Virus record (IMG/VR): IMGVR_UViG_3300034198_010091
Coordinates: 1 to 55,460 of that record
Strand: one strand, 5' to 3'
DNA length: 55,460 nucleotides
Source of the DNA: a virus
Shown here: positions 1 through 55,460 of the stretch, piece by piece
How the letters are laid out: each line of letters starts with the position of its first letter
Position numbering within the stretch: position 1 is the first letter of the stretch
The notes under the pieces: generated by a model
Told to the model about the DNA's origin: nothing
Databases searched by the model: none
The model's input: the letters and a program-made list of their open reading frames with translations, nothing else
Position numbers and translations under genes: made by a program

Positions 1-44
1 ATCTCTTGAATTTTGTCAAGAAAGTTTTTAACATTGTCATCCAT
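1..44 (-). CDS. N-terminal fragment of an unidentified late gene (cut by window edge)
   Basis: Reading leftwards from an ATG at 44 gives 14 codons (MDDNVKNFLDKIQE) that run open to the window edge. The start is supported by a TTAAATA late box 6 nt upstream and a CAAGG that could act as a ribosome binding site. Too little remains to name the product. It is the next gene downstream of the tail tube cluster on the minus strand. Confidence 0.55.
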   Translation of the reverse strand, partial: MDDNVKNFLDKIQE

Positions 45-50
45 ACCTTG

Positions 51-57
51 TATTTAA
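51..57 (-). promoter_or_regulatory. Late promoter box TTAAATA
   Basis: TTAAATA, 6-nt gap, then the ATG of the partial gene at 44. It lies in the short gap after the 68-790 gene. Confidence 0.6.
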
Positions 58-67
58 GCACAGAATC

Positions 68-790
68 TTAGATTGTCAACCCATCATTTTGAGTTCTAAC
101 TTCGTCTGAATATTTTTGAATATAATATTCAATATCCAAGGGTGTACTATCCATCAGTATATTACCATCAATTCTTTTTGATAAATGAAATATAACATCT
201 CTGAAATAATCTTCGCTGAAGTTATTAAATAACCCCTTTAAAAAGAAACATGGTTCATTTGTCAAAAAATTAAATTTTAATAAGGATAATACTGGATTAT
301 TAAATCCCACAATTTTATCTTTATTATTCAATATTTTGTTTAATATCGTATTGTACACTCTAGCTGGTAAAGAGTCTATAATAGATCTTTTCTCCTGTAC
401 ACTTAAATCTATTAAATTAATAGAAATACCAGATATATTAATCTGTTGTATTAATGAGTATATTGGTATTGTTTCTTCTTGTACGATCGTATCAAAGGTT
501 TTTGGAATGTCAAGAATTATTTTCAAATCATCCTTCACTATTTCGATTTCTTTACCCAAATTCTCGGGTAATTCTGAAAGTATATAGGATAATGATATGT
601 TTACAGGCTTATCAGTTAAATTCAAACTTAAACTTGGAGAAACATCATACTCCCAAGATTTAAGAATATTTCTAAATTTTTCAAAAACATTAGATCCTTC
701 GTATGAATTGAAATAATCCAACAAAACTTCAGTATTTTTTCTCTCAAGTGATTGAGAGATTTTTTTCAAATCTCTAAAACAAATATTCAT
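68..790 (-). CDS. Possible baseplate hub / hub-assembly protein (gp26/gp51-like)
   Basis: 240 aa, start ATG overlapping the stop of the upstream tube-like gene (TAATGA), so translation is probably coupled. The second half has spaced motifs (DLSVQEKRSIIDSLP, then LLKFNFLTNEPCFFLKGLF, then a segment ending STPLDIEYYIQKYSDEV) that recall the T4-like baseplate hub and hub-assembly proteins. It has no signal peptide or membrane segment. The position next to tail tube genes fits a tail assembly role. The assignment rests on remembered family pattern and context only; an unrelated tail chaperone is possible. Confidence 0.45.
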   Translation of the reverse strand: MNICFRDLKKISQSLERKNTEVLLDYFNSYEGSNVFEKFRNILKSWEYDVSPSLSLNLTDKPVNISLSYILSELPENLGKEIEIVKDDLKIILDIPKTFDTIVQEETIPIYSLIQQINISGISINLIDLSVQEKRSIIDSLPARVYNTILNKILNNKDKIVGFNNPVLSLLKFNFLTNEPCFFLKGLFNNFSEDYFRDVIFHLSKRIDGNILMDSTPLDIEYYIQKYSDEVRTQNDGLTI

Positions 791-1395
791 TAAAGTTGAA
801 CGTAGTTTTCACAAGCGAATGTTACTGATTTGATTTTTATATCGGTGTTGTCGTAATTTAGAGTGTATCCCTCTACTGCTGTAGGAAATAGTTTTTTAAA
901 TTGAAATCCTTTAATAAATTTACCTCCATTGGTATATTGCTTAACTACCATATTACCTTTCAATGATGGACCGTTTTCTACCAGACCTTTAATACCTAAA
1001 GCAATCATCCATGGTCTAAAAAATGTGTGTTCTATATCGATTTCAGTTTCTAGGAAATTAACAGTTAATTGTCTATCGTTTAAAAAATTTGATCTTTTAG
1101 TTAAACCATAACCCGGTAAAAATCCACCAGTGCTTCCATTAATTTGAATTGGATCGAATGTAGATGTCTCTGCTGGTAAACCAACCTCTTGAGCCACTAG
1201 AATCGATCCAGATCGAGTATATAACCCCGGACTGCCCTTCGCTTGCCAAGACTCACCAGCATCGCTTAAAACGCTATTTATGGCACCTGTGGACACGCCA
1301 TCGATGGTTACAGTCCATAAGACGGGAAGATTTAAGAAAAATCGTCTATCTCCTGAGAATGCTGAATAAAATTCCTCAATATTAGGTCCACCCAT
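790..1395 (-). CDS. Tail tube-like virion protein (gp19-family fold)
   Basis: 201 aa. The C-terminal half has the tail-tube pattern of an FRPW segment, a basic stretch (GKFIKGFQFKKLFPTAVEG) and a final strand ending in TFACENYVQL. It is clearly different from the canonical tube protein at 1471-2037, so it is a second tube-fold protein, for instance a tube initiator (gp54-like), terminator or adaptor. It has its own late box 5 nt before the ATG and follows a terminator that separates it from gp19. Tube-fold assignment is fairly secure; the exact role is not. Confidence 0.65.
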   Translation of the reverse strand: MGGPNIEEFYSAFSGDRRFFLNLPVLWTVTIDGVSTGAINSVLSDAGESWQAKGSPGLYTRSGSILVAQEVGLPAETSTFDPIQINGSTGGFLPGYGLTKRSNFLNDRQLTVNFLETEIDIEHTFFRPWMIALGIKGLVENGPSLKGNMVVKQYTNGGKFIKGFQFKKLFPTAVEGYTLNYDNTDIKIKSVTFACENYVQL

Positions 1396-1400
1396 GAGAA

Positions 1401-1407
1401 TATTTAA
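1401..1407 (-). promoter_or_regulatory. Late promoter box TTAAATA
   Basis: TTAAATA, 5-nt gap, ATG at 1395. It stands just downstream of the gp19 terminator, so it restarts transcription for the second tube-like gene. Confidence 0.75.
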
Positions 1408-1417
1408 TACATAAATA

Positions 1418-1452
1418 AAAAATCACAATAATCCGAGGACTATTGTGATTTG
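1418..1452 (-). terminator. Rho-independent terminator after gp19
   Basis: On the minus strand an 11-bp perfect stem AAATCACAATA / TATTGTGATTT encloses a 10-nt G+C-rich loop and continues into a T-rich run. It lies 18 nt beyond the gp19 stop codon. Flanking A/T runs would let it work in both directions. Confidence 0.85.
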
Positions 1453-1470
1453 AGAATTTACAATTTTAGA

Positions 1471-2037
1471 TCAGTTGCTAAAATCTTCATACCAATGATA
1501 ACTCCAAGTCGTACCTAGAGTAACAACCTCACCAGTTCCATCAGCAATAGAGTAATTCATTTCACCAATAGTTCTAAGATTGACTCCAACAAGCTTAATT
1601 GTTTTTACAACCTCCATACCTTGTCCACCCTGATTACCTTGACCACATGGAACTTTAAGAACATCAAGAATCATATAGGATTCTGGTCCCGGCATACACA
1701 TTTGACCAGTTGTGGTTTCATTATTGAAAGTAGCCCTAGACATTTTCTCTAGTTTTGTTCTAAGATCCAATTCTTGGTCTGCGAAAAATTCAATTGCATA
1801 AGATTCTGATCCGGGATATACTGCTCTACCATTAAGGTGAAAGATTTGTCCACTATAGCTAACTGTTTTATCCTCAATATCTCTACCGGGAATTTTAGCT
1901 GTTTTAGCAAAAACAAGTTCATTTTCGCCGTCGAGATCAAGTCCTACAGCGCGAATTTGTTTAACCCTAAGAAAGAAATCCCTTTGGAATTGCTTTTGAG
2001 CTGCTATATTATAGAAAGTTTGAATATCTACTGCCAT
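1471..2037 (-). CDS. gp19: Tail tube protein gp19
   Basis: 188 aa, the expected size for the T4 tube monomer (163 aa) with small insertions. It forms the hexameric inner tube inside the contracting sheath. It opens MAVDIQTFYNIAAQKQFQRD, continues with tube-type strands (KIPGRDIEDKTVSYSGQIFHLNGRAVYPG) and ends with GTTWSYHWYEDF. A CTAAATA late box stands 5 nt before the ATG, and a strong hairpin terminator follows the stop. It is two genes downstream of the sheath gene, the normal T4-like order, with an endonuclease remnant between them. Confidence 0.9.
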   Translation of the reverse strand: MAVDIQTFYNIAAQKQFQRDFFLRVKQIRAVGLDLDGENELVFAKTAKIPGRDIEDKTVSYSGQIFHLNGRAVYPGSESYAIEFFADQELDLRTKLEKMSRATFNNETTTGQMCMPGPESYMILDVLKVPCGQGNQGGQGMEVVKTIKLVGVNLRTIGEMNYSIADGTGEVVTLGTTWSYHWYEDFSN

Positions 2038-2041
2038 ATAA

Positions 2042-2585
2042 TTATTTAGTCTTTCGATAACTAAAAACTAAATTTCCACAATCATAAATCCTCCTATACC
2101 CATTTGAATACATTATTTCCCTTTCTGTCCTAGTATCACTATCAAAAGATATTTTATGTTTTTGAAAATTCATCCTATGATATAATGTCAAATGCTTTAC
2201 GTAATAGTAATTCGGAGTGGTGGTTCTCAACAAATCCATCCCAAGAGATTTATACAAATTCCCATTACTATATCTAAGATCGCAATAAGAGATAAAATTA
2301 TCGACATTAGAATTTTTTAAAATTTTACTCGCACCACCAATAACCGAGGTGTTCAATTTATTACAGAATCTTATCAACTCATATTCACATTTACCCCTCG
2401 TCAATTTTCTTTTACCGAAGCACATTAAAGAAACTAACTCATCATTATAATATAAGCCATATGACTCAGAATAAGAACAATGTCCTTGTATATGATTAAT
2501 ATCCAGAAACTTATTACCTTCTCGGCTTGAAACTTCCGAAAATCTGCATTTTCTGGTATTTTTTTAATTCTTCTTTTAAATTCAT
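2042..2585 (-). pseudogene. Homing endonuclease-type gene broken by a frameshift in an A7 tract
   Basis: An open frame ending at 2042 encodes a common phage endonuclease-associated domain: NKFLDINHIQG, LYYNDELVSLMCFGKRK, VIGGASKIL, then the typical tail GYRRIYDCGNLVFSY. The domain is open back to about 2565, far upstream of the only in-frame ATG (2425), but has no start codon there. An ATG at 2585 begins MNLKEELKK in another frame and stops after 23 codons. Removing one base from the run of seven A (minus strand, 2559-2565) would join the two into one protein of about 180 aa. It therefore looks like a recently inactivated, or slippage-dependent, mobile gene between sheath and tube. A sequencing error in the homopolymer is also possible. 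Confidence 0.7.
2043..2049 (-). promoter_or_regulatory. Late promoter box CTAAATA for gp19
   Basis: CTAAATA, 5-nt gap, ATG at 2037. The box lies inside the 3' end of the endonuclease remnant, so gp19 keeps its own promoter despite the insertion. Confidence 0.8.
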
Positions 2586-2630
2586 AGATTTGTTAACTTG
2601 GCTTCTAATTATAATTAACATACCAATAAG

Positions 2631-2665
2631 AAAAAATCCAATAAGTTTTTATCTTATTGGATTTT
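2631..2665 (-). terminator. Rho-independent terminator after the sheath gene
   Basis: Stem AATCCAATAAG / CTTATTGGATT around a 7-nt loop, followed by a T run on the minus strand. It lies about 30 nt after the gp18 stop. A second imperfect copy of the phrase TTTTTATCTTATYGGATTTTAG directly precedes it (2646-2692), so the 3' side of the hairpin is duplicated. Confidence 0.8.
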
Positions 2666-2692
2666 AGTTTTTATCTTATCGGATTTTAGTTA

Positions 2693-5008
2693 TTAGATCA
2701 ATTCATTGAAGTTAGCATCAGATCTTGTTGAAACGAATTCAACAACGATAAATTCTGCTGTTCTCACCAACTTAACCAGAATTGTAGCTCTTAGCTCATT
2801 ATTATCGATAACCTCTGGTGTATTAACTCTTTCATCTGCTACGATAAGATAATCATATAGACCACCATTACGTTTAGCGTATTCGAAGATTGGAGTTAGG
2901 GTATTAACGAAACGGGTTCTTGTGAATTCGGTATTTGGTTCGAAGACGAAGAAAATACTAGCTTTCTTGGTAGGTCTTTCTAGAGCGAATAAGCATCTAC
3001 GAGCATTGATTCTATCAACTGCTCCGGGTTTCTTACTCAGAGTCTTTTGACCGAAGATTGCCATTCCTTGTGATGGATTGAATAGAACAGGATTTAGATT
3101 GCTCTTATAAAGCTCATCACGTTGTTTTTGGTTTGGTGTGATTGCGATATCAACAACATTTCCACTAACAAGTCCTCTGGTATATCCAGCAGGTGCAGAC
3201 CATGGGAATTCAGCAGCATCATTACGAGCATAAGTAGCCCCAGCTACAGAAGAGAATGGAACCCAGATCTTATCACCTAAGAATTCGTCATAAACTTGAG
3301 CCCAGTTTGCGTAGGTTGCAGCATATGAAGTATTTTCTAGTTCAAATTGATGTCTGATAGCCCAGTAGATATCAGTTTGGAAGTTTTTAGTTCTATCTGA
3401 TAGAACTTTGGTATTCTTACCTTGAACCACAATCTGACGAATTGGGTCAGCGATAAAGATACAGTCACCACGACCACCTGTATTAGATGGAAGGTTGCAG
3501 AAGTTTTCAAATACATTGAAGATTGTGCTATAATCTCCACGAAGATCAGTTCCAGCAGAATCGAGAGCATTGGATGTTCTGAGAGCACTGACTGCATTGT
3601 AAGTCACGGTATCATCATAATATGATAGATTTTGTGATTTTGTCATCGCGTAGATGGTTCCAAGACCAGCTTCTACAACTACATCAATATCATAAATCTC
3701 ATCATTCTTAACAGCTTCTAGAGCACGTTCAAGTTTGCTTGGGATTGATCCAAGAACTTTAGAAATAACTTGAGAATCGGAATAAGCACCAACTGGATAT
3801 AAGTTATCAGCATAACCAAGATTGGTTACAAGAGATGTGAATGCTCCAGCAGCAATACCAGATACAGTTGAAGAAGAACCCGCTAAATTGCGTGTTAGAA
3901 CGCGAATTTTCTTTTGTGGGATACCAGACGCATTCAAAGCAGTTCCACCAAATTTATTTGATAGATATGGATTAACTAAGATTTCGACATTTCTATCATT
4001 TGCATCAACATTCTCTAAGAAGAATGATGTTTGTGGTCCACCAGTAGGGTTGATGCGTTTTCTGTAAGAATCGATAGATCCAGTGATCTTACCATCTAGA
4101 ACATAGTCTAGTTTATAAGATTCTGTAGCATACAGGCTCTTACGAAGTTTGAATACGCCGATGTTAAGTAAGTCATCATCGTCACGACCATCAATGTTAT
4201 AATCTGTAAGACCTTCAAGGATTTGTGAGATGCTGTTTTGAACTCCACCGATGTTAGTAGAAGATAGAGTAAACTCTAGAGTTCCATTTGGAATAGTTGT
4301 AAAGTCATATGCTCCGATTCCAGTAAATTTAGAAGATACACTAACAGTTTTAGCTCCAACAATCGCATTGAAGTCGGAAGCTGGGTTGATGTTTGTGTTA
4401 TCACCAATACCAACATAATAACCCTCAAATTGGCTATTGATTGTGGTTTGAGCCTTATTTAAGATAACAATACCTGCTTTACCTAGTTGAGAAACAGACG
4501 ATAGGGCTGCACGGGTAGATCCGCTTTGAGCCCATGTAAATAATGAACCGTCTTGAGCTTGTCGATACTCATCTTCTGATAGAGTAACATGAACAGGATT
4601 ACCGAGAACATATGTTCCAGATAATTGATTTAAATTGGTTTCAACAGCGGATAATACACCACCAGCATCAGCTTTTACAAAATTGACAGGATATGCTAGA
4701 GCAGAATACTCAGAACCGAATCCAGAACCAGAACCTTCACCATAAGGAAGTCGGAATGTGTAGATATTGGCTGGAGAATTTAGTAATTCCTTAACACCAT
4801 GATAAAAATATCTCTCAGCAGCATTTGTTGGAGCACCATAAATAGCTAATAGCTCATCTCTACTGGTGATCTTAATAACTTCATCTGTTACTCCAGAATT
4901 AGAATATCCAGCAATAAAAACATTAGTCCCGACATTTGGACTAGCCACTAAATCTATAGAACGCTCCCTAATTTCGACACCGGGGCTCTGAATTACACGA
5001 GTTGACAT
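2693..5008 (-). CDS. gp18: Tail sheath protein gp18
   Basis: 771 aa, larger than T4 gp18 (659 aa). It forms the contractile sheath around the gp19 tube. The N-terminus SPGVEIRERSIDLVASPNVG and the C-terminus, with FVNTLTPIFEYAKRNGGLYD, the DNN segment and a final FVSTRSDANFNELI, are typical of contractile sheath proteins. The middle (roughly residues 100-450) is the variable surface-exposed part. The start is fixed by a CTAAATA box 5 nt upstream, and a hairpin terminator follows the stop. Codon use matches its neighbours. Confidence 0.97.
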   Translation of the reverse strand: MSTRVIQSPGVEIRERSIDLVASPNVGTNVFIAGYSNSGVTDEVIKITSRDELLAIYGAPTNAAERYFYHGVKELLNSPANIYTFRLPYGEGSGSGFGSEYSALAYPVNFVKADAGGVLSAVETNLNQLSGTYVLGNPVHVTLSEDEYRQAQDGSLFTWAQSGSTRAALSSVSQLGKAGIVILNKAQTTINSQFEGYYVGIGDNTNINPASDFNAIVGAKTVSVSSKFTGIGAYDFTTIPNGTLEFTLSSTNIGGVQNSISQILEGLTDYNIDGRDDDDLLNIGVFKLRKSLYATESYKLDYVLDGKITGSIDSYRKRINPTGGPQTSFFLENVDANDRNVEILVNPYLSNKFGGTALNASGIPQKKIRVLTRNLAGSSSTVSGIAAGAFTSLVTNLGYADNLYPVGAYSDSQVISKVLGSIPSKLERALEAVKNDEIYDIDVVVEAGLGTIYAMTKSQNLSYYDDTVTYNAVSALRTSNALDSAGTDLRGDYSTIFNVFENFCNLPSNTGGRGDCIFIADPIRQIVVQGKNTKVLSDRTKNFQTDIYWAIRHQFELENTSYAATYANWAQVYDEFLGDKIWVPFSSVAGATYARNDAAEFPWSAPAGYTRGLVSGNVVDIAITPNQKQRDELYKSNLNPVLFNPSQGMAIFGQKTLSKKPGAVDRINARRCLFALERPTKKASIFFVFEPNTEFTRTRFVNTLTPIFEYAKRNGGLYDYLIVADERVNTPEVIDNNELRATILVKLVRTAEFIVVEFVSTRSDANFNELI

Positions 5009-5013
5009 ATCAC

Positions 5014-5020
5014 TATTTAG
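5014..5020 (-). promoter_or_regulatory. Late promoter box CTAAATA for gp18
   Basis: CTAAATA, 5-nt gap, ATG at 5008, in the short gap between the 5045-5629 gene and the sheath gene. Confidence 0.8.
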
Positions 5021-5044
5021 TTATTTTCTCGTAGATTTTTTCGA

Positions 5045-5629
5045 TCAGTAATCTCTTACCAATTCAGTATGAAGTTGTGAGTATAAAAATGTGAAACCGC
5101 TAGTGATCTCAGTTCCTTCAGAATTTTGTTGATTGTATTTGATTTCGTTAATGCTAGTAGGAAAAGCTTTCTTATATGTGAACTTAATACGCTTCTTACC
5201 AAACTCATCCAATCCATATACTGTGATATCTGTCATGTAATCATTAAAATCACCATCAACAGGGATATTGTTTTGGTTATATATACCAGTTTCTTGATCG
5301 TGTAATAGATTCAACCAAGAGTAGATCACCCAATAGTTATTGTATTCAGAATCTACCTTGAATTCAACATTCAGAGGTGGGTAAGAATCTTTACTGAATG
5401 ATGATATATATAAGGTAGATCCAGAATACCTAGTTTCTACACCTTTTACAGTAATCTCTGGAACCATTGTTCCGAAGATTGAGAATTGGACAGAATCAGG
5501 ATTTATATGATTATCATCTCTTTGATATCTGGATACTATTGGTTTTAGAATTGGTGGAACATCAAAAACTAAGAGGAATTTATCCTCCCTTGCTCTGTTT
5601 AAGTATGATTGTTTTGTGATATCACTCAT
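5045..5629 (-). CDS. Tail tube-like or tail completion virion protein
   Basis: 194 aa. The layout resembles tube-fold proteins: IFGTMVPEITVKGVETRYSG near residue 50, a helix with NYWVIYSWLNLLHDQETG near residue 100, and a C-terminal strand set with KAFPTSINEIKYNQQ and SGFTFLYSQLHTEL. It is the third tube-like protein in the first 6 kb. It sits directly upstream of the sheath, where T4 has neck and tail completion genes (15, 16), so it may be a tail terminator or adaptor. Its CTAAATA late box overlaps the stop of the preceding small gene. Confidence 0.6.
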   Translation of the reverse strand: MSDITKQSYLNRAREDKFLLVFDVPPILKPIVSRYQRDDNHINPDSVQFSIFGTMVPEITVKGVETRYSGSTLYISSFSKDSYPPLNVEFKVDSEYNNYWVIYSWLNLLHDQETGIYNQNNIPVDGDFNDYMTDITVYGLDEFGKKRIKFTYKKAFPTSINEIKYNQQNSEGTEITSGFTFLYSQLHTELVRDY

Positions 5630-5633
5630 ACAT

Positions 5634-5816
5634 TTATTTAGAAATCTGGTAGGTCGTCAATATATCATATACAAACGAGTTATAATATTTATCTTTTTTC
5701 AATACATCCACCAAAAACATAGGAATATCCGATCCTATTTTTAATTTACCTGACATTATTTCATATCGAAAATTCATCAACAAATTATATGTGACTGTTA
5801 TATCAAAGGTTATCAT
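5634..5816 (-). CDS. Small late protein of unknown function
   Basis: 60 aa (MITFDITVTYNLLMNFRYEI...), not recognised. It is accepted as real because a TTAAATA box and a CAAGAA purine stretch stand directly before its ATG, and its stop lies 4 nt before the next ATG with that gene's late box overlapping its last codons. It has no membrane segment. Confidence 0.5.
   Translation of the reverse strand: MITFDITVTYNLLMNFRYEIMSGKLKIGSDIPMFLVDVLKKDKYYNSFVYDILTTYQISK
5635..5641 (-). promoter_or_regulatory. Late promoter box CTAAATA
   Basis: CTAAATA, 5-nt gap, ATG at 5629. The box overlaps the last two codons and stop of the 60-aa gene. Confidence 0.75.
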
Positions 5817-5822
5817 TTCTTG

Positions 5823-5829
5823 TATTTAA
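5823..5829 (-). promoter_or_regulatory. Late promoter box TTAAATA
   Basis: TTAAATA, 6-nt gap (CAAGAA), ATG at 5816. Confidence 0.65.
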
Positions 5830-6405
5830 TCAAAAAATTGAAAAATAATTTGGTCCGATACCCCACATTCCACGATGCGAATGACTACAAACTTTAAATT
5901 CTCCATCTTCCCAAACAAACCAAGGCAATCCACTATCACCAGCTATTATATCTCTATTATAATAAGTCCCAAACACAATTCTATCATCCAACAGGGCTCT
6001 ACGGAGAGATATTGTATTGTCTTGATGTAAAGTTCCCATCAATTGCATTTTTTTGATAGTTTTACTTATCTTATAAATTTTTACACCCGCTGGCCATTTT
6101 TGTGTTAATTTGCATATGGACACATCATCGGAAGCGTATGTATTGTCAACGGATTCGATTTTTCTGAAGATTTTTACCCCATCTTTAATAACATAAACCG
6201 AATTACCAACAACTGGATTTGAGTGCTTGCATACAATAATCTCATCTTCCCCAGATACCCATCCTTTTATCCATCCTTTGTCAACAACAGGATAATCTGA
6301 TAGAACTACTCCACTTTTATCTATAGAATCCCAATTTATTTTTTCTTCAAATAAACTACGAATCCAGTTGATAAGACTACGAAATAAATTTAATTTGCGT
6401 CCCAT
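5830..6405 (-). CDS. Trypsin-like serine protease, possibly virion-associated
   Basis: 191 aa from the ATG at 6405, chosen because GTAAATA lies 5 nt upstream; an ATG 15 nt further up overlaps the terminase stop. The chymotrypsin-type active-site serine motif is clear near residue 157 (IIAGDSGLPWF), followed by a strand and SHSHRGMWGIG. A candidate Asp is in ASDDVSICKL, and a candidate His is in VCKHSNPVVG. The fold differs from the T4 prohead protease gp21, which is of the herpesvirus assemblin type. Late expression next to tail genes suggests maturation or cell-entry proteolysis. Protease family is likely; substrate unknown. Confidence 0.7.
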   Translation of the reverse strand: MGRKLNLFRSLINWIRSLFEEKINWDSIDKSGVVLSDYPVVDKGWIKGWVSGEDEIIVCKHSNPVVGNSVYVIKDGVKIFRKIESVDNTYASDDVSICKLTQKWPAGVKIYKISKTIKKMQLMGTLHQDNTISLRRALLDDRIVFGTYYNRDIIAGDSGLPWFVWEDGEFKVCSHSHRGMWGIGPNYFSIF

Positions 6406-6410
6406 TGTAA

Positions 6411-6417
6411 TATTTAC
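6411..6417 (-). promoter_or_regulatory. Late promoter box GTAAATA
   Basis: GTAAATA, 5-nt gap, ATG at 6405. The box contains the stop codon of the terminase C-part gene. Confidence 0.65.
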
Positions 6418-9257
6418 CATTGCATCACTCTCTCCATAGCATCATATCTATCCTGACTATAAGATCTAGATGGGTCCACATAAGGCATTGCTCCATTCAG
6501 AGGCATCCAGCCTTCAGCAAATAATCCAGCCATTTCATCATCAGCTTCTCCAAATGCACCAAAAGCCATTGGAGATAGATTAGAATTCTCGATTTTATCA
6601 ACTTGTTCATTTGTATAGATAGATGTTGGATTTTCAAACATCTTTATACCGTAATTATATGGAGTTATCTTAGCGGGTTTACCATAATCATCTTCTTCAT
6701 CGATTTCGAAATACATTTGTGTGATTTCTCGATGTAAAATCATCAAAGCCCAAACAAATGCCATAACACGGTCATCATGTTCACCACCTTTAGCTTTCCA
6801 TGTAGCGTTTGGATATCTAATAAATGTTTTGAATTCATTCAAGGTATGAATTGATCTGAATGTTACGTTTCTGATTTCATTAATGAAATATCTCTGATTT
6901 AAAATAGCAGCATGTTTAGTATTGGTATGAGATAATACTCCAAACTGTTGATTTTTGTGTGCTTGTTTCGCACCCCATGACACAACCTTCTCATAGGCAA
7001 AATCCATTGCTAATCTATCACAAACTTGACCACCTTGGTTATTTCTTTCAATTAAAACTAATGGACTTCCCCAATTTAGGAGAATATCATGTAATTTATT
7101 AGAGAATTCTGCTGGGGCTATAGTATTACTATGATATTCAGCAACTTGTCTGATATCTTTGAGATCAGTAATGTCTAGCATTTGAATTACAGAGGCATCT
7201 CCACCAACTCCTTCAGATACATCGACACCCGCCACGTATAATCTTGATGGATCTGGATCTTCCCAAATTTTATAATGACCATCATCTAGTAAATGCTTGG
7301 GTTCCGAACAGTTTTTCTTCAATTCATCGAATAATTCAACATCGATAGCTGAAGTTCCATCATCTGCGAAGTGACATTCATATTCTTGGGCGAATGCTTC
7401 ATATGAACCCAGTTTGGCTATTTCTTTGCGCTTCCACTCCTCATCACGACCGGGAATTTCTGTCCACTGAACTTCTTCTGGGTGAAACTCATTCCACTCA
7501 GGAGTTCCCTCTTTTAATGCCGCCGAATAAAAAGTATGAAATATATTATTTTTACCCTTCGGGGTTGATGTTATTAGGATTTTTGATGTTTTGGCTCTGG
7601 AAATCGTTGGTATAACCGAACGAACAAAGTCTTCCACAATACTCTGAGGTTCCAAATACGAAAATTCATCCAATAATAAACATTGATGACTGACAAAACC
7701 ATTGGTGATATATTTAAAATTTTCAGATGCTACAATATCATACACTTCTGTCATCCCCCCATCCTCAATTTTCACAACTTCTTCGTATCCACTCTCAGTT
7801 TTTAACTGATCTCCAACTTGTAACCCCGATACTGGTATTTGTACATCGTTATATGTGAAAAAAATATGATCTTTGGTTATGCTGACGGATCTTTTAGTAG
7901 TAAAAACTTCCACACATTCTCGAACTCCGTTACTGATTACATTTTTAAACTTTTTGAACCCATCATCGGTCAATATTTCAACCTTATTATTATGAATCGG
8001 GCTGTAATCGATATGCATTATTTCTGGATATGACTCCGTATACATCTTCTTTAAATTCAGAAGCTTTTCCTTGGCCCTTTTCTTTTTCTGCGCCACGGTA
8101 TCCCAAATTATAAGCAATTTATATCCCTTATCTGTCAAATAATCATATTTTACTATATCTTTATCGATATGTTTTTGAAACAGGTGATGTTTTTCATTTA
8201 TTTCGACTATAAGTTTCTCCCCCACCAAAGCATCACAGACAAATGGGCCGATTCTTTTAGAATATTCTATGTCTTCATCCAGTATTTCGAATCGAACCTT
8301 TAAAAGCTCTAATATTTTTAACTCATTTTTACCAATATTTGTTTTATATGTATTATTGGAATTGTTCGACAACCTTCTGTCTATATGTTCGAAATATCTA
8401 TTTGAACATCGAGTCCCACAGGTTTCGGGATACTTTAATAAATAATCATTAAATACCACTTTTTTCGTATTACAAACTACACAGTGAGGAGATTCTTGTA
8501 AATTATTCACGAACCTATATGCGGCAGCTAATTTGGATTCTTTTCCATCCCAACCTATGTGATCAGTATAATTTCGAAAACTATTCAATGTTTGACGGGT
8601 CTGCTCTTCCTTATTAAGTCTTATTTCAAACATTAGAATATTGTCTCGTATCAATCTACATTTATCAATGTCTGACATAAGAATGAATTCCTCAATTATA
8701 TTAAACCTATCCAAACATTGCACATATGCGAACTTCGGCTGAAATAATTTTCCGTTTTTGTTTATTATTGCTTGTTTTGTTTTTGAAAAATTTAAATAAA
8801 ATATTCTCGTTCTGATAGATGGATTGAATTCATCGAGATACTTTGTATCGTTCATCAAATATTCTAAAATATATGGATGTTTTTTGACATTGCTTATGGC
8901 TGATGCCGATTTAAAAAATGTTCTTAGCTGCTCATCATTCAACTTACTCAAATCAAACTGTTCATATAAAGTATCACTATATCCGAGTTCAAATGATAGA
9001 TATCTATAATTTCTCCCCTTTTCAGAGTTGCTGGGTATTTCTCGAATATCATTGAAATAGTGATATGCCCGTTGACCCATCTCTTTTCTCAAAAAATGAT
9101 CATCTAAATATGATGTCTTTTCTTTCAATTCATCATACAAATGTGGATATTTTTTAAATAATGTATATATACTATTTGATTTTTTGCTATCCTTGTATCG
9201 GTCAAACACAAAGTCCAGATCTATAGAGTTGCTCAATCGTCGTTTCATATATAGCAT
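6414..9257 (-). CDS. terL (C-part): Vsr-like endonuclease fused to split-intein C-part and terminase large subunit C-part
   Basis: 947 aa. Residues 1 to about 415 are a homing endonuclease: a zinc cluster (HCVVCN ... CGTRC), then a Vsr/EDxHD-like core with CDALVGEKLIVEINEKHH and YKLLIIWD. Residues about 424-525 are an intein C-part with block B (SITKDH), block F (EVYDIVASENF) and end VSHQ. From Cys526 the terminase resumes with Walker B (LLLDEFS), the ITSTPKG coupling motif, and a RuvC-like nuclease (VAGVDVSEG, LIERNNQGG, HDDRVMAFVW). Trans-splicing with the product of 9202-10899 would yield full gp17, the motor that packages DNA. The start is ATG 9257 or ATG 9248; both lie inside the upstream IntN coding sequence in another frame. 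An internal ATG at 8018 could yield IntC-terminase without the endonuclease. Confidence 0.92.
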   Translation of the reverse strand: MLYMKRRLSNSIDLDFVFDRYKDSKKSNSIYTLFKKYPHLYDELKEKTSYLDDHFLRKEMGQRAYHYFNDIREIPSNSEKGRNYRYLSFELGYSDTLYEQFDLSKLNDEQLRTFFKSASAISNVKKHPYILEYLMNDTKYLDEFNPSIRTRIFYLNFSKTKQAIINKNGKLFQPKFAYVQCLDRFNIIEEFILMSDIDKCRLIRDNILMFEIRLNKEEQTRQTLNSFRNYTDHIGWDGKESKLAAAYRFVNNLQESPHCVVCNTKKVVFNDYLLKYPETCGTRCSNRYFEHIDRRLSNNSNNTYKTNIGKNELKILELLKVRFEILDEDIEYSKRIGPFVCDALVGEKLIVEINEKHHLFQKHIDKDIVKYDYLTDKGYKLLIIWDTVAQKKKRAKEKLLNLKKMYTESYPEIMHIDYSPIHNNKVEILTDDGFKKFKNVISNGVRECVEVFTTKRSVSITKDHIFFTYNDVQIPVSGLQVGDQLKTESGYEEVVKIEDGGMTEVYDIVASENFKYITNGFVSHQCLLLDEFSYLEPQSIVEDFVRSVIPTISRAKTSKILITSTPKGKNNIFHTFYSAALKEGTPEWNEFHPEEVQWTEIPGRDEEWKRKEIAKLGSYEAFAQEYECHFADDGTSAIDVELFDELKKNCSEPKHLLDDGHYKIWEDPDPSRLYVAGVDVSEGVGGDASVIQMLDITDLKDIRQVAEYHSNTIAPAEFSNKLHDILLNWGSPLVLIERNNQGGQVCDRLAMDFAYEKVVSWGAKQAHKNQQFGVLSHTNTKHAAILNQRYFINEIRNVTFRSIHTLNEFKTFIRYPNATWKAKGGEHDDRVMAFVWALMILHREITQMYFEIDEEDDYGKPAKITPYNYGIKMFENPTSIYTNEQVDKIENSNLSPMAFGAFGEADDEMAGLFAEGWMPLNGAMPYVDPSRSYSQDRYDAMERVMQW
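7683..7988 (-). other. Split intein C-part (IntC) in terminase
   Basis: About 102 aa immediately before Cys526 of the 6414-9257 ORF. It carries block B with the TxxH-type SITKDH, block F EVYDI, and the end TNGFVSHQ. It resembles the Ace Lake TerL split intein (KILSPNGF there, VEILTDDGF here). The terminal residue is Gln rather than Asn; the +1 residue is Cys. Confidence 0.88.
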
Positions 9258-10899
9258 TATTTAGTCTGACTGTGACATTTGTGTTAGCGTTAACGCAATT
9301 GATAGTTTGTCCCCGCGCTGCTGAACCAGTCGTGGTGGAAATACCTATAAGACTACCGTTAGCAAATTCTGAACTTTCTTGCCCCCAAGTTACAACAGCG
9401 GGTTTTAACCATATGGGAAGTTCTTGATAAGCTAATTTGACCCGTTTAAAGATCATCTTCGCAGTATCTTCTTTGTTTGCCACGATTACAGTATTTTTAT
9501 AATCATGGAAACACGTATACCATAGTGCCAAGATCGTTAACACCGTGGTATTGTGGGTTGGAATATTTGTCCTTCCACATAAAAATAGACTATCAGGTGA
9601 ATCTACGGTAATGCACCTCACTGGAACCGACTCAACTTCTTTTATCTCTTTGATATAATGCCATTGATTCCTTTTATTTGATTCTGGAGTTGATATTTCA
9701 TTAATTATAATTCTATCCTTTTTGAAAGGTAGTTTACAAACATATTCTCTTGGTTTAAACTCTAATACTCCACATTCTTTACACTCTATACCATATAATG
9801 TCGGTATTTTAGTTTTGAATGTTGTTTTATACCCCAAACTCTCAATCAATTCTTTAACTTGATGGCATAATTGAATATTGGTGTTGTAAAAATTACAATT
9901 TCCTGATTTATCAACATAACCATCAGAATCTATCAAACCCATCAATAATTCCAATCTTTGATCTCTAGACCCCAATAGGTATTCTGGTGGTATATGTTTA
10001 TTTCCAATCAAATTAGACTGTCTGAGTTCTTTATGTAAAGAAGTCTTATATTTCTCATTCCGATCATTTTTTCCTAGATTAATAGAATAAATATTTCGAT
10101 TTTTGTGATATTGGATATTGATACCGTATCGATCTTTATATTTTTGCAAATTATTAACAGTTTCCTTTAGATCTCTAGTCCCTGATGTGATTCTCGACCC
10201 GTCTGTTGCCCCGTCACCCAACCACATTCCAAGAATATACGGATCTATAATGTAATCCTTTTCACTATTTTCCAACCCTTGCACGCAAGAAGGAATTCTA
10301 TAAAAAGGTTCTCCTGCTTTTGTCGTGTGATCACCCAACATCTCCTTAGTAGTTTTTACACTACCTTCTTTATTTTTTCGATTTCTGTCATTTTTCGATT
10401 GAACGAACCAATTATGATCAGCATCCGCCACAATTTCTTCCCCATTATCAAATATAACAGAATAACATTTCCTATCATAGAGAATTTCATGAGCCTTTAC
10501 GACACGACAAATTTTTCCATCTATACCATACAATTCATCCCCATCCTTTAATTCACCTATGGTTGTCCATCCATTTGGGGTATTAATTGGAGTATCCAAG
10601 GCTAATGCTTTTCCACTTTGACGACTTGACAATACGATATTGAATCGATGGTCTTTAAAAGCTTTTAATAACCTTAACTGATAGGGTAATAAAGGAATCA
10701 ACACTTTACCCAAATCCGGTTCAATTATGTAAAAGTAATTCTGTGCAAAATAAACAAGATCGTTCTTACACTTCTCAATCTCCAAAGCCATCTCTGGAGT
10801 GTATTCAAACTTAGCATCTTGGGATGGTAAATTTGGATTACCTAAATACATCTCCTTCTTGGATAATTTGGGTTCTTTAATTTTAGATAGTCTAGGCAT
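9202..10899 (-). CDS. terL (N-part): Terminase large subunit N-part with a cis intein and a split-intein N-part
   Basis: 565 aa. Residues 1-97 are the gp17 N-terminus up to the Walker A (SSRQSGK). Residues 98-450 are a full intein. Residues 451-534 continue the ATPase (TTVLTILALWYTC, then VIVANKEDTAKMIF, then GSAARGQTIN). Residues 535-565 are a short intein N-part starting CVNANTNVTV. N-exteins (181 aa) plus the C-extein in the next ORF (422 aa) give 603 aa, against 610 aa for T4 gp17. The gene has a TTAAATA box 6 nt before its ATG in a divergent promoter region. Its last 56 nt overlap the next ORF in another frame. Confidence 0.95.
   Translation of the reverse strand: MPRLSKIKEPKLSKKEMYLGNPNLPSQDAKFEYTPEMALEIEKCKNDLVYFAQNYFYIIEPDLGKVLIPLLPYQLRLLKAFKDHRFNIVLSSRQSGKALALDTPINTPNGWTTIGELKDGDELYGIDGKICRVVKAHEILYDRKCYSVIFDNGEEIVADADHNWFVQSKNDRNRKNKEGSVKTTKEMLGDHTTKAGEPFYRIPSCVQGLENSEKDYIIDPYILGMWLGDGATDGSRITSGTRDLKETVNNLQKYKDRYGINIQYHKNRNIYSINLGKNDRNEKYKTSLHKELRQSNLIGNKHIPPEYLLGSRDQRLELLMGLIDSDGYVDKSGNCNFYNTNIQLCHQVKELIESLGYKTTFKTKIPTLYGIECKECGVLEFKPREYVCKLPFKKDRIIINEISTPESNKRNQWHYIKEIKEVESVPVRCITVDSPDSLFLCGRTNIPTHNTTVLTILALWYTCFHDYKNTVIVANKEDTAKMIFKRVKLAYQELPIWLKPAVVTWGQESSEFANGSLIGISTTTGSAARGQTINCVNANTNVTVRLNNAIYETTIEQLYRSGLCV
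9205..9297 (-). other. Split intein N-part (IntN, 31 aa) in terminase
   Basis: Begins with Cys535 right after GQTIN and ends at a stop after IEQLYRSGLCV. Only block A is present, so the split lies between blocks A and B. This very early split is the arrangement known for the AceL-TerL intein, whose IntN is 25 aa. Confidence 0.85.
9258..9264 (-). promoter_or_regulatory. Late promoter box CTAAATA inside the IntN coding sequence
   Basis: CTAAATA directly abuts ATG 9257 and lies 9 nt from ATG 9248, the two candidate starts of the endonuclease-IntC-terminase ORF. It is encoded by Leu-Asn-Asn codons of the terminase IntN. Spacing is less regular than at other genes. Confidence 0.5.
9550..10608 (-). 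other. Class-3-like LAGLIDADG intein inside terminase Walker A
   Basis: 353 aa between SGK and TTVL. It starts with Ala instead of Cys/Ser and ends PTHN, with Thr at +1. Block B has ADADHNWFV (Trp two after the His), block F has VRCITV (Cys at position 4), and block G has Thr before HN: the W-C-T trio of class 3 inteins. Two LAGLIDADG motifs lie in the middle (YILGMWLGDG and LLMGLIDSDG), so it encodes its own homing endonuclease. Removal restores GKTT. Confidence 0.93.
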
Positions 10900-10905
10900 A
10901 TTACA

Positions 10906-10912
10906 TATTTAA
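10906..10912 (-). promoter_or_regulatory. Late promoter box TTAAATA for terminase N-part
   Basis: TTAAATA, 6-nt gap, ATG at 10899, in a 27-nt divergent intergenic region. Confidence 0.75.
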
Positions 10913-10914
10913 GA

Positions 10915-10921
10915 CTAAATA
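10915..10921 (+). promoter_or_regulatory. Late promoter box CTAAATA, divergent partner
   Basis: CTAAATA, 5-nt gap, ATG at 10927. The two boxes face opposite ways and are 2 nt apart. Confidence 0.8.
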
Positions 10922-10926
10922 ACTAT

Positions 10927-11910
10927 ATGAAACAAAAAGACTCTGTATCTTTAGGTGATATTTATGGAAAAATGTTGAATTCTGTTCACACAATCAAGGA
11001 ATCCAAGACTCCGAAAACCTTCGATGGTGAATTCCGTAATAAGAAACAAAAAGATGGTCCCGAATCTGCTGATGGATACAATAAAGCAGAGAATAAAGCA
11101 GCTGAGGAGGATGAGGAAAACGATGATGTGTCCAAATATCTACCCAAATCTAAGATCTCGAAGAGTGCGGATAAATTGAAAGAAAAATTAAAGAATCCCA
11201 ATATTTCAGCTAAAGATAAATCGTCAATAAAAAAATCTTTAAAGAATATAGAAAGTGGATTAGAAGCCGCTGAATCAGAAGAAATTCAAGAATCTAAAAA
11301 AATTGCAACCGACAGGCTAAATAAGCATATGAGCAAATCAGCTTTTGATAAATTGTTTAATAAGGTTCTTAAAGAAAATTTCGGTCAACCTAACGAAGGA
11401 GATGATCTCGATGCCCTTGGTCTTGATGATGCAACACCAGATTCCGATATGGAAGATGACTTTGGTGGTGAAGAAGACGACTTTGGTGGTGAAGAAGATT
11501 CTGTTACCTTTACATTAGATCGCGCAATGGCACAAAGCCTAATCGATGTTCTTCAAGGTGCTCTTGGAGATGAAGAAGGTGGTGATGAATTCGGTGGTGA
11601 AGATGATGATCTTGACTTCGGTGGTGAAGATGATGATATGGATTTCGGTGGTGAAGATGATGATATGGATTTCGAAGAAGACGAAGAAACCCAAGGCACT
11701 AAGCCTGCTCCAGATAAGAAAGCAGCATTCCAAGCTAAATCTAATAAGGTTGGTGGAAAAGCTAACCCAAAGGGTGGTAATAAAGCCAAGACAGATGTAA
11801 CTGATGACACTAAGACTACTCATAGTGCTCCTCCAATCACAGCCCTTATGGGTCACAACAATCAGGTTCCTAAATCAACCCTAAAGGCTAAACAAGATTA
11901 CTTCCGCTAA
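10927..11910 (+). CDS. Acidic repeat protein, possible prohead core or virion component
   Basis: 327 aa, highly charged. The N-third is Lys/Glu rich. Near residue 140 there is an amphipathic segment FDKLFNKVLKENF. Residues about 170-255 are Asp/Glu/Gly repeats built on DDFGGEE and FGGEDDDMD. The C-terminus is basic (Lys/Gly/Asn rich) and ends LKAKQDYFR. Such strongly acidic, low-complexity composition recalls scaffold or internal head proteins, and the gene faces the terminase and precedes the neck gene. It has a late box and a strong terminator after it. I do not recognise a defined family. Confidence 0.6.
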   Translation: MKQKDSVSLGDIYGKMLNSVHTIKESKTPKTFDGEFRNKKQKDGPESADGYNKAENKAAEEDEENDDVSKYLPKSKISKSADKLKEKLKNPNISAKDKSSIKKSLKNIESGLEAAESEEIQESKKIATDRLNKHMSKSAFDKLFNKVLKENFGQPNEGDDLDALGLDDATPDSDMEDDFGGEEDDFGGEEDSVTFTLDRAMAQSLIDVLQGALGDEEGGDEFGGEDDDLDFGGEDDDMDFGGEDDDMDFEEDEETQGTKPAPDKKAAFQAKSNKVGGKANPKGGNKAKTDVTDDTKTTHSAPPITALMGHNNQVPKSTLKAKQDYFR

Positions 11911-11940
11911 TCTTAAATTATAAAAATCAACAAACAATAG

Positions 11941-11965
11941 AGCCTGCTTAATCGCAGGCTTTTTT
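11941..11965 (+). terminator. Rho-independent terminator
   Basis: Stem AGCCTGC / GCAGGCT with a 6-nt loop (TTAATC) and a run of five T, about 30 nt after the acidic protein gene. It is followed directly by the next late box. Confidence 0.9.
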
Positions 11966-11966
11966 G

Positions 11967-11973
11967 TTAAATA
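11967..11973 (+). promoter_or_regulatory. Late promoter box TTAAATA
   Basis: TTAAATA, 5-nt gap, ATG at 11979, right after the terminator T-run. Confidence 0.75.
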
Positions 11974-11978
11974 TTATT

Positions 11979-12356
11979 ATGAATAATTCCGATATGAAAA
12001 AATTGGGGATGATATATGAAGGACACTTCTACCATGATATGGATCATGACATGAAAAACCAATATTATCAGACCATAATAGAAGTGATTAAGCCATTTTC
12101 GGAACACTGTCATGAAATAGCGGTTAAGCTTGATAATTTAACCCATGAGATTGATAATTTATTCTATACTGAGGAGTGGAAAAATTTAGAGCAAATGTTT
12201 GAAGCATATACGGAAGATTCGAGGGTAGAGAGACGGGATTTTATAGGTTATATACTAGACGCTAAAAGTAATTTGACTTCGGCAGTACACAAACTGGAAA
12301 ACTCTAATATTCAGTCGGAACTCTCAGATGTTTTAACAGGGCAGAAGATACAATAA
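11979..12356 (+). CDS. Late protein of unknown function
   Basis: 125 aa from ATG 11979 (MNNSDMKKLGMIYEGHFYHD). A TTG further upstream lies inside the late box and terminator and is rejected. The protein is mostly helical, with His/Asp/Met-rich ends and a long central region (HEIAVKLDNLTHEIDNLFY) that looks like a coiled coil. Its stop overlaps the next start (TAATG). The neighbourhood suggests head or neck assembly. Not recognised. Confidence 0.65.
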   Translation: MNNSDMKKLGMIYEGHFYHDMDHDMKNQYYQTIIEVIKPFSEHCHEIAVKLDNLTHEIDNLFYTEEWKNLEQMFEAYTEDSRVERRDFIGYILDAKSNLTSAVHKLENSNIQSELSDVLTGQKIQ

Positions 12357-12718
12357 TGAAACTCTTTAAAGAATTCTTCAATGATTATATTCTAAATGAA
12401 TATCGTCATAATCTAGCTGATGGGACTCCTACTCCTTCACTTCAAGCTCATAATGGTAAAAATCCAAATATTTTAGATAAGAAGAATCTTCATACCGTAG
12501 GTCCATATAAAAAACAAAACGAAAAGCTTAATATTGGTGGTAGTATTCTAACCTATCCAGAATTGGAACAGGCTGGGATCAAGGATGCTATGAATATGAG
12601 ATTACCGACAGTATTTAGAAACGTTAAAAATTCTGGTGCTGATATCGAGGTATACAAGAATCAAAAAGGTATGATCGTGGGTAGAGTCATTAAAGCTTCT
12701 CCAGCAACAGCTAAATAA
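12356..12718 (+). CDS. Small late virion protein with capsid-targeting-like N-terminus
   Basis: 120 aa. It begins MKLFKEFFNDYILNEYRHN, a short amphipathic peptide followed by (I)LNE, which resembles the T4 capsid-targeting sequence and its (L/I)xE cleavage site. The remainder (PTPSLQAHNGKNP ... IGGSILTYPELEQAGI) is not recognised. Its start overlaps the stop of the gene before. Its last codons form the late box of the gp14-like gene. An internal head protein is the inference. Confidence 0.6.
   Translation: MKLFKEFFNDYILNEYRHNLADGTPTPSLQAHNGKNPNILDKKNLHTVGPYKKQNEKLNIGGSILTYPELEQAGIKDAMNMRLPTVFRNVKNSGADIEVYKNQKGMIVGRVIKASPATAK
12711..12717 (+). promoter_or_regulatory. Late promoter box CTAAATA
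   Basis: CTAAATA, 5-nt gap, ATG at 12723. It is formed by the last codons and stop (GCT AAA TAA) of the preceding gene. Confidence 0.8.
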
Positions 12719-12722
12719 GTGT

Positions 12723-13508
12723 ATGGGATGCCCTCCAACACCTTTATCTTGTTTAGAACCATCGAACATATTTGCTGGCGTATACAATCCTCGATGTGGA
12801 GGGTTTGCAGATCCTAGTAATTTTCAAGCTGAGAGAGCTATATTTAAAAGTGGCTTTGATGAAATGATCAATAACTATGGGGTGGAATTCAATTATTATG
12901 TAAATGGATTCAATCTATCAGCTATGAATATGTTGTATGGGGAACATCCAACTCAGGAATATTCTGAACCTATTATAATTAAGGCTTACTTAGAATTGGA
13001 AGAGTCTATATCTTTATCGAGATGGGGAATGGAATCAAGTGATGATCTCACAGCGTATATATCAATACGAAAATTTACTGATGTCATGACACCTCTAGCA
13101 TCCTCATTTTATATTGAAAATGGTCAAAGAATAGAGCCAAAATCTGATGATTTAATGGAAGTTACAGCTTTGGGTTGTGATCGTCCGGGTAATAGAGGGT
13201 CTAAAATATTCAGAATAACAGAGGTATTAGATCAAGACGTTAGTGGTGGGTTAAATCCAATGCTTGGGCATTATGTGTGGAAAATAACTGCAAAACGTTA
13301 TGAGCACGATGGGTCCACTAACGCACCTGAAGAAATTGGTAATGATCAAGTATACGACAACGAATTCAGTGGTAAAGTATCGTCTGTATTGTTCCCGTCC
13401 TTAACTGCTGATGATAAAGTTTATTCATCAAATGCTGATGATATTTCTAAGAATGAAATATATGATATGAATAAAAACGATAATACTTTATACGGCGAGT
13501 ATTATTGA
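12723..13508 (+). CDS. gp14: Neck protein, gp14-like head-tail connector
   Basis: 261 aa, close to T4 gp14 (256 aa). The pattern fits the family: GVEFNYYVNGFN, a long segment with YSEPIIIKAYLELEES ... ISLSRWGME, the oxidising-sounding block LTAYISIRKFTDVM, PKSDDLMEVTALG, then FRITEVLDQD and HYVWKITAKRYEH. In T4 gp13 and gp14 seal the filled head and join the tail. The N-terminus is unusually Cys/Pro rich (GCPPTPLSCLEP). It has its own late box and ends converging (7-nt overlap) with the protease-fibre gene on the other strand. No gp13 is seen beside it. Confidence 0.7.
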   Translation: MGCPPTPLSCLEPSNIFAGVYNPRCGGFADPSNFQAERAIFKSGFDEMINNYGVEFNYYVNGFNLSAMNMLYGEHPTQEYSEPIIIKAYLELEESISLSRWGMESSDDLTAYISIRKFTDVMTPLASSFYIENGQRIEPKSDDLMEVTALGCDRPGNRGSKIFRITEVLDQDVSGGLNPMLGHYVWKITAKRYEHDGSTNAPEEIGNDQVYDNEFSGKVSSVLFPSLTADDKVYSSNADDISKNEIYDMNKNDNTLYGEYY

Positions 13509-15136
13509 ATCAACGGTGTAGCTGATACTGTGTATCCAGTCGTTTCTGTTAATCTACCCATAGATATAGCGTTTAAATCAGCTTGATGTATTAGTTCGTT
13601 AATTTCATCTATATAAGTAGATACAAATCTTCTACCCCAAGGTGACATAACCATTATACCGTGTAGATACAGTTCGTTTTGGTGCAGTAAAAATACAGGT
13701 GTTCCAGAATCACCACCCCAAACTTGATATTTAAATCCAGATATAGAATTATTATTAGTCGCACCACTAAAGACATCATTCACATGACCCATTATATCGT
13801 TTTGAGCTGGATAATCTATTATTGGTGTAGGTGGGATAGCATTAGGGATATTTCCAAATCCTTGAGAAACTCCAACTTCTATTAAAGGTTTAGCGGATAG
13901 TGGATCACATCCATCAATAACATTATAATTATATCTGAGTGTATTGAATATATAATTCGGATCAAGACTACCATCATCAATCACATCATCAGAATAATAA
14001 CTTATATAATTTCCCATTATATCTCCAATTTTAACGATATTCAACCCCTCATTCTCCATGTTTCTATCAAGAACAGCAACACATAGATCCACATCAATGT
14101 TCGGTTGTTGATGCAATTGCATAGCTGTAAGACTCGTATTATCAGATCTCACGAACGTTATATTATTTCCAACACGTAAATCAATTGGCCATGTCCCCAA
14201 AGCGTGTGGGAAAGCGTGGGCGCAGTATAACACATGTCTTGGTGTTATCAAAACACCACCATACGATTCATACCCAAATGTTTTATGAACAGCACATCCA
14301 GTAAACTCCTGTTTTATATCATTGGCCCAAAAATTAGGGTTTCTGACATATGTTTTAGTATTATGATTTTTAACACTAAACATATTCATATACTTAGCAC
14401 CTCCAGATAAACCAACAACTCTTGATATTACATTGGAACTTAAACTATCCATTACTATAGGTATTTGTGAATTGATATACGCGGCTTGTGAAAATCTAAT
14501 CGAAGAACTCATTGAATTGACTGCTGTTTCTCGATATTGTATCAAATCGCCATTTGAAGTATTCGAGTAAGTCGATAAAGTCACCCCAGTAGATTGTCCA
14601 TTTTTATACCAAATTCCCGATATAGAAGTTATCGGTAAATTGGGTGGTGTATACCATGATCTGATTGGTTTGATTAATACTCCACCGGGTGTAGGATTAC
14701 CATATGGTGGTCCTACTAAATTAGTGCTCGGTGGTGTATTTGGGAGTTTTGTAGCCTTTGTTATTCTCCCATTTGAAAATTTTGTTATACTGTTTTTCTG
14801 AACAACCTCCCTCCAACCGAACCTATAACCAGAAAGAGCATCGTTTTCAGTGACGGTGTAAGTTGTAGTATTTATATCTGCCATAAATCCTCTATATAAT
14901 GTTGGTGAATATATATACCATCCAGCAGATAATATTGTTGTCCCTGCGGACCATACGGCTGGGGTAGCCGATAACGTATACCCAGCATAAGACTCCCACA
15001 CGAAAATTGTTGAATTAAAATAAAGGAAACCGCTCAATGTAGAAGCGGATAATAGTATCGGTCCACTGGTATCAATAGGTTTAGCTCTATTAAATCTATC
15101 AATCACCAAGTTATTAGATCTAAAAAAACTTCTCAT
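13502..15136 (-). CDS. Fibre-like protein with C-terminal trypsin-like protease domain
   Basis: 544 aa from ATG 15136, which overlaps the TGA of the upstream gene; an upstream TTG is rejected. The first half is Ser/Thr/Gly-rich and beta-like (YAGYTLSATPAVWSAG), as in fibres or baseplate decorations. The second half is a chymotrypsin-fold protease: His near residue 304 (VLYCAHAF), Asp near 349 (DVDLCVAVLD) and Ser near 475 (WGGDSGTPVFLL), followed by the strand LHGIMVMSPWG. The final phrase TGYTLSATPLI echoes the N-terminal half. It sits among baseplate genes and could process virion proteins or cut host surface proteins. Triad assignment is good; function is inference. Confidence 0.78.
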   Translation of the reverse strand: MRSFFRSNNLVIDRFNRAKPIDTSGPILLSASTLSGFLYFNSTIFVWESYAGYTLSATPAVWSAGTTILSAGWYIYSPTLYRGFMADINTTTYTVTENDALSGYRFGWREVVQKNSITKFSNGRITKATKLPNTPPSTNLVGPPYGNPTPGGVLIKPIRSWYTPPNLPITSISGIWYKNGQSTGVTLSTYSNTSNGDLIQYRETAVNSMSSSIRFSQAAYINSQIPIVMDSLSSNVISRVVGLSGGAKYMNMFSVKNHNTKTYVRNPNFWANDIKQEFTGCAVHKTFGYESYGGVLITPRHVLYCAHAFPHALGTWPIDLRVGNNITFVRSDNTSLTAMQLHQQPNIDVDLCVAVLDRNMENEGLNIVKIGDIMGNYISYYSDDVIDDGSLDPNYIFNTLRYNYNVIDGCDPLSAKPLIEVGVSQGFGNIPNAIPPTPIIDYPAQNDIMGHVNDVFSGATNNNSISGFKYQVWGGDSGTPVFLLHQNELYLHGIMVMSPWGRRFVSTYIDEINELIHQADLNAISMGRLTETTGYTVSATPLIQ

Positions 15137-15540
15137 AAAATATCCCAAGTATTATTACCCAAATGATATATTTGAGTTGATGTTTGTGAAGAGATTATAT
15201 TCCCACTGAGAGTTGTATTATAATTCAAGGATACACTTAAGTTAGAAGGTATAATCCTTAAATTTCCAACACCTGAATTCCTAATAAAGATCAAAACCTT
15301 GTCTGGGAATACGTTAGATGGAACATATAAAATATGATCCTCTGTGTGTATTTTTTTAATGATATATCCAGTGTCGGATAATGATAATGTATATGTTGAC
15401 CCATCAATTTCAACATAATCGATGAAACTATACATATTGGAATTCTGCACGAGATAATTCTTATTATCTTGAACGATTGGAGTGAATCCACCGTAAGGAG
15501 CAGTAGATAAAGTTGGAAATTGTGAAATTTTTATATCCAT
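15133..15540 (-). CDS. Small fibre or baseplate protein with KISQ-type N-terminus
   Basis: 135 aa from ATG 15540, fixed by a TTAAATA box 5 nt upstream; a longer reading would run into the next gene. The N-terminus MDIKISQFPTLSTAPYGGFT is the common phage fibre start (KISQLP... followed by a segment like VPIVQDG), shared with the protein at 25351. The rest is predicted beta-rich (DGSTYTLSLSDTGYIIKK, VLIFIRNSGVGNLRIIP). It is followed with overlap by the protease gene, with which it may form a tail-associated unit. Confidence 0.65.
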   Translation of the reverse strand: MDIKISQFPTLSTAPYGGFTPIVQDNKNYLVQNSNMYSFIDYVEIDGSTYTLSLSDTGYIIKKIHTEDHILYVPSNVFPDKVLIFIRNSGVGNLRIIPSNLSVSLNYNTTLSGNIISSQTSTQIYHLGNNTWDIL

Positions 15541-15544
15541 ATTA

Positions 15545-17731
15545 TTATTTAACGATAGACAATGCTTGATATAAGGTATCAAGGATCATATGATCAAATA
15601 CTCCAGATTTTTCATACAATAAATCGTTCGAAACATATCTATCTATGTTTGTTTTGGTATTTTTGTAATCAATTACACCACCTATCGGTGTGTCATCAGT
15701 ATTATCGACATAATCAAAAAACATATAATACTTACCGATATCGGCTATATTAAAATCTGTTGGTAATACTAAAGGCCAACCCCAGTTACTATTATAGCTT
15801 GATAATGGATATGTATTAGAACTTAGAGATATACTCGGCTGATATGTGTTTAGTTTGAGATATGTATTGCTAAATTTTTCGAGTGCGACTATAGGTGTGT
15901 TCTTATCTACTGTGTATGTAAAAACATCAATTTTATCCCCAATATTTTTTCCATATTCTAGTTTTGATGTTCTTCCTTGAATATCAAAATTCTCATTAAA
16001 TTTATTCAATTCACCGACCAAAGAATGTTTGTTTAAGGATGCTAAATTGATAATTCTCTTCAATTTTTCAGGATATGTATACTTTTCTTCTCCTGTATCA
16101 TTATAATACAAATAATCGGAGATCGAATTCAGATAATCCACTTCACATGTGTCTAAATTCTGTGTATTATTTATAAAATTGCTGATTTTTTCATATATTT
16201 TGACACCTATATCCTCGTGATTAAGATTTTCATTACCCAACACACCACCAATAAAATCTTCGAATAATCTAGGTTTATTCATCATCGATTCTTGAAATAT
16301 TAAATCTTGTATAGTTTTTGAGGATGAAAAATCTTCATCTTTCTTATACAGATCGTAAAAATTTTTGTTATACACATTAAATTTATTAGATTGTCCAGTT
16401 AAAGTATATGTTGATAGTTGATCGCTTGAGAGTGTCGTGGTTATATTAATAGTCACATTGTATATAGGATCAGATAGATCAGTAAACTTAACAAATCCTC
16501 TAAAAAATCCATCACCACTAGGATCATTTAATTTGTATATGTTATAATTCTCTGATGGTATTAAATAATGTAAACCACTTCCGTATATAATGGAACCACT
16601 TTCATCTAACAATTCTTGACCACCTTCATTTAACAAGACAACATCTCCAATAGCGGATAATGTTATATTTAAAGATGATAATTGAATATTATTAAAATTC
16701 TTCACAGTCGTATTATCGACATCTTTAATCTTTACCACGAATGGTATTTCCGTGTTGGAAAATTTTATAGGTGAAATATTAAATGATTGACTGATGTATT
16801 TTTCACCATCCAACCCATTTGATGTAATTGATAGTTTGTATGCAGGATTATCTGTGATTTTAGCACTTAACGTTATTCCTAAATTATTCAAATAATTAAC
16901 CTTTGATTTATTGTAAAACTTTACGTCATTATTTGTTTTATCGAACCAAGTTTGGATTAGTATTTTATCTGATATACTATCATCTTTGAAATACGCTTCA
17001 CCCTCACAAATTTTTCCTACGACTTTAGCATTTGGGTCATCTTTTGAACATCGTTCTATGGAACTATTTTTTACTCTAGCATATACATCTGATCCACTGA
17101 GAGTAATATAAGGTATCTCCTCATATTCGTAAGAAGATAACAAATAATTATAATTCTTTTTATAGAAAGTATTGTATTTCTGTAAATGATTAAATTTATC
17201 AGAACTAAGATTCCAATAATTAATTGAATTACTACCAGATACACTATAAAATATGTTAGATACTGATTGATACGGTGGGAAGTAACCAGTGAATATGATT
17301 GGTCCTTCTATAGATCCAACCTTAAATTTCAAATCATCTATAATGTCGAAAATTATCTGATCACCATCTTCAGATATCATCGGATTGCCATCCTCTGTAA
17401 TAACCCTACCATTTATATTAATTTTATGCGTGAAAGGTATATAATCTTTTATTACAATACTCTTTTCGAATGTTGAAATTTTAGCATTCGTATCACAATC
17501 ATATATGATCAAGTTCACATTATATGTTCCGGGAAATGTGTAATGCTTACTAGCCGAATATGCTGTTGTTGTGGTCCCATCTCCAAAATCCCATACAAGT
17601 CTGCTAGTTGTTTTTTTATCTAGATCAGGATAAAATATTAAGGGGGTTAATTCTAAAGCATAAGAAGATAAAGAATTCTCATTCTTGTAGTCTATAGAAC
17701 TAAAATTTATATATGTGGTTGTATTACTCAT
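15545..17731 (-). CDS. Large baseplate or tail protein with a PKD domain
   Basis: 728 aa. A PKD-type beta-sandwich is clear near residues 35-85: RLVWDFGDGTTTTAYSA, then HYTFPGTYNVNLIIYD. The rest is long and beta-rich with repeated short phrases (LLNEGGQELLDESGSIIYGSG). The start ATG overlaps the gp6 stop (ATGAGTAA), so it is co-translated with the baseplate wedge gene. In T4 the genes after 6 are 7 and 8, and this may fill that wedge role or be a decoration. PKD domains usually mediate protein or carbohydrate contacts at surfaces. Exact equivalence is not established. Confidence 0.65.
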   Translation of the reverse strand: MSNTTTYINFSSIDYKNENSLSSYALELTPLIFYPDLDKKTTSRLVWDFGDGTTTTAYSASKHYTFPGTYNVNLIIYDCDTNAKISTFEKSIVIKDYIPFTHKININGRVITEDGNPMISEDGDQIIFDIIDDLKFKVGSIEGPIIFTGYFPPYQSVSNIFYSVSGSNSINYWNLSSDKFNHLQKYNTFYKKNYNYLLSSYEYEEIPYITLSGSDVYARVKNSSIERCSKDDPNAKVVGKICEGEAYFKDDSISDKILIQTWFDKTNNDVKFYNKSKVNYLNNLGITLSAKITDNPAYKLSITSNGLDGEKYISQSFNISPIKFSNTEIPFVVKIKDVDNTTVKNFNNIQLSSLNITLSAIGDVVLLNEGGQELLDESGSIIYGSGLHYLIPSENYNIYKLNDPSGDGFFRGFVKFTDLSDPIYNVTINITTTLSSDQLSTYTLTGQSNKFNVYNKNFYDLYKKDEDFSSSKTIQDLIFQESMMNKPRLFEDFIGGVLGNENLNHEDIGVKIYEKISNFINNTQNLDTCEVDYLNSISDYLYYNDTGEEKYTYPEKLKRIINLASLNKHSLVGELNKFNENFDIQGRTSKLEYGKNIGDKIDVFTYTVDKNTPIVALEKFSNTYLKLNTYQPSISLSSNTYPLSSYNSNWGWPLVLPTDFNIADIGKYYMFFDYVDNTDDTPIGGVIDYKNTKTNIDRYVSNDLLYEKSGVFDHMILDTLYQALSIVK
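15546..15552 (-). promoter_or_regulatory. Late promoter box TTAAATA
   Basis: TTAAATA, 5-nt gap, ATG at 15540. The box covers the stop of the PKD-domain gene. Confidence 0.75.
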
Positions 17732-19532
17732 CTACTACAACAATTTTGGTTATTAGTGATTTTGGATTATATATGTAAGGAAATTTAAAAAACTGTAAAG
17801 TCGTTGTCTGATTTATTAGACTTTCATCAACACCATCATATACTGGGTTCCATGAAATGAACGATAATCCATTATAATATATATTCTCTTTGTTATTAAA
17901 AGTCTTTAAAGACTTCACACCGTCTATTGATAAAATTGATGATGTTATATCGGACATATTTATAGTTTGTCCGAGTGTAACATTTGTTGGTTTGAAATAA
18001 TTTAGAATGATATCAACTACTTTATTTTTTATGCTTTCTTTATTTATATTGTTATTCTTTTCTCTAACAATTATCAGTTGTGTATCTTTCGAAATATCCT
18101 TTGTTATTCCGACATTAGCAAATCCGATATCCAAAGCTATGTATACCGGATCTCTTGGAACTATTTCATTGGATATCATCTTCTTATCATCGGTCAAATC
18201 CTTAACAAGATTTTTGAAACTATTAGTTAAGAAATCTGGGTATTGAGCATCTTCTAATATTTGAAATTTTGGAACTAGGAACACATTAACGTTATTAAAA
18301 TCACAAGAGTCTGCGAAATTTACTTGATTCAATATAACCCGATTAGATTTGTTTGGATCTATACATATTTTGTAAAAATAATCGATATATTCATCTACGA
18401 ATGTTTTGTTATTCACAACTTTAACATCTTGTAAGATATTTGGTATAGACTTTTTGAGATATCTTTCAAAATCATTCTCGGTTACTAGTCTAAGTTGAGA
18501 TGATAAAAATGTGGGTGCATTTTCTCTTATCTCCTCGACAGTTTCAGCATCTTGAATTATAGTTGAATTGGATGGATTCGTGAAAGTTAAGAAATTTCTA
18601 TTCGAGTCTGAAATTAAAGTAGAGTCCAATTCTTGAGTAAGTCCATCGTATATTGTATTAAACCTAGAGCTATTGTAGGTGAACAATTTATTACCGTTTA
18701 TGGCATTTTTACTTATCTGTCCTTTTTGACCATCGCTGAGAATATAAAAAACAGCAACTTCGTCTCCGGGATTTAATTTTCTCCCAAAAACTGAATTACC
18801 AAATTTAATTTCGTAATGTCCATTTTCATTGAGCCTCAACTCATATACACGTTTATTAGACTCTGTTAAATACAAACTATCTGACTCAGTATATTCAAAC
18901 CATGTGTCATTATCTAATTCTTTAACATATACGCTAATCGAATTGTGTGAGATAAATCTAGTATCTTTACTATCTACGATATTATCCACAACAATCGGAA
19001 AAGTTTCGTAGTTTAATCCTTCCGCTGTATATATCGGATATTCCCCGACAGTTCCTTGATATAGGATAGAATTTTCTCCAATAGAATCAATTTTCTCGTC
19101 TCCACTTATCAATTTTTCAAAATATTCGTCGTTAGGGAAAGTGTATTGAATATTATCGATTAAAAAATAGCTATATTTACGTATACGGTAGTTACCAACA
19201 TTTAAACTACCAGATGCGTTACAATCAACTGAAACAAGAGAGGTCTGTTTACCTGTAGGCTTATAACCTATCATTTTTACGATTTTATTCATGTTCTCAT
19301 AGATTGAAGCCTGTGAAAATGACGACTCAGATGATGTTTGGTTCAAATAAAATAACAATACGTGGGTAAAATAGCCCAGTATATCTAACAATGATGATAT
19401 ATTAGAACCCTCATAATTTTGATCTGTAAACTGACCCTCTTCGTTCAGCCTACTGATCATGAATGATTTCAATGATGTAGCATCAAAATTAACGTATGCA
19501 TTTTGAGGTAAATTGTAATCGGGCGTTGCCAT
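17724..19532 (-). CDS. gp6: Baseplate wedge protein gp6
   Basis: 602 aa (T4 gp6 is 660). The N-terminal signature EGSNISSLLDILGYFTHVLL followed by FYLNQTSSES and a paired IGYKPTGKQ block is typical of gp6, as is the middle segment RLVTENDFERYLKKSIPNI. gp6 dimers join baseplate wedges into the iris ring that drives sheath contraction. A CTAAATA box precedes the ATG by 6 nt, and gp25, its known wedge partner, is the gene just upstream. Confidence 0.9.
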   Translation of the reverse strand: MATPDYNLPQNAYVNFDATSLKSFMISRLNEEGQFTDQNYEGSNISSLLDILGYFTHVLLFYLNQTSSESSFSQASIYENMNKIVKMIGYKPTGKQTSLVSVDCNASGSLNVGNYRIRKYSYFLIDNIQYTFPNDEYFEKLISGDEKIDSIGENSILYQGTVGEYPIYTAEGLNYETFPIVVDNIVDSKDTRFISHNSISVYVKELDNDTWFEYTESDSLYLTESNKRVYELRLNENGHYEIKFGNSVFGRKLNPGDEVAVFYILSDGQKGQISKNAINGNKLFTYNSSRFNTIYDGLTQELDSTLISDSNRNFLTFTNPSNSTIIQDAETVEEIRENAPTFLSSQLRLVTENDFERYLKKSIPNILQDVKVVNNKTFVDEYIDYFYKICIDPNKSNRVILNQVNFADSCDFNNVNVFLVPKFQILEDAQYPDFLTNSFKNLVKDLTDDKKMISNEIVPRDPVYIALDIGFANVGITKDISKDTQLIIVREKNNNINKESIKNKVVDIILNYFKPTNVTLGQTINMSDITSSILSIDGVKSLKTFNNKENIYYNGLSFISWNPVYDGVDESLINQTTTLQFFKFPYIYNPKSLITKIVVVDE

Positions 19533-19538
19533 TATTAC

Positions 19539-19545
19539 TATTTAG
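19539..19545 (-). promoter_or_regulatory. Late promoter box CTAAATA for gp6
   Basis: CTAAATA, 6-nt gap, ATG at 19532, in the gap after gp25. Confidence 0.78.
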
Positions 19546-19546
19546 C

Positions 19547-20032
19547 TCACAAAATAGTGTATCCAACATTATTCAACTCTGATTTGATAGAAACGCCGTA
19601 TATATTCAAAGACGGGACATCGATAGTCAATGATATATTGTATTGATTGATGTCTTCATCCCCTATAACAGATACATCCCGCACAACAACCCTTGGTTCC
19701 ATTATAGGTAGTTGTGTTTCGATCAGGTCTTGGATGATTTCTGAAGTAAAATCATCGATTGGTTCGAATACAAATTGTCTCAAATCGACCCCATAGGTGG
19801 GATTTAGTATTTTATCTCCCGGTGACGTTAAAAACGCTGTTGTGATGCTATTTTTAACCGATTCTATGTCATATATTGCTCTGACATCTTTCAGAGTTTC
19901 TGTTTTATTTAATTGATTGTTATACGATACGTCTTGAGATAAATCTAACGCTAAATCTTTATATAGATAATCACTTTTCAGAGATTTATCTGAAAGTTTA
20001 TCTATTTTTAGGGAATTGATTTTAATTGCCAT
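19547..20032 (-). CDS. gp25: Baseplate wedge protein gp25 (lysozyme-like family)
   Basis: 161 aa, slightly longer than T4 gp25 (132 aa). The conserved core is present: DVRAIYDIESVKNSITTAFL, TSPGDKILNPTYGVDLRQFVFEP, then ETQLPIMEPRV and the closing strands. gp25 seeds sheath assembly on the baseplate. Unlike almost every other structural gene here it has no TAAATA box before its ATG; an endonuclease gene is inserted directly upstream and ends 5 nt before it, so gp25 now depends on read-through. Confidence 0.93.
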   Translation of the reverse strand: MAIKINSLKIDKLSDKSLKSDYLYKDLALDLSQDVSYNNQLNKTETLKDVRAIYDIESVKNSITTAFLTSPGDKILNPTYGVDLRQFVFEPIDDFTSEIIQDLIETQLPIMEPRVVVRDVSVIGDEDINQYNISLTIDVPSLNIYGVSIKSELNNVGYTIL

Positions 20033-20037
20033 ACACG

Positions 20038-20754
20038 TTATATCGTTAATTTTTCAACTTTATGCCCTTTGCACATTTTAATAATATTATTAGAACATCT
20101 ATTTAGATTAGATGATTCTAAATTATTTTCTCTAGCATACTTAGCCAAGTTATCGACAATTATTTCTTTTCCATTTGGGTCAGTTATCAAAAAACGTCCA
20201 TTATACTTTGTTTTTTTATTCAAGATTTTTAATCCATACTTTTCTTTAACCGATATATACTTTTTGGGTTTGTTTAAAATTGAACTTACATTATTCGGTT
20301 TACATTTTACAATCTTAGCTATTTCAGTAACCTTCATATTTTTATTATATAAATCAAACATCAAAATCACATCCTCGTCTGTAAAATTACGCAGTGCCTC
20401 GAATAGATTTTTGATTGATTGCTCGGATGATTTTCTCCCTAAACTACTCCTAGCATTTTTACATATATTATACCTAGGATTTAAAATGTCTAAATAATAT
20501 TGCTCTCGATCAATACATTGATCTCTTTCACACACCTCCACAATTTCAAATACGAAATCAGTAGTCCTTGCGTTATAAGCATTTTGTAAAAACACACAAG
20601 GATTCTTGTTCAACTTTAAAAGTCTATTATGAGCCGAAAATCTTCTTCCCAAACTCACTGATGAACTTCCAATATAAAAATTATCGTTTGCTGGATTTGT
20701 TATTTTATAAACCCCAGTTTGATCACATAATTCTTTACTCAAATTTATCGACAT
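20038..20754 (-). CDS. GIY-YIG homing endonuclease
   Basis: 238 aa from ATG 20754, placed 1 nt after the TGA of the upstream gene; the longer reading overlaps that gene by 160 nt and is rejected. The GIY-YIG core is at residues 13-30 (GVYKITNPANDNFYIGSSS), with the Arg of RRFSAH and the Glu in DREQYYLDILNPRYN following. The C-terminal part contains a helix-turn-helix-like segment (MKVTEIAKIVKCKPNNVSSIL) and a NUMOD-like tail that would bind DNA. It is a selfish mobile gene inserted between a virion gene and gp25. Confidence 0.9.
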   Translation of the reverse strand: MSINLSKELCDQTGVYKITNPANDNFYIGSSSVSLGRRFSAHNRLLKLNKNPCVFLQNAYNARTTDFVFEIVEVCERDQCIDREQYYLDILNPRYNICKNARSSLGRKSSEQSIKNLFEALRNFTDEDVILMFDLYNKNMKVTEIAKIVKCKPNNVSSILNKPKKYISVKEKYGLKILNKKTKYNGRFLITDPNGKEIIVDNLAKYARENNLESSNLNRCSNNIIKMCKGHKVEKLTI

Positions 20755-20755
20755 A

Positions 20756-22558
20756 TCAGTCCCAGTTATCACATGACAATTTTTTAGCTGATCCGGGTTT
20801 AGCATTCGAGCAGGAATGTCTAGACCTAAATGCTTTAGCTCTTTTAGAATTTCCACCTCCAACCCGAACACCCTTTTGTCCAAAATGTATTTTCTTATAG
20901 GAACCATCTGGTTGCTTTGCACATTTCATCCATTTTTTACCTTTTCGGTCGCTGCTGGTTTTTTTAGTTGGTCCAGTGCATTTTTCTAAAATCTCTAGCA
21001 AGTCACATTTGTAGTCATCTTCATCAAAAGACATTTCGTTTAATACTCGATCAAAAAAATCATCAAATGATTCATTTTTTATTTTAGTTTCGTCTTCGAT
21101 ATTCATTTTTAAGAATGCAGGTGGAGTTTTTCCACGATCTATCATCCATGGACGATCTACTCTTTTTTTCATCTGTTCCTTTGAGAAGGTTGGGATCGGT
21201 AACTGATCTATTAAACCTTTTATGTAAGTTTTGGTGTTAGGATCACTCCACTCTGCTTTACTCTCTGAAGTATTGGTTGATAGTTTTGTTAGCAATGTTG
21301 ATAATTCTCCTTTAGATGCATCTGTCACAGTTGTATTAAGCTTATCTAGAGCAATTGGATTTTTATCTGAACTTCTAAGGGAACTATAAACTCTCGATAA
21401 AACCATGAATGGTAGTTTATTGAAGTCTCGCATGGTTGTAATATTAACATTTTTATCCAATGCTCTACCAGTATCGAAATCTTTATTCTCGTAGTCTCTT
21501 TCAAATCTAGCAAGATATCCTAAAATCGGGTTAACATTTTCATCATCAGATTCTAGAGCTTTTAAACGATCAATTGCATCGTTTAAATTCGATGGCATCT
21601 GATCCCAGTTTAGTTGATCTAAAGATTTAATCTCAGTCCCAGCCTTTTCTTGATATTCTTTAACTAAACCGGATGCGGTAAATTTAATCAAGTCTAAAAA
21701 TCCAGATATAGCTGCTTCGTTAACTGCTTCATTCGTTTGATTAATTTGATTGATACGATCATATAAATCCTCAAGTTCCTCAGTGGTTTTTTCTAATTTA
21801 TCTTCCCATTTAGCCATCTTTTCCTCAATATCATAAATATTAGCCTTTAATTTTTCTATATCAACAGGCTTCATAGTCGCTTGATCAAAACGATCTCTTT
21901 TTTTATTTAAAATGGTCGCTAATTCACTAACAGTCTGTTCAATTTTGCCTTTCTGTTTTTCGCTCTTAGCTCTACCTTTTTGGGTATTTAAAGTTTCTAT
22001 GTTCGCTTCTATCTTAGAAATCTCCACTTCCATATTATCCTTTTCAGATGGGGGTAATTTTGTTCGATTAATGATTTTATTCTTCTTATCTAGATCATCT
22101 CTCATACCAGTCAAATCACTTCGATATTTTGTTTGATTTCTTTCAAGCTTTTCTAGTTGATTTTCTTCATCATACTTCTCAACTTTCCCGTTTTCATCAA
22201 CTCCTCGAATATTCTTATACGAATCTCTTGAATCATTAAATCGTTTTGTTATTTTTTGAACCTGTTTATCAAAAAATGGATCATTGAATAGGAGTCTAAA
22301 CGATGTTAGCATACTCTTCCACAGCTTTGATTCTGTAGCAAATCCAGATTTACCTGTATTTTGAGATGGATCATACTCCCAACGATCTATTGGTGTGCTT
22401 AATTCGAAATTATCAGACTTACCGACTGAACTAGACGAATATCCCGATGGGCCTTCCGATTCTTTTGTTCTATTAAGCCTAGCACCTCCCATATTTTTAG
22501 GTGCTGATGGTCTAAACCCAGCTTCGGTAACTATTTGAACCAATTTATCAAACTTCAT
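20756..22558 (-). CDS. Coiled-coil virion or assembly protein
   Basis: 600 aa from ATG 22558 (late box 5 nt upstream). N-terminal MKFDKLVQIVTEAGFRPSAP resembles capsid-targeting peptides. Residues about 110-290 are a long Lys/Glu coiled coil (LEKLERNQTKYRSDL, IEKLKANIYDIEEKMAKWED). The C-terminus has an amphipathic FDDFFDRVLNEM, then a Cys/Lys-rich domain with KGKKWMKCAKQPDGSYKKIHF and RHSCSNAKPG, a domain I have seen at the ends of T4-like marine phage proteins. It may be a scaffold, an internal head protein or a baseplate assembly factor. Function not recognised. Confidence 0.6.
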   Translation of the reverse strand: MKFDKLVQIVTEAGFRPSAPKNMGGARLNRTKESEGPSGYSSSSVGKSDNFELSTPIDRWEYDPSQNTGKSGFATESKLWKSMLTSFRLLFNDPFFDKQVQKITKRFNDSRDSYKNIRGVDENGKVEKYDEENQLEKLERNQTKYRSDLTGMRDDLDKKNKIINRTKLPPSEKDNMEVEISKIEANIETLNTQKGRAKSEKQKGKIEQTVSELATILNKKRDRFDQATMKPVDIEKLKANIYDIEEKMAKWEDKLEKTTEELEDLYDRINQINQTNEAVNEAAISGFLDLIKFTASGLVKEYQEKAGTEIKSLDQLNWDQMPSNLNDAIDRLKALESDDENVNPILGYLARFERDYENKDFDTGRALDKNVNITTMRDFNKLPFMVLSRVYSSLRSSDKNPIALDKLNTTVTDASKGELSTLLTKLSTNTSESKAEWSDPNTKTYIKGLIDQLPIPTFSKEQMKKRVDRPWMIDRGKTPPAFLKMNIEDETKIKNESFDDFFDRVLNEMSFDEDDYKCDLLEILEKCTGPTKKTSSDRKGKKWMKCAKQPDGSYKKIHFGQKGVRVGGGNSKRAKAFRSRHSCSNAKPGSAKKLSCDNWD

Positions 22559-22563
22559 ATTGT

Positions 22564-22570
22564 TATTTAT
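22564..22570 (-). promoter_or_regulatory. Late promoter box ATAAATA
   Basis: ATAAATA, 5-nt gap, ATG at 22558, in a short divergent region. Confidence 0.7.
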
Positions 22571-22582
22571 CATATGATATTA

Positions 22583-22589
22583 CTAAATA
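22583..22589 (+). promoter_or_regulatory. Late promoter box CTAAATA
   Basis: CTAAATA, 5-nt gap, ATG at 22595. Two other in-frame ATGs (22574, 22589) lie before or inside the box, so the spacing rule selects 22595. Confidence 0.75.
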
Positions 22590-22594
22590 TGAAC

Positions 22595-23422
22595 ATGGGA
22601 ATAAAATTTAACCAAATTTATGATTCAATCTTGGAGTCAGTTACTACACGAAATAGTGCTGGAGGCGGCTACCTTCCCGGTGATATAGTAGAATTTAGAT
22701 CAGACTATAAGAAAAATGTCACATACAAAGCCATGCCTAGTAATATGCGCGATGAAGTTGATCAAATGACTAAATGTGGGCTTAATATTCGTGTTGTTCA
22801 AGTCGGTGATCGTCTTTCTGGTGTTTCTGCTGGGAATCAACATAAAAAAGCTGATGATGTAGTGGTTACACTTGCTTGTGATCAAGGAGGTGGTAGATAT
22901 TATAGCACTGTTACTGTTGGTACAGATATGATCGAGCCAGTAACAATGAATGATCCTAGCCCGACAATCCCTGATAAATTTTATAGAGACGATAGTAAGT
23001 ATATGTCAGGTAAAGCCGAGGAGTATGTTTCTGATATGAAAAATATCACTCGTCTTACTGATAAAGGTAATGGTAAAAACACTCCAACTAACTTGAGACT
23101 AGCTGGTGAATCCACCATGTTAACTAAGGATAATAATAAACTTGGAGATATACTTGAAGAAATGTATTCACCTACCGATTATTATCCCATTTATCAAAAG
23201 GTTTTGATTGAAGAGGGTATGCTTCGTAGACTAGCCACCAAATTCGCGGGTGGTTTTAAGTCTAATCCACTTCAAAAACAGGGACAGAATCATCAATTTG
23301 CCCAATCAGCGGCATTAGATATCGGAAAAGACATCAGCAAATCCTTTGGTGGAGATTATAATCAACACGCTCAAGCTCTATACAAATATATTCTGGACTA
23401 TATCTCCCAAGTTGTAAAATAA
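22595..23422 (+). CDS. Late virion-type protein with capsid-targeting-like N-terminus
   Basis: 275 aa, start chosen by late-box spacing. It begins MGIKFNQIYDSILESVTTRN, an amphipathic peptide ending ILE, similar to T4 capsid-targeting sequences. The middle is beta-like (PGDIVEFRSDYKK, NIRVVQVGDRLSGVSAGN, GGGRYYSTVTVG), followed by a helical C-terminus (GMLRRLATKFAGGF). It has no membrane segment. It is grouped with the next plus-strand gene as a short late unit. Not recognised. Confidence 0.6.
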   Translation: MGIKFNQIYDSILESVTTRNSAGGGYLPGDIVEFRSDYKKNVTYKAMPSNMRDEVDQMTKCGLNIRVVQVGDRLSGVSAGNQHKKADDVVVTLACDQGGGRYYSTVTVGTDMIEPVTMNDPSPTIPDKFYRDDSKYMSGKAEEYVSDMKNITRLTDKGNGKNTPTNLRLAGESTMLTKDNNKLGDILEEMYSPTDYYPIYQKVLIEEGMLRRLATKFAGGFKSNPLQKQGQNHQFAQSAALDIGKDISKSFGGDYNQHAQALYKYILDYISQVVK

Positions 23423-23435
23423 TAATCACAACAAA

Positions 23436-23442
23436 CTAAATA
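23436..23442 (+). promoter_or_regulatory. Late promoter box CTAAATA
   Basis: CTAAATA, 5-nt gap, ATG at 23448. Confidence 0.8.
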
Positions 23443-23447
23443 ATATC

Positions 23448-24113
23448 ATGGCATCATATTCCCAACGCGATCAAGTAATGCTAACTGAGGCATACACTCT
23501 ACAACTACTCAAGGAGTCTATTCCCGGAATGACACTAAATCAAGTTCACAACAATCTAGATCTGATGACAGAATCAGAATTAAGATATGTTTCTACTGTA
23601 TCAGAAAGAATTTTAGAAGGTTTCTTCGGTAATCTCAAAGCGGGTCTAGGAAATCTTGGAAAAGGTGTTGGTAGTGCTGCTTCTAGTGCTGCCCAAAGCG
23701 CATCCCAAGCTGTTGGTAATAAAGTTGGGCAAGGTGTTCAAGCTGCTAAACAATTTGGGTCTAATATCGCTTCTGGTGCTAGAAAAGTAGGTTCTGGTGT
23801 CGCTTCTGGTGCCAAACAAATCGGATCTAATGTATCAGATATGTATCAAACTGGTGTAGCTGATAAACAATCACAAGATGCTCTATTACAAGCTAGGGAA
23901 TCAACTCAACAATTGATTGATTTGATTACACAAGCCCAACAGTCAGGAATTTTAGGAAATGTTCGTGGAAATGTTGCTGATATGTCCCTGAGTGAAATTA
24001 TCGACACTCTTGATGCTGTAAAACGAAGCACTGGGGACTTTGCCCAACAAGCTAGGGATAAAGGTCCTCTGGGTGGAGTCGGTAAAGCCTTTAGACAAGG
24101 CATGGGACGCTAA
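23448..24113 (+). CDS. Gly/Ala/Ser-rich helical late protein
   Basis: 221 aa. N-terminal MASYSQRDQVMLTEAYTLQLL continues to KESIPG, with two (L)xE points (LTE, LKE) like prohead cleavage sites. Residues about 65-140 are repeated Gly-Ala-Ser stretches (GLGNLGKGVGSAASSAAQSA, GARKVGSGVASGAKQIGS), the composition of membrane-interacting or DNA-ejection helices. The C-terminal part is helical. It ends by overlapping the gp44 stop on the other strand by 4 nt. It could be an ejected internal protein. Not recognised. Confidence 0.6.
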   Translation: MASYSQRDQVMLTEAYTLQLLKESIPGMTLNQVHNNLDLMTESELRYVSTVSERILEGFFGNLKAGLGNLGKGVGSAASSAAQSASQAVGNKVGQGVQAAKQFGSNIASGARKVGSGVASGAKQIGSNVSDMYQTGVADKQSQDALLQARESTQQLIDLITQAQQSGILGNVRGNVADMSLSEIIDTLDAVKRSTGDFAQQARDKGPLGGVGKAFRQGMGR

Positions 24114-25030
24114 ATCTGTTCCAAATTCAATACACAAGCAAAGAAGTTAATCTCTTTATCATTAACTCTGGTAGCTTTCTCAAGATGATCGGCAATGGTT
24201 AATATCATTGCCTTTTTCTTTGAATCTTCTATGCTTTTTGTATAGATATAATTCAATAAATCAACTAATAATTGATCCCAATCAGAATTGAAGATCTCAT
24301 CGTTCTGTATTAGGTATTTCCTCAAAGATAGTGTATTACCATCTTCGATATTTGAGCATATTTTCTCACAAACTTTATTATTATTGACTTTTTGAGTGAT
24401 TTTTAATTCAGATCCGACGACATACTTCTGCATCTCATTGATACATTTTCTTAAATCAGGAAAATGTGATTTTACTAGTGTGGCTAGCTGTTTCTTCTCA
24501 TCCTGAGAAGTTTCGACACCTTCTGCAATGAGTATTTGTAAGCATCTCTTTAGTGCTTGTGGTAAAGATGGTCTAATATCCAAAAACTGACACCTTGATT
24601 GTAAAGGTGTTGATATTTTGTGTTTGTAATTACCTGTGAGTATGAATCTAGCGTTATCAGCATAAGATTCCATCATGTTTCTTAGGGCGTCTTGCCCATT
24701 TTTACTAAAATTGTCGATTTCGTCTAAAATAACGACCTTTATATTACCATCGAAACTTTTAGTTTGAACAAATCCATTGATTTTGTTTCTTACGGTATCG
24801 ATACCGTTCTCATCAGATGCATTGATATAAAGATAATCACATTTTAGAATATCCAATACAATAATTCTGGCTAAGGATGTTTTTCCGACCCCAGCATTAC
24901 CCGTTAATAGCAAATTTGGTATTTCTTCACCGAAAGATTTTATGATATCCTTCGTTTCTTCAGAAATACACAAATCATCCAATGTATGTGGACGATACTT
25001 TTCAACCCATAACCCAGAGAAATCACTCAT
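24110..25030 (-). CDS. gp44: Clamp loader ATPase subunit gp44
   Basis: 306 aa (T4 gp44 is 319). It is an AAA+ ATPase with WVEKYRPHTLDDL at the start, Walker A GNAGVGKT near residue 44, Walker B VVILDEID near 98, sensor/Arg-finger SRC motif in PLQSRCQF near 144, and a sensor-2 region (FPDLRKCINEMQKY). It loads the gp45 clamp on DNA with gp62, which I cannot find here. It is isolated from the other replication genes, between late genes, and preceded by a consensus-like sigma70 promoter rather than a late box. Confidence 0.95.
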   Translation of the reverse strand: MSDFSGLWVEKYRPHTLDDLCISEETKDIIKSFGEEIPNLLLTGNAGVGKTSLARIIVLDILKCDYLYINASDENGIDTVRNKINGFVQTKSFDGNIKVVILDEIDNFSKNGQDALRNMMESYADNARFILTGNYKHKISTPLQSRCQFLDIRPSLPQALKRCLQILIAEGVETSQDEKKQLATLVKSHFPDLRKCINEMQKYVVGSELKITQKVNNNKVCEKICSNIEDGNTLSLRKYLIQNDEIFNSDWDQLLVDLLNYIYTKSIEDSKKKAMILTIADHLEKATRVNDKEINFFACVLNLEQI

Positions 25031-25036
25031 GGAGCT

Positions 25037-25064
25037 AGATTATCATGAAATGATCAGATGTCAA
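25037..25064 (-). promoter_or_regulatory. Sigma70-like early promoter for gp44
   Basis: TTGACA (25059-25064), 16-nt spacer, TAATCT (25037-25042), 6 nt, then ATG at 25030. The -35 box overlaps the end of the upstream gene. Transcription would begin at or next to the ATG. Confidence 0.65.
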
Positions 25065-25276
25065 GCATCCATTTCGTTTTCAATGTATTCTTTGATAGAA
25101 TCTAGAGTGATTGTATCATTGTCATTAATGAAATTTTGAATGGCTTCGGAAAACGAATCACCCATAGAACTCAATTCTTCATCTTCAGTCGAATCTAAGA
25201 ATTCTTGTAATTCATAGATCGCATCGATAAGTTTCTCTTCTTTATCCTTTAGTTTTTTAAGTAGTTTTTTACTCAT
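25061..25276 (-). CDS. Small acidic late protein of unknown function
   Basis: 71 aa. A Lys-rich start (MSKKLLKKLKDKEEKLIDA) leads into an acidic helical body ending YIENEMDA. It looks like a short charged coiled coil. The start is supported by an ATAAATA box and a GGAA purine stretch 7 nt before the ATG. It lies between gp44 and a divergent fibre gene. Confidence 0.6.
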   Translation of the reverse strand: MSKKLLKKLKDKEEKLIDAIYELQEFLDSTEDEELSSMGDSFSEAIQNFINDNDTITLDSIKEYIENEMDA

Positions 25277-25283
25277 TTGTTCC

Positions 25284-25290
25284 TATTTAT
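25284..25290 (-). promoter_or_regulatory. Late promoter box ATAAATA
   Basis: ATAAATA, 7-nt gap (GGAACAA), ATG at 25276. Confidence 0.6.
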
Positions 25291-25338
25291 CCGAAATGTT
25301 TCAAAAGCAAGAATACATTGAAAGATTTTTCACATCGA

Positions 25339-25345
25339 CTAAATA
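25339..25345 (+). promoter_or_regulatory. Late promoter box CTAAATA
   Basis: CTAAATA, 5-nt gap, ATG at 25351. It decides the start over an upstream TTG-initiated reading. Confidence 0.8.
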
Positions 25346-25350
25346 ATAAT

Positions 25351-26520
25351 ATGCCTAAAATTTCCCAATTAACATCTGCTGCACAACCGTTGTCTGGTGG
25401 TGAGAGTGTTTTAATGAACCAAAACGGTGTGACCGTTACATCAACTCTTAGTAGTGTTAAAACTTACGTTTTAAGTGGACTATCTTTGAGTGCATCTGGT
25501 AGTGAATACGCTTTAAAAAATTTGAATAATAATTTCACTGTTGGTCAAACTGTATATGGAAATTTAACAGCTAATAATATTTCTTTATCTGGAACTTCTA
25601 TAATGTTGAGATCTATAGGTTCAAATGGTGTTGGATTATTGAATTATACCTTGAGTGGAAGTGGTTCAAGTAATATAGCTATTGGTTTTAATGCATTAAG
25701 TGGTAATGGTCTAAACAGATTCGATAATATAGCAATTGGTTCATACTGTTCGTTAAGCGCGAATGGTGATTCTATAGTTTCAATAGGAAGTAGTGCTGGA
25801 GTTCAAAGCTCTGGCTCAATATGTAACTTTATCGGTTCCAATGCTGGATCAGCTAACACGGGTGAATCTGTTAACGCTATGGGATTCGAGGCTGCTTATG
25901 GAAACATGGGGGATTATGTGAATGCGTTGGGTTCTGGGGCAGCATCAAGAAACATGGCCAGTAATGTAAATGCATTCGGTCAAGATGCTCTAAATGGTAA
26001 CATTGGTGTGGAAAATATCAATGCATTTGGAAACAATGCCTTGGGTGGAAGTAATGAGGGTAGTGATGTAAATGCCCTTGGTCAGGCAGCGGGGTATGAT
26101 AATTACGGAAATCACCTAAATGCTCTCGGAAATCAAGCTGCTTATAATAATGATGCAAATCATGTAAATGCCCTTGGTCAGGCAGCGGGGTATGATAATT
26201 ACGGAAGCTACGTTAATTTTATGGGGCTTTCTGCTGGTTCATCAAATACAGGAAATCATGTTAATTGTATGGGACAAGAAGCTGGTGAAAGTAATAACGG
26301 GGATCATAATCAATTTTTTGGTAAATTAGCGCGAACCAATCCTACAACTTTGAGTGGTTGTTTAGTTATTGGTAATGAAGCCCAAGCAACCCAGAACAAT
26401 ACCATAGCTCTGGGTTCTACAATAACTCCTTTTTTAACATCAGGAAGTGGAGTATCTACGGGAAATTACTTAGTCATCAGACTCAATGGACAAAATTTGA
26501 AAATACCATTATATACATAA
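25351..26520 (+). CDS. Tail fibre / adhesin with YadA-like 16-residue repeats
   Basis: 389 aa from the ATG selected by the late box. The N-terminus MPKISQLTSAAQPLSGGES is a common phage fibre start and is shared with the 15133-15540 protein. From about residue 100 to 340 there are many tandem repeats of about 16 residues on the theme VNALGQAAGYDNYGNH, like the left-handed beta-roll head repeats of YadA-type trimeric adhesins. The end (NTIALGSTITPF ... NGQNLKIPLYT) looks like a capping or tip region. It is the first gene of the long plus-strand fibre cluster and probably binds the host surface. Confidence 0.8.
   Translation: MPKISQLTSAAQPLSGGESVLMNQNGVTVTSTLSSVKTYVLSGLSLSASGSEYALKNLNNNFTVGQTVYGNLTANNISLSGTSIMLRSIGSNGVGLLNYTLSGSGSSNIAIGFNALSGNGLNRFDNIAIGSYCSLSANGDSIVSIGSSAGVQSSGSICNFIGSNAGSANTGESVNAMGFEAAYGNMGDYVNALGSGAASRNMASNVNAFGQDALNGNIGVENINAFGNNALGGSNEGSDVNALGQAAGYDNYGNHLNALGNQAAYNNDANHVNALGQAAGYDNYGSYVNFMGLSAGSSNTGNHVNCMGQEAGESNNGDHNQFFGKLARTNPTTLSGCLVIGNEAQATQNNTIALGSTITPFLTSGSGVSTGNYLVIRLNGQNLKIPLYT
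26067..26206 (+). repeat. Exact 44-nt direct repeat in the adhesin gene
   Basis: A 44-nt phrase at 26067-26110 recurs without change at 26163-26206, exactly 96 nt (two 48-nt units, 32 residues) apart. It encodes NALGQAAGYDNYG. The intervening and flanking units are related but diverged. Confidence 0.9.
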
Positions 26521-26523
26521 ATA
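26517..26523 (+). promoter_or_regulatory. Late promoter box ATAAATA
   Basis: ATAAATA, 6-nt gap (TAAAGG, also a plausible Shine-Dalgarno), ATG at 26530. The box covers the stop of the adhesin gene. Confidence 0.7.
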
Positions 26524-26529
26524 TAAAGG

Positions 26530-29205
26530 ATGGCAATATCCTCACAGTTCGGATTTCCAAATGTCCCAAAATCAATAACAAATCCTAATATCCTAAAAAA
26601 GGATGCGTTGGATGTAGGGGGTCCTATGTCATTTTTGACATTCATTAAAATTATCAGTGATTCTTATTCTCCCGAGTCATTACAGTCTTACTACAATTTT
26701 TACCTGAAAAAATGGAATAGTAGCAATAATCTGAAGGTTGACAATGAAAAATCTTTAATTATTGAAAAATATAGAGATTTTTTAAAAGACATCAATATAC
26801 ATTACACGACATCGGATGAAAGAAAATTTTTATCTAATATAAATTTCAATGATCCACACGACTTAGATATCGCTTTAAGTTTTTATAGTAAAAAACTCAG
26901 AGAGATATCATTATATTACAACGAGAAAAGAGAAAATTTAAAATTTAATATTGTAAAAAATAAACTAAGGGGGACCAATTATGGTATAGAAAAATCTCTA
27001 AAAGATTTAACTATTTCGTATTTAAAAAACTTAGAAAACTCTTCTACACTTTTTAATATAGATGAAATAATACCTAAGTTAGATATCCAAATCGAAGAAT
27101 TATATAATACATACTCCTTATATTACAATCAAACTCCAGATGGGACATATGATCACAAAGATTTAGATTATGGTTATGATATTTTCTTAAAATCGAATCA
27201 AGAGATTATCGATGACGTTTTTTCTACACTATCGGACGAATTATTACAACTAAAGGAGATAGATTCTTTATTGGATAATAAAAGAGATCTTACGAAAAAA
27301 TATCTACTGACAGATTTCTATTATCTTTCAACTGGGGATACCACATCCAATTTCGTATCAGGTAAATTATTTGAAAGCTCTAATAATGCTATAAATTTCT
27401 CTAATAGAGACTATCCAACATCTGTATCAAAAGATAGAATTGATTATTTTCAAACTGATAAAGAATTGGGATTCTTTAAGCCATCAAAGGTATCTATCGT
27501 GTTAGTAGATGGTCAAAATGATTCATTCACTATAAATGTGAATAATCTACAACCAAATTCACTATATTATTTCCCAAATCCAACTATCTTACCTAAGAGT
27601 AGCGACATATTAACGTTTGTCGTAGACTCATCTTTCTTAAAAAGAAACTTTTCGTCTGGTAATTCCAGAAATATTCCAAAATCAGATCAAAAAGACACGA
27701 AATATTATGGTTACGTATCTAAAATTGATCAGAATAAGAAAAAATACTTGTCTGATATATTCAATGAAGGGTATGTAGAGGATATAAAATATGACATAAA
27801 TGGGAATTTATTAGGTTTATTCAAAAATGATAAATCTTTCATTCAATATATCCAAAATATAGATACCAATAATCTATATAGTCAAGTTATCAATGGTCAT
27901 AAGTTCTTCGATGATCTATATCTTGAAGGTTTGAATTATAATTATACTATAATTGATGATTATACCTTCAACGAAACCAAAAGATCTGGATTATCGAGTA
28001 ATACGGGAACTTTCATAAGCACCAAAGCAGATCTGGAAATAAATTTCGGCAAATTCTCTCCATTTTTCTCATTAAAAGAACCAACTGAATCTAATCTTGT
28101 CGGAAAATACAGAATAATTGAGGGAGCTTATATGGCTGATAGTCGAGATATTCCTTATATAGACTCTGTATCTTCGGATTTATCAGCATTCTCCACATCA
28201 ACCGATCCATTCTATTTTAATACTTTAATCGAGGGTGGTATCCACACCTCAACACAAAGAGCGTTGTTAGATGCCACTCAGCCTACACTCACAGCTAATT
28301 TCACTGAATATTCTAGGCTATCTGGTCTAGTGACAGTAGATGGTGGAAATTTTAATTCTGGTGATTTTGGAATAGATTTAAAAAGAATTGATTATGTTTA
28401 TGTCGATGAAGAGTCGTCAAACAAAACTGTATTGTTATCTGCGTCCGAATACTTCGGTGAGTATGAACCTGATTGTGGGAGAATATACATAAAAAATTCT
28501 AAAACCCGTGAGGTTTTACCTTTAACTGTAGCACTCGGATACTTATCGACCAAATATAGTCCTGATGTATTTCAAGAGATTGTGGATAGTGTTATATCCT
28601 TCGAAATAATCTTGGATGTGTTGTTTATCGAAACAACATCTTACCTAATAGTGGATAAAATTGAACCATCCGGTAACATATTCAAAGAACCTAGAGTTCC
28701 TTCATTGATTATATCAAAGAATTTAAATAATTTCGAAAGAATATCAAACAGATTCAGAATAAAGAATAAAGTTTTTTACATAAGAACAAAAAATATAACA
28801 TTGGACGATGAATCTATGTATATATATCCAGAAATTTACGAATTCGACACAGCGAATTTCAAAAATACTAAATTGTATCCAACTAATACATTGTCGTTGA
28901 CATCAACTGATACATTCAGAATACCTACAAACAATTATAATTACTTTGAACTAAAAAAACCTAGACTTACATATTCATCGTCATCTGATACATTCGCATT
29001 ATCATTTATACTAAAGGATCAAAACTACATGTCTGATATCTTTACTTATAAATTTGATATATTATCAAATGTCAACATTCTCAGCACTGAGATGTATAAT
29101 AGTAATATTCTAAGATACACCAATGACATGTCATCGTTATCGACTGTTTCTATTTATCTCTCTGGTTACACTCCAACATTCGAAGATAATACTTTAATAA
29201 TATGA
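26530..29205 (+). CDS. Large baseplate/tail structural protein
   Basis: 891 aa, not firmly recognised. The first 230 residues are helical and rich in Lys/Tyr/Asp (SFLTFIKIISDSYSPESLQS, LSFYSKKLREISLYYNEK), which suggests a wedge or fibre-attachment domain. The rest is beta-rich with many Ser/Tyr/Asn/Asp residues (YFPNPTILPKSSDILTF, FEIILDVLFIETTSYLIVD). It begins a four-gene run (26.5-34.8 kb) of large late proteins, possibly wedge proteins of gp7/gp10 type or long fibres. Its stop overlaps the next start (ATATGA). Structural role is inferred from size, context and late box. Confidence 0.6.
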   Translation: MAISSQFGFPNVPKSITNPNILKKDALDVGGPMSFLTFIKIISDSYSPESLQSYYNFYLKKWNSSNNLKVDNEKSLIIEKYRDFLKDINIHYTTSDERKFLSNINFNDPHDLDIALSFYSKKLREISLYYNEKRENLKFNIVKNKLRGTNYGIEKSLKDLTISYLKNLENSSTLFNIDEIIPKLDIQIEELYNTYSLYYNQTPDGTYDHKDLDYGYDIFLKSNQEIIDDVFSTLSDELLQLKEIDSLLDNKRDLTKKYLLTDFYYLSTGDTTSNFVSGKLFESSNNAINFSNRDYPTSVSKDRIDYFQTDKELGFFKPSKVSIVLVDGQNDSFTINVNNLQPNSLYYFPNPTILPKSSDILTFVVDSSFLKRNFSSGNSRNIPKSDQKDTKYYGYVSKIDQNKKKYLSDIFNEGYVEDIKYDINGNLLGLFKNDKSFIQYIQNIDTNNLYSQVINGHKFFDDLYLEGLNYNYTIIDDYTFNETKRSGLSSNTGTFISTKADLEINFGKFSPFFSLKEPTESNLVGKYRIIEGAYMADSRDIPYIDSVSSDLSAFSTSTDPFYFNTLIEGGIHTSTQRALLDATQPTLTANFTEYSRLSGLVTVDGGNFNSGDFGIDLKRIDYVYVDEESSNKTVLLSASEYFGEYEPDCGRIYIKNSKTREVLPLTVALGYLSTKYSPDVFQEIVDSVISFEIILDVLFIETTSYLIVDKIEPSGNIFKEPRVPSLIISKNLNNFERISNRFRIKNKVFYIRTKNITLDDESMYIYPEIYEFDTANFKNTKLYPTNTLSLTSTDTFRIPTNNYNYFELKKPRLTYSSSSDTFALSFILKDQNYMSDIFTYKFDILSNVNILSTEMYNSNILRYTNDMSSLSTVSIYLSGYTPTFEDNTLII

Positions 29206-29693
29206 ACAAACAAACAATTTCGTTGGATTCATCCACAACATCGTATAATAGTATCTTATCTGAGGTAATTTTAGATGATCATAGTGAATTATCTTTCAAT
29301 TTGTCTAATGTATACGGTGGTGTGCTTCCATTGTATTTGAAAATTGATTGGGGTGATCTTAATTCGGAGGTTTATGAAAATGATGTTTATGTGGTTGATA
29401 AAAATGATGTAAATGCTCTCACTTACAACCCTGTTTTGAATAAAACATATAGTCATGAGTATTACCCATCTGATAATTTCTTATACAAATCACTATCTGC
29501 TCAAATTCTCGTAAGTTATTCAAATGGTGATTATAATTGGTTTATAATTCCTATAAAAATCAGAACACACGACTATTTTGAATCAATTTACGATATGGAT
29601 CTACATTCTGTGAATGTAATACCCACTTATCCACAAAAAATAGAGTATTCTATTGTCGAGAAAAAAAATAATTATCTTGTTACTATGCAGTAG
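29202..29693 (+). CDS. Beta-sandwich (PKD-like) tail protein
   Basis: 163 aa. It has no own late box; its ATG overlaps the stop of the 891-aa gene, so the two are co-translated. The segment LPLYLKIDWGDLNSEVYEND, followed by NKTYSHEYYPSD and SLSAQILVSYSNGDY, has the order of a PKD-like domain (hydrophobic strand, DWGD turn, HxY strand). It probably packs against the large protein before it. Confidence 0.55.
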   Translation: MNKQTISLDSSTTSYNSILSEVILDDHSELSFNLSNVYGGVLPLYLKIDWGDLNSEVYENDVYVVDKNDVNALTYNPVLNKTYSHEYYPSDNFLYKSLSAQILVSYSNGDYNWFIIPIKIRTHDYFESIYDMDLHSVNVIPTYPQKIEYSIVEKKNNYLVTMQ

Positions 29694-29695
29694 TA

Positions 29696-29702
29696 TTAAA
29701 TA
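29696..29702 (+). promoter_or_regulatory. Late promoter box TTAAATA
   Basis: TTAAATA, 6-nt gap, ATG at 29709. Confidence 0.72.
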
Positions 29703-29708
29703 TTCTTA

Positions 29709-31976
29709 ATGTTAATCAACTCACTGTCTAGTCTCAAATCAAAAACCCTCAGTAGTAATTTAAAGGGTTTGAGTTTTAAGAATTTTAGTCGAAGTTATCC
29801 GGGTGGGTATAACTTAACCTTTAATCAGGCTTTATCATCATTTAGAGGTTCGAAAGTGAAAAATTACTCAAATTTTTTATTAACCAACTTAAAAAAACTA
29901 TCAGACTTCACTAATATAGATGATGTTGGCTTAAAAACATCAACAGTATTTGGACCAATTATGTGTGGATCTGATTATTTACAATATTCCGATGTTGATC
30001 CATCTCCATTTTCAAAAACAGGTAAATATTTTGAACATTTTAATTATGGCGCACTGACTATTTCTTCTACAGAAAACGAAAATACACAATTCTCTTTTAT
30101 TGTTCTGGAGGATAATATGTGTCACATTATTTTCTTCAAAAATAACGATCCTTATTACTTATGTAGCGACGAAAACAATAATCTTTTGTTCGTTAAAAAG
30201 AATAAATTAATATTTGATGAGAACAAAATCAATCCACAGGACTTTTTTTATCTTTTTTCTGAAAAAACTAATAATATTCTATTATTCAAAACTAATTTTG
30301 ACTCTAATTATATTTTATTCAAAAAAGACAACCAAATATCTTTAAAGAAAGTTATAGATGATAATATCGCAACCTATATTTCGTCTCCTTTTGCTCTAAG
30401 TAAAAATTTGTATATAAATCCAAATTTGAATCTGGATACATCGTTTGTAAAATACAACTTAGATAACACTGTAGATAAAGGAGTTAGTTTTTTCGATTCA
30501 TCTAATAATTTTATATTGCATAAACCTCTTTTAGATGACAATCTAGATGTTTTGGTCCTAAAAAATCAATTATCACTGGATGATGTATTCACCAACAATA
30601 ATAATTTACTATCTGGTTACGCACTATCATATTCGGATAGACTACGAGAATATACTACTATATCCAACGATGTCGATGAGGAATATAGCGATGATATTTC
30701 ATTAAATTATGTCTTCTATAATCAAACATATTCCATAAAACCCGGATCTAATTACATTACGACATCCGAGAGTTTGTATCCATTTAAATCTTTGAATATA
30801 AATGACACCAAATTTGTGGAAAATGGTTCATTTTCTTACTTAACTCCTGAATATGCTGATAAAGTTTATCATATATCAAAAAATTCAAACAATAAAGATA
30901 ATAACCAACATCTTCTATGCACATGGTTGTCAGGATCTCCGATGAGTGAAACTAAGGTTTGGGTAGATAGATACTATTATCCAGATAGAATCGAAAAACA
31001 AGAAGCATTAATGAGTAAACCCATGTTCAATGATACATATAATGATTATATTGAACAATTGGTATTGAATAATCAATCTTATAGAGATTCTGTAGATAAT
31101 CTGAAATTCTTTGATAAAAAAAGTGATTTAGTTTTCATAGCCAATGAGACATACAGATACGATAGAATACAAAAAACAGATTTCCCTAAATTATCTTCAC
31201 AATTTAATTACTGTAACAGTTATTCTAAAACTTATCCTAGTAATTATTATAGATCTATTAACGAAGCTGGGTCTTTTAGTATAAGTTTCGGTTTTCTTGC
31301 ATCTGGAGAAGATTGGAATATTTCTAGTGATAGAAATTCTATAGATTGCGGTATGAGCATATCAAAAAGTAATAATTTATTCAATTTTACTTATAAAATA
31401 TACAATCCATCTACTGAAATCCTGAATACGTTCAATGTTCAAAAACAAATAAAAACCGATGATATTAATATTTTTAGTTTTAGTTTGGATAGTAAACTAG
31501 GTTATGGTTATGTTTTTCTAAATAACGAAATTGTTTTAGAGATCAGATTATCTCCATATGAATATTTCACTAAACAATTACTCCATGGTGATATATTCTA
31601 TTATGATGGTAAAACCAAGAGAGATATATTGGATGTTTACTACAATAGTGAATTATTCAAAGATTTGATAATAAATCCATATTATATAGATCCTGAATTA
31701 GCCTTTACTACACACATACTGAATACTCAAAGTGATATAGATGAGATAACGATATCTTTACCATCTGGTATGAGGAATGGTATCGATAATATACAGTCCA
31801 TCAACTTAGCGTGTTCATCACAATTCAAATCGAATTTCGTAAATATCAAGATCAACAATACTGGTGTGGATGAACAAAGTAAGACTAAGATTAAGGAATC
31901 ATTAGAGAACGATTTATCGAGAATCCTCCCTATAAATACACAAATAAACAACATAACATTCGAGGATTATAAATAA
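29709..31976 (+). CDS. Large tail-associated structural protein, unknown family
   Basis: 755 aa. It starts with a basic/Ser-rich stretch (INSLSSLKSKTLSSNLKGLS). Residues about 85-200 contain beta strands (SFIVLEDNMCHIIFFKNNDP, NILLFKTNFDSNYILFKKD). A region near 530-650 looks like a jelly-roll (GSFSISFGFLASGEDWNISS, NEIVLEIRLSPYE), as in carbohydrate-binding or lectin-type sandwiches. The C-terminus (TQINNITFEDYK) is like baseplate-associated proteins. It lies in the fibre cluster with its own late box. No enzyme motif is seen. Confidence 0.55.
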   Translation: MLINSLSSLKSKTLSSNLKGLSFKNFSRSYPGGYNLTFNQALSSFRGSKVKNYSNFLLTNLKKLSDFTNIDDVGLKTSTVFGPIMCGSDYLQYSDVDPSPFSKTGKYFEHFNYGALTISSTENENTQFSFIVLEDNMCHIIFFKNNDPYYLCSDENNNLLFVKKNKLIFDENKINPQDFFYLFSEKTNNILLFKTNFDSNYILFKKDNQISLKKVIDDNIATYISSPFALSKNLYINPNLNLDTSFVKYNLDNTVDKGVSFFDSSNNFILHKPLLDDNLDVLVLKNQLSLDDVFTNNNNLLSGYALSYSDRLREYTTISNDVDEEYSDDISLNYVFYNQTYSIKPGSNYITTSESLYPFKSLNINDTKFVENGSFSYLTPEYADKVYHISKNSNNKDNNQHLLCTWLSGSPMSETKVWVDRYYYPDRIEKQEALMSKPMFNDTYNDYIEQLVLNNQSYRDSVDNLKFFDKKSDLVFIANETYRYDRIQKTDFPKLSSQFNYCNSYSKTYPSNYYRSINEAGSFSISFGFLASGEDWNISSDRNSIDCGMSISKSNNLFNFTYKIYNPSTEILNTFNVQKQIKTDDINIFSFSLDSKLGYGYVFLNNEIVLEIRLSPYEYFTKQLLHGDIFYYDGKTKRDILDVYYNSELFKDLIINPYYIDPELAFTTHILNTQSDIDEITISLPSGMRNGIDNIQSINLACSSQFKSNFVNIKINNTGVDEQSKTKIKESLENDLSRILPINTQINNITFEDYK
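31968..31975 (+). promoter_or_regulatory. Late promoter box TATAAATA (identical to the T4 consensus)
   Basis: TATAAATA, 6-nt gap, ATG at 31982. This is an exact copy of the T4 late promoter octamer and covers the stop codon of the preceding gene. Confidence 0.82.
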
Positions 31977-31981
31977 AATAT

Positions 31982-34831
31982 ATGGATGATGAATATCAAT
32001 GGCCGGGATTGTCTTTATCCCAATCAGGTGGAGTCGTATCAATTAATCTAAAGGAAACCGCTCTTTTAGATTTTGAAAAATATTACACCAATACATATTG
32101 TGCTTCTGATGCTCTTCTCACCCAACAAAGTAATCTAGGAATCACTGGCAGTTTTTCTGCAATCATAAGTATTTCTGTTTTAGATGTTGATGGTTTGTTA
32201 TTGAAACAATTTTCTATACCTTATATCAAGGGTAAAAACGATTATTCTGTAACTTATACAACAAATAAATCCCAAAACCTTACAGTAATTGCAAATATTC
32301 AAGTTACCACAGGGGCATGTGGTCAATATATTCGTTATTATGCTGCGAAATATATTGGGGCAACCACTGAAACAACATCCAATCTTCCAGTTTCTATAGA
32401 TCTCGTGCTAAAGACTTCACCAACAATTGGGTTGTCATTCGGTCCTTGGAGATATAAGAGAAGCAATGATGTAACTGGTGGTTATTTTGTTGGTGGTGCT
32501 GATACATTTTTTCATACAATATCTGAAATACCTTACAATTATTACAGTGTTCGTGGAACTAATCCGAAGATTGTTTATAATTGGCCTGATACGATATCAT
32601 ATAAGATATTTGTTGATTATAAAAAGGATTCAACTAATTGGGTTAACGTATATAACGAGATAACAATCTCCGAAGACACCTTTTCCAACTTCGCTAAAGT
32701 AAAATCATTTGAACATAACGCTGTGATGGAGTTAGACTCAAATGATTTGGTTCAATGGACCGGAAAAATGCAAGAGAATTTTTACAATGCAGGTAAAGGT
32801 GAATTTTTAGCATTAGAAGCATTTGGTTTAAATACACCAAGGGAGTTATTCAAAGAACTCGGAACTTATAGGGTATATATAAACAAATATGATCGTGATG
32901 TTGCTGTAGCCACGAGTAACGTATTCTTCATTGACGTTTCAGACATAATCACAGATGTTCCTGAAGAGCCTACTGAACCTACCGAACCCAATCCACCGGA
33001 AGAACCAACTGATCCTGTAGATCCCCCTATAATCCCCGAAGAGGATGAGGTTCCCATACCAACAACATACAAGTTCAACGAGGTTGCTTACTTTAAGCAT
33101 ACCAATGGTGAAGCATTTACTTTAAATGGACTTCCATATTATGGATTTTTCCATATTTTGAATGGGGAAGCTTATGTAGGAAGAACACATTTAGAATCTC
33201 AGACAAAACTAACCAGACAAGATACTCTAATTGCTGATATCTTTCTAAGACAGTATCATTTCGATACATGTTTTGGTAATTTCTCTGATATATCTAATGA
33301 TGCTCAAATAGACGCATTTGAATTATTAAATCTCCAAGGTCTGAATAACTTAATTGATAAAATCAATAGCAATAATATCAAATGTTACAGAAATTTAATT
33401 ATTCAAAATCCAACTGTTTATAACTTTTTAGATAACAATAACCATTTCTATGGTTTATCAACATTTGAGCAAGAGACTCGATATAAATGGAATACTACGG
33501 ATGAAAAGTGGAACAATTTCAACTTCACTTTCATAAATTCTACAAAATTTGAACCTATAGAATCTGGATTACCAGCTAAAAACAATTACGCTTACATTCA
33601 ACCATTTAGTGACAATAAAAACTGGGAATTTTTAGCTAATGTTAAAATCGGTTCTTTTGTGTTAGATGAATATGACGGTTTTAAATACTTTTGTTCCAAT
33701 GGATACGACACATATATTCTAGAGGGCAATTTCTCCAATACAAATCCTCTAAAATTGATATCTTCAGAAAAACAAACCGAAGAAATTATCGATATATACA
33801 ATGACCAAGAAAACAACAAAATATTTTTGGTTAAAAATAACGGTATAGAAATCTACGATTCAACAGCATTCTTGAATTGTAATAATTTGATTATTTTAGA
33901 TAGACTAGAGACAAATACAACTAATGTTGAAAGTATAAAATTTGGAAAAAACATAAGATCAGCTTTAAGTGGTTCATACATTGGATTCTACAACAAATAC
34001 TCAAATCAAAAGTATTATGATTTCGATTTGAAACAATTCGGTATAAAAAATATCTTAGATATATCTATTAGAGATATCGATGATAATATTATCATACTCT
34101 ATAAGTTGAATACTGGATTCTATGTTTGCTTCTTTGATCCAAATAACATTCAAAATACATTCTTCAACAAAAAAATATATGAGTTGAGTGATGTTAATAG
34201 TAAAATAGAATTTTCTAGAATAGATTCTAATATATTTCATATTCACAACAAAAAAGAATACCAAACTAGGTCACTTACATTCCCAGAATATCCAAACGGA
34301 AGACTAGAAACTGAGAATTTGTTATACCATAATTTCGAATATCGTTGGGGTAGCACTAAACAAGCATACAACTATGTTGATGTGAAGTGGAATTCTAATA
34401 ATAGTGATTCTAATTCTTATAATAATCAACTCAACTCACATATGATTAAGAATAATTATATGTATATGTTGTTGCATAATAATGGTAGAATATATTCGAT
34501 TAAACAACCTGTGAATGACAGATATATCGCAGCAGCACCCTTAAACTTAGAAAAGAAGTTCATCGAGACTCAATGTTCTCAATCCTCCTTCGGATTATAT
34601 TTTAATTCGATGATAACCAATATCGTGAAGGATATTTTGAATATATACAACAAAACTTCACATACTTTTAAATTTGAGCAGTCAAAAGTGATATACAATA
34701 AGCTTAAAGAGTTGACTATAGCGACAGAGAACCTATATATTAATGGAAACGAAACGATTAATGTTTTGACATTGAGAAGAATTTTATCATCAATCATAGA
34801 TATTCAGAAAAAATTACTTCCTAATTCTTGA
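31982..34831 (+). CDS. Large fibre/adhesin protein with Pro/Glu-rich hinge
   Basis: 949 aa. Residues 1-320 form a beta-rich head (SLSQSGGVVSINLKETALL, GSFSAIISISVLDVDGLLL). Residues about 325-357 are an acidic proline hinge built from EEPTEPTEPNPP-type repeats. Residues 358-949 form a second large domain starting TYKFNEVAYFKHTNGEAFTL, with several motifs of about 60 residues (FKYFCSNGYDTYILEGNFSN, NNKIFLVKNNGIEIYDS) that suggest a beta-propeller. The final 80 residues are helical. A flexible hinge between two globular domains fits a host-contact fibre or its connector. Confidence 0.6.
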   Translation: MDDEYQWPGLSLSQSGGVVSINLKETALLDFEKYYTNTYCASDALLTQQSNLGITGSFSAIISISVLDVDGLLLKQFSIPYIKGKNDYSVTYTTNKSQNLTVIANIQVTTGACGQYIRYYAAKYIGATTETTSNLPVSIDLVLKTSPTIGLSFGPWRYKRSNDVTGGYFVGGADTFFHTISEIPYNYYSVRGTNPKIVYNWPDTISYKIFVDYKKDSTNWVNVYNEITISEDTFSNFAKVKSFEHNAVMELDSNDLVQWTGKMQENFYNAGKGEFLALEAFGLNTPRELFKELGTYRVYINKYDRDVAVATSNVFFIDVSDIITDVPEEPTEPTEPNPPEEPTDPVDPPIIPEEDEVPIPTTYKFNEVAYFKHTNGEAFTLNGLPYYGFFHILNGEAYVGRTHLESQTKLTRQDTLIADIFLRQYHFDTCFGNFSDISNDAQIDAFELLNLQGLNNLIDKINSNNIKCYRNLIIQNPTVYNFLDNNNHFYGLSTFEQETRYKWNTTDEKWNNFNFTFINSTKFEPIESGLPAKNNYAYIQPFSDNKNWEFLANVKIGSFVLDEYDGFKYFCSNGYDTYILEGNFSNTNPLKLISSEKQTEEIIDIYNDQENNKIFLVKNNGIEIYDSTAFLNCNNLIILDRLETNTTNVESIKFGKNIRSALSGSYIGFYNKYSNQKYYDFDLKQFGIKNILDISIRDIDDNIIILYKLNTGFYVCFFDPNNIQNTFFNKKIYELSDVNSKIEFSRIDSNIFHIHNKKEYQTRSLTFPEYPNGRLETENLLYHNFEYRWGSTKQAYNYVDVKWNSNNSDSNSYNNQLNSHMIKNNYMYMLLHNNGRIYSIKQPVNDRYIAAAPLNLEKKFIETQCSQSSFGLYFNSMITNIVKDILNIYNKTSHTFKFEQSKVIYNKLKELTIATENLYINGNETINVLTLRRILSSIIDIQKKLLPNS

Positions 34832-34847
34832 AATATAATTTGAGTCG

Positions 34848-34854
34848 TTAAATA
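34848..34854 (+). promoter_or_regulatory. Late promoter box TTAAATA heading the distal fibre operon
   Basis: TTAAATA, 6-nt gap, ATG at 34861. The next five genes lack a box of their own, so this is probably the promoter for 34.9-40.2 kb. Confidence 0.72.
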
Positions 34855-34860
34855 AATAAA

Positions 34861-35748
34861 ATGAGTTCTCTTAATGACACTTTAATTTCTGATACATTCG
34901 ATTCCCTGATACACGCTAATGGTAATGTATTACCTGTCAGTGGATTGATCGATTTGTATGATGGTAGCGGTAATAAAAGCTCTCTATCTATTGGAAGAGA
35001 TACTTCAGGTATTAAGGTTGCTGGTAAGGTTACAGCAGATACTTTAACTGTCGGAAGTGTAAATTATCCAACATTAAATGGAACAATCGGTCATATTGTA
35101 TATCAACAAACAGCTACACAATGGGGATACTTGGGACAAATTCCTTCTTCTTTATTAGAAACACTATCACCGTCTCCAGCTAAGACTTATAGTAATCCAA
35201 TTACATCGATAACTGTTAATAGTAAAGGTCAAGTAACGGATGTTGTAGAGATTGATGATTTTAAGGCTAGTAAAAACATCATCGCTCATCATGCGCCACA
35301 TGTTAGTGTGACATCGACAGCTATTATCATACCTGCTAGTCTTTCTGCTGTAAGTTCTTGGGTTAGAATTGACCTAACAAATGATGGATTGGGATCAACA
35401 AATCCAGATTTACCGACCGCATCTGTTATAAATTCAACTAAAGCGATTACAGGATTCTTGAGATCTTCTGGTGTTGTTGATCACGGTGGGAAACAAACAT
35501 TCATTCAAGCTACACCAAGTCCTAATTTATTAAATGGAACTAATCCTTATATGTATCCTGTTTTATATGATATTCCGACAAATTCAAGTGATCAACGAGG
35601 ATTGGGTGGTATGTTTTATTGTCCAGTTTCTAAAGAAACATCTGGTGGTGTCGAGAGAAACGTTATTTACTTGAGAAATAGAGGAGATGGTTCATCTACC
35701 CTAAACGCAACCAGTTGGGTTTTAACAATCATAGCACAACACGTATAA
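34861..35748 (+). CDS. Tail fibre protein
   Basis: 295 aa. N-terminus SSLNDTLISDTFDSLIHANG is followed by fibre-type repeats (GNKSSLSIGRDTSGIKVAGKV, TADTLTVGSVNYPTL). The centre holds ITSITVNSKGQVTDV, a phrase typical of phage fibre shafts. The C-terminus (SSTLNATSWVLTIIAQHV) looks like a trimeric tip. It is the first gene of an operon with 1-12-nt gaps. Confidence 0.65.
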   Translation: MSSLNDTLISDTFDSLIHANGNVLPVSGLIDLYDGSGNKSSLSIGRDTSGIKVAGKVTADTLTVGSVNYPTLNGTIGHIVYQQTATQWGYLGQIPSSLLETLSPSPAKTYSNPITSITVNSKGQVTDVVEIDDFKASKNIIAHHAPHVSVTSTAIIIPASLSAVSSWVRIDLTNDGLGSTNPDLPTASVINSTKAITGFLRSSGVVDHGGKQTFIQATPSPNLLNGTNPYMYPVLYDIPTNSSDQRGLGGMFYCPVSKETSGGVERNVIYLRNRGDGSSTLNATSWVLTIIAQHV

Positions 35749-35749
35749 T

Positions 35750-37096
35750 ATGCCAGATATCGACATTTCAAAAATAAAAACCCGCAGGGGAACAGATAAT
35801 CAAAGAAAAAACATAATCTTTGATCAAGGGGAAATTGTATCTACCGTAGATACTAAGAGAGTTTTCTTAGGAACAGGTGTTCTAAGTGGTGGTGTTGTGG
35901 TCGGTAACAAAATTCATTCATCAATTACAAATTTCACATCTCTGTCTAATGTAATTGCTGAACCGGGAGATTTAGTGTATTGTAATAATACATTTTACCA
36001 ACTAACAGCTTACGGGTATAACAATATCTCGAATTGGTCCTTGGTTAATACTAAGGTCAACTCCTCATATTTCGATTATGGAAATAATAACACCTTAACT
36101 CTAAAACAAAGTTCGATTCCTGTTAATTTCTTAACTCCATCGACTATAACCAATGGATTAAAAGTTGAAAGTAATCTTTTACAATTGGATTATAGTCCAA
36201 CCTTCTTCACTTTATCAGGAAATTCCTTAATTCCAAAGATTCAAGGTCTTAGTGCTCTACAAATACACCCAAACACATTTTATAAAGGTATTAGTGGTGG
36301 TGGATACGATAAAATTGGTCTAAATGTTGATCCAAATTACTTCTATTTTAATGGTAATGTTCTCAGTTTGTCTGCTACACCAAGCAACCAAGTATACTTC
36401 ACAGATTTAAGTTCATCTTGGTTCGGTGATGGATTAATTTATGATTTCGGTGGAAATGTAATAAAAACAACTTTAGTTAGTGTTGATGAAGTAACTCTAA
36501 CTAAGAGTTTAACTGGTGGTGTATCTCTGAAATCGTCCCTTATTGGTTCTGGATTGGTTCTAAACAGCGGAACCCTCTCATCCAACATAACAGGTGTCAG
36601 TAATAACACTCTAACTAGAAATTTCAGTGGAGGTGTAGCTCTCAATACGGCTATGTTTGGTAGTGGATTGGTATATGACTCAGTGACCACATCATTATCT
36701 ACCGTTTTGACAAATGTAGATAATGTATCATTAACAGCTACTAATAATGGAGTAATTTCTATCCCAAGAAACGCTTTATCGGGAACAAATAATTGGCCAC
36801 AAATCACTGTAGATCCATATGGTAGGGTTACAAACAATAAATCATCCATTTTGGATGTTTTGACCGGGAATGCTGCTTTAAGTTCTTATAACAATTCAAA
36901 TAGTCTATCAGCTATATTCAATGGTGATTCAATGGGTCTATCTGGACTACAAATAACTAAGTTTACTGCTTTATCTTCCGATGGAACTACCATTATCAAT
37001 CTTTCATCTGCTGGATTTATAACTTTTGAAGGAAATACAACAACGAGAAACGGTTCAACTGTAGGACGATTCGCAATCCCAATTTTTAGATACTAA
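35750..37096 (+). CDS. Tail fibre protein, paralogue A
   Basis: 448 aa, starting 1 nt after the previous stop (TAATATG). The N-terminus has the phage fibre attachment signature RRGTDNQRKNIIFDQGEI followed by TVDTKRVFLGTG. The remainder is a repetitive shaft with phrases such as GSGLVLNSGTLSSNITGVS and GSGLVYDSVTTSLSTVLT, and a short C-terminal tip (GSTVGRFAIPIFRY). It shares its N-terminal domain with the next gene, which suggests duplication. Confidence 0.68.
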   Translation: MPDIDISKIKTRRGTDNQRKNIIFDQGEIVSTVDTKRVFLGTGVLSGGVVVGNKIHSSITNFTSLSNVIAEPGDLVYCNNTFYQLTAYGYNNISNWSLVNTKVNSSYFDYGNNNTLTLKQSSIPVNFLTPSTITNGLKVESNLLQLDYSPTFFTLSGNSLIPKIQGLSALQIHPNTFYKGISGGGYDKIGLNVDPNYFYFNGNVLSLSATPSNQVYFTDLSSSWFGDGLIYDFGGNVIKTTLVSVDEVTLTKSLTGGVSLKSSLIGSGLVLNSGTLSSNITGVSNNTLTRNFSGGVALNTAMFGSGLVYDSVTTSLSTVLTNVDNVSLTATNNGVISIPRNALSGTNNWPQITVDPYGRVTNNKSSILDVLTGNAALSSYNNSNSLSAIFNGDSMGLSGLQITKFTALSSDGTTIINLSSAGFITFEGNTTTRNGSTVGRFAIPIFRY

Positions 37097-37099
37097 TAT

Positions 37100-38029
37100 A
37101 TGGAAATTTTTCAAAATACACTATTACAATTGATAATCAGACAAGGATTAAACTCCGATAGAAAGAAAATAGTCTTAAAGTCTGGTGAATTGGGATATAC
37201 TACCGATACTGAACGTCTTTTCATCGGTAATGGCTCTTTGAGTGGTGGTCAGGTTGTTGGTAATCTGTTTAAGGGTATATCAACTGATATAACCACATTA
37301 TCTCCATGTGAAGTTGGGGATTTTGCTTTCGATAGTGATAAAAACAAATTATATAGACTAAAAATCAACAATGGTAGTAATTTATCTGATTGGGAACTTA
37401 TCGGTGGTGTATATACATCTGGAGATAATTACATCCTAATATCCACAGACAATAAATTAACATTAAATCCTCTATCTGCTGGTTCCGTATCAACAAATCT
37501 TTTAAATTCTCCTTTAGGACTTAGTGGTGGAAAAATAACCCTAAATCCTCTATCTGCTGGTTATGTGTCATCAGATTTAGTCGAATCTCCTCTATATGTC
37601 GAAGATGGTAGGATCAAATTCGGTAATGTTGCTATCAATGATGTATCTACCAACACATTAACGGTTAGTAGTGGTCTTACGATGGTTGCTAATGGAGTTC
37701 CTGCTACAGGAACAGCGGTGAATCCATTATCTACCAATATATACATCGAATCTAATCAGATATATGCTAAGTATAATGGCATAGCTCTATCCGCTGAATA
37801 TTCTAAGAACATTACTAGTGTATCTAGACTAAGTGCTGGTCATTATAGGTTTTTTTATTTGAATAAACCTACGTCCTTTATGATTCCAACAGTCCAATTA
37901 TTTGGAAATAGTTACTGGGATTATCAAATTAGAACTATTAGTATCAATTTGTCTTCTTGTGATGTCAAGATATTAAGTGGTGGGAGTGTTCCAAGTGATG
38001 CAATCTTCACTCTCTTGATTAATTATTAA
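37100..38029 (+). CDS. Tail fibre protein, paralogue B
   Basis: 309 aa, 3 nt after the preceding gene. N-terminus IRQGLNSDRKKIVLKSGELG, then TDTERLFIGNGSLSGGQVVG, matches paralogue A in order and spacing. The shaft contains repeated LNPLSAGSVSTNLLNSPLGL / LNPLSAGYVSSDLVESPLYV units. The C-terminal 80 residues (HYRFFYLNKPTSFMIPT onwards) form a different tip from paralogue A, so the two could bind different ligands. Confidence 0.68.
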   Translation: MEIFQNTLLQLIIRQGLNSDRKKIVLKSGELGYTTDTERLFIGNGSLSGGQVVGNLFKGISTDITTLSPCEVGDFAFDSDKNKLYRLKINNGSNLSDWELIGGVYTSGDNYILISTDNKLTLNPLSAGSVSTNLLNSPLGLSGGKITLNPLSAGYVSSDLVESPLYVEDGRIKFGNVAINDVSTNTLTVSSGLTMVANGVPATGTAVNPLSTNIYIESNQIYAKYNGIALSAEYSKNITSVSRLSAGHYRFFYLNKPTSFMIPTVQLFGNSYWDYQIRTISINLSSCDVKILSGGSVPSDAIFTLLINY

Positions 38030-38030
38030 T

Positions 38031-38843
38031 ATGTATCCAGCCGATGTAAATATTCCTATAAATGCGAAATATTTTGGGTTTATAGATAGAAAAAATCCCT
38101 ATAATCCACATTGGGACATAACTTGGAGTTTTACCTTTACTTTATCTGGATCTAATCATGCAATCTGCACATTCTTAACGAATAATCCCAATTTATCTGC
38201 TGGTATTCCCGGACATTACCTTGGTTTTCAAGGTTCTTATAATTATCTAAGAGACGAAAATAGTAATATACTATTATCTGAATTAGGTGATGAGCTTTTT
38301 GCTGAGAATGAAGCTCTAACAGGATATGATATGAGTGGTGTCATTGGGATAGCTCTTGATTCAACTGGATATTTTGCGCTTTCAAATGAAACCAATCCCG
38401 GTGTTGGTATACAAAGTGTTAAACCTAATAGCTTAATCATCAGAGATTCTAGTTCTAAAGTGTTGGTGAATGAATCTTTATCGTCTTTAGATTCTAATTT
38501 TCAATTAACCACGCAACTACCCCAAACAATTCGTATAAGATGGGCTAATGGTGGTAGAAAGTTATCAGTCGATTATAAATCGTTATCATCTGATTATAAA
38601 ACTCTAAAAAGTATAAATTTATCGTTCTTCGATCCTTACGATCATGATGCTCTTTATCCAAGTTTCTCTTTTTGTTCACCACTTTCTGGATCACAGACCC
38701 CATCAACTCTAAAATTGAAGAATTTCCACACTCAAGGTAGTTTAGAGGAAGCGTCTCATGAAATATTAGACTACACACCAATCATCAAATCAAATAAGAC
38801 TGATTATACCACTATATCTGGAATAACAGCTATACCTATCTGA
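38031..38843 (+). CDS. Lectin-like (concanavalin-fold) adhesin
   Basis: 270 aa, 1 nt after the preceding gene. The sequence follows a legume-lectin-like sandwich: NPHWDITWSFTFTLSGSNHA, GVIGIALDSTGYFALSNE, PQTIRIRWANGGRKLSVDY, then PSFSFCSPLSG and STLKLKNFHTQGS. It may recognise glycans on the host or on other virion proteins. It stands directly before the mucin-like gene in the same operon. Confidence 0.62.
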   Translation: MYPADVNIPINAKYFGFIDRKNPYNPHWDITWSFTFTLSGSNHAICTFLTNNPNLSAGIPGHYLGFQGSYNYLRDENSNILLSELGDELFAENEALTGYDMSGVIGIALDSTGYFALSNETNPGVGIQSVKPNSLIIRDSSSKVLVNESLSSLDSNFQLTTQLPQTIRIRWANGGRKLSVDYKSLSSDYKTLKSINLSFFDPYDHDALYPSFSFCSPLSGSQTPSTLKLKNFHTQGSLEEASHEILDYTPIIKSNKTDYTTISGITAIPI

Positions 38844-38847
38844 TCAA

Positions 38848-39366
38848 ATGCCTGAAGAAACTTCAACAACTACTACGGAGACTTCAACGACTACTCCTAG
38901 TCCATCATCGACTAGTACAACTACGTCTACGACAACCCCCACAACAACCCCTGATCCGGGTGGTAGCACAACACCCGATCCTAATGGTAGCACTACGCTA
39001 CCACCTGATCCTCCTTATACAACTAGCACAACCACTCCTAGCCCATCATCAACTACGAGTAGCACAACTACGTCTACAACTACTACGACGACCACAGAAG
39101 GTCCTTGTGTGCCTTGTTTACCACCCCCCGATGGAATACCAGATCCGCCACCCATACCTGAGTTAACTACTAGGACGGTTAACCCTATTGTTATCACTAT
39201 AACAACACCAAAACCTATCAATCCTCTTACAAATATTATCTTAACAACTGTAAGACCGACCACTACAACATCGACAACACCTTCGACAACATTTACATCT
39301 TCCTCAACAACTCTAGATGTGACTCGAAAAAATTGTGTCGATGGTTGCAATAAATTAGGATTTTGA
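38848..39366 (+). CDS. Mucin-like Thr/Ser/Pro-rich virion protein
   Basis: 172 aa. About 60 residues are Thr and about 20 Ser, in tracts such as TSTTTSTTTPTTTP, separated by Pro/Asp/Gly linkers. This is the composition of densely O-glycosylated mucin domains. A short central segment (CVPCLPPPDGIPDPPPIP) and the extreme C-terminus (CVDGCNKLGF) each carry two cysteines, which may cross-link or anchor the protein. It has no signal peptide. It lies between the lectin-like gene and a glycosyltransferase with GalNAc-transferase-like motifs, so the likely role is a glycosylated fibre tip or shaft. The reverse strand is also open here, which is a by-product of the ACN/TCN repeats. Confidence 0.7.
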   Translation: MPEETSTTTTETSTTTPSPSSTSTTTSTTTPTTTPDPGGSTTPDPNGSTTLPPDPPYTTSTTTPSPSSTTSSTTTSTTTTTTTEGPCVPCLPPPDGIPDPPPIPELTTRTVNPIVITITTPKPINPLTNIILTTVRPTTTTSTTPSTTFTSSSTTLDVTRKNCVDGCNKLGF

Positions 39367-39378
39367 TAATTATTCTCA

Positions 39379-40161
39379 ATGAGAAAATTAACCATTGGTA
39401 TGGCTACCCACGATGATTACGATGGGGTGTATTTCACAATACAAAATATTAGATTATGTCATCCAGAAGTTATGGATGATATTGAATTTGTTATTATCGA
39501 CAACAATCCTTCGGGACCTCATGGTGCTTGCGTAAGAAAATTTATCGAATGGGTTAAAGAACCTGTTCAGTATCTTCCATTCACCAAATATAAATCTACA
39601 ACCATCAAAAATAAAGTATTCGAACTAGCTGATACACCCTATGTAATGTGTATCGATAGTCATGTTCTTCTAGAACCCGGATCTATAAAGAAACTTATAG
39701 ATTTTTATGACTTTGGTAAAGATTTCGGTAATCTTTTACAGGGTCCTTTAGTGTATGACGATCTAATATCCATATCCACTCACTTCGATAATGTTTGGTC
39801 CAACTATATGTGGGGCCAATGGCAAACAGATAATCGTGGAAAGGATAAAAATGGTGAACCTTTTGAAATACCGTCCCAAGGTTGTGGATTATTCACCTGT
39901 AGAAAGGATTCTTGGGTTGGATTCAACAAAGAATTTCGAGGATTTGGTGGAGAAGAAGGATATATTCACGAAAAATTCAGACAAAAAGGTAAAAAAACCT
40001 TATGTCTACCATTTTTACGTTGGACTCATCGTTTTGATCGACCAAATGGTGTGACTTACCCTAACGATCTCAAAGAAAGATACAAAAACTACTTAATTGG
40101 GTTCACTGAGCTTGGATTAGATACCAAGGAATTGAATGAACATTTCAAAGATATAATTTGA
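39379..40161 (+). CDS. GT-A glycosyltransferase resembling polypeptide GalNAc-transferases
   Basis: 260 aa. N-terminal MRKLTIGMATHDDYDGVYFT and FVIIDNNPSGPHG form the nucleotide-sugar fold. The metal motif is CIDSHVLLEPG near residue 93 (a DxH rather than the usual DxD). The acceptor region QGCGLFTCRKDSWVGF, then FRGFGGEEGYIHEKFRQKG and a histidine in RWTHRF, follow the order seen in GalNAc-T enzymes (GG..., wGgEn.e...r...G, H). In the same operon as the mucin-like gene, it is the natural candidate to add sugars to its Thr/Ser tracts. Sugar specificity is inference. Confidence 0.75.
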   Translation: MRKLTIGMATHDDYDGVYFTIQNIRLCHPEVMDDIEFVIIDNNPSGPHGACVRKFIEWVKEPVQYLPFTKYKSTTIKNKVFELADTPYVMCIDSHVLLEPGSIKKLIDFYDFGKDFGNLLQGPLVYDDLISISTHFDNVWSNYMWGQWQTDNRGKDKNGEPFEIPSQGCGLFTCRKDSWVGFNKEFRGFGGEEGYIHEKFRQKGKKTLCLPFLRWTHRFDRPNGVTYPNDLKERYKNYLIGFTELGLDTKELNEHFKDII

Positions 40162-40398
40162 TCACAATAATCCATTTTTTATCTCATATTCCACATCATG
40201 GAGCATTGAAACCGCTCTTTCCTCCATATATTTCTCAATTGCTGCTGGTTTTATTAATAATTCCATATTATCAACACCCAATTGTTCAGCCTTTTCCTTA
40301 ATAAATTCAAAAGCTTCCACTAAACATGCCCATCTCGTAAATTCTGTAGAACTCATTTCCTCAATAGACCCATCACCACGTTCTATACACACTGTCAT
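40162..40398 (-). CDS. Small protein of unknown function
   Basis: 78 aa (MTVCIERGDGSIEEMSSTEF...). Predicted helical with EAFEFIKEKAEQLGVDNMEL and EKYMEERAVSML. It ends immediately against the glycosyltransferase stop on the other strand. Its 5' gap carries the 13-nt repeat described separately. No late box. Confidence 0.6.
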   Translation of the reverse strand: MTVCIERGDGSIEEMSSTEFTRWACLVEAFEFIKEKAEQLGVDNMELLIKPAAIEKYMEERAVSMLHDVEYEIKNGLL

Positions 40399-40417
40399 AA
40401 TTTGTATTAGTTTATCT

Positions 40418-40745
40418 TAGTGTTTTATCACCAATCCCACTCTTTGACTGTCGGTTCACCACCAAATGACTTAACCCAAGGAATTAGTTTATCGGTGAAA
40501 CATTTTGGACAAATATCGAATGTTATAGTTTCTCCAGATCCTCCTTCTGGATAATTTGATCCAGTTTTCATCCAAATTTCTGATTCATGTGCATCGTAAC
40601 AGTTCTCTTTCCAACCATCCTCTGTGGAATCACCGCAAATATCGCATAGAGTGAGATCTAATCTATTATATTCCTTGATAATTTCCATTTTGGAAACTTT
40701 TGTATATTTTTTCATACGATATAACTATATTCTAGTGTTTTATCA
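40418..40745 (-). repeat. Repeated 13-nt intergenic phrase
   Basis: TGATAAAACACTA (minus strand) occurs at 40418-40430 and 40733-40745. Each copy begins at the stop codon of a gene and lies 19-22 nt before the next ATG, so it may be a shared leader or promoter element. Only two copies were seen. Confidence 0.5.
40428..40715 (-). CDS. Zinc-ribbon protein
   Basis: 95 aa. Two CxxC knuckles, LCDICGD near residue 25 and ICPKCF near residue 69, can bind one zinc ion. The N-terminus is basic (MKKYTKVSKMEIIKEYNRLD) and the C-terminus carries conserved Trp residues. Such small ribbons often bind nucleic acids or RNA polymerase. No close family is recognised. Confidence 0.7.
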   Translation of the reverse strand: MKKYTKVSKMEIIKEYNRLDLTLCDICGDSTEDGWKENCYDAHESEIWMKTGSNYPEGGSGETITFDICPKCFTDKLIPWVKSFGGEPTVKEWDW

Positions 40746-41192
40746 GACACTTTGATCCATGGGCTCAGACAAAAGCACAGTATCATAGTTAATTGTCACT
40801 CGATAATTGTTCTTACACTTCTCACACTGGACTTCATTATCAGTATTAGGAGAAAATAACCCCTTAAAGGTGTTTCCACCACATACACAAGGTAATTCTA
40901 CTAATTGAGCATCAAAAATCTCCTCATAATCTTTGATTACCTTACTTTGCTCCTCATTTACAGACTCCAGATCAAAAATACTCGTTAAAAGCTTCTGTGT
41001 TTCTTCATCTTCCTCTGGATTAGGCTCTTTTAGGATCAAAAACGTGAATATTCCTGCTGGGATACTCATTAGAATAGGAAAGGCAACTAAAAACCATGGG
41101 GCTATTAGAAAATATCCCGATATTGTCAATAAAATGATTAACCACACCCAAACACCGAGAATTATTGATCTTTTCTTCCAAATTGCTGTCAT
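40743..41192 (-). CDS. Membrane protein with zinc-ribbon tail
   Basis: 149 aa from ATG 41192, chosen because a sigma70-like promoter lies directly upstream and the longer ORF overlaps the preceding gene. A basic start (MTAIWKKRS) precedes two transmembrane helices (IILGVWVWLIILLTISGYFL and APWFLVAFPILMSIPAGIF), then a helical linker and a C-terminal zinc ribbon (CVCGGN ... CEKCKNNYR). The zinc domain is probably cytoplasmic. It could act in early host-membrane takeover. Function unknown. Confidence 0.68.
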   Translation of the reverse strand: MTAIWKKRSIILGVWVWLIILLTISGYFLIAPWFLVAFPILMSIPAGIFTFLILKEPNPEEDEETQKLLTSIFDLESVNEEQSKVIKDYEEIFDAQLVELPCVCGGNTFKGLFSPNTDNEVQCEKCKNNYRVTINYDTVLLSEPMDQSV

Positions 41193-41199
41193 AAACTGA

Positions 41200-41227
41200 A
41201 TTCTAGCAGAGTTTTTGATGAAGTCAA
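41200..41227 (-). promoter_or_regulatory. Sigma70-like early promoter
   Basis: TTGACT (41222-41227), 16-nt spacer, TAGAAT (41200-41205), 7 nt, ATG at 41192. Expected start of transcription falls at or next to the ATG. Confidence 0.65.
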
Positions 41228-41229
41228 GC

Positions 41230-41625
41230 TTAATAAAGCTCTTCTTCCATTCTTTCGTCCTCAATATCATCCATCACATGCTTCGCACCAATGGTGTATT
41301 TCTCTAAAATGTAATCAACATTCTGCATAAGATACAAAACCATCTTCTCTGTGTTCTTTTTAAGCTTCAGAAGCTCTTTTTTGTTCTTAACATCCTTGGT
41401 TTTTAGGATATCTTCAATGGTTTTTGCAGCTTGCATCCCATTATCGACCATTTCTCCATAATATGTTGGGAGATTTTGCATCTCATAGGGTAATGCATTA
41501 GGTCCATTGTGTGTTTCTCTTTCCTCTTTCTTGTATTTTTTCATTTGCGCCGATGGATCGAGGTCGTGGTCGATGTCGGGACTTGCAAATTTTGTTGAAT
41601 AAGGGGACTCTCCTTTAGCTGCCAT
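41230..41625 (-). CDS. Late protein of unknown function
   Basis: 131 aa, basic/acidic mixed, with a disordered N-terminus (MAAKGESPYSTKFASPDIDH) and a helical C-terminal half (KKELLKLKKNTEKMVLYLMQ, KHVMDDIEDERMEEELY). The late box 5 nt upstream implies a structural or assembly role. Not recognised. Confidence 0.65.
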   Translation of the reverse strand: MAAKGESPYSTKFASPDIDHDLDPSAQMKKYKKEERETHNGPNALPYEMQNLPTYYGEMVDNGMQAAKTIEDILKTKDVKNKKELLKLKKNTEKMVLYLMQNVDYILEKYTIGAKHVMDDIEDERMEEELY

Positions 41626-41630
41626 AGAAT

Positions 41631-41637
41631 TATTTAA
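41631..41637 (-). promoter_or_regulatory. Late promoter box TTAAATA
   Basis: TTAAATA, 5-nt gap, ATG at 41625, in a 33-nt divergent region. Confidence 0.75.
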
Positions 41638-41646
41638 TATAAATGA

Positions 41647-41653
41647 CTAAATA
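41647..41653 (+). promoter_or_regulatory. Late promoter box CTAAATA, divergent partner
   Basis: CTAAATA, 5-nt gap, ATG at 41659. Confidence 0.78.
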
Positions 41654-41658
41654 TAGAT

Positions 41659-41925
41659 ATGAGTCTTAAAAAAAAAGATCAGGATGCTATTGCTAAGTTA
41701 TATATAGAAGGATTCGATGGAGCGTCAGATGGGCCAGAGGATTATGCGGTAGATGACGCAGTTAATGCTATTTTAAATACTTTGGAACGAACCATGCGAA
41801 GAGAAGACATCAAATCCATAATGATGATAGTAACAGATCCCAAAAACTTAGAAGAGGTTCGTTATATTGTGGATAGCGAATTAGGTGGGAAATCTCCACA
41901 ATATTACGATGATGACCAATATTAA
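41659..41925 (+). CDS. Small acidic late protein
   Basis: 88 aa. Starts MSLKKKDQDAIAKLYIEGFD, is helical in the middle (VNAILNTLERTMRREDIKSI) and ends in an acidic tail (QYYDDDQY). One of two small late genes in tandem on the plus strand. Not recognised. Confidence 0.65.
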   Translation: MSLKKKDQDAIAKLYIEGFDGASDGPEDYAVDDAVNAILNTLERTMRREDIKSIMMIVTDPKNLEEVRYIVDSELGGKSPQYYDDDQY

Positions 41926-41937
41926 TCTCTCAAAATA

Positions 41938-41944
41938 CTAAATA
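41938..41944 (+). promoter_or_regulatory. Late promoter box CTAAATA
   Basis: CTAAATA, 5-nt gap, ATG at 41950. Confidence 0.8.
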
Positions 41945-41949
41945 TACCT

Positions 41950-42456
41950 ATGAGTAATAGTAATCTATTCGCAAAACGTTTCTTCCAAGTTCTTAGAGAA
42001 GATGCAAGGGAACTTGAACGCAAAGCTATGGAAGGAGTTCTAGATGATGGAACTAATCCAGAGGACTTTGAGGTTGATATGACACCTGATACCAATCAGG
42101 TAGTTGACCAAGTTTCTAAACAAGCTGCTGATGCCATGTCTCAGAAGAATCAACAAATGATTGATGAACTACAAAGTTGGATCGATGATATCGAATCCTT
42201 CTTGAAAAGAATCAATAGCGAAGACCCAAATTCAATTCAATCTCGTCTAGCTGCTGCTGAACCCGATACAGTCATGGATAAGATGAAGCAGTCTCAACAA
42301 ACCAAGATTTCTCGTGTTGCTGCTGACTTAGCTTCCTTACATCAAAACTTCTTAGGGTTTATGAGTCAGACCGCCAATTCACGTTACAAATACGTAGCTA
42401 TCCCTCTAGCATTCGGATTAAGTTTAATGCAAATGGGTATGAATTATTTCTGTTGA
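41950..42456 (+). CDS. Late helical virion-type protein
   Basis: 168 aa. N-terminal SNLFAKRFFQVLREDAREL is amphipathic with LRE, like a capsid-targeting and cleavage segment. The body is helical and rich in Gln/Asp (VDQVSKQAADAMSQKNQQMI, WIDDIESFLKRINSEDP). A weakly hydrophobic C-terminus (YVAIPLAFGLSLMQMGMNYF) could insert in a membrane. It may be an internal head protein or ejection factor. Not recognised. Confidence 0.62.
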   Translation: MSNSNLFAKRFFQVLREDARELERKAMEGVLDDGTNPEDFEVDMTPDTNQVVDQVSKQAADAMSQKNQQMIDELQSWIDDIESFLKRINSEDPNSIQSRLAAAEPDTVMDKMKQSQQTKISRVAADLASLHQNFLGFMSQTANSRYKYVAIPLAFGLSLMQMGMNYFC

Positions 42457-42490
42457 TATCTCAAAATATCAAACCCGATTAAATTAATTC

Positions 42491-43111
42491 TTATAAGACT
42501 GCACTCAAGCCATTGGTGAGTTTATACATCATTTTTCTTTGATCTGTTGCCGATAGCGTAGCCTCGTAAACAAATCCGTCACTTCCAGTTATCTTAACTA
42601 GATATTTGTATGGATTGGAAGCAATATCTGCTACTTCTTGTCTGGATAAACCCAGATCATTAGAAGTATATCTAGTATCAACTAAGTTGTGGTCTTTATC
42701 AGAGAAGTCTAGTGGTAATTGAGCCTCTGTTTGCTTTATATCTCCCCAAGCAACTCTACCAACGTTCATTACACATTCAATCTGATTTGGATCAAATACC
42801 AATTTACCATTATCGGTAATATCTTTCAAATCAGGAGTTATGGTGGATAACTTTGTTGAGTAATATGGATGTCCGTCTCGCAAACATTTGATCAATGCTC
42901 TGATATCGTATGTTTTATTGTCGATGACAACTTTACCGCATGTATTATTACACATGCCACTATCGAAGAGAACCTTTCTTGGTAGAGTATATCTACCTGA
43001 ATTGTAAGGCTTAGTCTGTAAACGAAGACCACCCTTTACTGTTGTATCTAACACAAATCTTTGTTTAAGATGTTCTAGGGTGAACATCGGTGTATTTCTA
43101 TCTGTTTTCAT
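42491..43111 (-). CDS. Early protein of unknown function
   Basis: 206 aa from ATG 43111; a GTG at 43132 would add seven residues but lies on the promoter. The N-terminus MKTDRNTPMFTLEHLKQRFV is followed by LDTTVKGGLRLQTKPYNSGR and CNNTCGKVVIDNKTYDIRAL. Two close cysteines may bind metal but no complete ribbon is seen. The C-terminus has LGLSRQEVADIASNPYKYLV. It is served by a sigma70-like promoter and lies downstream of the primase. Not recognised. Confidence 0.65.
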   Translation of the reverse strand: MKTDRNTPMFTLEHLKQRFVLDTTVKGGLRLQTKPYNSGRYTLPRKVLFDSGMCNNTCGKVVIDNKTYDIRALIKCLRDGHPYYSTKLSTITPDLKDITDNGKLVFDPNQIECVMNVGRVAWGDIKQTEAQLPLDFSDKDHNLVDTRYTSNDLGLSRQEVADIASNPYKYLVKITGSDGFVYEATLSATDQRKMMYKLTNGLSAVL

Positions 43112-43117
43112 ATCGAA

Positions 43118-43148
43118 ATTATAGTAACACACCTCTCGGTAAAGTCAA
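43118..43148 (-). promoter_or_regulatory. Sigma70-like early promoter
   Basis: TTGACT (43143-43148) with either TACTAT after 16 nt or the perfect TATAAT (43118-43123) after 19 nt. TATAAT ends 6 nt before ATG 43111. It overlaps the last codons of the primase. Confidence 0.6.
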
Positions 43149-44227
43149 CCCTTCGAGAGAAGAATTTTTATTTTCATAATAGCCGACTTTCCACACTCTG
43201 AATTCTTTTTTATCCAAGCTGGAGACACTTGATCCAACCCACACGCGACACAAACCTCATTTAAGTCTTTGTATTTCTTTCCCCAAATCTCAGGCCAAAT
43301 GAATACACATTCCCCAGCCTGTAATAATGATAATGTTTTCTCTCTGGATGTCTCATCTATCCACTGCGAGTCCAAAACCCATATCTTATCAAACAATTTC
43401 AGAGATTCCATCTGATCCTTCTGAGTCTTTGTTAGAGTGAATCCCTTACCCTTATTGATCCCAGCTACACCAAGACCATTCTTAACGAAGAAAGAATCAA
43501 TTGGACCCTCAAATAGAAAAACTGTATCCAGATTAGGATCAACCTTATCTATACCGTATAATGTTTTATCTGCATTAAGCTTAGAAAGGTAGGATGGGTT
43601 ATCATCCCAATCAAATAGTTTGCGTGTCTGGTAGAAGACGATATCCCCTTTCTCGTCCTTGAATGGTATCACTAGACGCTCAGGCTGAAACTTGTCTTTC
43701 AAGCTGATATAGAGGGCATCTGGACGGTTTATAGCGGTGTCTAGTCGCCTCTCTTTGATATAGTCCAGAGCAAACTGCACTCTGCTATTGGTTTTGTAAA
43801 AATTAACCTGATTCGGATCAAAAAGATTGATAGAATCTACTGGAAGAGTCTCAACTTTTAATTTAGGAATATCATCTTCAAAGAATGTATCACTATATCC
43901 AAAATCTCCTTTATCTAATTCATCACATAGTTCTTTATGTGTTATACCAGATACTTCTCTGATCCAGTTGTATGTGGATAGATTACTTCCACAATTGAAA
44001 CATGATATATTGCCCCCGTCTGGATCATACCAACATCTTTTCTTTCTTCCCCAAGAGGTTCCTTCTCGACATATAGGACAACATGAGTTGTATTTTCCAG
44101 ACGCCTTATTATAGACTACTTTGTAACCCAGTTCATAAAATTTAGATACAACATAGTCAACAGGGAGATTAAAATCAAAGCTTGCTTTCTTTTTTGAATC
44201 GAGCGTTGGTAATTTTTTTAATCTCAT
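43145..44227 (-). CDS. gp61: DNA primase gp61
   Basis: 360 aa (T4 gp61 is 342). A zinc-binding domain is at residues 49-79 (CCPICREG ... ISCFNCGS). The TOPRIM catalytic region has FLFEGPIDSFF near residue 240 and KIWVLDSQ near 285. It synthesises RNA primers on the lagging strand with gp41 helicase, which is encoded fractured at the right end of the window. The start overlaps the previous gene by 53 nt. No late box, consistent with earlier expression. Confidence 0.92.
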   Translation of the reverse strand: MRLKKLPTLDSKKKASFDFNLPVDYVVSKFYELGYKVVYNKASGKYNSCCPICREGTSWGRKKRCWYDPDGGNISCFNCGSNLSTYNWIREVSGITHKELCDELDKGDFGYSDTFFEDDIPKLKVETLPVDSINLFDPNQVNFYKTNSRVQFALDYIKERRLDTAINRPDALYISLKDKFQPERLVIPFKDEKGDIVFYQTRKLFDWDDNPSYLSKLNADKTLYGIDKVDPNLDTVFLFEGPIDSFFVKNGLGVAGINKGKGFTLTKTQKDQMESLKLFDKIWVLDSQWIDETSREKTLSLLQAGECVFIWPEIWGKKYKDLNEVCVACGLDQVSPAWIKKNSECGKSAIMKIKILLSKG

Positions 44228-44462
44228 CTTTTTCCGCTTTTGATGGTTGTGGGTCTACTAAATCGAGTATACCATTCTTAACTCCAAAGTCAAAATCCTT
44301 TTTAGAAATCCATCGAATGTCCATTTTTCCATCAAAAATATCACAGAAACCATATGTGTCTCCATGTTTTTTAACAAAAATTATAGTATGGCCTTTGTAT
44401 TGACCATCTAAGACGCCATAAGTTTTACCAAACTCTAAATCCTTTTTAAAAAATTGAATCAT
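44175..44462 (-). CDS. Small protein of unknown function
   Basis: 95 aa. Beta-rich N-terminus (GKTYGVLDGQYKGHTIIFVK) in a KOW/SH3-like arrangement with a WISKKDFDFGVKNGIL loop, then a Lys-rich helix. Start overlaps the preceding stop (ATGA) and its end overlaps primase, so it is translationally linked to replication genes. Not recognised. Confidence 0.6.
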   Translation of the reverse strand: MIQFFKKDLEFGKTYGVLDGQYKGHTIIFVKKHGDTYGFCDIFDGKMDIRWISKKDFDFGVKNGILDLVDPQPSKAEKDEIKKITNARFKKESKL

Positions 44463-44752
44463 TCCATTCGTTCGTTCATAAACTTACTAACACTCTGCAT
44501 GAATAAATCATCGAGTGCAGCTTTTTCCATTTTTTCCTTATAGATAGTCATATTGATCGGATTTCCATCTAGATCATAACCCATCAATTTAAAACATGTT
44601 AAAAACTCTCCTAGAGTGGATATCATAGCTTTGTTTATCTGGACTTTACTTGGAACTTTTCTTTTTTCCTTCAATCTAGTTGTGAGTGCTTCTCGAAGAA
44701 TATTAGTTATTTCTTCATCTGTGAACTCTTCGGGAATTTCTTCATCCTTCAT
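44459..44752 (-). CDS. Late-box gene of unknown function
   Basis: 97 aa, acidic N-terminus (MKDEEIPEEFTDEEITNILR) followed by a helical core (KVQINKAMISTLGEFLTCFK, LMGYDLDGNPINM) and a closing helix. I considered a late-transcription coactivator such as gp33 because of size and acidity, but see no diagnostic motif. Late box 5 nt upstream. Confidence 0.6.
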   Translation of the reverse strand: MKDEEIPEEFTDEEITNILREALTTRLKEKRKVPSKVQINKAMISTLGEFLTCFKLMGYDLDGNPINMTIYKEKMEKAALDDLFMQSVSKFMNERME

Positions 44753-44757
44753 TCAAT

Positions 44758-44764
44758 TATTTAA
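44758..44764 (-). promoter_or_regulatory. Late promoter box TTAAATA
   Basis: TTAAATA, 5-nt gap, ATG at 44752; it overlaps the end of the preceding gene. Confidence 0.7.
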
Positions 44765-45096
44765 CTCTTTTTCTCAAAAGAACAACCCTCTGCCTTTTGC
44801 GGGATTCCTCTCTCGATCAAATTAGTTATAATAACCTCCATAGACTTAGTTTTGAGATTGAAGTTCTTGATGAATTTATTTCCACCATCATTAAACTCAA
44901 AGGCTACTTCTCCCTTATCATCTTTATTTTCGTAACAAGTAATGATCAATGATACCCCACCCGGATCGACCATAACAGTCCATCTTCTTGGATCTAGAAT
45001 CCCATAATCTTTAAAGAGTCTGATGGTAACGAATCCAGAATCTCTCAATCTTTTAATAAAGTAACTTCCTGTAGTAATTTTATTTTTATTTGTCAT
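44761..45096 (-). CDS. Protein of unknown function
   Basis: 111 aa, beta-rich: GSYFIKRLRDSGFVTIRLFK, RRWTVMVDPGGVSLIITCYE, VAFEFNDGGNKFIKNF. It ends with a Lys/Ser tail. Its start overlaps the preceding gene by 11 nt. The well-formed alternating pattern suggests a compact globular protein. Not recognised. Confidence 0.6.
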   Translation of the reverse strand: MTNKNKITTGSYFIKRLRDSGFVTIRLFKDYGILDPRRWTVMVDPGGVSLIITCYENKDDKGEVAFEFNDGGNKFIKNFNLKTKSMEVIITNLIERGIPQKAEGCSFEKKS

Positions 45097-45382
45097 ACTT
45101 ATATATTTCTAATTTAATATATTCCATAACTTCTGGAGAAACTGCTATCATCCAAACAAAAGGCAATTTTTCATTACACCAAACACCCACATGCATATCC
45201 CCACCCGATATATTTTGACTGTCCAACTTCCACACATAATTATTTTCTATATCTGAAAAATGTTCGATCCAAAATTCCGGTATCGGTAATGTATCCAAAT
45301 GAACTGTTAATATTGATGGTTTTCCTTTTTCTTTGGCATCTTTAAAAATGCGTTCAACGTAATTTGTAGGGTCTTCTCTCAT
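45086..45382 (-). CDS. Protein of unknown function
   Basis: 98 aa. MREDPTNYVERIFKDAKEKG, then beta strands with several Trp (PEFWIEHFSDIENNYVWKL, GVWCNEKLPFVWMIAVSPE). Start ATG overlaps the stop of the endonuclease gene (TAATG), so that mobile gene sits between this gene and the clamp gene. Not recognised. Confidence 0.6.
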   Translation of the reverse strand: MREDPTNYVERIFKDAKEKGKPSILTVHLDTLPIPEFWIEHFSDIENNYVWKLDSQNISGGDMHVGVWCNEKLPFVWMIAVSPEVMEYIKLEIYKYDK

Positions 45383-46185
45383 TATTTATTCGATCCTTTT
45401 AATTTGGATTGTCTTATCTTTTCTTTGGTTTCTTCTGAAAGAATTACACCAAGTCTAGGGCTAGGTTTTCCTCTTCTGGATTCACTCATTTTCATCTTTG
45501 TTTCTTCTGAATGTTTGCGACCTTTGAGATTATTAGACTTTCCTTTTTTCGCTTCACTCATTTTCATCTTTGCTTCTTCCGTGTGCTTCTTTCCTAATTT
45601 AGCGTTTCTCATTTTTTCTATAGTTTCTGGTGAATTTTTTCTACCTAACCCACACTGGCTAATTTTTTGTTTATGTTCCTCTGATATGGTCTTTCCGACT
45701 CTAAGTGTTCTCAACATATCCTGTATGTGCTTGGGTCGAGGGACTCTCATCTTATCTATACGTTCTTTTGAGAGTGGTCCCCGAATTTGTTTAGCTCTCG
45801 CTATCCTCAATTTAGCTCTATGTTCTTCAGAAAATGGTTTTTTAGGAACCCCCGCACCATCACCCGAATGTTTTTGGATATTATAACCTATATCTTTGTT
45901 GGCGGAGTTGTATTTTTTTATATAAAAAGTCTCCAATTCCAAAAGTTCTATATTATTTTTTGATTTGTCAAAATTCTCAAAAATTTCCAATATTTCAACA
46001 TCAAAAGAATTCCAACCATGTTTTATGATAGCATTTTCTAAATACCATCTTCCCTTGGTATTATTCTCTCGATACCTATGTTGATTAAGTCTTTTATGTA
46101 AGTTTATAGATTTACCTATATAAATCTTACCATTGTTTTTACATGTTAGTTTATAAATTCCTGCTTCCTTCGGATAAGTTTCCAT
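45382..46185 (-). CDS. GIY-YIG homing endonuclease with NUMOD3 repeats
   Basis: 267 aa. The catalytic core is at the N-terminus (AGIYKLTCKNNGKIYIGKS, then RLNQHR, then the Glu in LLELETFYIKKYN and the closing YNIQKHSGDG). From residue 110 on there are at least six NUMOD3-type DNA-binding repeats on the theme S.E...K.....GKK (PFSEEHRAKLRIARAK, TISEEHKQKISQCGLGR, KHSEETKMKMSESRRGK). It has its own TTAAATA late box 5 nt before the ATG. It is inserted just downstream of the sliding clamp gene. Confidence 0.95.
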   Translation of the reverse strand: METYPKEAGIYKLTCKNNGKIYIGKSINLHKRLNQHRYRENNTKGRWYLENAIIKHGWNSFDVEILEIFENFDKSKNNIELLELETFYIKKYNSANKDIGYNIQKHSGDGAGVPKKPFSEEHRAKLRIARAKQIRGPLSKERIDKMRVPRPKHIQDMLRTLRVGKTISEEHKQKISQCGLGRKNSPETIEKMRNAKLGKKHTEEAKMKMSEAKKGKSNNLKGRKHSEETKMKMSESRRGKPSPRLGVILSEETKEKIRQSKLKGSNK

Positions 46186-46190
46186 TAATG

Positions 46191-46197
46191 TATTTAA
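46191..46197 (-). promoter_or_regulatory. Late promoter box TTAAATA for the endonuclease
   Basis: TTAAATA, 5-nt gap, ATG at 46185. Confidence 0.75.
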
Positions 46198-46198
46198 C

Positions 46199-46921
46199 CT
46201 ATCGGGTCAAACTTGATACAATATAATTCAATTGTATGTTTCCAGATTCCACACTAATCTTCCCGATACCATTCTTGGATACTTCAAATTTGGCTACGTC
46301 ACCGTCTCCAAAATCAATAAGTCTGACATTATCTAAATTGAGAATGAATTCATCCATCTCAAAATCAACCTCTTCGCCAACAACTGTTAGTGTATCGGTA
46401 TTCTTCATGGTTCTATCAGCTAGGGACCAAGTGAGATGATCATCCTCTGTATAAATGTATAGTTTATTGGTATCCTTGAATATGCTACTATTAGATAGTA
46501 GTGTTTTAAGAAACTGTTTAGATATTTCGAATTCGTAATCGAATGTAAGAGATTTAATCTTAGCTAAGGTTATTTTCGCTTTAGCTAGGATACCCTCATC
46601 ATACAAATGATAATTAAATTTTACTAGTTTAGATTTATATTCCAGATTATTTCTATTCAATTTAAATTGAATGTCAGTAGATCCAACCATATCTAAAAGT
46701 TTAGATAACTTTGATAAGGATGGTAAATTCAGAGTCGTTTCAACATCAAAGTCTCCTTCCATAGAGGACCAAAGAAACATACTCCTATCGTCAGAAGCGG
46801 CGATGGAGTATATTTCGTCAGACTTAACTTCTAGAATCGATGTATCACTAATCTTTCCAAGACTGCGTAGGAATATTTTGAATTCCTTTGACTTTAGGTT
46901 CAAGTTTGACTGGTTGTTCAT
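46199..46921 (-). CDS. gp45: Sliding clamp gp45
   Basis: 240 aa (T4 gp45 is 228). Family features: SKEFKIFLRSLGKISDTSIL at the start, LSKLSKLLDMVGSTDIQFKL and the EYKSKLVKFNYHLYDEGIL block in the middle, and a closing ISVESGNIQLNYIV. It is the trimeric processivity factor, and in T4 it also activates late transcription together with gp33 and gp55, which fits the many late boxes here. The start overlaps the gene before by 74 nt. Confidence 0.9.
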   Translation of the reverse strand: MNNQSNLNLKSKEFKIFLRSLGKISDTSILEVKSDEIYSIAASDDRSMFLWSSMEGDFDVETTLNLPSLSKLSKLLDMVGSTDIQFKLNRNNLEYKSKLVKFNYHLYDEGILAKAKITLAKIKSLTFDYEFEISKQFLKTLLSNSSIFKDTNKLYIYTEDDHLTWSLADRTMKNTDTLTVVGEEVDFEMDEFILNLDNVRLIDFGDGDVAKFEVSKNGIGKISVESGNIQLNYIVSSLTR

Positions 46922-47384
46922 TTTTGTTCTTTGATTCTAGCAAAGAGATTAACTTTTGCAACAACTTATTATTCTTTTCCAACAATTCATTCGTCTTCTT
47001 CTGCTCCGTTAAACTAAAATCAAATTCTAGTTGTGGATCTTCTTGTTTAGGAAACATTGATCCACTAGGTCCCGGAATTTGACCTCCGGTTGTAGATGGT
47101 TCATAATAATTAGTAGGTAAAGGTATATTAGTTACTTGGGGAGGTTGTATATATTGAGGAGGAGGTTGAAAAGGAGGTGGGGTTGGAGTCCTCACTGCAT
47201 TTTGTACAATGTTCTCAAACCCCCGCTTCAGTTGATCCGTCCCCGATACAATAGCCCCAATGCTGTCTTGTGGTCTGGTCCCCGTCATTCTGTCAATCTC
47301 TTTAGATTCGGCATATAGAGGTCCAGCTAGACCTACCAGAAGACCAATATCTTCTGGGTTTAGTGCTTCGTATGGGTCATTCAT
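46848..47384 (-). CDS. Pro-rich linker/coiled-coil protein between gp32 and gp45
   Basis: 178 aa. An N-terminal helical part (DIGLLVGLAGPLYAESKEID) leads to a Pro/Gln-rich linker (PPPFQPPPQYIQPPQVTNIP) and a C-terminal coiled coil (TEQKKTNELLEKNNKLLQKL). Its last 74 nt overlap gp45 in another frame. The position between SSB and clamp suggests a replisome or transcription adaptor, but no clamp-binding box is certain. Not recognised. Confidence 0.6.
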   Translation of the reverse strand: MNDPYEALNPEDIGLLVGLAGPLYAESKEIDRMTGTRPQDSIGAIVSGTDQLKRGFENIVQNAVRTPTPPPFQPPPQYIQPPQVTNIPLPTNYYEPSTTGGQIPGPSGSMFPKQEDPQLEFDFSLTEQKKTNELLEKNNKLLQKLISLLESKNKNEQPVKLEPKVKGIQNIPTQSWKD

Positions 47385-47385
47385 A

Positions 47386-48324
47386 TTAATCTTCTAGATC
47401 AAGTCCAGCAAGTAGCTCATCTACATCGTCTTCTGCTGGTGCTGGTTCAGCTTTTTTACCCTTACCTTTTTTCGGTTCTTCCTTTGGGGTAAAATCCATA
47501 GGAATTTCATCATCTAGATCTTCATCTACTGGTGCAGATTTACGTTCAGATAATTGTTTCTTGACTTCGGATTTCTTTTCTGTGGATTCGCAGAAGAAAT
47601 GATCCTCAAGAAGTTTTTCAAGTTCTTCCTTAGTCTTCACAGTATAGATTGACTTTAGATCGTGAACTTGTTCATAAACCTTTTCAATTTCATCGTCATC
47701 GAGATCAAGCTTTGACTTGGTTGTGAAGAATGAACTCTTAAAGGTTGTAAACTCACCTTGTTTCTCAGCCTTGATTTTTAGATCCGCTCCATCCTTTGAT
47801 AGATCAAAGATTGCTGGACCAAACTCTTCAGCACGATCACCTGTCATCGCATCATCTACCAAAGATTTAATCTGATATCCCATGCGAAGGATTTGGATAG
47901 TTCCATTCAATTCTGGATTAGCTGGATTATCTACCCATAAGGCATTAACCAACCATTGTTCCTTATTTGAAATTGGATTATCAAATGGAACCTTCTTACC
48001 ATCTTTATCAACTGGTGGAACTGGGTTAGCCTTTTTCCACTCTTGATACTCTTTCCAGTATTGGTTAGTAACTGGATCTTCATCTCCGAATGTTTGGAGA
48101 GAAATTGCTGAAGTATATTTCCCTGTTGAACGACTCTTCCAGCTATTGATATAGTGGTGGAAGAATGTGTCATCGATATTATCGACATTTGGAATTAGTC
48201 GAATTGTATAGGTGTGTCCTTCTGGGAACTTCATGATATTTGCGAATGAACCACCACCGTCTGTCTTTTTCAACTGATCCTTAAGAGAATCGAACATTGA
48301 CGCATTGAATTTATTTTTTGCCAT
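47386..48324 (-). CDS. gp32: Single-stranded DNA-binding protein gp32
   Basis: 312 aa (T4 gp32 is 301). The N-terminal Lys/Ser cooperativity region is followed by NIMKFPEGHTYTIRLIPNVD, the HHYINSW segment, and an OB-fold core. The C-terminal 60 residues are acidic and Lys-rich and end DDVDELLAGLDLED, the typical partner-binding tail. I do not see the Cys-Cys-Cys-His zinc set of T4 gp32; the only Cys is in FFCESTEKK near residue 241. The leader upstream is unusually long and A-rich. Confidence 0.9.
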   Translation of the reverse strand: MAKNKFNASMFDSLKDQLKKTDGGGSFANIMKFPEGHTYTIRLIPNVDNIDDTFFHHYINSWKSRSTGKYTSAISLQTFGDEDPVTNQYWKEYQEWKKANPVPPVDKDGKKVPFDNPISNKEQWLVNALWVDNPANPELNGTIQILRMGYQIKSLVDDAMTGDRAEEFGPAIFDLSKDGADLKIKAEKQGEFTTFKSSFFTTKSKLDLDDDEIEKVYEQVHDLKSIYTVKTKEELEKLLEDHFFCESTEKKSEVKKQLSERKSAPVDEDLDDEIPMDFTPKEEPKKGKGKKAEPAPAEDDVDELLAGLDLED

Positions 48325-48388
48325 ATTTTTTGTTTTTATCTTTTTTTGTTTATTTTGTTTTATTGCTCGCTAGGAGAACTATATTTAG
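48325..48388 (-). promoter_or_regulatory. A-rich gp32 leader with upstream CTAAATA box
   Basis: CTAAATA lies at 48382-48388, but the gp32 ATG is 57 nt further on, unlike the 5-6 nt elsewhere. The intervening RNA (AATAAAACAAAATAAAC ... GATAAAAACAAAAAAT) is almost pure A/T and unstructured. T4 gp32 represses its own translation by binding such a leader, so this is a plausible operator. Confidence 0.5.
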
Positions 48389-48403
48389 TCTTCAGATGAA
48401 AAT

Positions 48404-48883
48404 TTACAATCTTGGTTTGTATGCAGCTACACCCACTGGACTTGGATTCTTAATTTGACTCTCTTCCTTTTCTTCTTCTGTCATTGTGTCAATCTTTTCT
48501 CCAGACAATCTACGAATATCAAAATCTACGCTAAGGGGAACTGTTCCAGTTTCTTCTAAGATCTGTTGAGACTGTAAAGATACATGAACACATCCATTGA
48601 TATGGAGTCTTAAGGAAGTAATAACTCCTTCATATCCGCTTGCATTATCTTTAGCATAAGATCCGAGAATGTCAACTGGAAGATACGGTGGAACCACTGT
48701 CACACCACCCTCAATTGAGGAATCGACAATCCACCGAGCTTCTAAAGGTTCTCCAGTTTTTGGGCTTGTTCCTCTTGGTTGAAAATAATAATAAATATTT
48801 TCGTTCTGTTCAACTTGCATGAGAGTAAGCATACCCTCTTGATTTGTTGATTTATCTTTTACGTTTGTTCCTAATTTTAGCAT
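48404..48883 (-). CDS. Protein with two SH3-like repeats
   Basis: 159 aa. Two repeats share KDK/KDN..EG.....G....QP: VKDKSTNQEGMLTLMQVEQN near residue 8 and AKDNASGYEGVITSLRLHIN near residue 77. The C-terminus is charged (DTMTEEEKEESQIKNPSPVG). Its start overlaps the preceding gene. It lies directly upstream of the gp32 leader. Function not recognised. Confidence 0.6.
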   Translation of the reverse strand: MLKLGTNVKDKSTNQEGMLTLMQVEQNENIYYYFQPRGTSPKTGEPLEARWIVDSSIEGGVTVVPPYLPVDILGSYAKDNASGYEGVITSLRLHINGCVHVSLQSQQILEETGTVPLSVDFDIRRLSGEKIDTMTEEEKEESQIKNPSPVGVAAYKPRL

Positions 48884-49344
48884 AATACTGTTTCTAATTT
48901 TTCCTTAGCTTTCTTTCCAAAATCTTTCATCCTTTTTGAATTATAAAACTTTTGTCTTGTTTTTTGAAAGTTGACAAAGAAATTCGGAATCACGAAGTTC
49001 AACAATTCAGAGTCTAGCATAGGTTTTGATATTTGCAAGGTGTGAAGAGTGTGAAAATCGATTTGGTGATTTTTTAAATGTGTCACCCAACAAGGTAAGG
49101 TATGTTCTGAGTATGTCAGGTAATCCGAGAATGTCAACCCCTTATCTTTACAAAATTTAAACACATACTTGAGTCCAGATTTTAAACGCTCAATCGATTC
49201 ATCTTTATCTGGGTCATCTAGGACAAGTGATTTTACATACTCGACATATAACTTGATAGCTTCCTTCTCTTCTATATCCCAAGGTGGTATTGCTGCAATA
49301 AAGTATTCTCGGTTAATGTTTGGGTATTTTTTAAATATCTTCAT
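48877..49344 (-). CDS. Unknown protein in replication gene cluster
   Basis: 155 aa, helical. MKIFKKYPNINREYFIAAIP, KYVFKFCKDKGLTFSDYLTY, PCWVTHLKNHQIDFHTLHTL and a Lys-rich C-terminus (SKRMKDFGKKAKEKLETV). The mid-section is seen in other phages' proteins that I cannot name. A helicase-loader role (gp59) was considered from context only. Starts and stops overlap both neighbours. Confidence 0.6.
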   Translation of the reverse strand: MKIFKKYPNINREYFIAAIPPWDIEEKEAIKLYVEYVKSLVLDDPDKDESIERLKSGLKYVFKFCKDKGLTFSDYLTYSEHTLPCWVTHLKNHQIDFHTLHTLQISKPMLDSELLNFVIPNFFVNFQKTRQKFYNSKRMKDFGKKAKEKLETVLC

Positions 49345-49589
49345 GCGAATTTATAAGGATTTCTCTCGACTGCTATAAACGCTGCGTGTATTATGACTGA
49401 TCTATCTGAATTTCTTCCTTGGTATGTAACTGGTCCGATATGTTTAAACAAACAATCTCTACTCAATAGATTCTCAACTTGAGAATATAAACCTTTACCT
49501 AGTTGCCACGAATCAAATGTATCCAACCCCTCAATATATTCTTTAATCTCGTCAATCGATCCAGCTATTAAATCAAATTTTTGAATCAT
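49341..49589 (-). CDS. Small protein of unknown function
   Basis: 82 aa (MIQKFDLIAGSIDEIKEYIE...). Mixed alpha/beta with LFKHIGPVTYQGRNSDRSVI. ATGA overlaps on both sides place it in an operon of five tightly coupled small genes (48.9-51.6 kb). Not recognised. Confidence 0.6.
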   Translation of the reverse strand: MIQKFDLIAGSIDEIKEYIEGLDTFDSWQLGKGLYSQVENLLSRDCLFKHIGPVTYQGRNSDRSVIIHAAFIAVERNPYKFA

Positions 49590-49861
49590 TTCTTTTTGTT
49601 TTGTCCATTGACAAATTTTGTGACATACTTAGATTTGCTGATAGAATTGTCGAATGCTAAGAATACCTTCACCAATTCAAAATCACTATCTAAAGATAGC
49701 ATAGTCTTAGCTACGTTCTTTAATTTCTCGTCTTGGAGAGTTTGAACAAAAACATTCTGGACAGATAATTTCTTCCCCTTTAGATTCATTACAAATGTGC
49801 AGAATGAAAGGAAAATATGATCTGATTCTTCGCTTATTAAGTTTGATGATGGGTCGCTCAT
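49586..49861 (-). CDS. Small protein of unknown function
   Basis: 91 aa. Acidic N-terminus, helical SDHIFLSFCTFVMNLKGKKL, and a Lys-rich end (GQNKKK). Coupled by 4-nt overlaps to both neighbours. Not recognised. Confidence 0.6.
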   Translation of the reverse strand: MSDPSSNLISEESDHIFLSFCTFVMNLKGKKLSVQNVFVQTLQDEKLKNVAKTMLSLDSDFELVKVFLAFDNSISKSKYVTKFVNGQNKKK

Positions 49862-50415
49862 ATTGTGTTATATTCTTTGGTGTCCATCCAAAATACCTTA
49901 GTGTCTCTACCCTTCAAATAATTGAAAATGGTGTGTGGATATCTAGTATATGACCAATTATCGAACAAGGATATTGATGGGTTCTTACCTCTAATTCCAT
50001 CAGAGTGTATTAAGAAAAACGGTTCCATCTGTGTCCAGACCTTTCTCGGAAACTTTTCTCTAAAATTGATCATATTTCTTTTATATATACCCACACAATA
50101 TTTTCTATGATATTCTGAAAATGTAAAATATGATACGGTTTCATTCTTAAGTGATTTATATGCAGCTAACGTAATTGAAAAAGTAGTTGTTCCAGTCTGT
50201 CTACCCATTGTCATTTTCTTATAATCTTTATTATACCAATCATAAAACATCTTTTGGTCTTCGCTTATCGGAAAGCCATTAAATTTATGAAAAAATTCAT
50301 AAAAATCTTCTTCATCCGTTCTGATGACTTTAACTTCATCTGATTTTGCTTTGATAGATGTTCCAATTAAAGCAATAGATGATAATACTCCTCCTATAAA
50401 ATTTCTTCTTCTCAT
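49858..50415 (-). CDS. Terminase-like ATPase relative with a signal-like N-terminus
   Basis: 185 aa from ATG 50415, which overlaps the upstream TGA; a TTG further up is rejected. The N-terminus MRRRNFIGGVLSSIALIG has the twin-arginine and hydrophobic core of a Tat-type signal, ending SIKAKS. The mature part resembles the start of a terminase motor: SEDQKMFYDWYNKDYKKM, then a P-loop-like MGRQTGTTTFSITLA in which the catalytic Lys is Thr, and a possible Walker B (TKVFWMDTKEY). It is far shorter than gp17 and has no nuclease domain. It is probably an inactive paralogue or a protein that mimics the motor; the signal could also be a plain membrane anchor. Confidence 0.5.
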   Translation of the reverse strand: MRRRNFIGGVLSSIALIGTSIKAKSDEVKVIRTDEEDFYEFFHKFNGFPISEDQKMFYDWYNKDYKKMTMGRQTGTTTFSITLAAYKSLKNETVSYFTFSEYHRKYCVGIYKRNMINFREKFPRKVWTQMEPFFLIHSDGIRGKNPSISLFDNWSYTRYPHTIFNYLKGRDTKVFWMDTKEYNTI

Positions 50416-50708
50416 TTTTTTAATTTTCTCTGTATTCTCCAAGTTTTCATTTCATTGGATTCTTTTTTAGGTTTTGATAAAAATTGTTTTAAGTCTTCTT
50501 GTAAGACAAACTTATTGTAAAAATTATCCCACTCTTTTTTAAAAGCATTCTTTCTAGGGACTCTCGCTGTTGCACTTATTTCTACCTTTTCTCCCATACA
50601 TCCTTCAGTATGGGCAGTTTTATACCCAAAACATTTACAAGATGGACAATACCAGTTTATTTTACCATGTTGTCCATGATAGTCACCAAGATTTCCCAAT
50701 CTACTCAT
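50412..50708 (-). CDS. Small zinc-binding protein
   Basis: 98 aa. A metal site may be formed by YCPSCKCFGYKTAHTEGC near residues 20-38. The rest is strongly basic (RVPRKNAFKKEWDNFYNKF; end TWRIQRKLKK), consistent with nucleic acid binding. Overlaps both neighbours by 4 nt. Confidence 0.6.
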   Translation of the reverse strand: MSRLGNLGDYHGQHGKINWYCPSCKCFGYKTAHTEGCMGEKVEISATARVPRKNAFKKEWDNFYNKFVLQEDLKQFLSKPKKESNEMKTWRIQRKLKK

Positions 50709-51586
50709 AAACTCGAAAGATTCGTAGTGAATCCTAAAAACTTTTCAGTCATTTGACCACCCGATGCATACTCACCCCCTCCACCATCACATAAATTTTC
50801 TGCCATATAAACAATATCAGCAGGTGATCCTAGAGGTTTTCGGAAAGAGATGAACTTCGTGTCGGGATTGACCACGATGATAACATCAGCTTTGTGATTG
50901 TCAATCAATTCCTTCGCTATTTCGTTCACTGAGAGCTTGGAGAACGCTGCCAGCACCTTCCAACCCTTGAATTCACCAGAATATAGGTCTATTGTCGAGA
51001 CTTCTTTCTCGATTTCTTTAAAAAATCCTTCAGCTATATTAATCTCCGTATCAGTGAAACCATCAAATCCATCAAAGAATCTATCCACAAACTTATAAAA
51101 GCTTCTGTAACCAGATCTACGATAAATTGCATTTAAATACTTGGATTCTTCGTGTTTTAAAAGATATTCATTGTAATCATCAACATAAACCAGTAGTTTT
51201 TTAACATTTACCGAGAATTCTCTGATCTTTTTAAACTTTTTGTAGATTAATTTGGAACAAGATGAACATTCTTCTGTAATTAAAGTAGAGTCATAGGCTG
51301 TAAGCTTCTCTCCACGGTCTGAAATGATGACCAAACGAGGATCATCGATCTTATTGAGTAGTTTTTGATCAATAACCATACCCACAACAAAGACTTTATC
51401 ATAATTTTCTAGATTAGTCTTGGCCCAAGTAGTATAATTTTCCTCAAATTTACCAAAGAAGCATGATTGATATTCAAATTCTTGAAAAACTTGTCCAAGT
51501 AAGATTACTGAACAGGCACCATCAAGGTCTGAATTCGACCAAATAAATATACGACTACGCACGTCGATATTTACATCGTTATTCAT
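50705..51586 (-). CDS. DHH-family phosphoesterase-like protein
   Basis: 293 aa from ATG 51586. Motif I is IWSNSDLDGACSVILLG near residue 18 (HxDxDG with Asn for the first His). The canonical DHH position reads SDRGE, and the C-terminal GGGH-type motif reads CDGGGGEYASGGQ. So the fold of DHH/DHHA1 nucleases (NrnA, RecJ relatives) is present, but key metal ligands look altered. It may bind or weakly cut oligonucleotides, or be a structural homologue. Coupled to the small genes downstream. Confidence 0.65.
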   Translation of the reverse strand: MNNDVNIDVRSRIFIWSNSDLDGACSVILLGQVFQEFEYQSCFFGKFEENYTTWAKTNLENYDKVFVVGMVIDQKLLNKIDDPRLVIISDRGEKLTAYDSTLITEECSSCSKLIYKKFKKIREFSVNVKKLLVYVDDYNEYLLKHEESKYLNAIYRRSGYRSFYKFVDRFFDGFDGFTDTEINIAEGFFKEIEKEVSTIDLYSGEFKGWKVLAAFSKLSVNEIAKELIDNHKADVIIVVNPDTKFISFRKPLGSPADIVYMAENLCDGGGGEYASGGQMTEKFLGFTTNLSSL

Positions 51587-51591
51587 ATATG

Positions 51592-51933
51592 TCAATCTAA
51601 TTTTTTACTTAACCTGTTTCTCAATCCCATCGCTTCCCTTTTACTTTTTTCTCTCCTAAAGTTAGGATATACTGCATTATAAGCCAAGTCTACTTCCTTT
51701 TTTAAGTCTTCGACATTTATACTGCCACCGTAAACCATAAGTTTTAATCTATGTAATGATTTCCACGCTTCTTGTAAATCAGAAAAAGGAATTTCAATCC
51801 CATCCTCTACTTGATTAAGTCCACTGCCATCTGGAGCAGAAATGATTCCACCATGCCCAACAATTGATACATCATTATTTTCTAATATAGAACCGTATAC
51901 CGTCTCCAAATTTATTCTATCGATTTTTTCCAT
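51592..51933 (-). CDS. Late protein with capsid-targeting-like N-terminus
   Basis: 113 aa. MEKIDRINLETVYGSILENN contains an amphipathic start with ILE, similar to candidate prohead-targeted proteins elsewhere in the window. Then GHGGIISAPDGSGLNQ and a basic C-terminus (NFRREKSKREAMGLRNRLSK). CTAAATA lies 5 nt before the ATG. Not recognised. Confidence 0.58.
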   Translation of the reverse strand: MEKIDRINLETVYGSILENNDVSIVGHGGIISAPDGSGLNQVEDGIEIPFSDLQEAWKSLHRLKLMVYGGSINVEDLKKEVDLAYNAVYPNFRREKSKREAMGLRNRLSKKLD

Positions 51934-51938
51934 GATAT

Positions 51939-51945
51939 TATTTAG
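51939..51945 (-). promoter_or_regulatory. Late promoter box CTAAATA
   Basis: CTAAATA, 5-nt gap, ATG at 51933. Confidence 0.78.
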
Positions 51946-51954
51946 TTACAAATA

Positions 51955-52191
51955 TTAGTCCAGTTGTTTAAACGCTCTTACAATCGCATCCGTATCACAT
52001 TCGTAAATTCCAGAAGAATTCACATTATTGAGTTCTACGATTTTCCACCAATCTCCAACCAATCCAAGATCTAGCACAAAAGCGTTGTCAATTGAACCAA
52101 ACATCTTAACCATTCTCACACATTCATGAAAAACGTCCTCATGGGGTTCCACTCTATAATGATGAACCTCCCTATTTACGATTTCATTCAT
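51955..52191 (-). CDS. Fragment resembling the C-terminus of a phage ATP-grasp (R2K-type) protein
   Basis: 78 aa from ATG 52191, overlapping the preceding stop (ATGAATGA). The stretch NAFVLDLGLVGDWWKIVELN, then SSGIYECDTDAIVRAFKQ, matches the end of R2K ATP-grasp proteins, where Asp and Asn of such motifs hold Mg-ATP. The rest of the ATP-grasp fold is missing, so this is a remnant or a much shortened relative. No late box of its own; it follows the ART-like gene. Confidence 0.5.
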   Translation of the reverse strand: MNEIVNREVHHYRVEPHEDVFHECVRMVKMFGSIDNAFVLDLGLVGDWWKIVELNNVNSSGIYECDTDAIVRAFKQLD

Positions 52192-52561
52192 ATATGTCAA
52201 CTATCACATCGGGAGAAATAGTTCCAGCATATTGATAGGTATCACCACTCAAATTATTATCATCTATTTCCAAGAGAGCCGGGTCTAATTTACTGATGTC
52301 TATTTTCAATATTACAATTAAATCTAACCAATCTTCATCAACTATATCTGATGTTTCAGCATAAGATTCTGCCACATTTGGATCATCCGACAAATACACG
52401 ACATCTGGAGAAGAGTCATCCCAAAATTTATTGATCCCACCTCGCAAGCCAGATTGTTTGATCTTACTTAATAACGGTTTATAAGTAGCGTGATATAAAT
52501 AATCCGGTAAGTTTATATACATATTTTCATATATAAGTTTAATATCTTTTAAATATTTCAT
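52184..52561 (-). CDS. ADP-ribosyltransferase-fold (ART/KptA-like) late protein
   Basis: 125 aa. MKYLKDIKLIYENMYINLP is an amphipathic lead with IYE, like a capsid-targeting peptide. The core follows the ART/KptA plan: LYHATYKPLLSKIKQSGL, VVYLSDDPNVAESYAE, VILKIDISKLDPALLE and a final YQYAGTISPDVIVDIY. T4 packages the ART Alt in the head and injects it with DNA; the late box here fits a similar use. A role in RNA 2'-phosphate removal is the alternative. Catalytic residues cannot be confirmed by eye. Confidence 0.6.
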   Translation of the reverse strand: MKYLKDIKLIYENMYINLPDYLYHATYKPLLSKIKQSGLRGGINKFWDDSSPDVVYLSDDPNVAESYAETSDIVDEDWLDLIVILKIDISKLDPALLEIDDNNLSGDTYQYAGTISPDVIVDIYE

Positions 52562-52566
52562 ATTAG

Positions 52567-52573
52567 TATTTAA
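52567..52573 (-). promoter_or_regulatory. Late promoter box TTAAATA
   Basis: TTAAATA, 5-nt gap, ATG at 52561; it covers the stop of the gp41 C-part. Confidence 0.75.
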
Positions 52574-53067
52574 TTCTTGGAAAGTCTCTCCAACACGCTC
52601 AGTTCTTCATCATCCATCAATTCCTCCGATTCCTCGCTCTGAGATATACTCAAAGTTTCATAATCTATACACATAGGTTGAACCATTCCTCTGGGACCAT
52701 ATCGATTCTTGATCATCCCCAGCTTAACTAACCCCAACTCCATATCTTCTTCTGTTTGGAATATGGATAATATAACATCTGATACGTGCGCGATCCCCAT
52801 GGAGTTTTTGGTTAATATTCCATTACAATAAAATAATTGATCTCCAGTAACACTAATATCGACTGTTTCCATATCACCCAACGCCACAATGTCTAAAATT
52901 TCATCATTATATTCTAATAATAAATCACTTTTATTATTTTTGTCTTCTTGTTCACTTAATACTAGATTAACCACCTCAACACATTGCTCGGTGTCAATAT
53001 CTGGATTGATTAATCCAATATTTTTCATCAATTCCACCCTCTCTCTCACAAATTTATCGTTATTCAT
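52570..53067 (-). CDS. gp41 (C-part): Split-intein C-part plus C-terminal end of replicative helicase gp41
   Basis: 165 aa. Residues 1-88 end in a gp41-type IntC (NDEILDIVALGDMETVDISV, then TGDQLFYCNGILTKN). Residues 89-165 are the helicase C-terminus (SMGIAHVSDVILSIFQTEED, LGMIKNRYGPRG), continuing the gp41 core after IGE. The penultimate intein residue is Lys instead of the usual His. The first 50 residues before the IntC core are an unexplained extension. Its start overlaps the endonuclease stop by 8 nt. Confidence 0.9.
   Translation of the reverse strand: MNNDKFVRERVELMKNIGLINPDIDTEQCVEVVNLVLSEQEDKNNKSDLLLEYNDEILDIVALGDMETVDISVTGDQLFYCNGILTKNSMGIAHVSDVILSIFQTEEDMELGLVKLGMIKNRYGPRGMVQPMCIDYETLSISQSEESEELMDDEELSVLERLSKN
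52804..52908 (-). other. Intein C-part (IntC) core in gp41
   Basis: About 35 aa with block F VDISVTGDQLFY and block G NGILTKN, ending at Asn88; Ser89 is the +1 nucleophile. It belongs to the gp41-1/gp41-8 family of split helicase inteins. Confidence 0.88.
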
Positions 53068-54154
53068 TTCTTATCCTATTGAAGAGTTCTTTATGTGTCG
53101 GTAATTCATCAGCCCACACATATATTATCTTAAATCCTATATTTTCAGCTACCTTCTGTTTATACTGGTCAAATTCTAAAGATTTTTCATACGTTGTGAA
53201 ATTGTTTTTCCACTCATCTTTCCTCCTAGCGTGCCAAAAGGAGTCATTATATTCTATAATAATTCTTTTTGATTTTATTACGAAATCGTATGCGAAATTT
53301 TTACCACTTACAGAATCTTTCGTCACGAATTCCTTTTTCTTAGCTATACCCCAAACAATATCATCTTTAGATATTCCACTTTTTCTCAATAATTTATACA
53401 GTGGTATGAAATATTTCAAAGACGCTTTTGATACGTGACTACTAATAAACAGCGTCCCATTATTTTTCATTCTACTTTCTAATCTTTTTAAATTTGCTTG
53501 GCGATATTTTTCAACCCCCAACACTTCACCATATCTCTCCACGAATCCCTCAAGTGAATTCAAATATGGTCGAGTGATCGTTTTCATGATCTCTTCAACA
53601 TCTTCTTTAGAATACCCCAAATCTTCCCAGTGTTTTCTACTGTTCGGTGCTTTTCTATTAACGTAACGTGTTCTAAATTTTTTTGGATTATTTAAAAACA
53701 AATTTTTATTCGCTTCTATAGCCTTAACCACATTTTTGTTTTTATAGTCATAAACCTTTTGTATTGATTCCGCTTCACTAAATCCTTTGTTTATCCAATA
53801 TTGTGTAACGTGGGGAGTTATCTTATCGACGCACAAAAGCTTAAGGTTATTGCTGTGTTTTTCACCAGATCCCTCACCATACCTGATATCCATTCGTCTT
53901 TTTGTTGATTTGGAATCATAGTATTCATAAACCAATTCTTTAAGATTTTTGGGGTTGTTGTTGATTTTATTAATCTCTTCAATAGTTTTGTGTCTTTTAT
54001 AAAAAACCTCTCTACCCATTGGGTATAAATTATAATCATTTAAATAAATTCTATAGAATTCTTTAAGATTTGTTCCTGTGTGTATCCATCTATCAAAATA
54101 TTCATCAAATTCACTCGGATCTTTGCATTGTCTTCTTTTCGGCTTATCGCTCAT
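53060..54154 (-). CDS. Free-standing Vsr-like (EDxHD) homing endonuclease of the fractured gp41 gene
   Basis: 364 aa. The N-half is basic and helical (DPSEFDEYFDRWIHTGTNLK, YEYYDSKSTKRRMDIRYGEG). The C-terminal core FAYDFVIKSKRIIIEYNDSF, WHARRKDEWKNN and GFKIIYVWADELP follows the Vsr/PD-(D/E)xK-like plan of endonucleases found inside fractured split-intein genes. It sits exactly between gp41-IntN and IntC-gp41 and has its own CTAAATA late box 5 nt before the ATG. It is related in layout to the endonuclease domain fused in the terminase ORF. Confidence 0.88.
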   Translation of the reverse strand: MSDKPKRRQCKDPSEFDEYFDRWIHTGTNLKEFYRIYLNDYNLYPMGREVFYKRHKTIEEINKINNNPKNLKELVYEYYDSKSTKRRMDIRYGEGSGEKHSNNLKLLCVDKITPHVTQYWINKGFSEAESIQKVYDYKNKNVVKAIEANKNLFLNNPKKFRTRYVNRKAPNSRKHWEDLGYSKEDVEEIMKTITRPYLNSLEGFVERYGEVLGVEKYRQANLKRLESRMKNNGTLFISSHVSKASLKYFIPLYKLLRKSGISKDDIVWGIAKKKEFVTKDSVSGKNFAYDFVIKSKRIIIEYNDSFWHARRKDEWKNNFTTYEKSLEFDQYKQKVAENIGFKIIYVWADELPTHKELFNRIRNE

Positions 54155-54159
54155 AACTA

Positions 54160-54166
54160 TATTTAG
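54160..54166 (-). promoter_or_regulatory. Late promoter box CTAAATA for the gp41 endonuclease
   Basis: CTAAATA, 5-nt gap, ATG at 54154, in the short gap after the gp41 N-part. Confidence 0.78.
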
Positions 54167-54185
54167 TATCGGCGTTACGTTTATC

Positions 54186-55460
54186 TCAAATGCTATTCAA
54201 TTTATCGCCAACATTTAATCCTTCTCGAATCGAAAGTCTACCACGGTTACTTGGGAATTTGTGATCCTCGCTCACTATTATTTCCTTCCCAGACTTCAAT
54301 CTGATTTTAAAGCATGGTTTTATTTTTTTATGATGTATCTGAGTTACTGTTTTGTATTCATCGTTTGATTTGATTTGATCTCCGAATTTCAAATCTCCTA
54401 TTTTTTTATATTCTCCACTTCTTAATGTGACCAACTGATTGACTTCTATACATTCTCCAATACCTTCCAAACCCGGATTTTCCTTACCGTATCCGGGTTT
54501 TGATAACTGACACGCTGAAAAAAACGGGCATTTGAAAATATAAGATAACGCTCTGATCTTTTCACAAATATGCTTCACTCTTTCATATGAATTAGAACCA
54601 GTTTCGGTCGTTAGCAAACTTATATAATCAATAACCACGGCATCTATATTTTCTCCAGAGTCTTTAATTTTTTTTATAAATGCTTCTATTTGCTTCGGTG
54701 TTATACTAGATGGTGGAAATTCTTTGATCATTATTTTTCCATCTGGGTTATTCTTCTTTTCATCCATTAAAGCGTTTCGCAATGGGTGAGTGTTAAATTT
54801 AAAATCCTTCATCGGGATTTTAGTGATATTGGCTGATATACGTTTGGCATACACCATTTCGGACATCTCCAGAGAAATTACAAGCACACTCTTGCCTTGT
54901 TTAGCGATGTTCGCGGCTACATTGCCCAGAAAAATACTCTTACCTATATTTGCCTGCCCAGCGAACATATAGAGTGCCTTACCAGACTCTAAATACCCAC
55001 CTCCGGTAGCCTCGTCTAACCATTCCCACCCCGAAGAAATATAATTTTCGACGTTGAGGATATCATCAATGATTAAATCGACATCTTTGTAAATCTCAAT
55101 ACCTCTATCAATATTCAGATTAATCTTACAAATATCGTCAAACGCTTCAAGAACTTTCTGAGGATTTTTTACTTTATCCTCCGCATTCTCAGCGATGTCC
55201 AGCATTTGGACCCAAGTGGCTCTTTCCTTTAAAAACCTTTCTGTATTATCATACAATTCAGCATTGTCAAATTCTTTATCTAACTTTTTAAAAGATTCTA
55301 AAAGCTTTCTAAAGTTGTTTTTGAGAATATCATTGGTTAGATATGTCTTAACCTCTGTGAAGGTTGGAAGCTTTTTTCTCTTTTCGTAAAAGTCATTTAC
55401 GATTTTGAAGTATTCGGCTATGTTTTGGTTTTCAAAGTATTCTGGTTTTACATAATCTGC
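54186..55460 (-). CDS. gp41 (N-part): Replicative DNA helicase gp41, N-part ending in split-intein N-part (5' end outside window)
   Basis: At least 424 codons, open to the right edge. The RecA-type core has Walker A FAGQANIGKSIFLGN, Walker B IDAVVIDYISLL and the sensor Gln in SACQLSKPGYG. At Cys (54450-54452), directly after GLEGIGE, an 88-residue IntN begins (CIEVNQLVTLRSGEYKKIGD), with block B EIIVSEDHKF, and ends in a stop. T4 gp41 is 475 aa; here 336 plus 77 residues are visible, so about 60 lie beyond the edge. Trans-splicing with 52570-53067 would restore the helicase. Confidence 0.93.
   Translation of the reverse strand, partial: ADYVKPEYFENQNIAEYFKIVNDFYEKRKKLPTFTEVKTYLTNDILKNNFRKLLESFKKLDKEFDNAELYDNTERFLKERATWVQMLDIAENAEDKVKNPQKVLEAFDDICKINLNIDRGIEIYKDVDLIIDDILNVENYISSGWEWLDEATGGGYLESGKALYMFAGQANIGKSIFLGNVAANIAKQGKSVLVISLEMSEMVYAKRISANITKIPMKDFKFNTHPLRNALMDEKKNNPDGKIMIKEFPPSSITPKQIEAFIKKIKDSGENIDAVVIDYISLLTTETGSNSYERVKHICEKIRALSYIFKCPFFSACQLSKPGYGKENPGLEGIGECIEVNQLVTLRSGEYKKIGDLKFGDQIKSNDEYKTVTQIHHKKIKPCFKIRLKSGKEIIVSEDHKFPSNRGRLSIREGLNVGDKLNSI
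54189..54452 (-). other. Split intein N-part (IntN, 88 aa) in gp41
   Basis: Starts with Cys, contains block A (CIEVNQLVT) and block B (IIVSEDHKFPS) and ends LREGLNVGDKL-like (SIREGLNVGDKLNSI). Size and order match the gp41-1/gp41-8 IntNs. Confidence 0.88.

What the first reader, a model, noticed from the sequence alone, without database searches (positions are those of the whole stretch)
6414..10899. Terminase that needs both a cis and a trans protein splicing event
The large terminase is encoded in two overlapping ORFs. A full intein interrupts Walker A (SSRQSGK / TTVL), and a split intein breaks the chain one residue before Walker B (C then LLLDE). Neither ORF alone carries a working ATP site. 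Removing both inteins gives 181 + 422 = 603 aa, close to T4 gp17 (610 aa). Two inteins of different mechanistic type in the two nucleotide-binding motifs of one packaging motor is very unusual, and it makes DNA packaging strictly dependent on splicing.
Basis: partly seen in the sequence, partly recalled or inferred. Interest (0 to 1): 0.93.

Follow-up and report, generated by a model that had tools for sequence, protein, structure and literature searches.

The report
Phage DNA-packaging gene rebuilt by protein splicing
In an uncultivated T4-like phage the DNA-packaging motor protein is made as two incomplete pieces that appear to need one ordinary intein and one split intein to be cut out and joined; the reading holds up, but the same pairing recurs in at least six other phage lineages, some of which carry the gene in up to four pieces.

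Summary
ORF1 (10899-9202, minus) carries TerL residues 1-97, a 353-aa LAGLIDADG intein inside Walker A, residues 98-181, and a 31-aa intein-N fragment. ORF2 (9257-6414, minus, +1 frame, overlapping) carries an I-Bth0305I-like endonuclease fused to intein-C, then TerL residues 182-603. Spliced in silico, the product aligns over full length with an uninterrupted relative. The Walker A intein is class 3 by sequence; the second is an atypically split class 1 intein of the kind known from AceL-TerL, GOS-TerL and VidaL. A relative (L005), about 50% identical in the endonuclease/intein-C part, keeps the same overlapping split, so it is not an assembly error. The overlap also holds a conserved T4/Aeh1-type late-promoter motif just before a conserved ORF2 ATG, which favours separate expression over frameshifting. 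"Very unusual" fails: class 3 cis intein plus Walker-B split intein recurs in at least six other IMG/VR lineages, and relatives go further (L118: one cis and three split inteins; five contigs have an ORF supplying only an 11-residue Walker B segment). Splicing itself is inferred, not shown. Filed as a new variant of a known kind.

The parts
10609..10899 (-). TerL extein 1 (aa 1-97), ends at ...SSRQSGK (first part of Walker A)
   Evidence: PHROG large-terminase hits
9550..10608 (-). Cis intein, 353 aa, class 3 by motif (Ala1; WCT = HNW, VRC, PTHN) with two LAGLIDADG-type motifs, inserted between Lys and Thr of Walker A
   Evidence: best PDB matches are class 3 DnaB inteins 6rix/6bs8, E 3e-26 to 2e-24
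9298..9549 (-). TerL extein 2 (aa 98-181), ends ...ARGQTIN just before Walker B
9205..9297 (-). IntN, 31 aa, Cys1 (CVNANT...SGLCV, then stop): short N fragment of an atypically split class 1 intein
   Evidence: 61% identical to the L005 IntN
9258..9264 (-). CTAAATA late-promoter-like motif inside the IntN codons, 9 nt before ATG 9248; conserved in L005
   Evidence: motif precedent in Aeh1, PMC1524935
10906..10912 (-). TTAAATA late-promoter-like motif 6 nt before the ORF1 ATG
8019..9257 (-). Homing endonuclease part of ORF2; likely start ATG at 9248 (MKRRLSNS); Cys motif, then an EDxHD/Vsr-like nuclease domain at about 8031-8363
   Evidence: model of the nuclease domain has I-Bth0305I 3r3p as best Foldseek hit, prob 1.00
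7683..8018 (-). IntC, about 112 aa, in frame with the endonuclease; block B TKDH, ends NGFVSHQ
   Evidence: VidaL sequence match E 1.4e-5; model aligns to inteins from about residue 19-35 onward, Z about 13
6417..7682 (-). TerL C-extein, 422 aa, Cys+1 then LLLDE (Walker B) and the RNase H-like nuclease domain
   Evidence: Terminase_6C E 1e-9; T4 gp17 3cpe/3ezk E about 1e-20

Best explanation
A T4-like large terminase gene occupied by two unrelated mobile inteins. The Walker A element is a class 3 LAGLIDADG intein that should excise in cis from the ORF1 product. The Walker B element is an atypically split class 1 intein: ORF1 ends with a 31-aa IntN, and ORF2, probably transcribed from its own late promoter inside the IntN codons and started at ATG 9248, makes endonuclease-IntC-C-extein. 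IntN and IntC associate, trans-splice TIN to CLLLDE, and release the endonuclease-IntC as one excised product; the joined 603-aa TerL then has both Walker motifs and the nuclease. The endonuclease is inferred to home into intein-free terL alleles. Shown: gene anatomy, motifs, conservation, homology. Inferred: splicing in vivo, promoter use, homing, dependence of packaging on splicing.
For: In-silico splicing restores an uninterrupted TerL matching intact L003 over its whole length. The nucleophiles are present: Cys1/Cys+1 in the split intein; Ala1, F-block Cys and the PTHN Thr in the class 3 intein. C-terminal Gln is common in this clade, 18 of 32 junction clusters. IntC fits solved inteins minus their first ~20-30 residues, the part IntN supplies. 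L005 keeps the same +1 overlapping arrangement: third-codon-position identity is 0.43-0.48 over ORF2 as a whole but 0.71 in the overlap, as expected for dual coding. YTAAATA lies upstream of 21 of 53 ORFs, ending 5-6 nt before ATG in 20 of 21, against 6 of 1090 internal ATGs; ORF2 has it 9 nt upstream of ATG 9248 and at the same spacing in L005. No second TerL in the 202-kb record. Relatives show empty, A-only, B-only and A+B states. A plaque-forming lytic phage, Thanatos-2, has terL split by a comparable insertion next to Walker B.
Against: No splicing was observed. ORF2 lacks a Shine-Dalgarno site and its motif-to-ATG spacing (9 nt) differs from the usual 5-6. AlphaFold confidence is low over the N-terminal ~300 aa of ORF2. 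A C-terminal Gln can slow or alter cyclization (own knowledge). The promoter motif overlaps codons for conserved residues (LNN), so its conservation in L005 is not fully independent evidence. No proteome or transcriptome is available.
Confidence: 0.85

Rival explanations
1. Programmed +1 ribosomal frameshifting in the 56-nt overlap fuses ORF1 to ORF2, so the second intein is an ordinary cis intein with an endonuclease inside.
For: ORF2 lies in the +1 frame and overlaps ORF1; the stop context GTT TGA C loosely resembles the prfB shift site.
Against: The stop position and candidate shift site are not conserved: L005 runs about 15 codons further. No Shine-Dalgarno-like stimulator is seen. A conserved ATG with an upstream promoter-like motif gives a simpler route. 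Most related Walker B inteins have IntN and IntC in separate genes, often with a whole endonuclease gene between, so trans-splicing is the rule in the family.
Confidence: 0.07
2. RNA-level splicing (group I or II intron) joins the two halves.
For: TerL of phage ICP1 is RNA-spliced (PMC10448857), and EDxHD endonucleases also occur in introns (I-Bth0305I itself is an intron protein).
Against: No Rfam hit up to E = 1 over 6000-11500; both intein halves are intact and fit solved inteins; the conserved dual-coding overlap leaves no room for an intron.
Confidence: 0.02
3. Decayed or assembly-broken gene; the phage uses another terminase.
For: Metagenomic origin; no isolate of this phage.
Against: Identical in a second record; L005 keeps the arrangement at about 50% identity in ORF2 upstream of the junction; no stops in either ORF; no other TerL in 202 kb.
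Confidence: 0.03
4. The halves work as a non-covalent two-chain terminase and splicing is dispensable.
For: A phage ribonucleotide reductase cut by an endonuclease insertion works as two peptides (cited in PMC10448857).
Against: Intein catalytic residues are conserved in 32 junction clusters, and Walker A is itself interrupted in cis, so at least one splicing event seems needed.
Confidence: 0.03

Closest known systems
Fractured genes with split inteins and Vsr-like homing endonucleases (Dassa et al. 2009, gkp095; paper not held, description from own knowledge)
   Same: Phage enzyme gene broken by a split intein, with an EDxHD/Vsr-like endonuclease at the break.
   Different: Here the endonuclease is fused in frame to IntC and ORF2 starts inside the IntN codons, rather than a free-standing gene between; and a second, class 3 cis intein sits in the same protein.
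Atypically split TerL inteins (AceL-TerL 25-aa, GOS-TerL 37-aa IntN) and VidaL (16-aa IntN)
   Same: Short IntN, long IntC; class 1; VidaL is the best PDB intein match by sequence.
   Different: 31-aa IntN; IntC carries a ~410-aa endonuclease; ends His-Gln; the exact insertion sites of the reference inteins could not be compared because their loci were not held.
Class 3 inteins, such as mycobacterial DnaB (6bs8, 6rix), and P-loop inteins of mycobacteriophage TerL (TerL1-a site, PMC5050341)
   Same: Insertion between invariant Lys and Thr of the P-loop; WCT triplet; LAGLIDADG.
   Different: Host protein is a T4-type (Terminase_6) TerL that also carries a split intein.
Cyanophage Mic1 TerL (PMC7156551) and a crAss-like Delta-group TerL (PMC7886860)
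   Same: Two inteins in one TerL.
   Different: Both are described as contiguous cis inteins; here one is split.
Trichodesmium DnaE (cis inteins plus a split intein; own knowledge)
   Same: Cis and trans splicing needed for one protein.
   Different: Cellular replicative polymerase, not a phage packaging ATPase.

Membership tests
Class 3 intein (Walker A element) | No nucleophile at position 1 (Ala1) and Cys at motif C2:4 | tested here: met
   ALALDTP start; VPVRC
Class 3 intein (Walker A element) | WCT triplet: Trp N3:12, Cys C2:4, Thr C1:5 | tested here: met
   ADADHNW, VRC, PTHN; aligned to 6rix/6riy; definition from PMC7891396
Class 3 intein (Walker A element) | Splices through the internal Cys branch | not testable with these tools
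   needs biochemistry
Atypically split class 1 intein (Walker B element) | IntN of about 15-37 aa ending its own ORF, IntC in another ORF | tested here: met
   31-aa IntN, separate frame; range from PMC13014065
Atypically split class 1 intein (Walker B element) | Hint fold and catalytic residues: Cys1, block B T-x-x-H, penultimate His, Cys+1 | tested here: met
   terminal residue is Gln rather than Asn, shared by 18 of 32 clusters
Atypically split class 1 intein (Walker B element) | Trans-splicing activity | not testable with these tools
   needs expression
EDxHD / I-Bth0305I (Vsr-like) homing endonuclease | PD-(D/E)xK-like fold of the Vsr type with E, D, H, D residues | tested here: met
   3r3p best Foldseek hit, prob 1.00, E 1.4e-3; VIA Z 7.2 to 3r3p and 6.5 to Vsr, not above some unrelated rows; E, H, D invariant in the 5-row alignment. 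The fold evidence is moderate.
EDxHD / I-Bth0305I (Vsr-like) homing endonuclease | Cleaves the intein-free allele | not testable with these tools
   needs an assay on L003-type target DNA
Fractured gene (Dassa type) | Free-standing endonuclease gene between the intein halves | tested here: not met
   Endonuclease is in frame with IntC; definition from own knowledge. It works like a fractured gene but has a variant layout; several relatives at the same site do have the free-standing layout
T4-type TerL | Walker A/B ATPase plus RNase H-like nuclease, full length after splicing | tested here: met

The most novel reading that the evidence does not exclude
Aquatic T4-like phages have turned terL into a multi-intein assembly line. 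About five insertion sites cluster around Walker A, Walker B and the start of the nuclease domain; up to four inteins (one class 3 cis, three atypically split) occupy one gene, and one ORF contributes only the 11-residue Walker B segment CLVIDEMAFIE (or close variant) between IntC of one split intein and IntN of the next (L118, L088, L115, L110, L084). Mature terminase would need mutually orthogonal trans-splicing reactions among up to four proteins, with breaks tied to different nuclease families (GIY-YIG, TnsA-like, EDxHD).
Probability: 0.7. Interest if true: 0.8.

Novelty: new variant of a known kind. Interest (0 to 1): 0.62.

Why it matters
An essential motor whose two nucleotide-binding motifs are interrupted by inteins of different class, one of them split, would make packaging depend on protein splicing, and gives a natural test of how several inteins coexist without mis-joining. 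The endonuclease-IntC fusion, with a late-promoter motif hidden in the IntN codons, is a concrete route by which a split intein could acquire independent expression of its second half. The survey of relatives supplies new atypically split inteins, three within one gene with halves only 22-37% identical to each other, that may be useful orthogonal tools. Thanatos-1 (described as having a single terL) and Thanatos-2 (split terL) offer a culturable pair in which the question can be tested.

Tried and rejected
Protein searches for the endonuclease-IntC fusion in IMG/VR found only the same virus and L005, plus one partial relative of the Va1 endonuclease; a degenerate-DNA search for intein end plus Walker B was far more productive. 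The same pattern in bacterial genomes gave one hit without a TerL match. Rfam found no intron. Sigma-70-type promoter matches in the region were no more than chance. Frameshifting was considered and rejected for lack of a conserved shift site. The whole-ORF2 model is unreliable before about residue 300, so the nuclease domain was folded alone. The VIA ranking for that domain is not decisive, since mitoribosomal proteins score slightly higher. Dassa 2009 and the GOS-TerL and Cat-TerL papers are not held, so the comparison with them rests on later papers and own knowledge. One guessed DOI fetched an unrelated paper and was ignored.

Full report
Observation. ORF1 (10899-9202, minus) reads extein 1 (97 aa) / cis intein (353 aa) / extein 2 (84 aa) / IntN (31 aa). 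ORF2 (9257-6414, minus) is in the +1 frame, overlaps ORF1 by 56 nt, and reads endonuclease plus IntC (525 aa from the first ATG, 522 from ATG 9248) / C-extein (422 aa). The spliced sequence is 603 aa. A TerL profile built without it matches it as a single full-length domain, and intact L003 (602 aa, 87% identical) aligns throughout. T4 gp17 structures match the C-extein at E about 1e-20. A second IMG/VR record of 202,205 bp is identical over the region compared and has no further TerL.

What the inteins are. The Walker A intein begins with Ala, has the WCT triplet (HNW, VRC, PTHN) and LAGLIDADG motifs, and its best PDB matches are mycobacterial class 3 DnaB inteins (definition in PMC7891396). 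It sits between the invariant Lys and the Thr of the P-loop, the classic site (PMC5050341). The second intein is class 1 (Cys1, Cys+1), split after 31 residues. Its IntC matches VidaL by sequence and, as a model, matches many inteins from about residue 19-35 onward at Z about 13, which is what a missing IntN predicts. It ends in His-Gln, as do 18 of 32 junction clusters in related phages, so Gln is a lineage trait rather than decay.

The endonuclease. ORF2 before IntC has a Cys motif and a nuclease domain with E, D, H, D residues. A model of that domain has I-Bth0305I (3r3p) as top Foldseek hit with probability 1.00; VIA-align gives Z 7.2 to 3r3p and 6.5 to Vsr, alongside unrelated rows of similar score, so the fold assignment is likely but not beyond doubt. 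Pfam places nucleases found at split sites in relatives in other families: GIY-YIG/SegE and TnsA-like.

Why this is not an artefact, and how ORF2 is made. L005 (IMGVR_UViG_3300037189_016440) has the Walker B split intein alone, with the same +1 overlap. Codon-position identities of 0.63/0.74/0.43 over the endonuclease show saturation at silent sites, yet the first 17 codons, which lie in the overlap, are 0.76/0.94/0.71, as expected if both frames are constrained. Genes in the window mostly lack Shine-Dalgarno sites (2 of 35 have one); instead YTAAATA ends 5-6 nt before ATG in 20 of the 21 ORFs (out of 53) that have it, against 6 of 1090 internal ATGs with the motif at all. Aeh1 late promoters are CTAAATA at -12 (PMC1524935), which would make many of these messages leaderless. 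ORF2 has CTAAATA inside the IntN codons, 9 nt before ATG 9248, and L005 has the same motif and spacing. I infer that ORF2 is transcribed separately with a leader of about 4 nt. Frameshifting and RNA splicing are less likely (see rivals).

How unusual. A degenerate DNA pattern for an intein end followed by Cys and Walker B found 55 IMG/VR stretches, nearly all TerL. Of 91 contigs with sites A, B and D all visible, a sample enriched for the pattern, 46 were intein-free, 15 had the B split alone, 8 had A cis plus B split (one of them the window's own virus), and others had further combinations. Counting 90%-identity junction clusters, A cis plus B split occurs in seven lineages besides the window: L076/L087, L089/L091, L090/L118, L097, L098/L095, L100/L112, L115/L084; the Walker A intein is class 3 by motif in all but L089/L091. 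The endonuclease is placed in different ways at the same B site: a free-standing GIY-YIG gene (for example L070, L080, L088), GIY-YIG in the IntN ORF (L073, L104, L105), EDxHD fused to IntC (window, L005), or none (L100, L108). Vibrio phage Va1 has a homologous endonuclease-IntC fusion with a +1 overlap at a different TerL site.

Beyond the finding. In L118, L088, L115, L110 and L084 a second split intein lies 11 residues past the first, so one ORF encodes only IntC, CLVIDEMAFIE (or close variant) and IntN. L118 adds a third split intein at QEF/C and the end of a class 3 cis intein at Walker A. Spliced in silico, L088 and L115 give 564-565 aa TerLs matching the profile as one domain, and no intact copy lies in the same records, which are fragments. 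Pairwise, the intein halves within L118 are only 22-37% identical to each other, which would help keep the reactions apart. These are inferences from sequence.

Live system. Shewanella phage Thanatos-2, a lytic plaque-former, was published with terL in two coding sequences caused by a 1.2-kb insertion described as leading to a frameshift, a difference from its close relative Thanatos-1 (PMC7530303). Its ORF1 ends with IntN and further sequence after YIDE, and its ORF2 begins with IntC and CAFIP. This indicates that a split terL next to Walker B is compatible with infection, presumably through trans-splicing.

Verdict. Real and conserved; mechanism well supported by anatomy and relatives but untested. 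Cis plus trans splicing in one TerL is not unique and belongs to a broader, under-described pattern of multi-intein terL genes. New variant of a known kind.

Noticed in passing
window, whole; e.g. 9258-9264, 10906-10912: Many genes have YTAAATA ending 5-6 nt before ATG and no Shine-Dalgarno site, suggesting leaderless late mRNAs in this T4-like clade (also in L003, L004, L006).
   Followed up: partly
L118 100-4250; L088 375-6246 (reverse complement coordinates); L115 3048-8753 (reverse complement coordinates): terL with three split inteins (L118, L088) or one class 3 cis plus two split inteins (L115), including an ORF that supplies only an 11-aa Walker B segment.
   Followed up: partly
L128 (Thanatos-2, MT457553) 467-3567: Published lytic phage with terL split right after Walker B by an IntN-containing ORF and an IntC ORF overlapping by 13 nt; the paper calls it a frameshift.
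   Followed up: partly
L126 (Vibrio phage VP-1) 2834-6176: terL with a cis intein at Walker A and a split at the QEF-type site D, annotated as two terminase genes.
   Followed up: partly
window 2042-2425: Short ORF matching only the last quarter of a homing-endonuclease family (phrog_3339), next to the tail sheath gene; looks like a remnant or a split part.
   Followed up: no
window 790-1395, 1471-2037, 5045-5629: Three ORFs matching the same tail-tube family (phrog_45), suggesting duplicated tail-tube genes.
   Followed up: no
window 5830-6420: ORF directly downstream of terL with a GDSG motif; no Pfam, PHROG or NCBIfam match. Possible trypsin-like protease, unverified.
   Followed up: no
L095 983-1465, L098 3063-3545 (reverse complement coordinates): A 160-aa ORF of unknown family sits between the split-intein halves where an endonuclease usually lies; no Pfam match.
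   Followed up: no

Follow-up and report, generated by a model that had tools for sequence, protein, structure and literature searches.

To our knowledge, mucin-type O-glycosylation by GT27-like enzymes, i.e., by polypeptide GalNAc-transferases and their like, is regarded as a eukaryotic trait. Thr-rich mucins along with polypeptide alpha-GlcNAc-transferases (GT60) are found as well in Trypanosoma cruzi, though there too the system is eukaryotic and associated with the secretory pathway. One account states that no GT27 member has ever been met with in bacteria, plants or fungi (PMC6994419). With GalNAc-T2, a GT27 member, the Mn ligands are Asp224, His226 and His359, and Phe361 is needed in peptide recognition, according to the section drawn upon here (PMC4432651). 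Among phages, glycosylation of virion proteins by phage-encoded enzymes is known from mycobacteriophages Che8, Corndog and Myrna (Freeman 2023, as relayed in the cited parts of PMC12619734 and PMC12363180).

The locus considered here lies within a 55,460-nucleotide stretch of viral DNA which was analysed as a whole and is referred to as the window. It probably represents a two-gene, phage-encoded module for mucin-type O-glycosylation, found at the end of a tail-fibre operon. That reading rests on sequence, on fold match, on motif conservation and on genomic coupling; the identity of the acceptor, the sugar, display on the virion and the module's function are what we infer. The likeness to the mycobacteriophages is that of a phage-encoded glycosyltransferase which acts, or in the present phage would act, on virion proteins of the phage itself. 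The difference is in the acceptors, which for the mycobacteriophages are capsid and tail-tube subunits but here would be a Thr-rich protein specific to this purpose, with its gene adjoining that of the enzyme. With T. cruzi GT60 the likeness would be of a poly-Thr acceptor paired with a cognate polypeptide transferase. Phage-encoded virion glycosylation as such is therefore already known, and what seems new is that a GT27-like enzyme should have a mucin-like acceptor of its own, a combination which has a real chance of being more than a further instance of the former. Searches of the open-access literature yielded no account in which a Thr-rich protein of a phage goes together with a polypeptide glycosyltransferase, in keeping with the first-pass annotation, to which no described phage system of this type was known.

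The source phage is a large, T4-like myovirus, with PHROG matches to tail sheath, baseplate wedge, terminase, clamp loader and DnaB helicase, and with Synechococcus phage B23 as the first-listed relative of the window's terminase ATPase ORF (37.5% identity). A run of plus-strand genes closes with two tail-fibre-like genes, of which the first (35750-37096) has a weak Mtd N-terminal domain (PF18454, 20.3 bits, below the cut-off of 26.3) and the second (37100-38029) has a Mtd_N domain at 34.4 bits by that same cut-off. These are followed by a 270-aa tail-cluster protein (38031-38843), by the 172-aa mucin-like, Thr/Ser/Pro-rich protein which is the proposed acceptor (38848-39366), and then by a 260-aa GT-A glycosyltransferase (39379-40161) that starts 12 nt past the stop of the Thr-rich ORF, a spacing which had been noted previously and which is confirmed here. 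The gene found after that reads in the other direction. Folding the intergenic stretch as RNA produced no signal (z -0.26), promoter-like matches showed no excess over shuffles, and terminator-like sites numbered 4 versus 1.9 expected, with none located directly 3' of the glycosyltransferase gene. A 202-kb IMG/VR contig (L001) encodes both an enzyme and a partner that are identical to those of the window. That same phage's 202-kb contig carries as well, at a separate locus (L171, G001:C1:78000-97000, at 6458-12161), an operon of six GT2-type genes plus an FkbM methyltransferase and a DUF1796 protein.

Turning to the enzyme, the motifs that had been claimed for it all are present, i.e., CIDSHV (D93, H95), GCGLF (residues 168-172), GFGGEE (residues 188-193) and WTHRF (H217). 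Across 60 homologues the invariant residues are D93 and H95 of the DxH metal motif (39655-39663; equivalent to Asp224 and His226 of GalNAc-T2), G188, F189, G190, E192 and E193 of the GFGGEE motif (39940-39957), and W215, H217, R218 and F219 of WTHRF (40021-40035), with GCGLF instead being mostly GMGLF. The sole Pfam match of the window's glycosyltransferase is to Glycos_transf_2 (PF00535, 27.3 bits versus a cut-off of 23.3), a family matched by all 60 homologues at E-values up to 1. Matching stretches in IMG/VR numbered 127 with a near query and at least 513 with a distant query, from each of which 80 relatives were taken on, and four relatives of the enzyme are found in bacterial genome contigs. 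Three members of the enzyme family, searched against 50,697 annotated phage records, gave no match, versus 3,215 records matched by the window's terminase in that same collection.

Similarity at the level of sequence profiles is divided between two families. That is, the N-terminal half of the enzyme resembles TarP, a GT2 enzyme (HMM search, E 7.8e-7), whereas the match to GalNAc-T7 of GT27 is non-significant (E 0.083). A query consisting of the C-terminal half returned GalNAc-T7 and nothing else from among 177,635 distinct PDB sequences, also non-significantly (E 0.15), with that alignment being in register for GLGLF on GGLF, GFGGEE on IWGGEN and W-HRF on VGHIY, such that the late His of the phage enzyme aligns with that of GHIY. 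An HMM built from a 19-row subset (A6) returned no GalNAc-transferase.

An AlphaFold (AF2) model built on the 60-homologue alignment, with pLDDT 95.3 and pTM 0.92, replaced an earlier and unusable model that had been built on three near-identical homologues (pLDDT 43.6). All 50 of the PDB matches listed by Foldseek for this model are polypeptide GalNAc-transferases (E 3.5e-13). Of the 50 PDB entries listed with VIA-align, ranks 1 to 29 are GalNAc-transferases, from animals as well as from Toxoplasma (Z 24.5 to 20.4), with GalNAc-T2 giving Z 24.5 at an rmsd of 2.7 over 245 aligned residues. Neither TarP nor a DNA-glucosyltransferase is among the 50 VIA-align matches listed, an absence which excludes nothing. 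Among the next-best folds are the chondroitin polymerase K4CP (Z 19.4), RmlT (18.9) and B4GALNT1 (18.2). K4CP and B4GALNT1 are inverting GT-A enzymes which, like the better matches, involve GalNAc, but they act on saccharide acceptors and have a DxD metal motif, where the phage enzyme has DxH and a putative protein acceptor. Structure prediction set against GT27 and other GT-A families, as the first-pass annotation had recommended, thus places the model nearest to GT27 rather than with ordinary GT2 enzymes. The enzyme is predicted, from this model, to be a soluble GT-A transferase having the architecture and metal triad of a polypeptide GalNAc-transferase.

The likeness to GT27 enzymes such as GalNAc-T2 consists of a GT-A fold over all 260 aa, a metal site of the DxH plus late-His type (D93, H95 and H217, all invariant), a GGE loop and a Thr/Ser/Pro-rich partner. 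In addition, Phe219 is found two residues past His217, just as Phe361 is found two residues past His359 in GalNAc-T2, and may make the same contact with peptide. The differences are that the GT-A domain fills residues 1-260, leaving the enzyme with neither a C-terminal ricin-type lectin domain nor an N-terminal membrane anchor, that the invariant E193 aligns with the Asn of the WGGEN-type loop of GalNAc-T7, and that there is no significant sequence match. Given the missing lectin domain and anchor, Glu193 in place of Asn and the non-significant sequence matches, the enzyme therefore is not counted formally as GT27, nor is its sugar named. Inverting enzymes that carry a GGED-type motif have, at the place equivalent to Glu193, an acid that serves as catalytic base, and it is therefore possible that the reaction of the phage enzyme is an inverting one.

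Pairing of this enzyme with a Thr-rich protein is conserved well above chance. Here an ORF was counted as Thr/Ser-rich if Thr and Ser together made up 50% or more of some 40-aa segment, and ORFs of at least 20% Val were omitted, thereby removing antisense shadows of Thr tracts. From 84 loci, 56 representatives (below 95% identity) were retained, 5 of which have no ORF ending near the glycosyltransferase start. Among the remaining 51, the ORF ending at that start is Thr/Ser-rich in 30, versus 13 of the 639 other ORFs of those loci (Fisher p 9.5e-29, computed without regard to relatedness), and for glycosyltransferases of at least 70% identity the counts are 20 of 23 versus 4 of 330. Counted by locus, 78 of 126 glycosyltransferase loci have a Thr/Ser-rich ORF, versus 3 of 64 control loci around the tail sheath of related phages; the sheath was chosen as control after a GT2 taken from the other operon of the phage had yielded only four loci. 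Comparative genomics thus couples the two genes in the manner that had been suggested from the single sequence.

The same is seen in viral records. Runs of seven Thr are found in 11 of 15 records bearing the enzyme and in 0 of 8 lacking it, with the latter being partial genomes of 51 to 171 kb (p 0.0013, again calculated without regard to relatedness). Within those 11 records, 103 of 104 overlapping seven-Thr sites are on the strand of the glycosyltransferase and precede it by no more than about 5.3 kb, with one site in G002 as the outlier; these distances, like the clade counts below, were tallied by hand from result rows. The four enzyme-bearing records without such a run nevertheless have Thr/Ser-rich ORFs, directly upstream in three (G006, G008 and G011, i.e., loci L078, L039 and L242) and, in G009 (L146), converging on the glycosyltransferase gene from 28 nt away. 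The ORF survey of loci which covered L146 as well as L163 left out L139, which has no glycosyltransferase ORF. In an 81-row tree, a Thr/Ser-rich ORF is found in the loci of 51 of the 70 members of the main clade versus 1 of the 11 of the remaining sister clade, and the coupling therefore is a trait of most though not all of the enzyme family.

That sister clade, with its absence of Thr-rich neighbours, is among the reasons for considering that the enzyme might act elsewhere, either on a host surface glycan, as in seroconversion by TarP or GtrB, or on phage DNA, with the Thr-rich protein then serving as an unmodified, flexible spacer that shares the operon by chance. Consistent with this are membership in PF00535, the resemblance of the N-terminal half to TarP, weak GtrB-like PHROG matches in 14 of 60 family members, and the presence elsewhere in the phage of six more GT2 genes along with one for an FkbM methyltransferase. 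The GT2 enzymes that modify host surface glycans, TarP included, resemble the phage enzyme in that N-terminal half, whereas the full fold is closest to GT27, that is, to enzymes with peptide acceptors. The enzyme gene, moreover, sits within a tail-fibre operon beside its Thr-rich partner, and the coupling persists across differing partners, gene orders and orientations. Action upon some other target we thus consider unlikely.

The partners themselves are varied. The C-terminal tail of the window's Thr-rich protein, CVDGCNKLGF (39334-39363), exemplifies an ending, C-x-x-L-x-[F/Y], which in near relatives is common to 46 of 81 same-strand upstream ORFs, its invariant residues being so partly by construction as rows were picked by regular expression. 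What precedes this tail is unrelated or variable, ranging from nothing up to 1994 aa, and in two loci (L088, L098) tandem Thr-rich genes end with it. L049-L051 have partners with few Thr that retain a CNxLGF-like tail. It may be suggested from these last that what the enzyme glycosylates, though a virion protein, is mainly the conserved C-terminal module, or else a neighbouring fibre protein, rather than the Thr tracts. The virion glycans of mycobacteriophages are likewise reported to sit C-terminally on the subunits of capsid and tail tube (PMC12619734). Among distant relatives, though, the tail is absent while Thr-rich partners still are present (L100, L101, L147, L163), and such a preference for modules over tracts we view as improbable.

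Glycosylation of the Thr tracts, the reading which is preferred here, accommodates partners of quite different build. Those of L076, L100 and L147 consist of Cys-rich modules spaced by poly-Thr, and that of L163 is 249 aa with 54% Thr. In two loci the glycosyltransferase is fused to a methyltransferase, with a Thr-rich protein adjoining, i.e., Methyltransf_24 in L147 (5992-7782, E 2.8e-7) and Methyltransf_23 in L163 (5995-7392, E 3.6e-10); in L100 the methyltransferase match is weak (E 0.0015). On two gammaproteobacterial MAG contigs (L082:4813-7242 and L084:4870-7266), TPR repeats are followed by a glycosyltransferase of this same family. Thr-rich proteins are found also without the enzyme, singly in a 50.8-kb record (L206) and as tandem genes in short contigs (L089, L095). 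A scan for the tail motif gave 13 contigs, 10 of them with the enzyme, of which 9 already had been found by the glycosyltransferase search; the four new contigs consist of one with the enzyme, two without, and one chance match.

Several neighbourhoods are of separate note. In L045 a 351-aa protein, presumably resembling a radical-SAM enzyme, is encoded directly upstream of the glycosyltransferase, with Thr-rich ORFs flanking the pair on both sides. The partners in L054 and L057 are large, Thr-tract proteins with GDSG-type stretches that we take to be reminiscent of trypsin-like proteases. In the clade of L066, L073, L074, L077 and L079, Thr-rich neighbours are absent and a nuclease-like gene, by our assumption resembling Cas4-type nucleases, adjoins instead; the acceptor of this clade may differ.

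The window's Thr-rich protein was described initially as having about 60 Thr and 20 Ser, and by count it has 61 Thr, 21 Ser and in addition 30 Pro, together 112 of 172 residues and arranged in long tracts of these amino acids, as are mucin or PTS domains. The first tract spans residues 5-84 (38860-39099), with 56 Thr plus Ser in residues 1-84 and mixed Thr codons. This composition is retained in a homologue of 52% identity (L003; 134 aa, with 32% T, 12% S and 19% P). Thr codons of the ORF are ACA 24, ACT 22, ACG 10 and ACC 5, a mixture comparable to that of six neighbouring genes (ACA 84, ACT 70, ACC 42, ACG 12), and Tandem Repeats Finder returned, within the ORF, only one 24-nt repeat of 2.1 copies. 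As codons are mixed and there is almost no tandem repetition, selection on protein, rather than slippage of DNA, best explains the tracts; their origin as a single-codon DNA microsatellite is ruled out by the same two results. That the ORF is instead a DNA repeat or assembly error, paired by chance, is highly implausible since, even though ACN-rich DNA also yields long, Val-rich shadow ORFs on the opposite strand (here minus-strand 39015-39395, overlapping the Thr-rich ORF), synonymous codons are mixed, tandem repeat structure is slight, and the same arrangement is found across dozens of independent contigs.

Upstream of the pair, a gene had been proposed in the first-pass annotation to be lectin-like and to form, with the other two, a three-gene system. 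The gene at 38031-38843 is indeed there, and is kept beside the pair in many loci, but its identity as a lectin is less secure. Its protein has no match in Pfam, PHROG or PDB sequences; 1 of its 19 homologues matches Lectin_legB (E 0.0027), such that a legume-lectin-like fold is possible, and a PDB search with the 19 found no lectin. Of the proposed system it is the enzyme and Thr-rich protein that hold together, with the lectin-like gene dispensable to their association, since the enzymes of distant relatives have Thr-rich partners unrelated to this one.

How such a two-gene module might function can be outlined as follows. Most likely the enzyme would be free in the host cytoplasm during infection and would there place a first sugar on many of the Thr and Ser of the upstream-encoded protein, either before or during assembly. 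For this it would draw on a metal ion and on a nucleotide sugar of the host, UDP-HexNAc being a first guess. The conserved, Cys-containing tail would probably anchor the Thr-rich protein or instead recruit the enzyme. Dense sugars would then stiffen the tract, giving rise to an extended, hydrophilic stalk or coat on the particle. The first-pass annotation had placed such a mucin on the tail fibres and proposed camouflage, binding to host lectins or adhesion as roles that it might have. The same phage's operon of six glycosyltransferases and FkbM could lengthen and cap the chains, though nothing ties that operon to the Thr-rich protein.

The presence of this pair in numerous environmental phages suggests that surface proteins coated with sugar are made by phages themselves. 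A broader version stands in our estimation at about an even chance. By this, uncultivated tailed phages would hold self-contained mucin-type O-glycosylation, consisting of a GalNAc-transferase-like enzyme family related by fold to GT27 and serving modular, Thr-rich virion proteins; methyltransferase fusions could cap the sugar, the six-glycosyltransferase operon could extend it, and this prokaryotic branch could be source or sister of the mucin-initiating enzymes of animals. If true, then there would be a route to the origin of GT27-like enzymes, a reason for poly-Thr proteins in many environmental phages, a new means for phage particles to regulate how they adhere or are shielded, and, for glycoprotein production in bacteria, a compact enzyme-acceptor pair that works in the cytoplasm.

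Elsewhere in the window the large terminase is present as two overlapping minus-strand ORFs (6414-9257 and 9202-10899), the upstream of which has LAGLIDADG/Hom_end homing-endonuclease matches alongside those to terminase. This combination of matches suggests, from sequence, an intein or split-intein arrangement. A GIY-YIG homing endonuclease carrying NUMOD3 motifs is encoded as well, also on the minus strand, at 45382-46185.

What the first reader, a model, noticed from the sequence alone, without database searches (positions are those of the whole stretch)
52570..55460. Second fractured gene: gp41 helicase with IntN, a free-standing endonuclease and IntC
The helicase is split at GLEGIGE / SMGIAH by an 88-aa IntN and an IntC, with a Vsr-like endonuclease ORF between the pieces. 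This is the three-part fractured arrangement known from marine metagenomes, here on the same genome as a fractured terminase. Both replication and packaging thus depend on trans-splicing, and the two endonucleases look related, so one element may have spread within the genome.
Basis: partly seen in the sequence, partly recalled or inferred. Interest (0 to 1): 0.88.

Follow-up and report, generated by a model that had tools for sequence, protein, structure and literature searches.

The report
Fractured phage helicase gene with split intein
A phage's only replication-helicase gene is broken in two by a split, self-splicing intein with a DNA-cutting enzyme gene between the halves; this is a known arrangement, but relatives show the break persisting after the enzyme is lost, and a cultured T4-like Shigella phage carries the same break.

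Summary
The T4 gp41-like helicase is split at GIGE|SMGI into helicase-N+88-aa IntN, a 364-aa endonuclease ORF, and IntC+helicase-C. A 202,205-bp contig containing the whole window (100% identical; 123-bp repeated ends) holds no other gp41. The intein is a gp41-1 relative (PDB 6qaz, E 1.4e-18, 41% identity); the endonuclease has the Vsr/I-Bth0305I (EDxHD) fold. This is a "fractured gene", a published kind.

Comparison adds more. The same gp41 site carries this intein in 34 contig clusters plus a plaque-purified T4-like Shigella phage (ESh36), whose relatives have the empty site. The site is 12 residues from the gp41-1 site; its inteins form one clade and always end TKN, not THN. The endonuclease is intact, eroded or deleted (at least 13 changes on the tree) while the intein halves persist. 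One pair shares cassettes 95-97% identical inside helicases only 73-76% identical, pointing to horizontal homing.

"One element spread within the genome" is not supported: endonucleases group by insertion site, not genome, and the terminase split intein is a different (short-IntN, AceL/GOS-TerL-like) type. Splicing is inferred, not shown.

The parts
54453..55460 (-). gp41-like replicative helicase, N-extein (Walker A to ...GLEGIGE); first 26 residues lie beyond the window end
   Evidence: Pfam DnaB_C E 2e-22, PHROG 19 E 4.5e-56; full N-terminus in L002 2617-3969
54186..54452 (-). IntN, 88 aa, Cys1, SxxH block B, plus stop codon
   Evidence: with IntC matches gp41-1 intein PDB 6qaz E 1.4e-18
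53060..54154 (-). free-standing endonuclease ORF, 364 aa; Vsr-like catalytic domain residues 238-364 at 53063-53443 with E275, D290, E301, H308, D329, K332
52927..53067 (-). 47-aa N-terminal extension of the IntC ORF, predicted two-helix hairpin
   Evidence: homologous extension in relatives; AlphaFold2 pLDDT about 76-83 over residues 1-30; overlaps the endonuclease ORF by 8 nt
52804..52926 (-). IntC core, 41 aa, ending ILTKN
52570..52803 (-). helicase C-extein, 77 aa, starting with nucleophile Ser+1 (SMGIAH...), includes the KNRYGPRG stretch
   Evidence: PHROG 19 profile 522-589 E 2.2e-07; K, R and G invariant across relatives
9202..9297 (-). (comparison) terminase short IntN, 31 aa, at the end of the TerL-N ORF
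6414..9257 (-). (comparison) fused endonuclease (8007-9257) + terminase IntC 108 aa (7683-8006) + TerL C-extein (6414-7682)

Best explanation
The region is a fractured gp41 replicative-helicase gene. Three adjacent ORFs encode (1) helicase N-part fused to IntN, (2) an EDxHD/Vsr-type homing endonuclease, (3) IntC fused to helicase C-part. The two intein halves associate, fold into one HINT domain and join the helicase parts at GIGE-SMGI in trans (class 1 chemistry, Cys1, Asn, Ser+1), giving a 439-aa helicase. The endonuclease is expected to cut intein-less gp41 alleles at this conserved site so that the whole IntN-endonuclease-IntC cassette is copied in by recombination. Over time the endonuclease erodes and is deleted while the split intein, needed to rebuild an essential enzyme, stays. 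Shown here: anatomy, homology, fold, single gp41 copy, site-specific distribution, cassette transfer pattern, repeated endonuclease loss. Inferred: splicing activity, cleavage site, homing.
For: Anatomy. Intein homologous to the characterised fast split intein gp41-1, 46/112 identical, same IntN length of 88 aa. Endonuclease fold: Vsr 1cw0 Z 9.6, 1vsr Z 9.5, homing endonuclease I-Bth0305I 3r3p Z 9.0 over residues 238-364. No second gp41 in the 202,205-bp record whose ends share an exact 123-bp repeat. Plaque-purified phage ESh36 carries the same arrangement with a single gp41, as a precise 1,553-bp insertion against otherwise 97%-identical T4-like phages; four synonymous changes sit in the first 9 nt after the site. 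L080 versus L081: IntN 97%, endonuclease region 95%, IntC 96% identical at DNA level while helicase flanks are 73% and 76%. L083 versus L084: flanks 97-98% identical, endonuclease removed by an internal deletion leaving 105 nt, intein halves intact. Site-C inteins are one clade (SH-aLRT 95) with at least 13 changes of endonuclease presence. Purifying selection on all parts.
Against: No splicing, cleavage or homing was measured. Penultimate His, usual in active inteins including gp41-1, is replaced by Lys in the whole clade, so efficiency is uncertain. The host range and expression of this phage are unknown. The endonuclease model is of moderate confidence (mean pLDDT 74, pTM 0.36). The C-part could in principle associate with the N-part without splicing.
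Confidence: 0.9

Rival explanations
1. One element spread within this genome: the helicase and terminase cassettes are recent copies of each other.
For: Both endonucleases carry a Vsr-like core with similarly placed D, E, H/D and K residues (hhalign probability 62%, E 7.8e-5), and both are associated with split inteins in one genome.
Against: No significant pairwise match; each endonuclease matches same-site endonucleases of other phages best; inteins about 22% identical and split at different places, so cross-pairing would lack or duplicate core segments. In contig G006, which has fractured polB and gp41, the two endonucleases again group by site, not by genome.
Confidence: 0.03
2. Splicing is not needed: the two helicase pieces assemble non-covalently, and the intein parts are only retained remnants or binding clamps.
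For: Split enzymes that work without splicing are known in phages (PMC10448857 cites a phage ribonucleotide reductase gene split by an endonuclease gene into two functional peptides). The penultimate His is replaced by Lys.
Against: Cys1, SxxH, terminal Asn and Ser+1 are invariant across the clade and IntN/IntC evolve under strong purifying selection (dN/dS 0.04-0.06), more conserved than the helicase itself. The split falls inside the RecA-like ATPase core.
Confidence: 0.06
3. The gene is a decaying pseudogene or an assembly artefact.
For: The window itself is a fragment ending inside the gene.
Against: Same structure in many independent assemblies and a cultured phage, open frames under purifying selection, and no other helicase copy.
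Confidence: 0.01

Closest known systems
Fractured genes (Dassa et al. 2009, NAR 37:2560, doi 10.1093/nar/gkp095; paper not held, content from memory plus citing papers)
   Same: Conserved enzyme gene split by a split intein with a free-standing Vsr-like endonuclease gene between the halves; gp41 helicase is among the reported hosts
   Different: Whether their gp41 loci include this exact site could not be checked. Not seen by me in the literature: the clade-wide TKN end, the helical IntC extension, a cultured T4-like carrier, and the many endonuclease-less members
gp41-1 split intein (PDB 6qaz, 6riz)
   Same: Homologous over the whole HINT domain, 41% identity; IntN 88 aa; Cys1/Ser+1; SxxH block B
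   Different: gp41-1 native junction is SGY|SSS (PMC6823396), 12 residues upstream of GIGE|SMGI; gp41-1 IntC is 37 aa without extension and ends THN, here TKN
gp41-8-type inteins at ...NR|S (site A here)
   Same: Related split inteins in the same helicase, usually also with an endonuclease ORF
   Different: Different insertion site about 15-16 residues further upstream; end HN in most; separate from the site-C clade
I-Bth0305I / EDxHD homing endonucleases and Vsr
   Same: Catalytic-domain fold (Z 9.0-9.6) and E/D/H/D residue pattern
   Different: About 14-20% sequence identity; long N-terminal helical part has no assigned match; activity untested
AceL-TerL / GOS-TerL atypical split inteins
   Same: The window's terminase intein has a 31-aa IntN and 108-aa IntC, like AceL-TerL (25) and GOS-TerL (37; IntC about 104)
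   Different: A different split type from the helicase intein; terminase site here is N|CLLLDEF with a gene-fused endonuclease

Membership tests
Fractured gene (split intein plus free-standing endonuclease) | Conserved enzyme gene split into two ORFs | tested here: met
   Both pieces match one helicase profile in consecutive ranges; single copy
Fractured gene (split intein plus free-standing endonuclease) | IntN and IntC at the break with catalytic residues | tested here: met
   Cys1, SxxH, Asn, Ser+1 invariant; homology to gp41-1
Fractured gene (split intein plus free-standing endonuclease) | Endonuclease ORF between the pieces | tested here: met
   364-aa ORF with Vsr-type fold; absent in several relatives
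Fractured gene (split intein plus free-standing endonuclease) | Protein trans-splicing | not testable with these tools
   Needs expression or proteomics
EDxHD/Vsr homing endonuclease | Vsr/PD-(D/E)xK-like catalytic fold | tested here: met
   1cw0 Z 9.6, 1vsr 9.5, 3r3p 9.0, above the next unrelated rows only modestly
EDxHD/Vsr homing endonuclease | Conserved E, D, H and D residues | tested here: met
   E275, D290, E301, H308 invariant in 8; D329 in 7 of 8 (Glu in L020); one-to-one match with I-Bth0305I residues not checked
EDxHD/Vsr homing endonuclease | Site-specific cleavage driving homing | not testable with these tools
   Only the comparative transfer pattern supports it
gp41-1 intein (same insertion allele) | Inserted at SGY|SSS | tested here: not met
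   Inserted at E|S, 12 residues downstream; separate clade
gp41-1 intein (same insertion allele) | Homologous HINT domain with Cys1/Ser+1 | tested here: met
   E 1.4e-18 to 6qaz
Copies of one element within this genome | Helicase and terminase endonucleases are each other's close relatives | tested here: not met

The most novel reading that the evidence does not exclude
The E|S-site gp41 inteins are an undescribed clade in which the fracture has become independent of the endonuclease: the endonuclease comes and goes while the split intein, with a new Lys-Asn end and a helical IntC extension that may act as an assembly or docking domain, is kept as an obligate part of making an essential enzyme.
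Probability: 0.35. Interest if true: 0.65.

Novelty: new member of a known kind. Interest (0 to 1): 0.5.

Why it matters
Fractured genes were found in metagenomes and have mostly supplied engineering tools, with little known of how they live in phages. The E|S-site family supplies intact, transferred, eroded and deleted endonuclease states in one place, so the homing cycle of a split intein can be followed. A plaque-purified T4-like Shigella phage with the arrangement, and hundreds of near-identical phages with the empty site, make native trans-splicing and homing testable at the bench. The clade's Lys-Asn end and helical IntC extension are natural variants for intein engineering.

Tried and rejected
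Intragenomic spread: rejected. Intact second gp41: searched in the 202-kb record; the only other DnaB_C hit (L008, E 7.6e-4, below the curated cut-off) is a helicase of another type. Direct sequence match of the endonuclease to PDB, Pfam and NCBI-type libraries: nothing significant, so the fold search was needed. A scan of cellular genomes with the IntC alignment found no relatives. Dassa 2009 and Carvajal-Vallejos 2012 are not held, so it is unknown whether this exact site is already listed there. L087/L088 share 96-97% identical intein parts, but L087's helicase flank is only 135 nt, so this pair was not used as transfer evidence. Fold of the IntC core alone was low confidence (pLDDT under 45), as expected without IntN.

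Full report
Observation. The three ORFs are present as described: helicase-N plus an 88-aa IntN (54186-55460, cut by the window end), a 364-aa ORF (53060-54154), and IntC plus helicase-C (52570-53067), all on the minus strand, with an 8-nt overlap between the last two. The two outer ORFs match one helicase family profile (PHROG 19) in consecutive ranges. The joined helicase would be 439 aa.

Genome context. The window (an IMG/VR virus record) is contained without a mismatch in IMGVR_UViG_3300032281_000616, positions 584-56043 of 202,205 bp. The two ends of that contig share an exact 123-bp direct repeat, so it is probably a closed, near-complete genome. It holds one gp41 only. The two records may come from the same data and are not counted as independent.

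The intein. IntN+IntC matches the solved gp41-1 intein (6qaz, E 1.4e-18; 46 of 112 aligned residues identical). gp41-1 has 88/37-aa halves and native exteins SGY|SSS (PMC6823396). By alignment that site lies 12 residues upstream of the break here. A scan of IMG/VR with an IntN profile gave 113 loci, 80 kept. Of the 70 with a detectable IntC partner, three gp41 sites appear...R|S (site A, as in gp41-8, my recollection of its NR|SAVEE junction agreeing with L124)...GY|S (site B, gp41-1) and ...[ED]|S (site C, this finding). All 45 site-C contigs end ILTKN; nearly all A and B contigs end in HN. In a 59-row tree the site-C inteins form one clade (SH-aLRT 95) (quick method). At site C none of the inteins is contiguous, whereas two at site A are.

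The endonuclease. No sequence search names it, but the AlphaFold2 model (mean pLDDT 74) matches Vsr endonuclease (1cw0 Z 9.6; 1vsr Z 9.5) and the homing endonuclease I-Bth0305I (3r3p Z 9.0) over residues 238-364. E275, D290, E301 and H308 are invariant in eight site-C endonucleases and D329 is kept in seven, the pattern of the EDxHD family that published reviews describe (PMC3943268; PMC12350094 cites Dassa 2009 for the EDxHD/Vsr domain).

A cultured relative. Shigella phage ESh36 (Tequatrovirus, ON528746) has the same three-part gp41 at the same codon boundary, DIAE|SAG, again ending ILTKN. Its middle ORF is only 13-19% identical to the others overall but keeps the core residues. Compared with Salmonella phage SG1 and Escherichia phage ASO78A the cassette is an exact 1,553-bp insertion in gp41 flanked by 97% identical DNA; four synonymous changes fall in the first nine bases after the site, as expected from a co-converted tract, though other causes are possible. 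475 other T4-like records match the flanks at 95-99%. ESh36 was isolated from Washington DC sewage; phages in that study went through three rounds of single-plaque purification (PMC9686686). As gp41 is essential in T4 (established knowledge) and ESh36 shows one gp41 place only, the broken gene must somehow yield working helicase. Its GenBank record is flagged UNVERIFIED.

Mobility and the fate of the endonuclease. L080 and L081 have IntN, endonuclease region and IntC 97, 95 and 96% identical in DNA, but helicase flanks only 73 and 76%. This is hard to explain without recent transfer of the whole cassette. The endonuclease is present in about 21 of 34 site-C clusters, reduced to a recognisable C-terminal remnant in L065 and L069, and absent in about a dozen, including L010, the window's closest relative (60% identity over the IntC ORF), where 38 nt separate the halves. 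L083 and L084 differ, with 97-98% identical flanks, by an internal endonuclease deletion that leaves 105 nt. On the intein tree endonuclease presence changes at least 13 times; some low-support branches make this number approximate. The fracture therefore does not need the endonuclease to persist.

The IntC extension. The IntC ORF begins with 47 residues not found in gp41-1. A comparable extension is present in all site-C loci except L121 and L129, also where the endonuclease is gone, and has dN/dS 0.06 between L012 and L013. It is predicted as a two-helix hairpin. Its role is unknown; a docking or solubility function is a guess.

The terminase in the same genome. TerL carries a contiguous 353-aa intein at its P-loop (QSGK|ALALD...THN|TT; Ala1, so not class 1; it resembles class 3 by my reading) and a split intein with a 31-aa IntN and 108-aa IntC, the latter fused behind an endonuclease. 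The short IntN is the AceL/GOS-TerL type. Its endonuclease is best matched by the terminase endonuclease of Vibrio phage Va1; it shows no significant pairwise match to the helicase endonuclease, though profiles connect the cores. A helicase IntN (88 aa) and terminase IntC (108 aa) would duplicate core segments and the reverse pair (31+41 aa) would lack about half of the domain, so cross-splicing is unlikely (inference).

Mechanism and limits. Most likely the halves splice in trans and the endonuclease drives homing into empty sites. The break separates the Walker A part from the C-terminal KNRYGPRG stretch, whose K, R and G are invariant and which corresponds, from general knowledge of DnaB-type helicases, to the arginine-finger region; the N-part alone should thus be inactive. 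Splicing, cutting and homing were not tested.

Verdict. A well-supported new member of a known kind, with an informative family around it. Interest comes from the comparative series and the cultured carrier more than from the locus itself.

Noticed in passing
L027 1071-4205 (IMGVR_UViG_3300046007_004251): A clamp-loader small-subunit gene appears broken twice by split inteins (IntC ending HHN|TT, then a second IntN, a 520-aa endonuclease ORF and an IntC ending THN|CN), so one protein would need two trans-splicing reactions.
   Followed up: partly
L057/G006 12593-22399 (IMGVR_UViG_3300022305_001791): Three neighbouring replication genes (DNA polymerase B, UvsX, gp41) are all interrupted by split inteins on one 22-kb contig; the polymerase also has an unexplained 1.4-kb interruption (14059-15499).
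   Followed up: partly
L005 1206-5744; L006 446-4550: DNA polymerase B genes of Nitratidesulfovibrio phage SRB7757 and Campylobacter phage F379 are fractured at DTD|S with related endonuclease ORFs between the pieces; cultured phages.
   Followed up: partly
L029 3187-5061: Clamp loader fractured at GIGK|C ... HHN|TT with a very short IntN, a 170-aa endonuclease and a 132-aa IntC region.
   Followed up: no
window 9550-10608: A contiguous 353-aa intein with a probable LAGLIDADG endonuclease sits in the terminase P-loop and starts with Ala, suggesting class 3 chemistry, 250 bp before the short split IntN of the same gene.
   Followed up: partly
L049 1318-3255 (G001 about 124598-125644): A further contiguous intein in a peptidase-like gene of the same phage genome (KH|CLPKG ... 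VSN|SWGAAVD).
   Followed up: no
window 20038-20922: Free-standing GIY-YIG endonuclease-like ORF (Pfam E 1.3e-8) overlapping the end of the neighbouring 605-aa ORF.
   Followed up: no
L031 2152-5569: Vibrio phage Va1 terminase is split at FE|C ... HN|CNFLGSS with an endonuclease fused to IntC, the gene order seen in the window's terminase but at another site.
   Followed up: partly
L125 (site A locus): A site-A gp41 intein that ends YTKN, the only Lys-Asn end seen outside the E|S-site clade.
   Followed up: no
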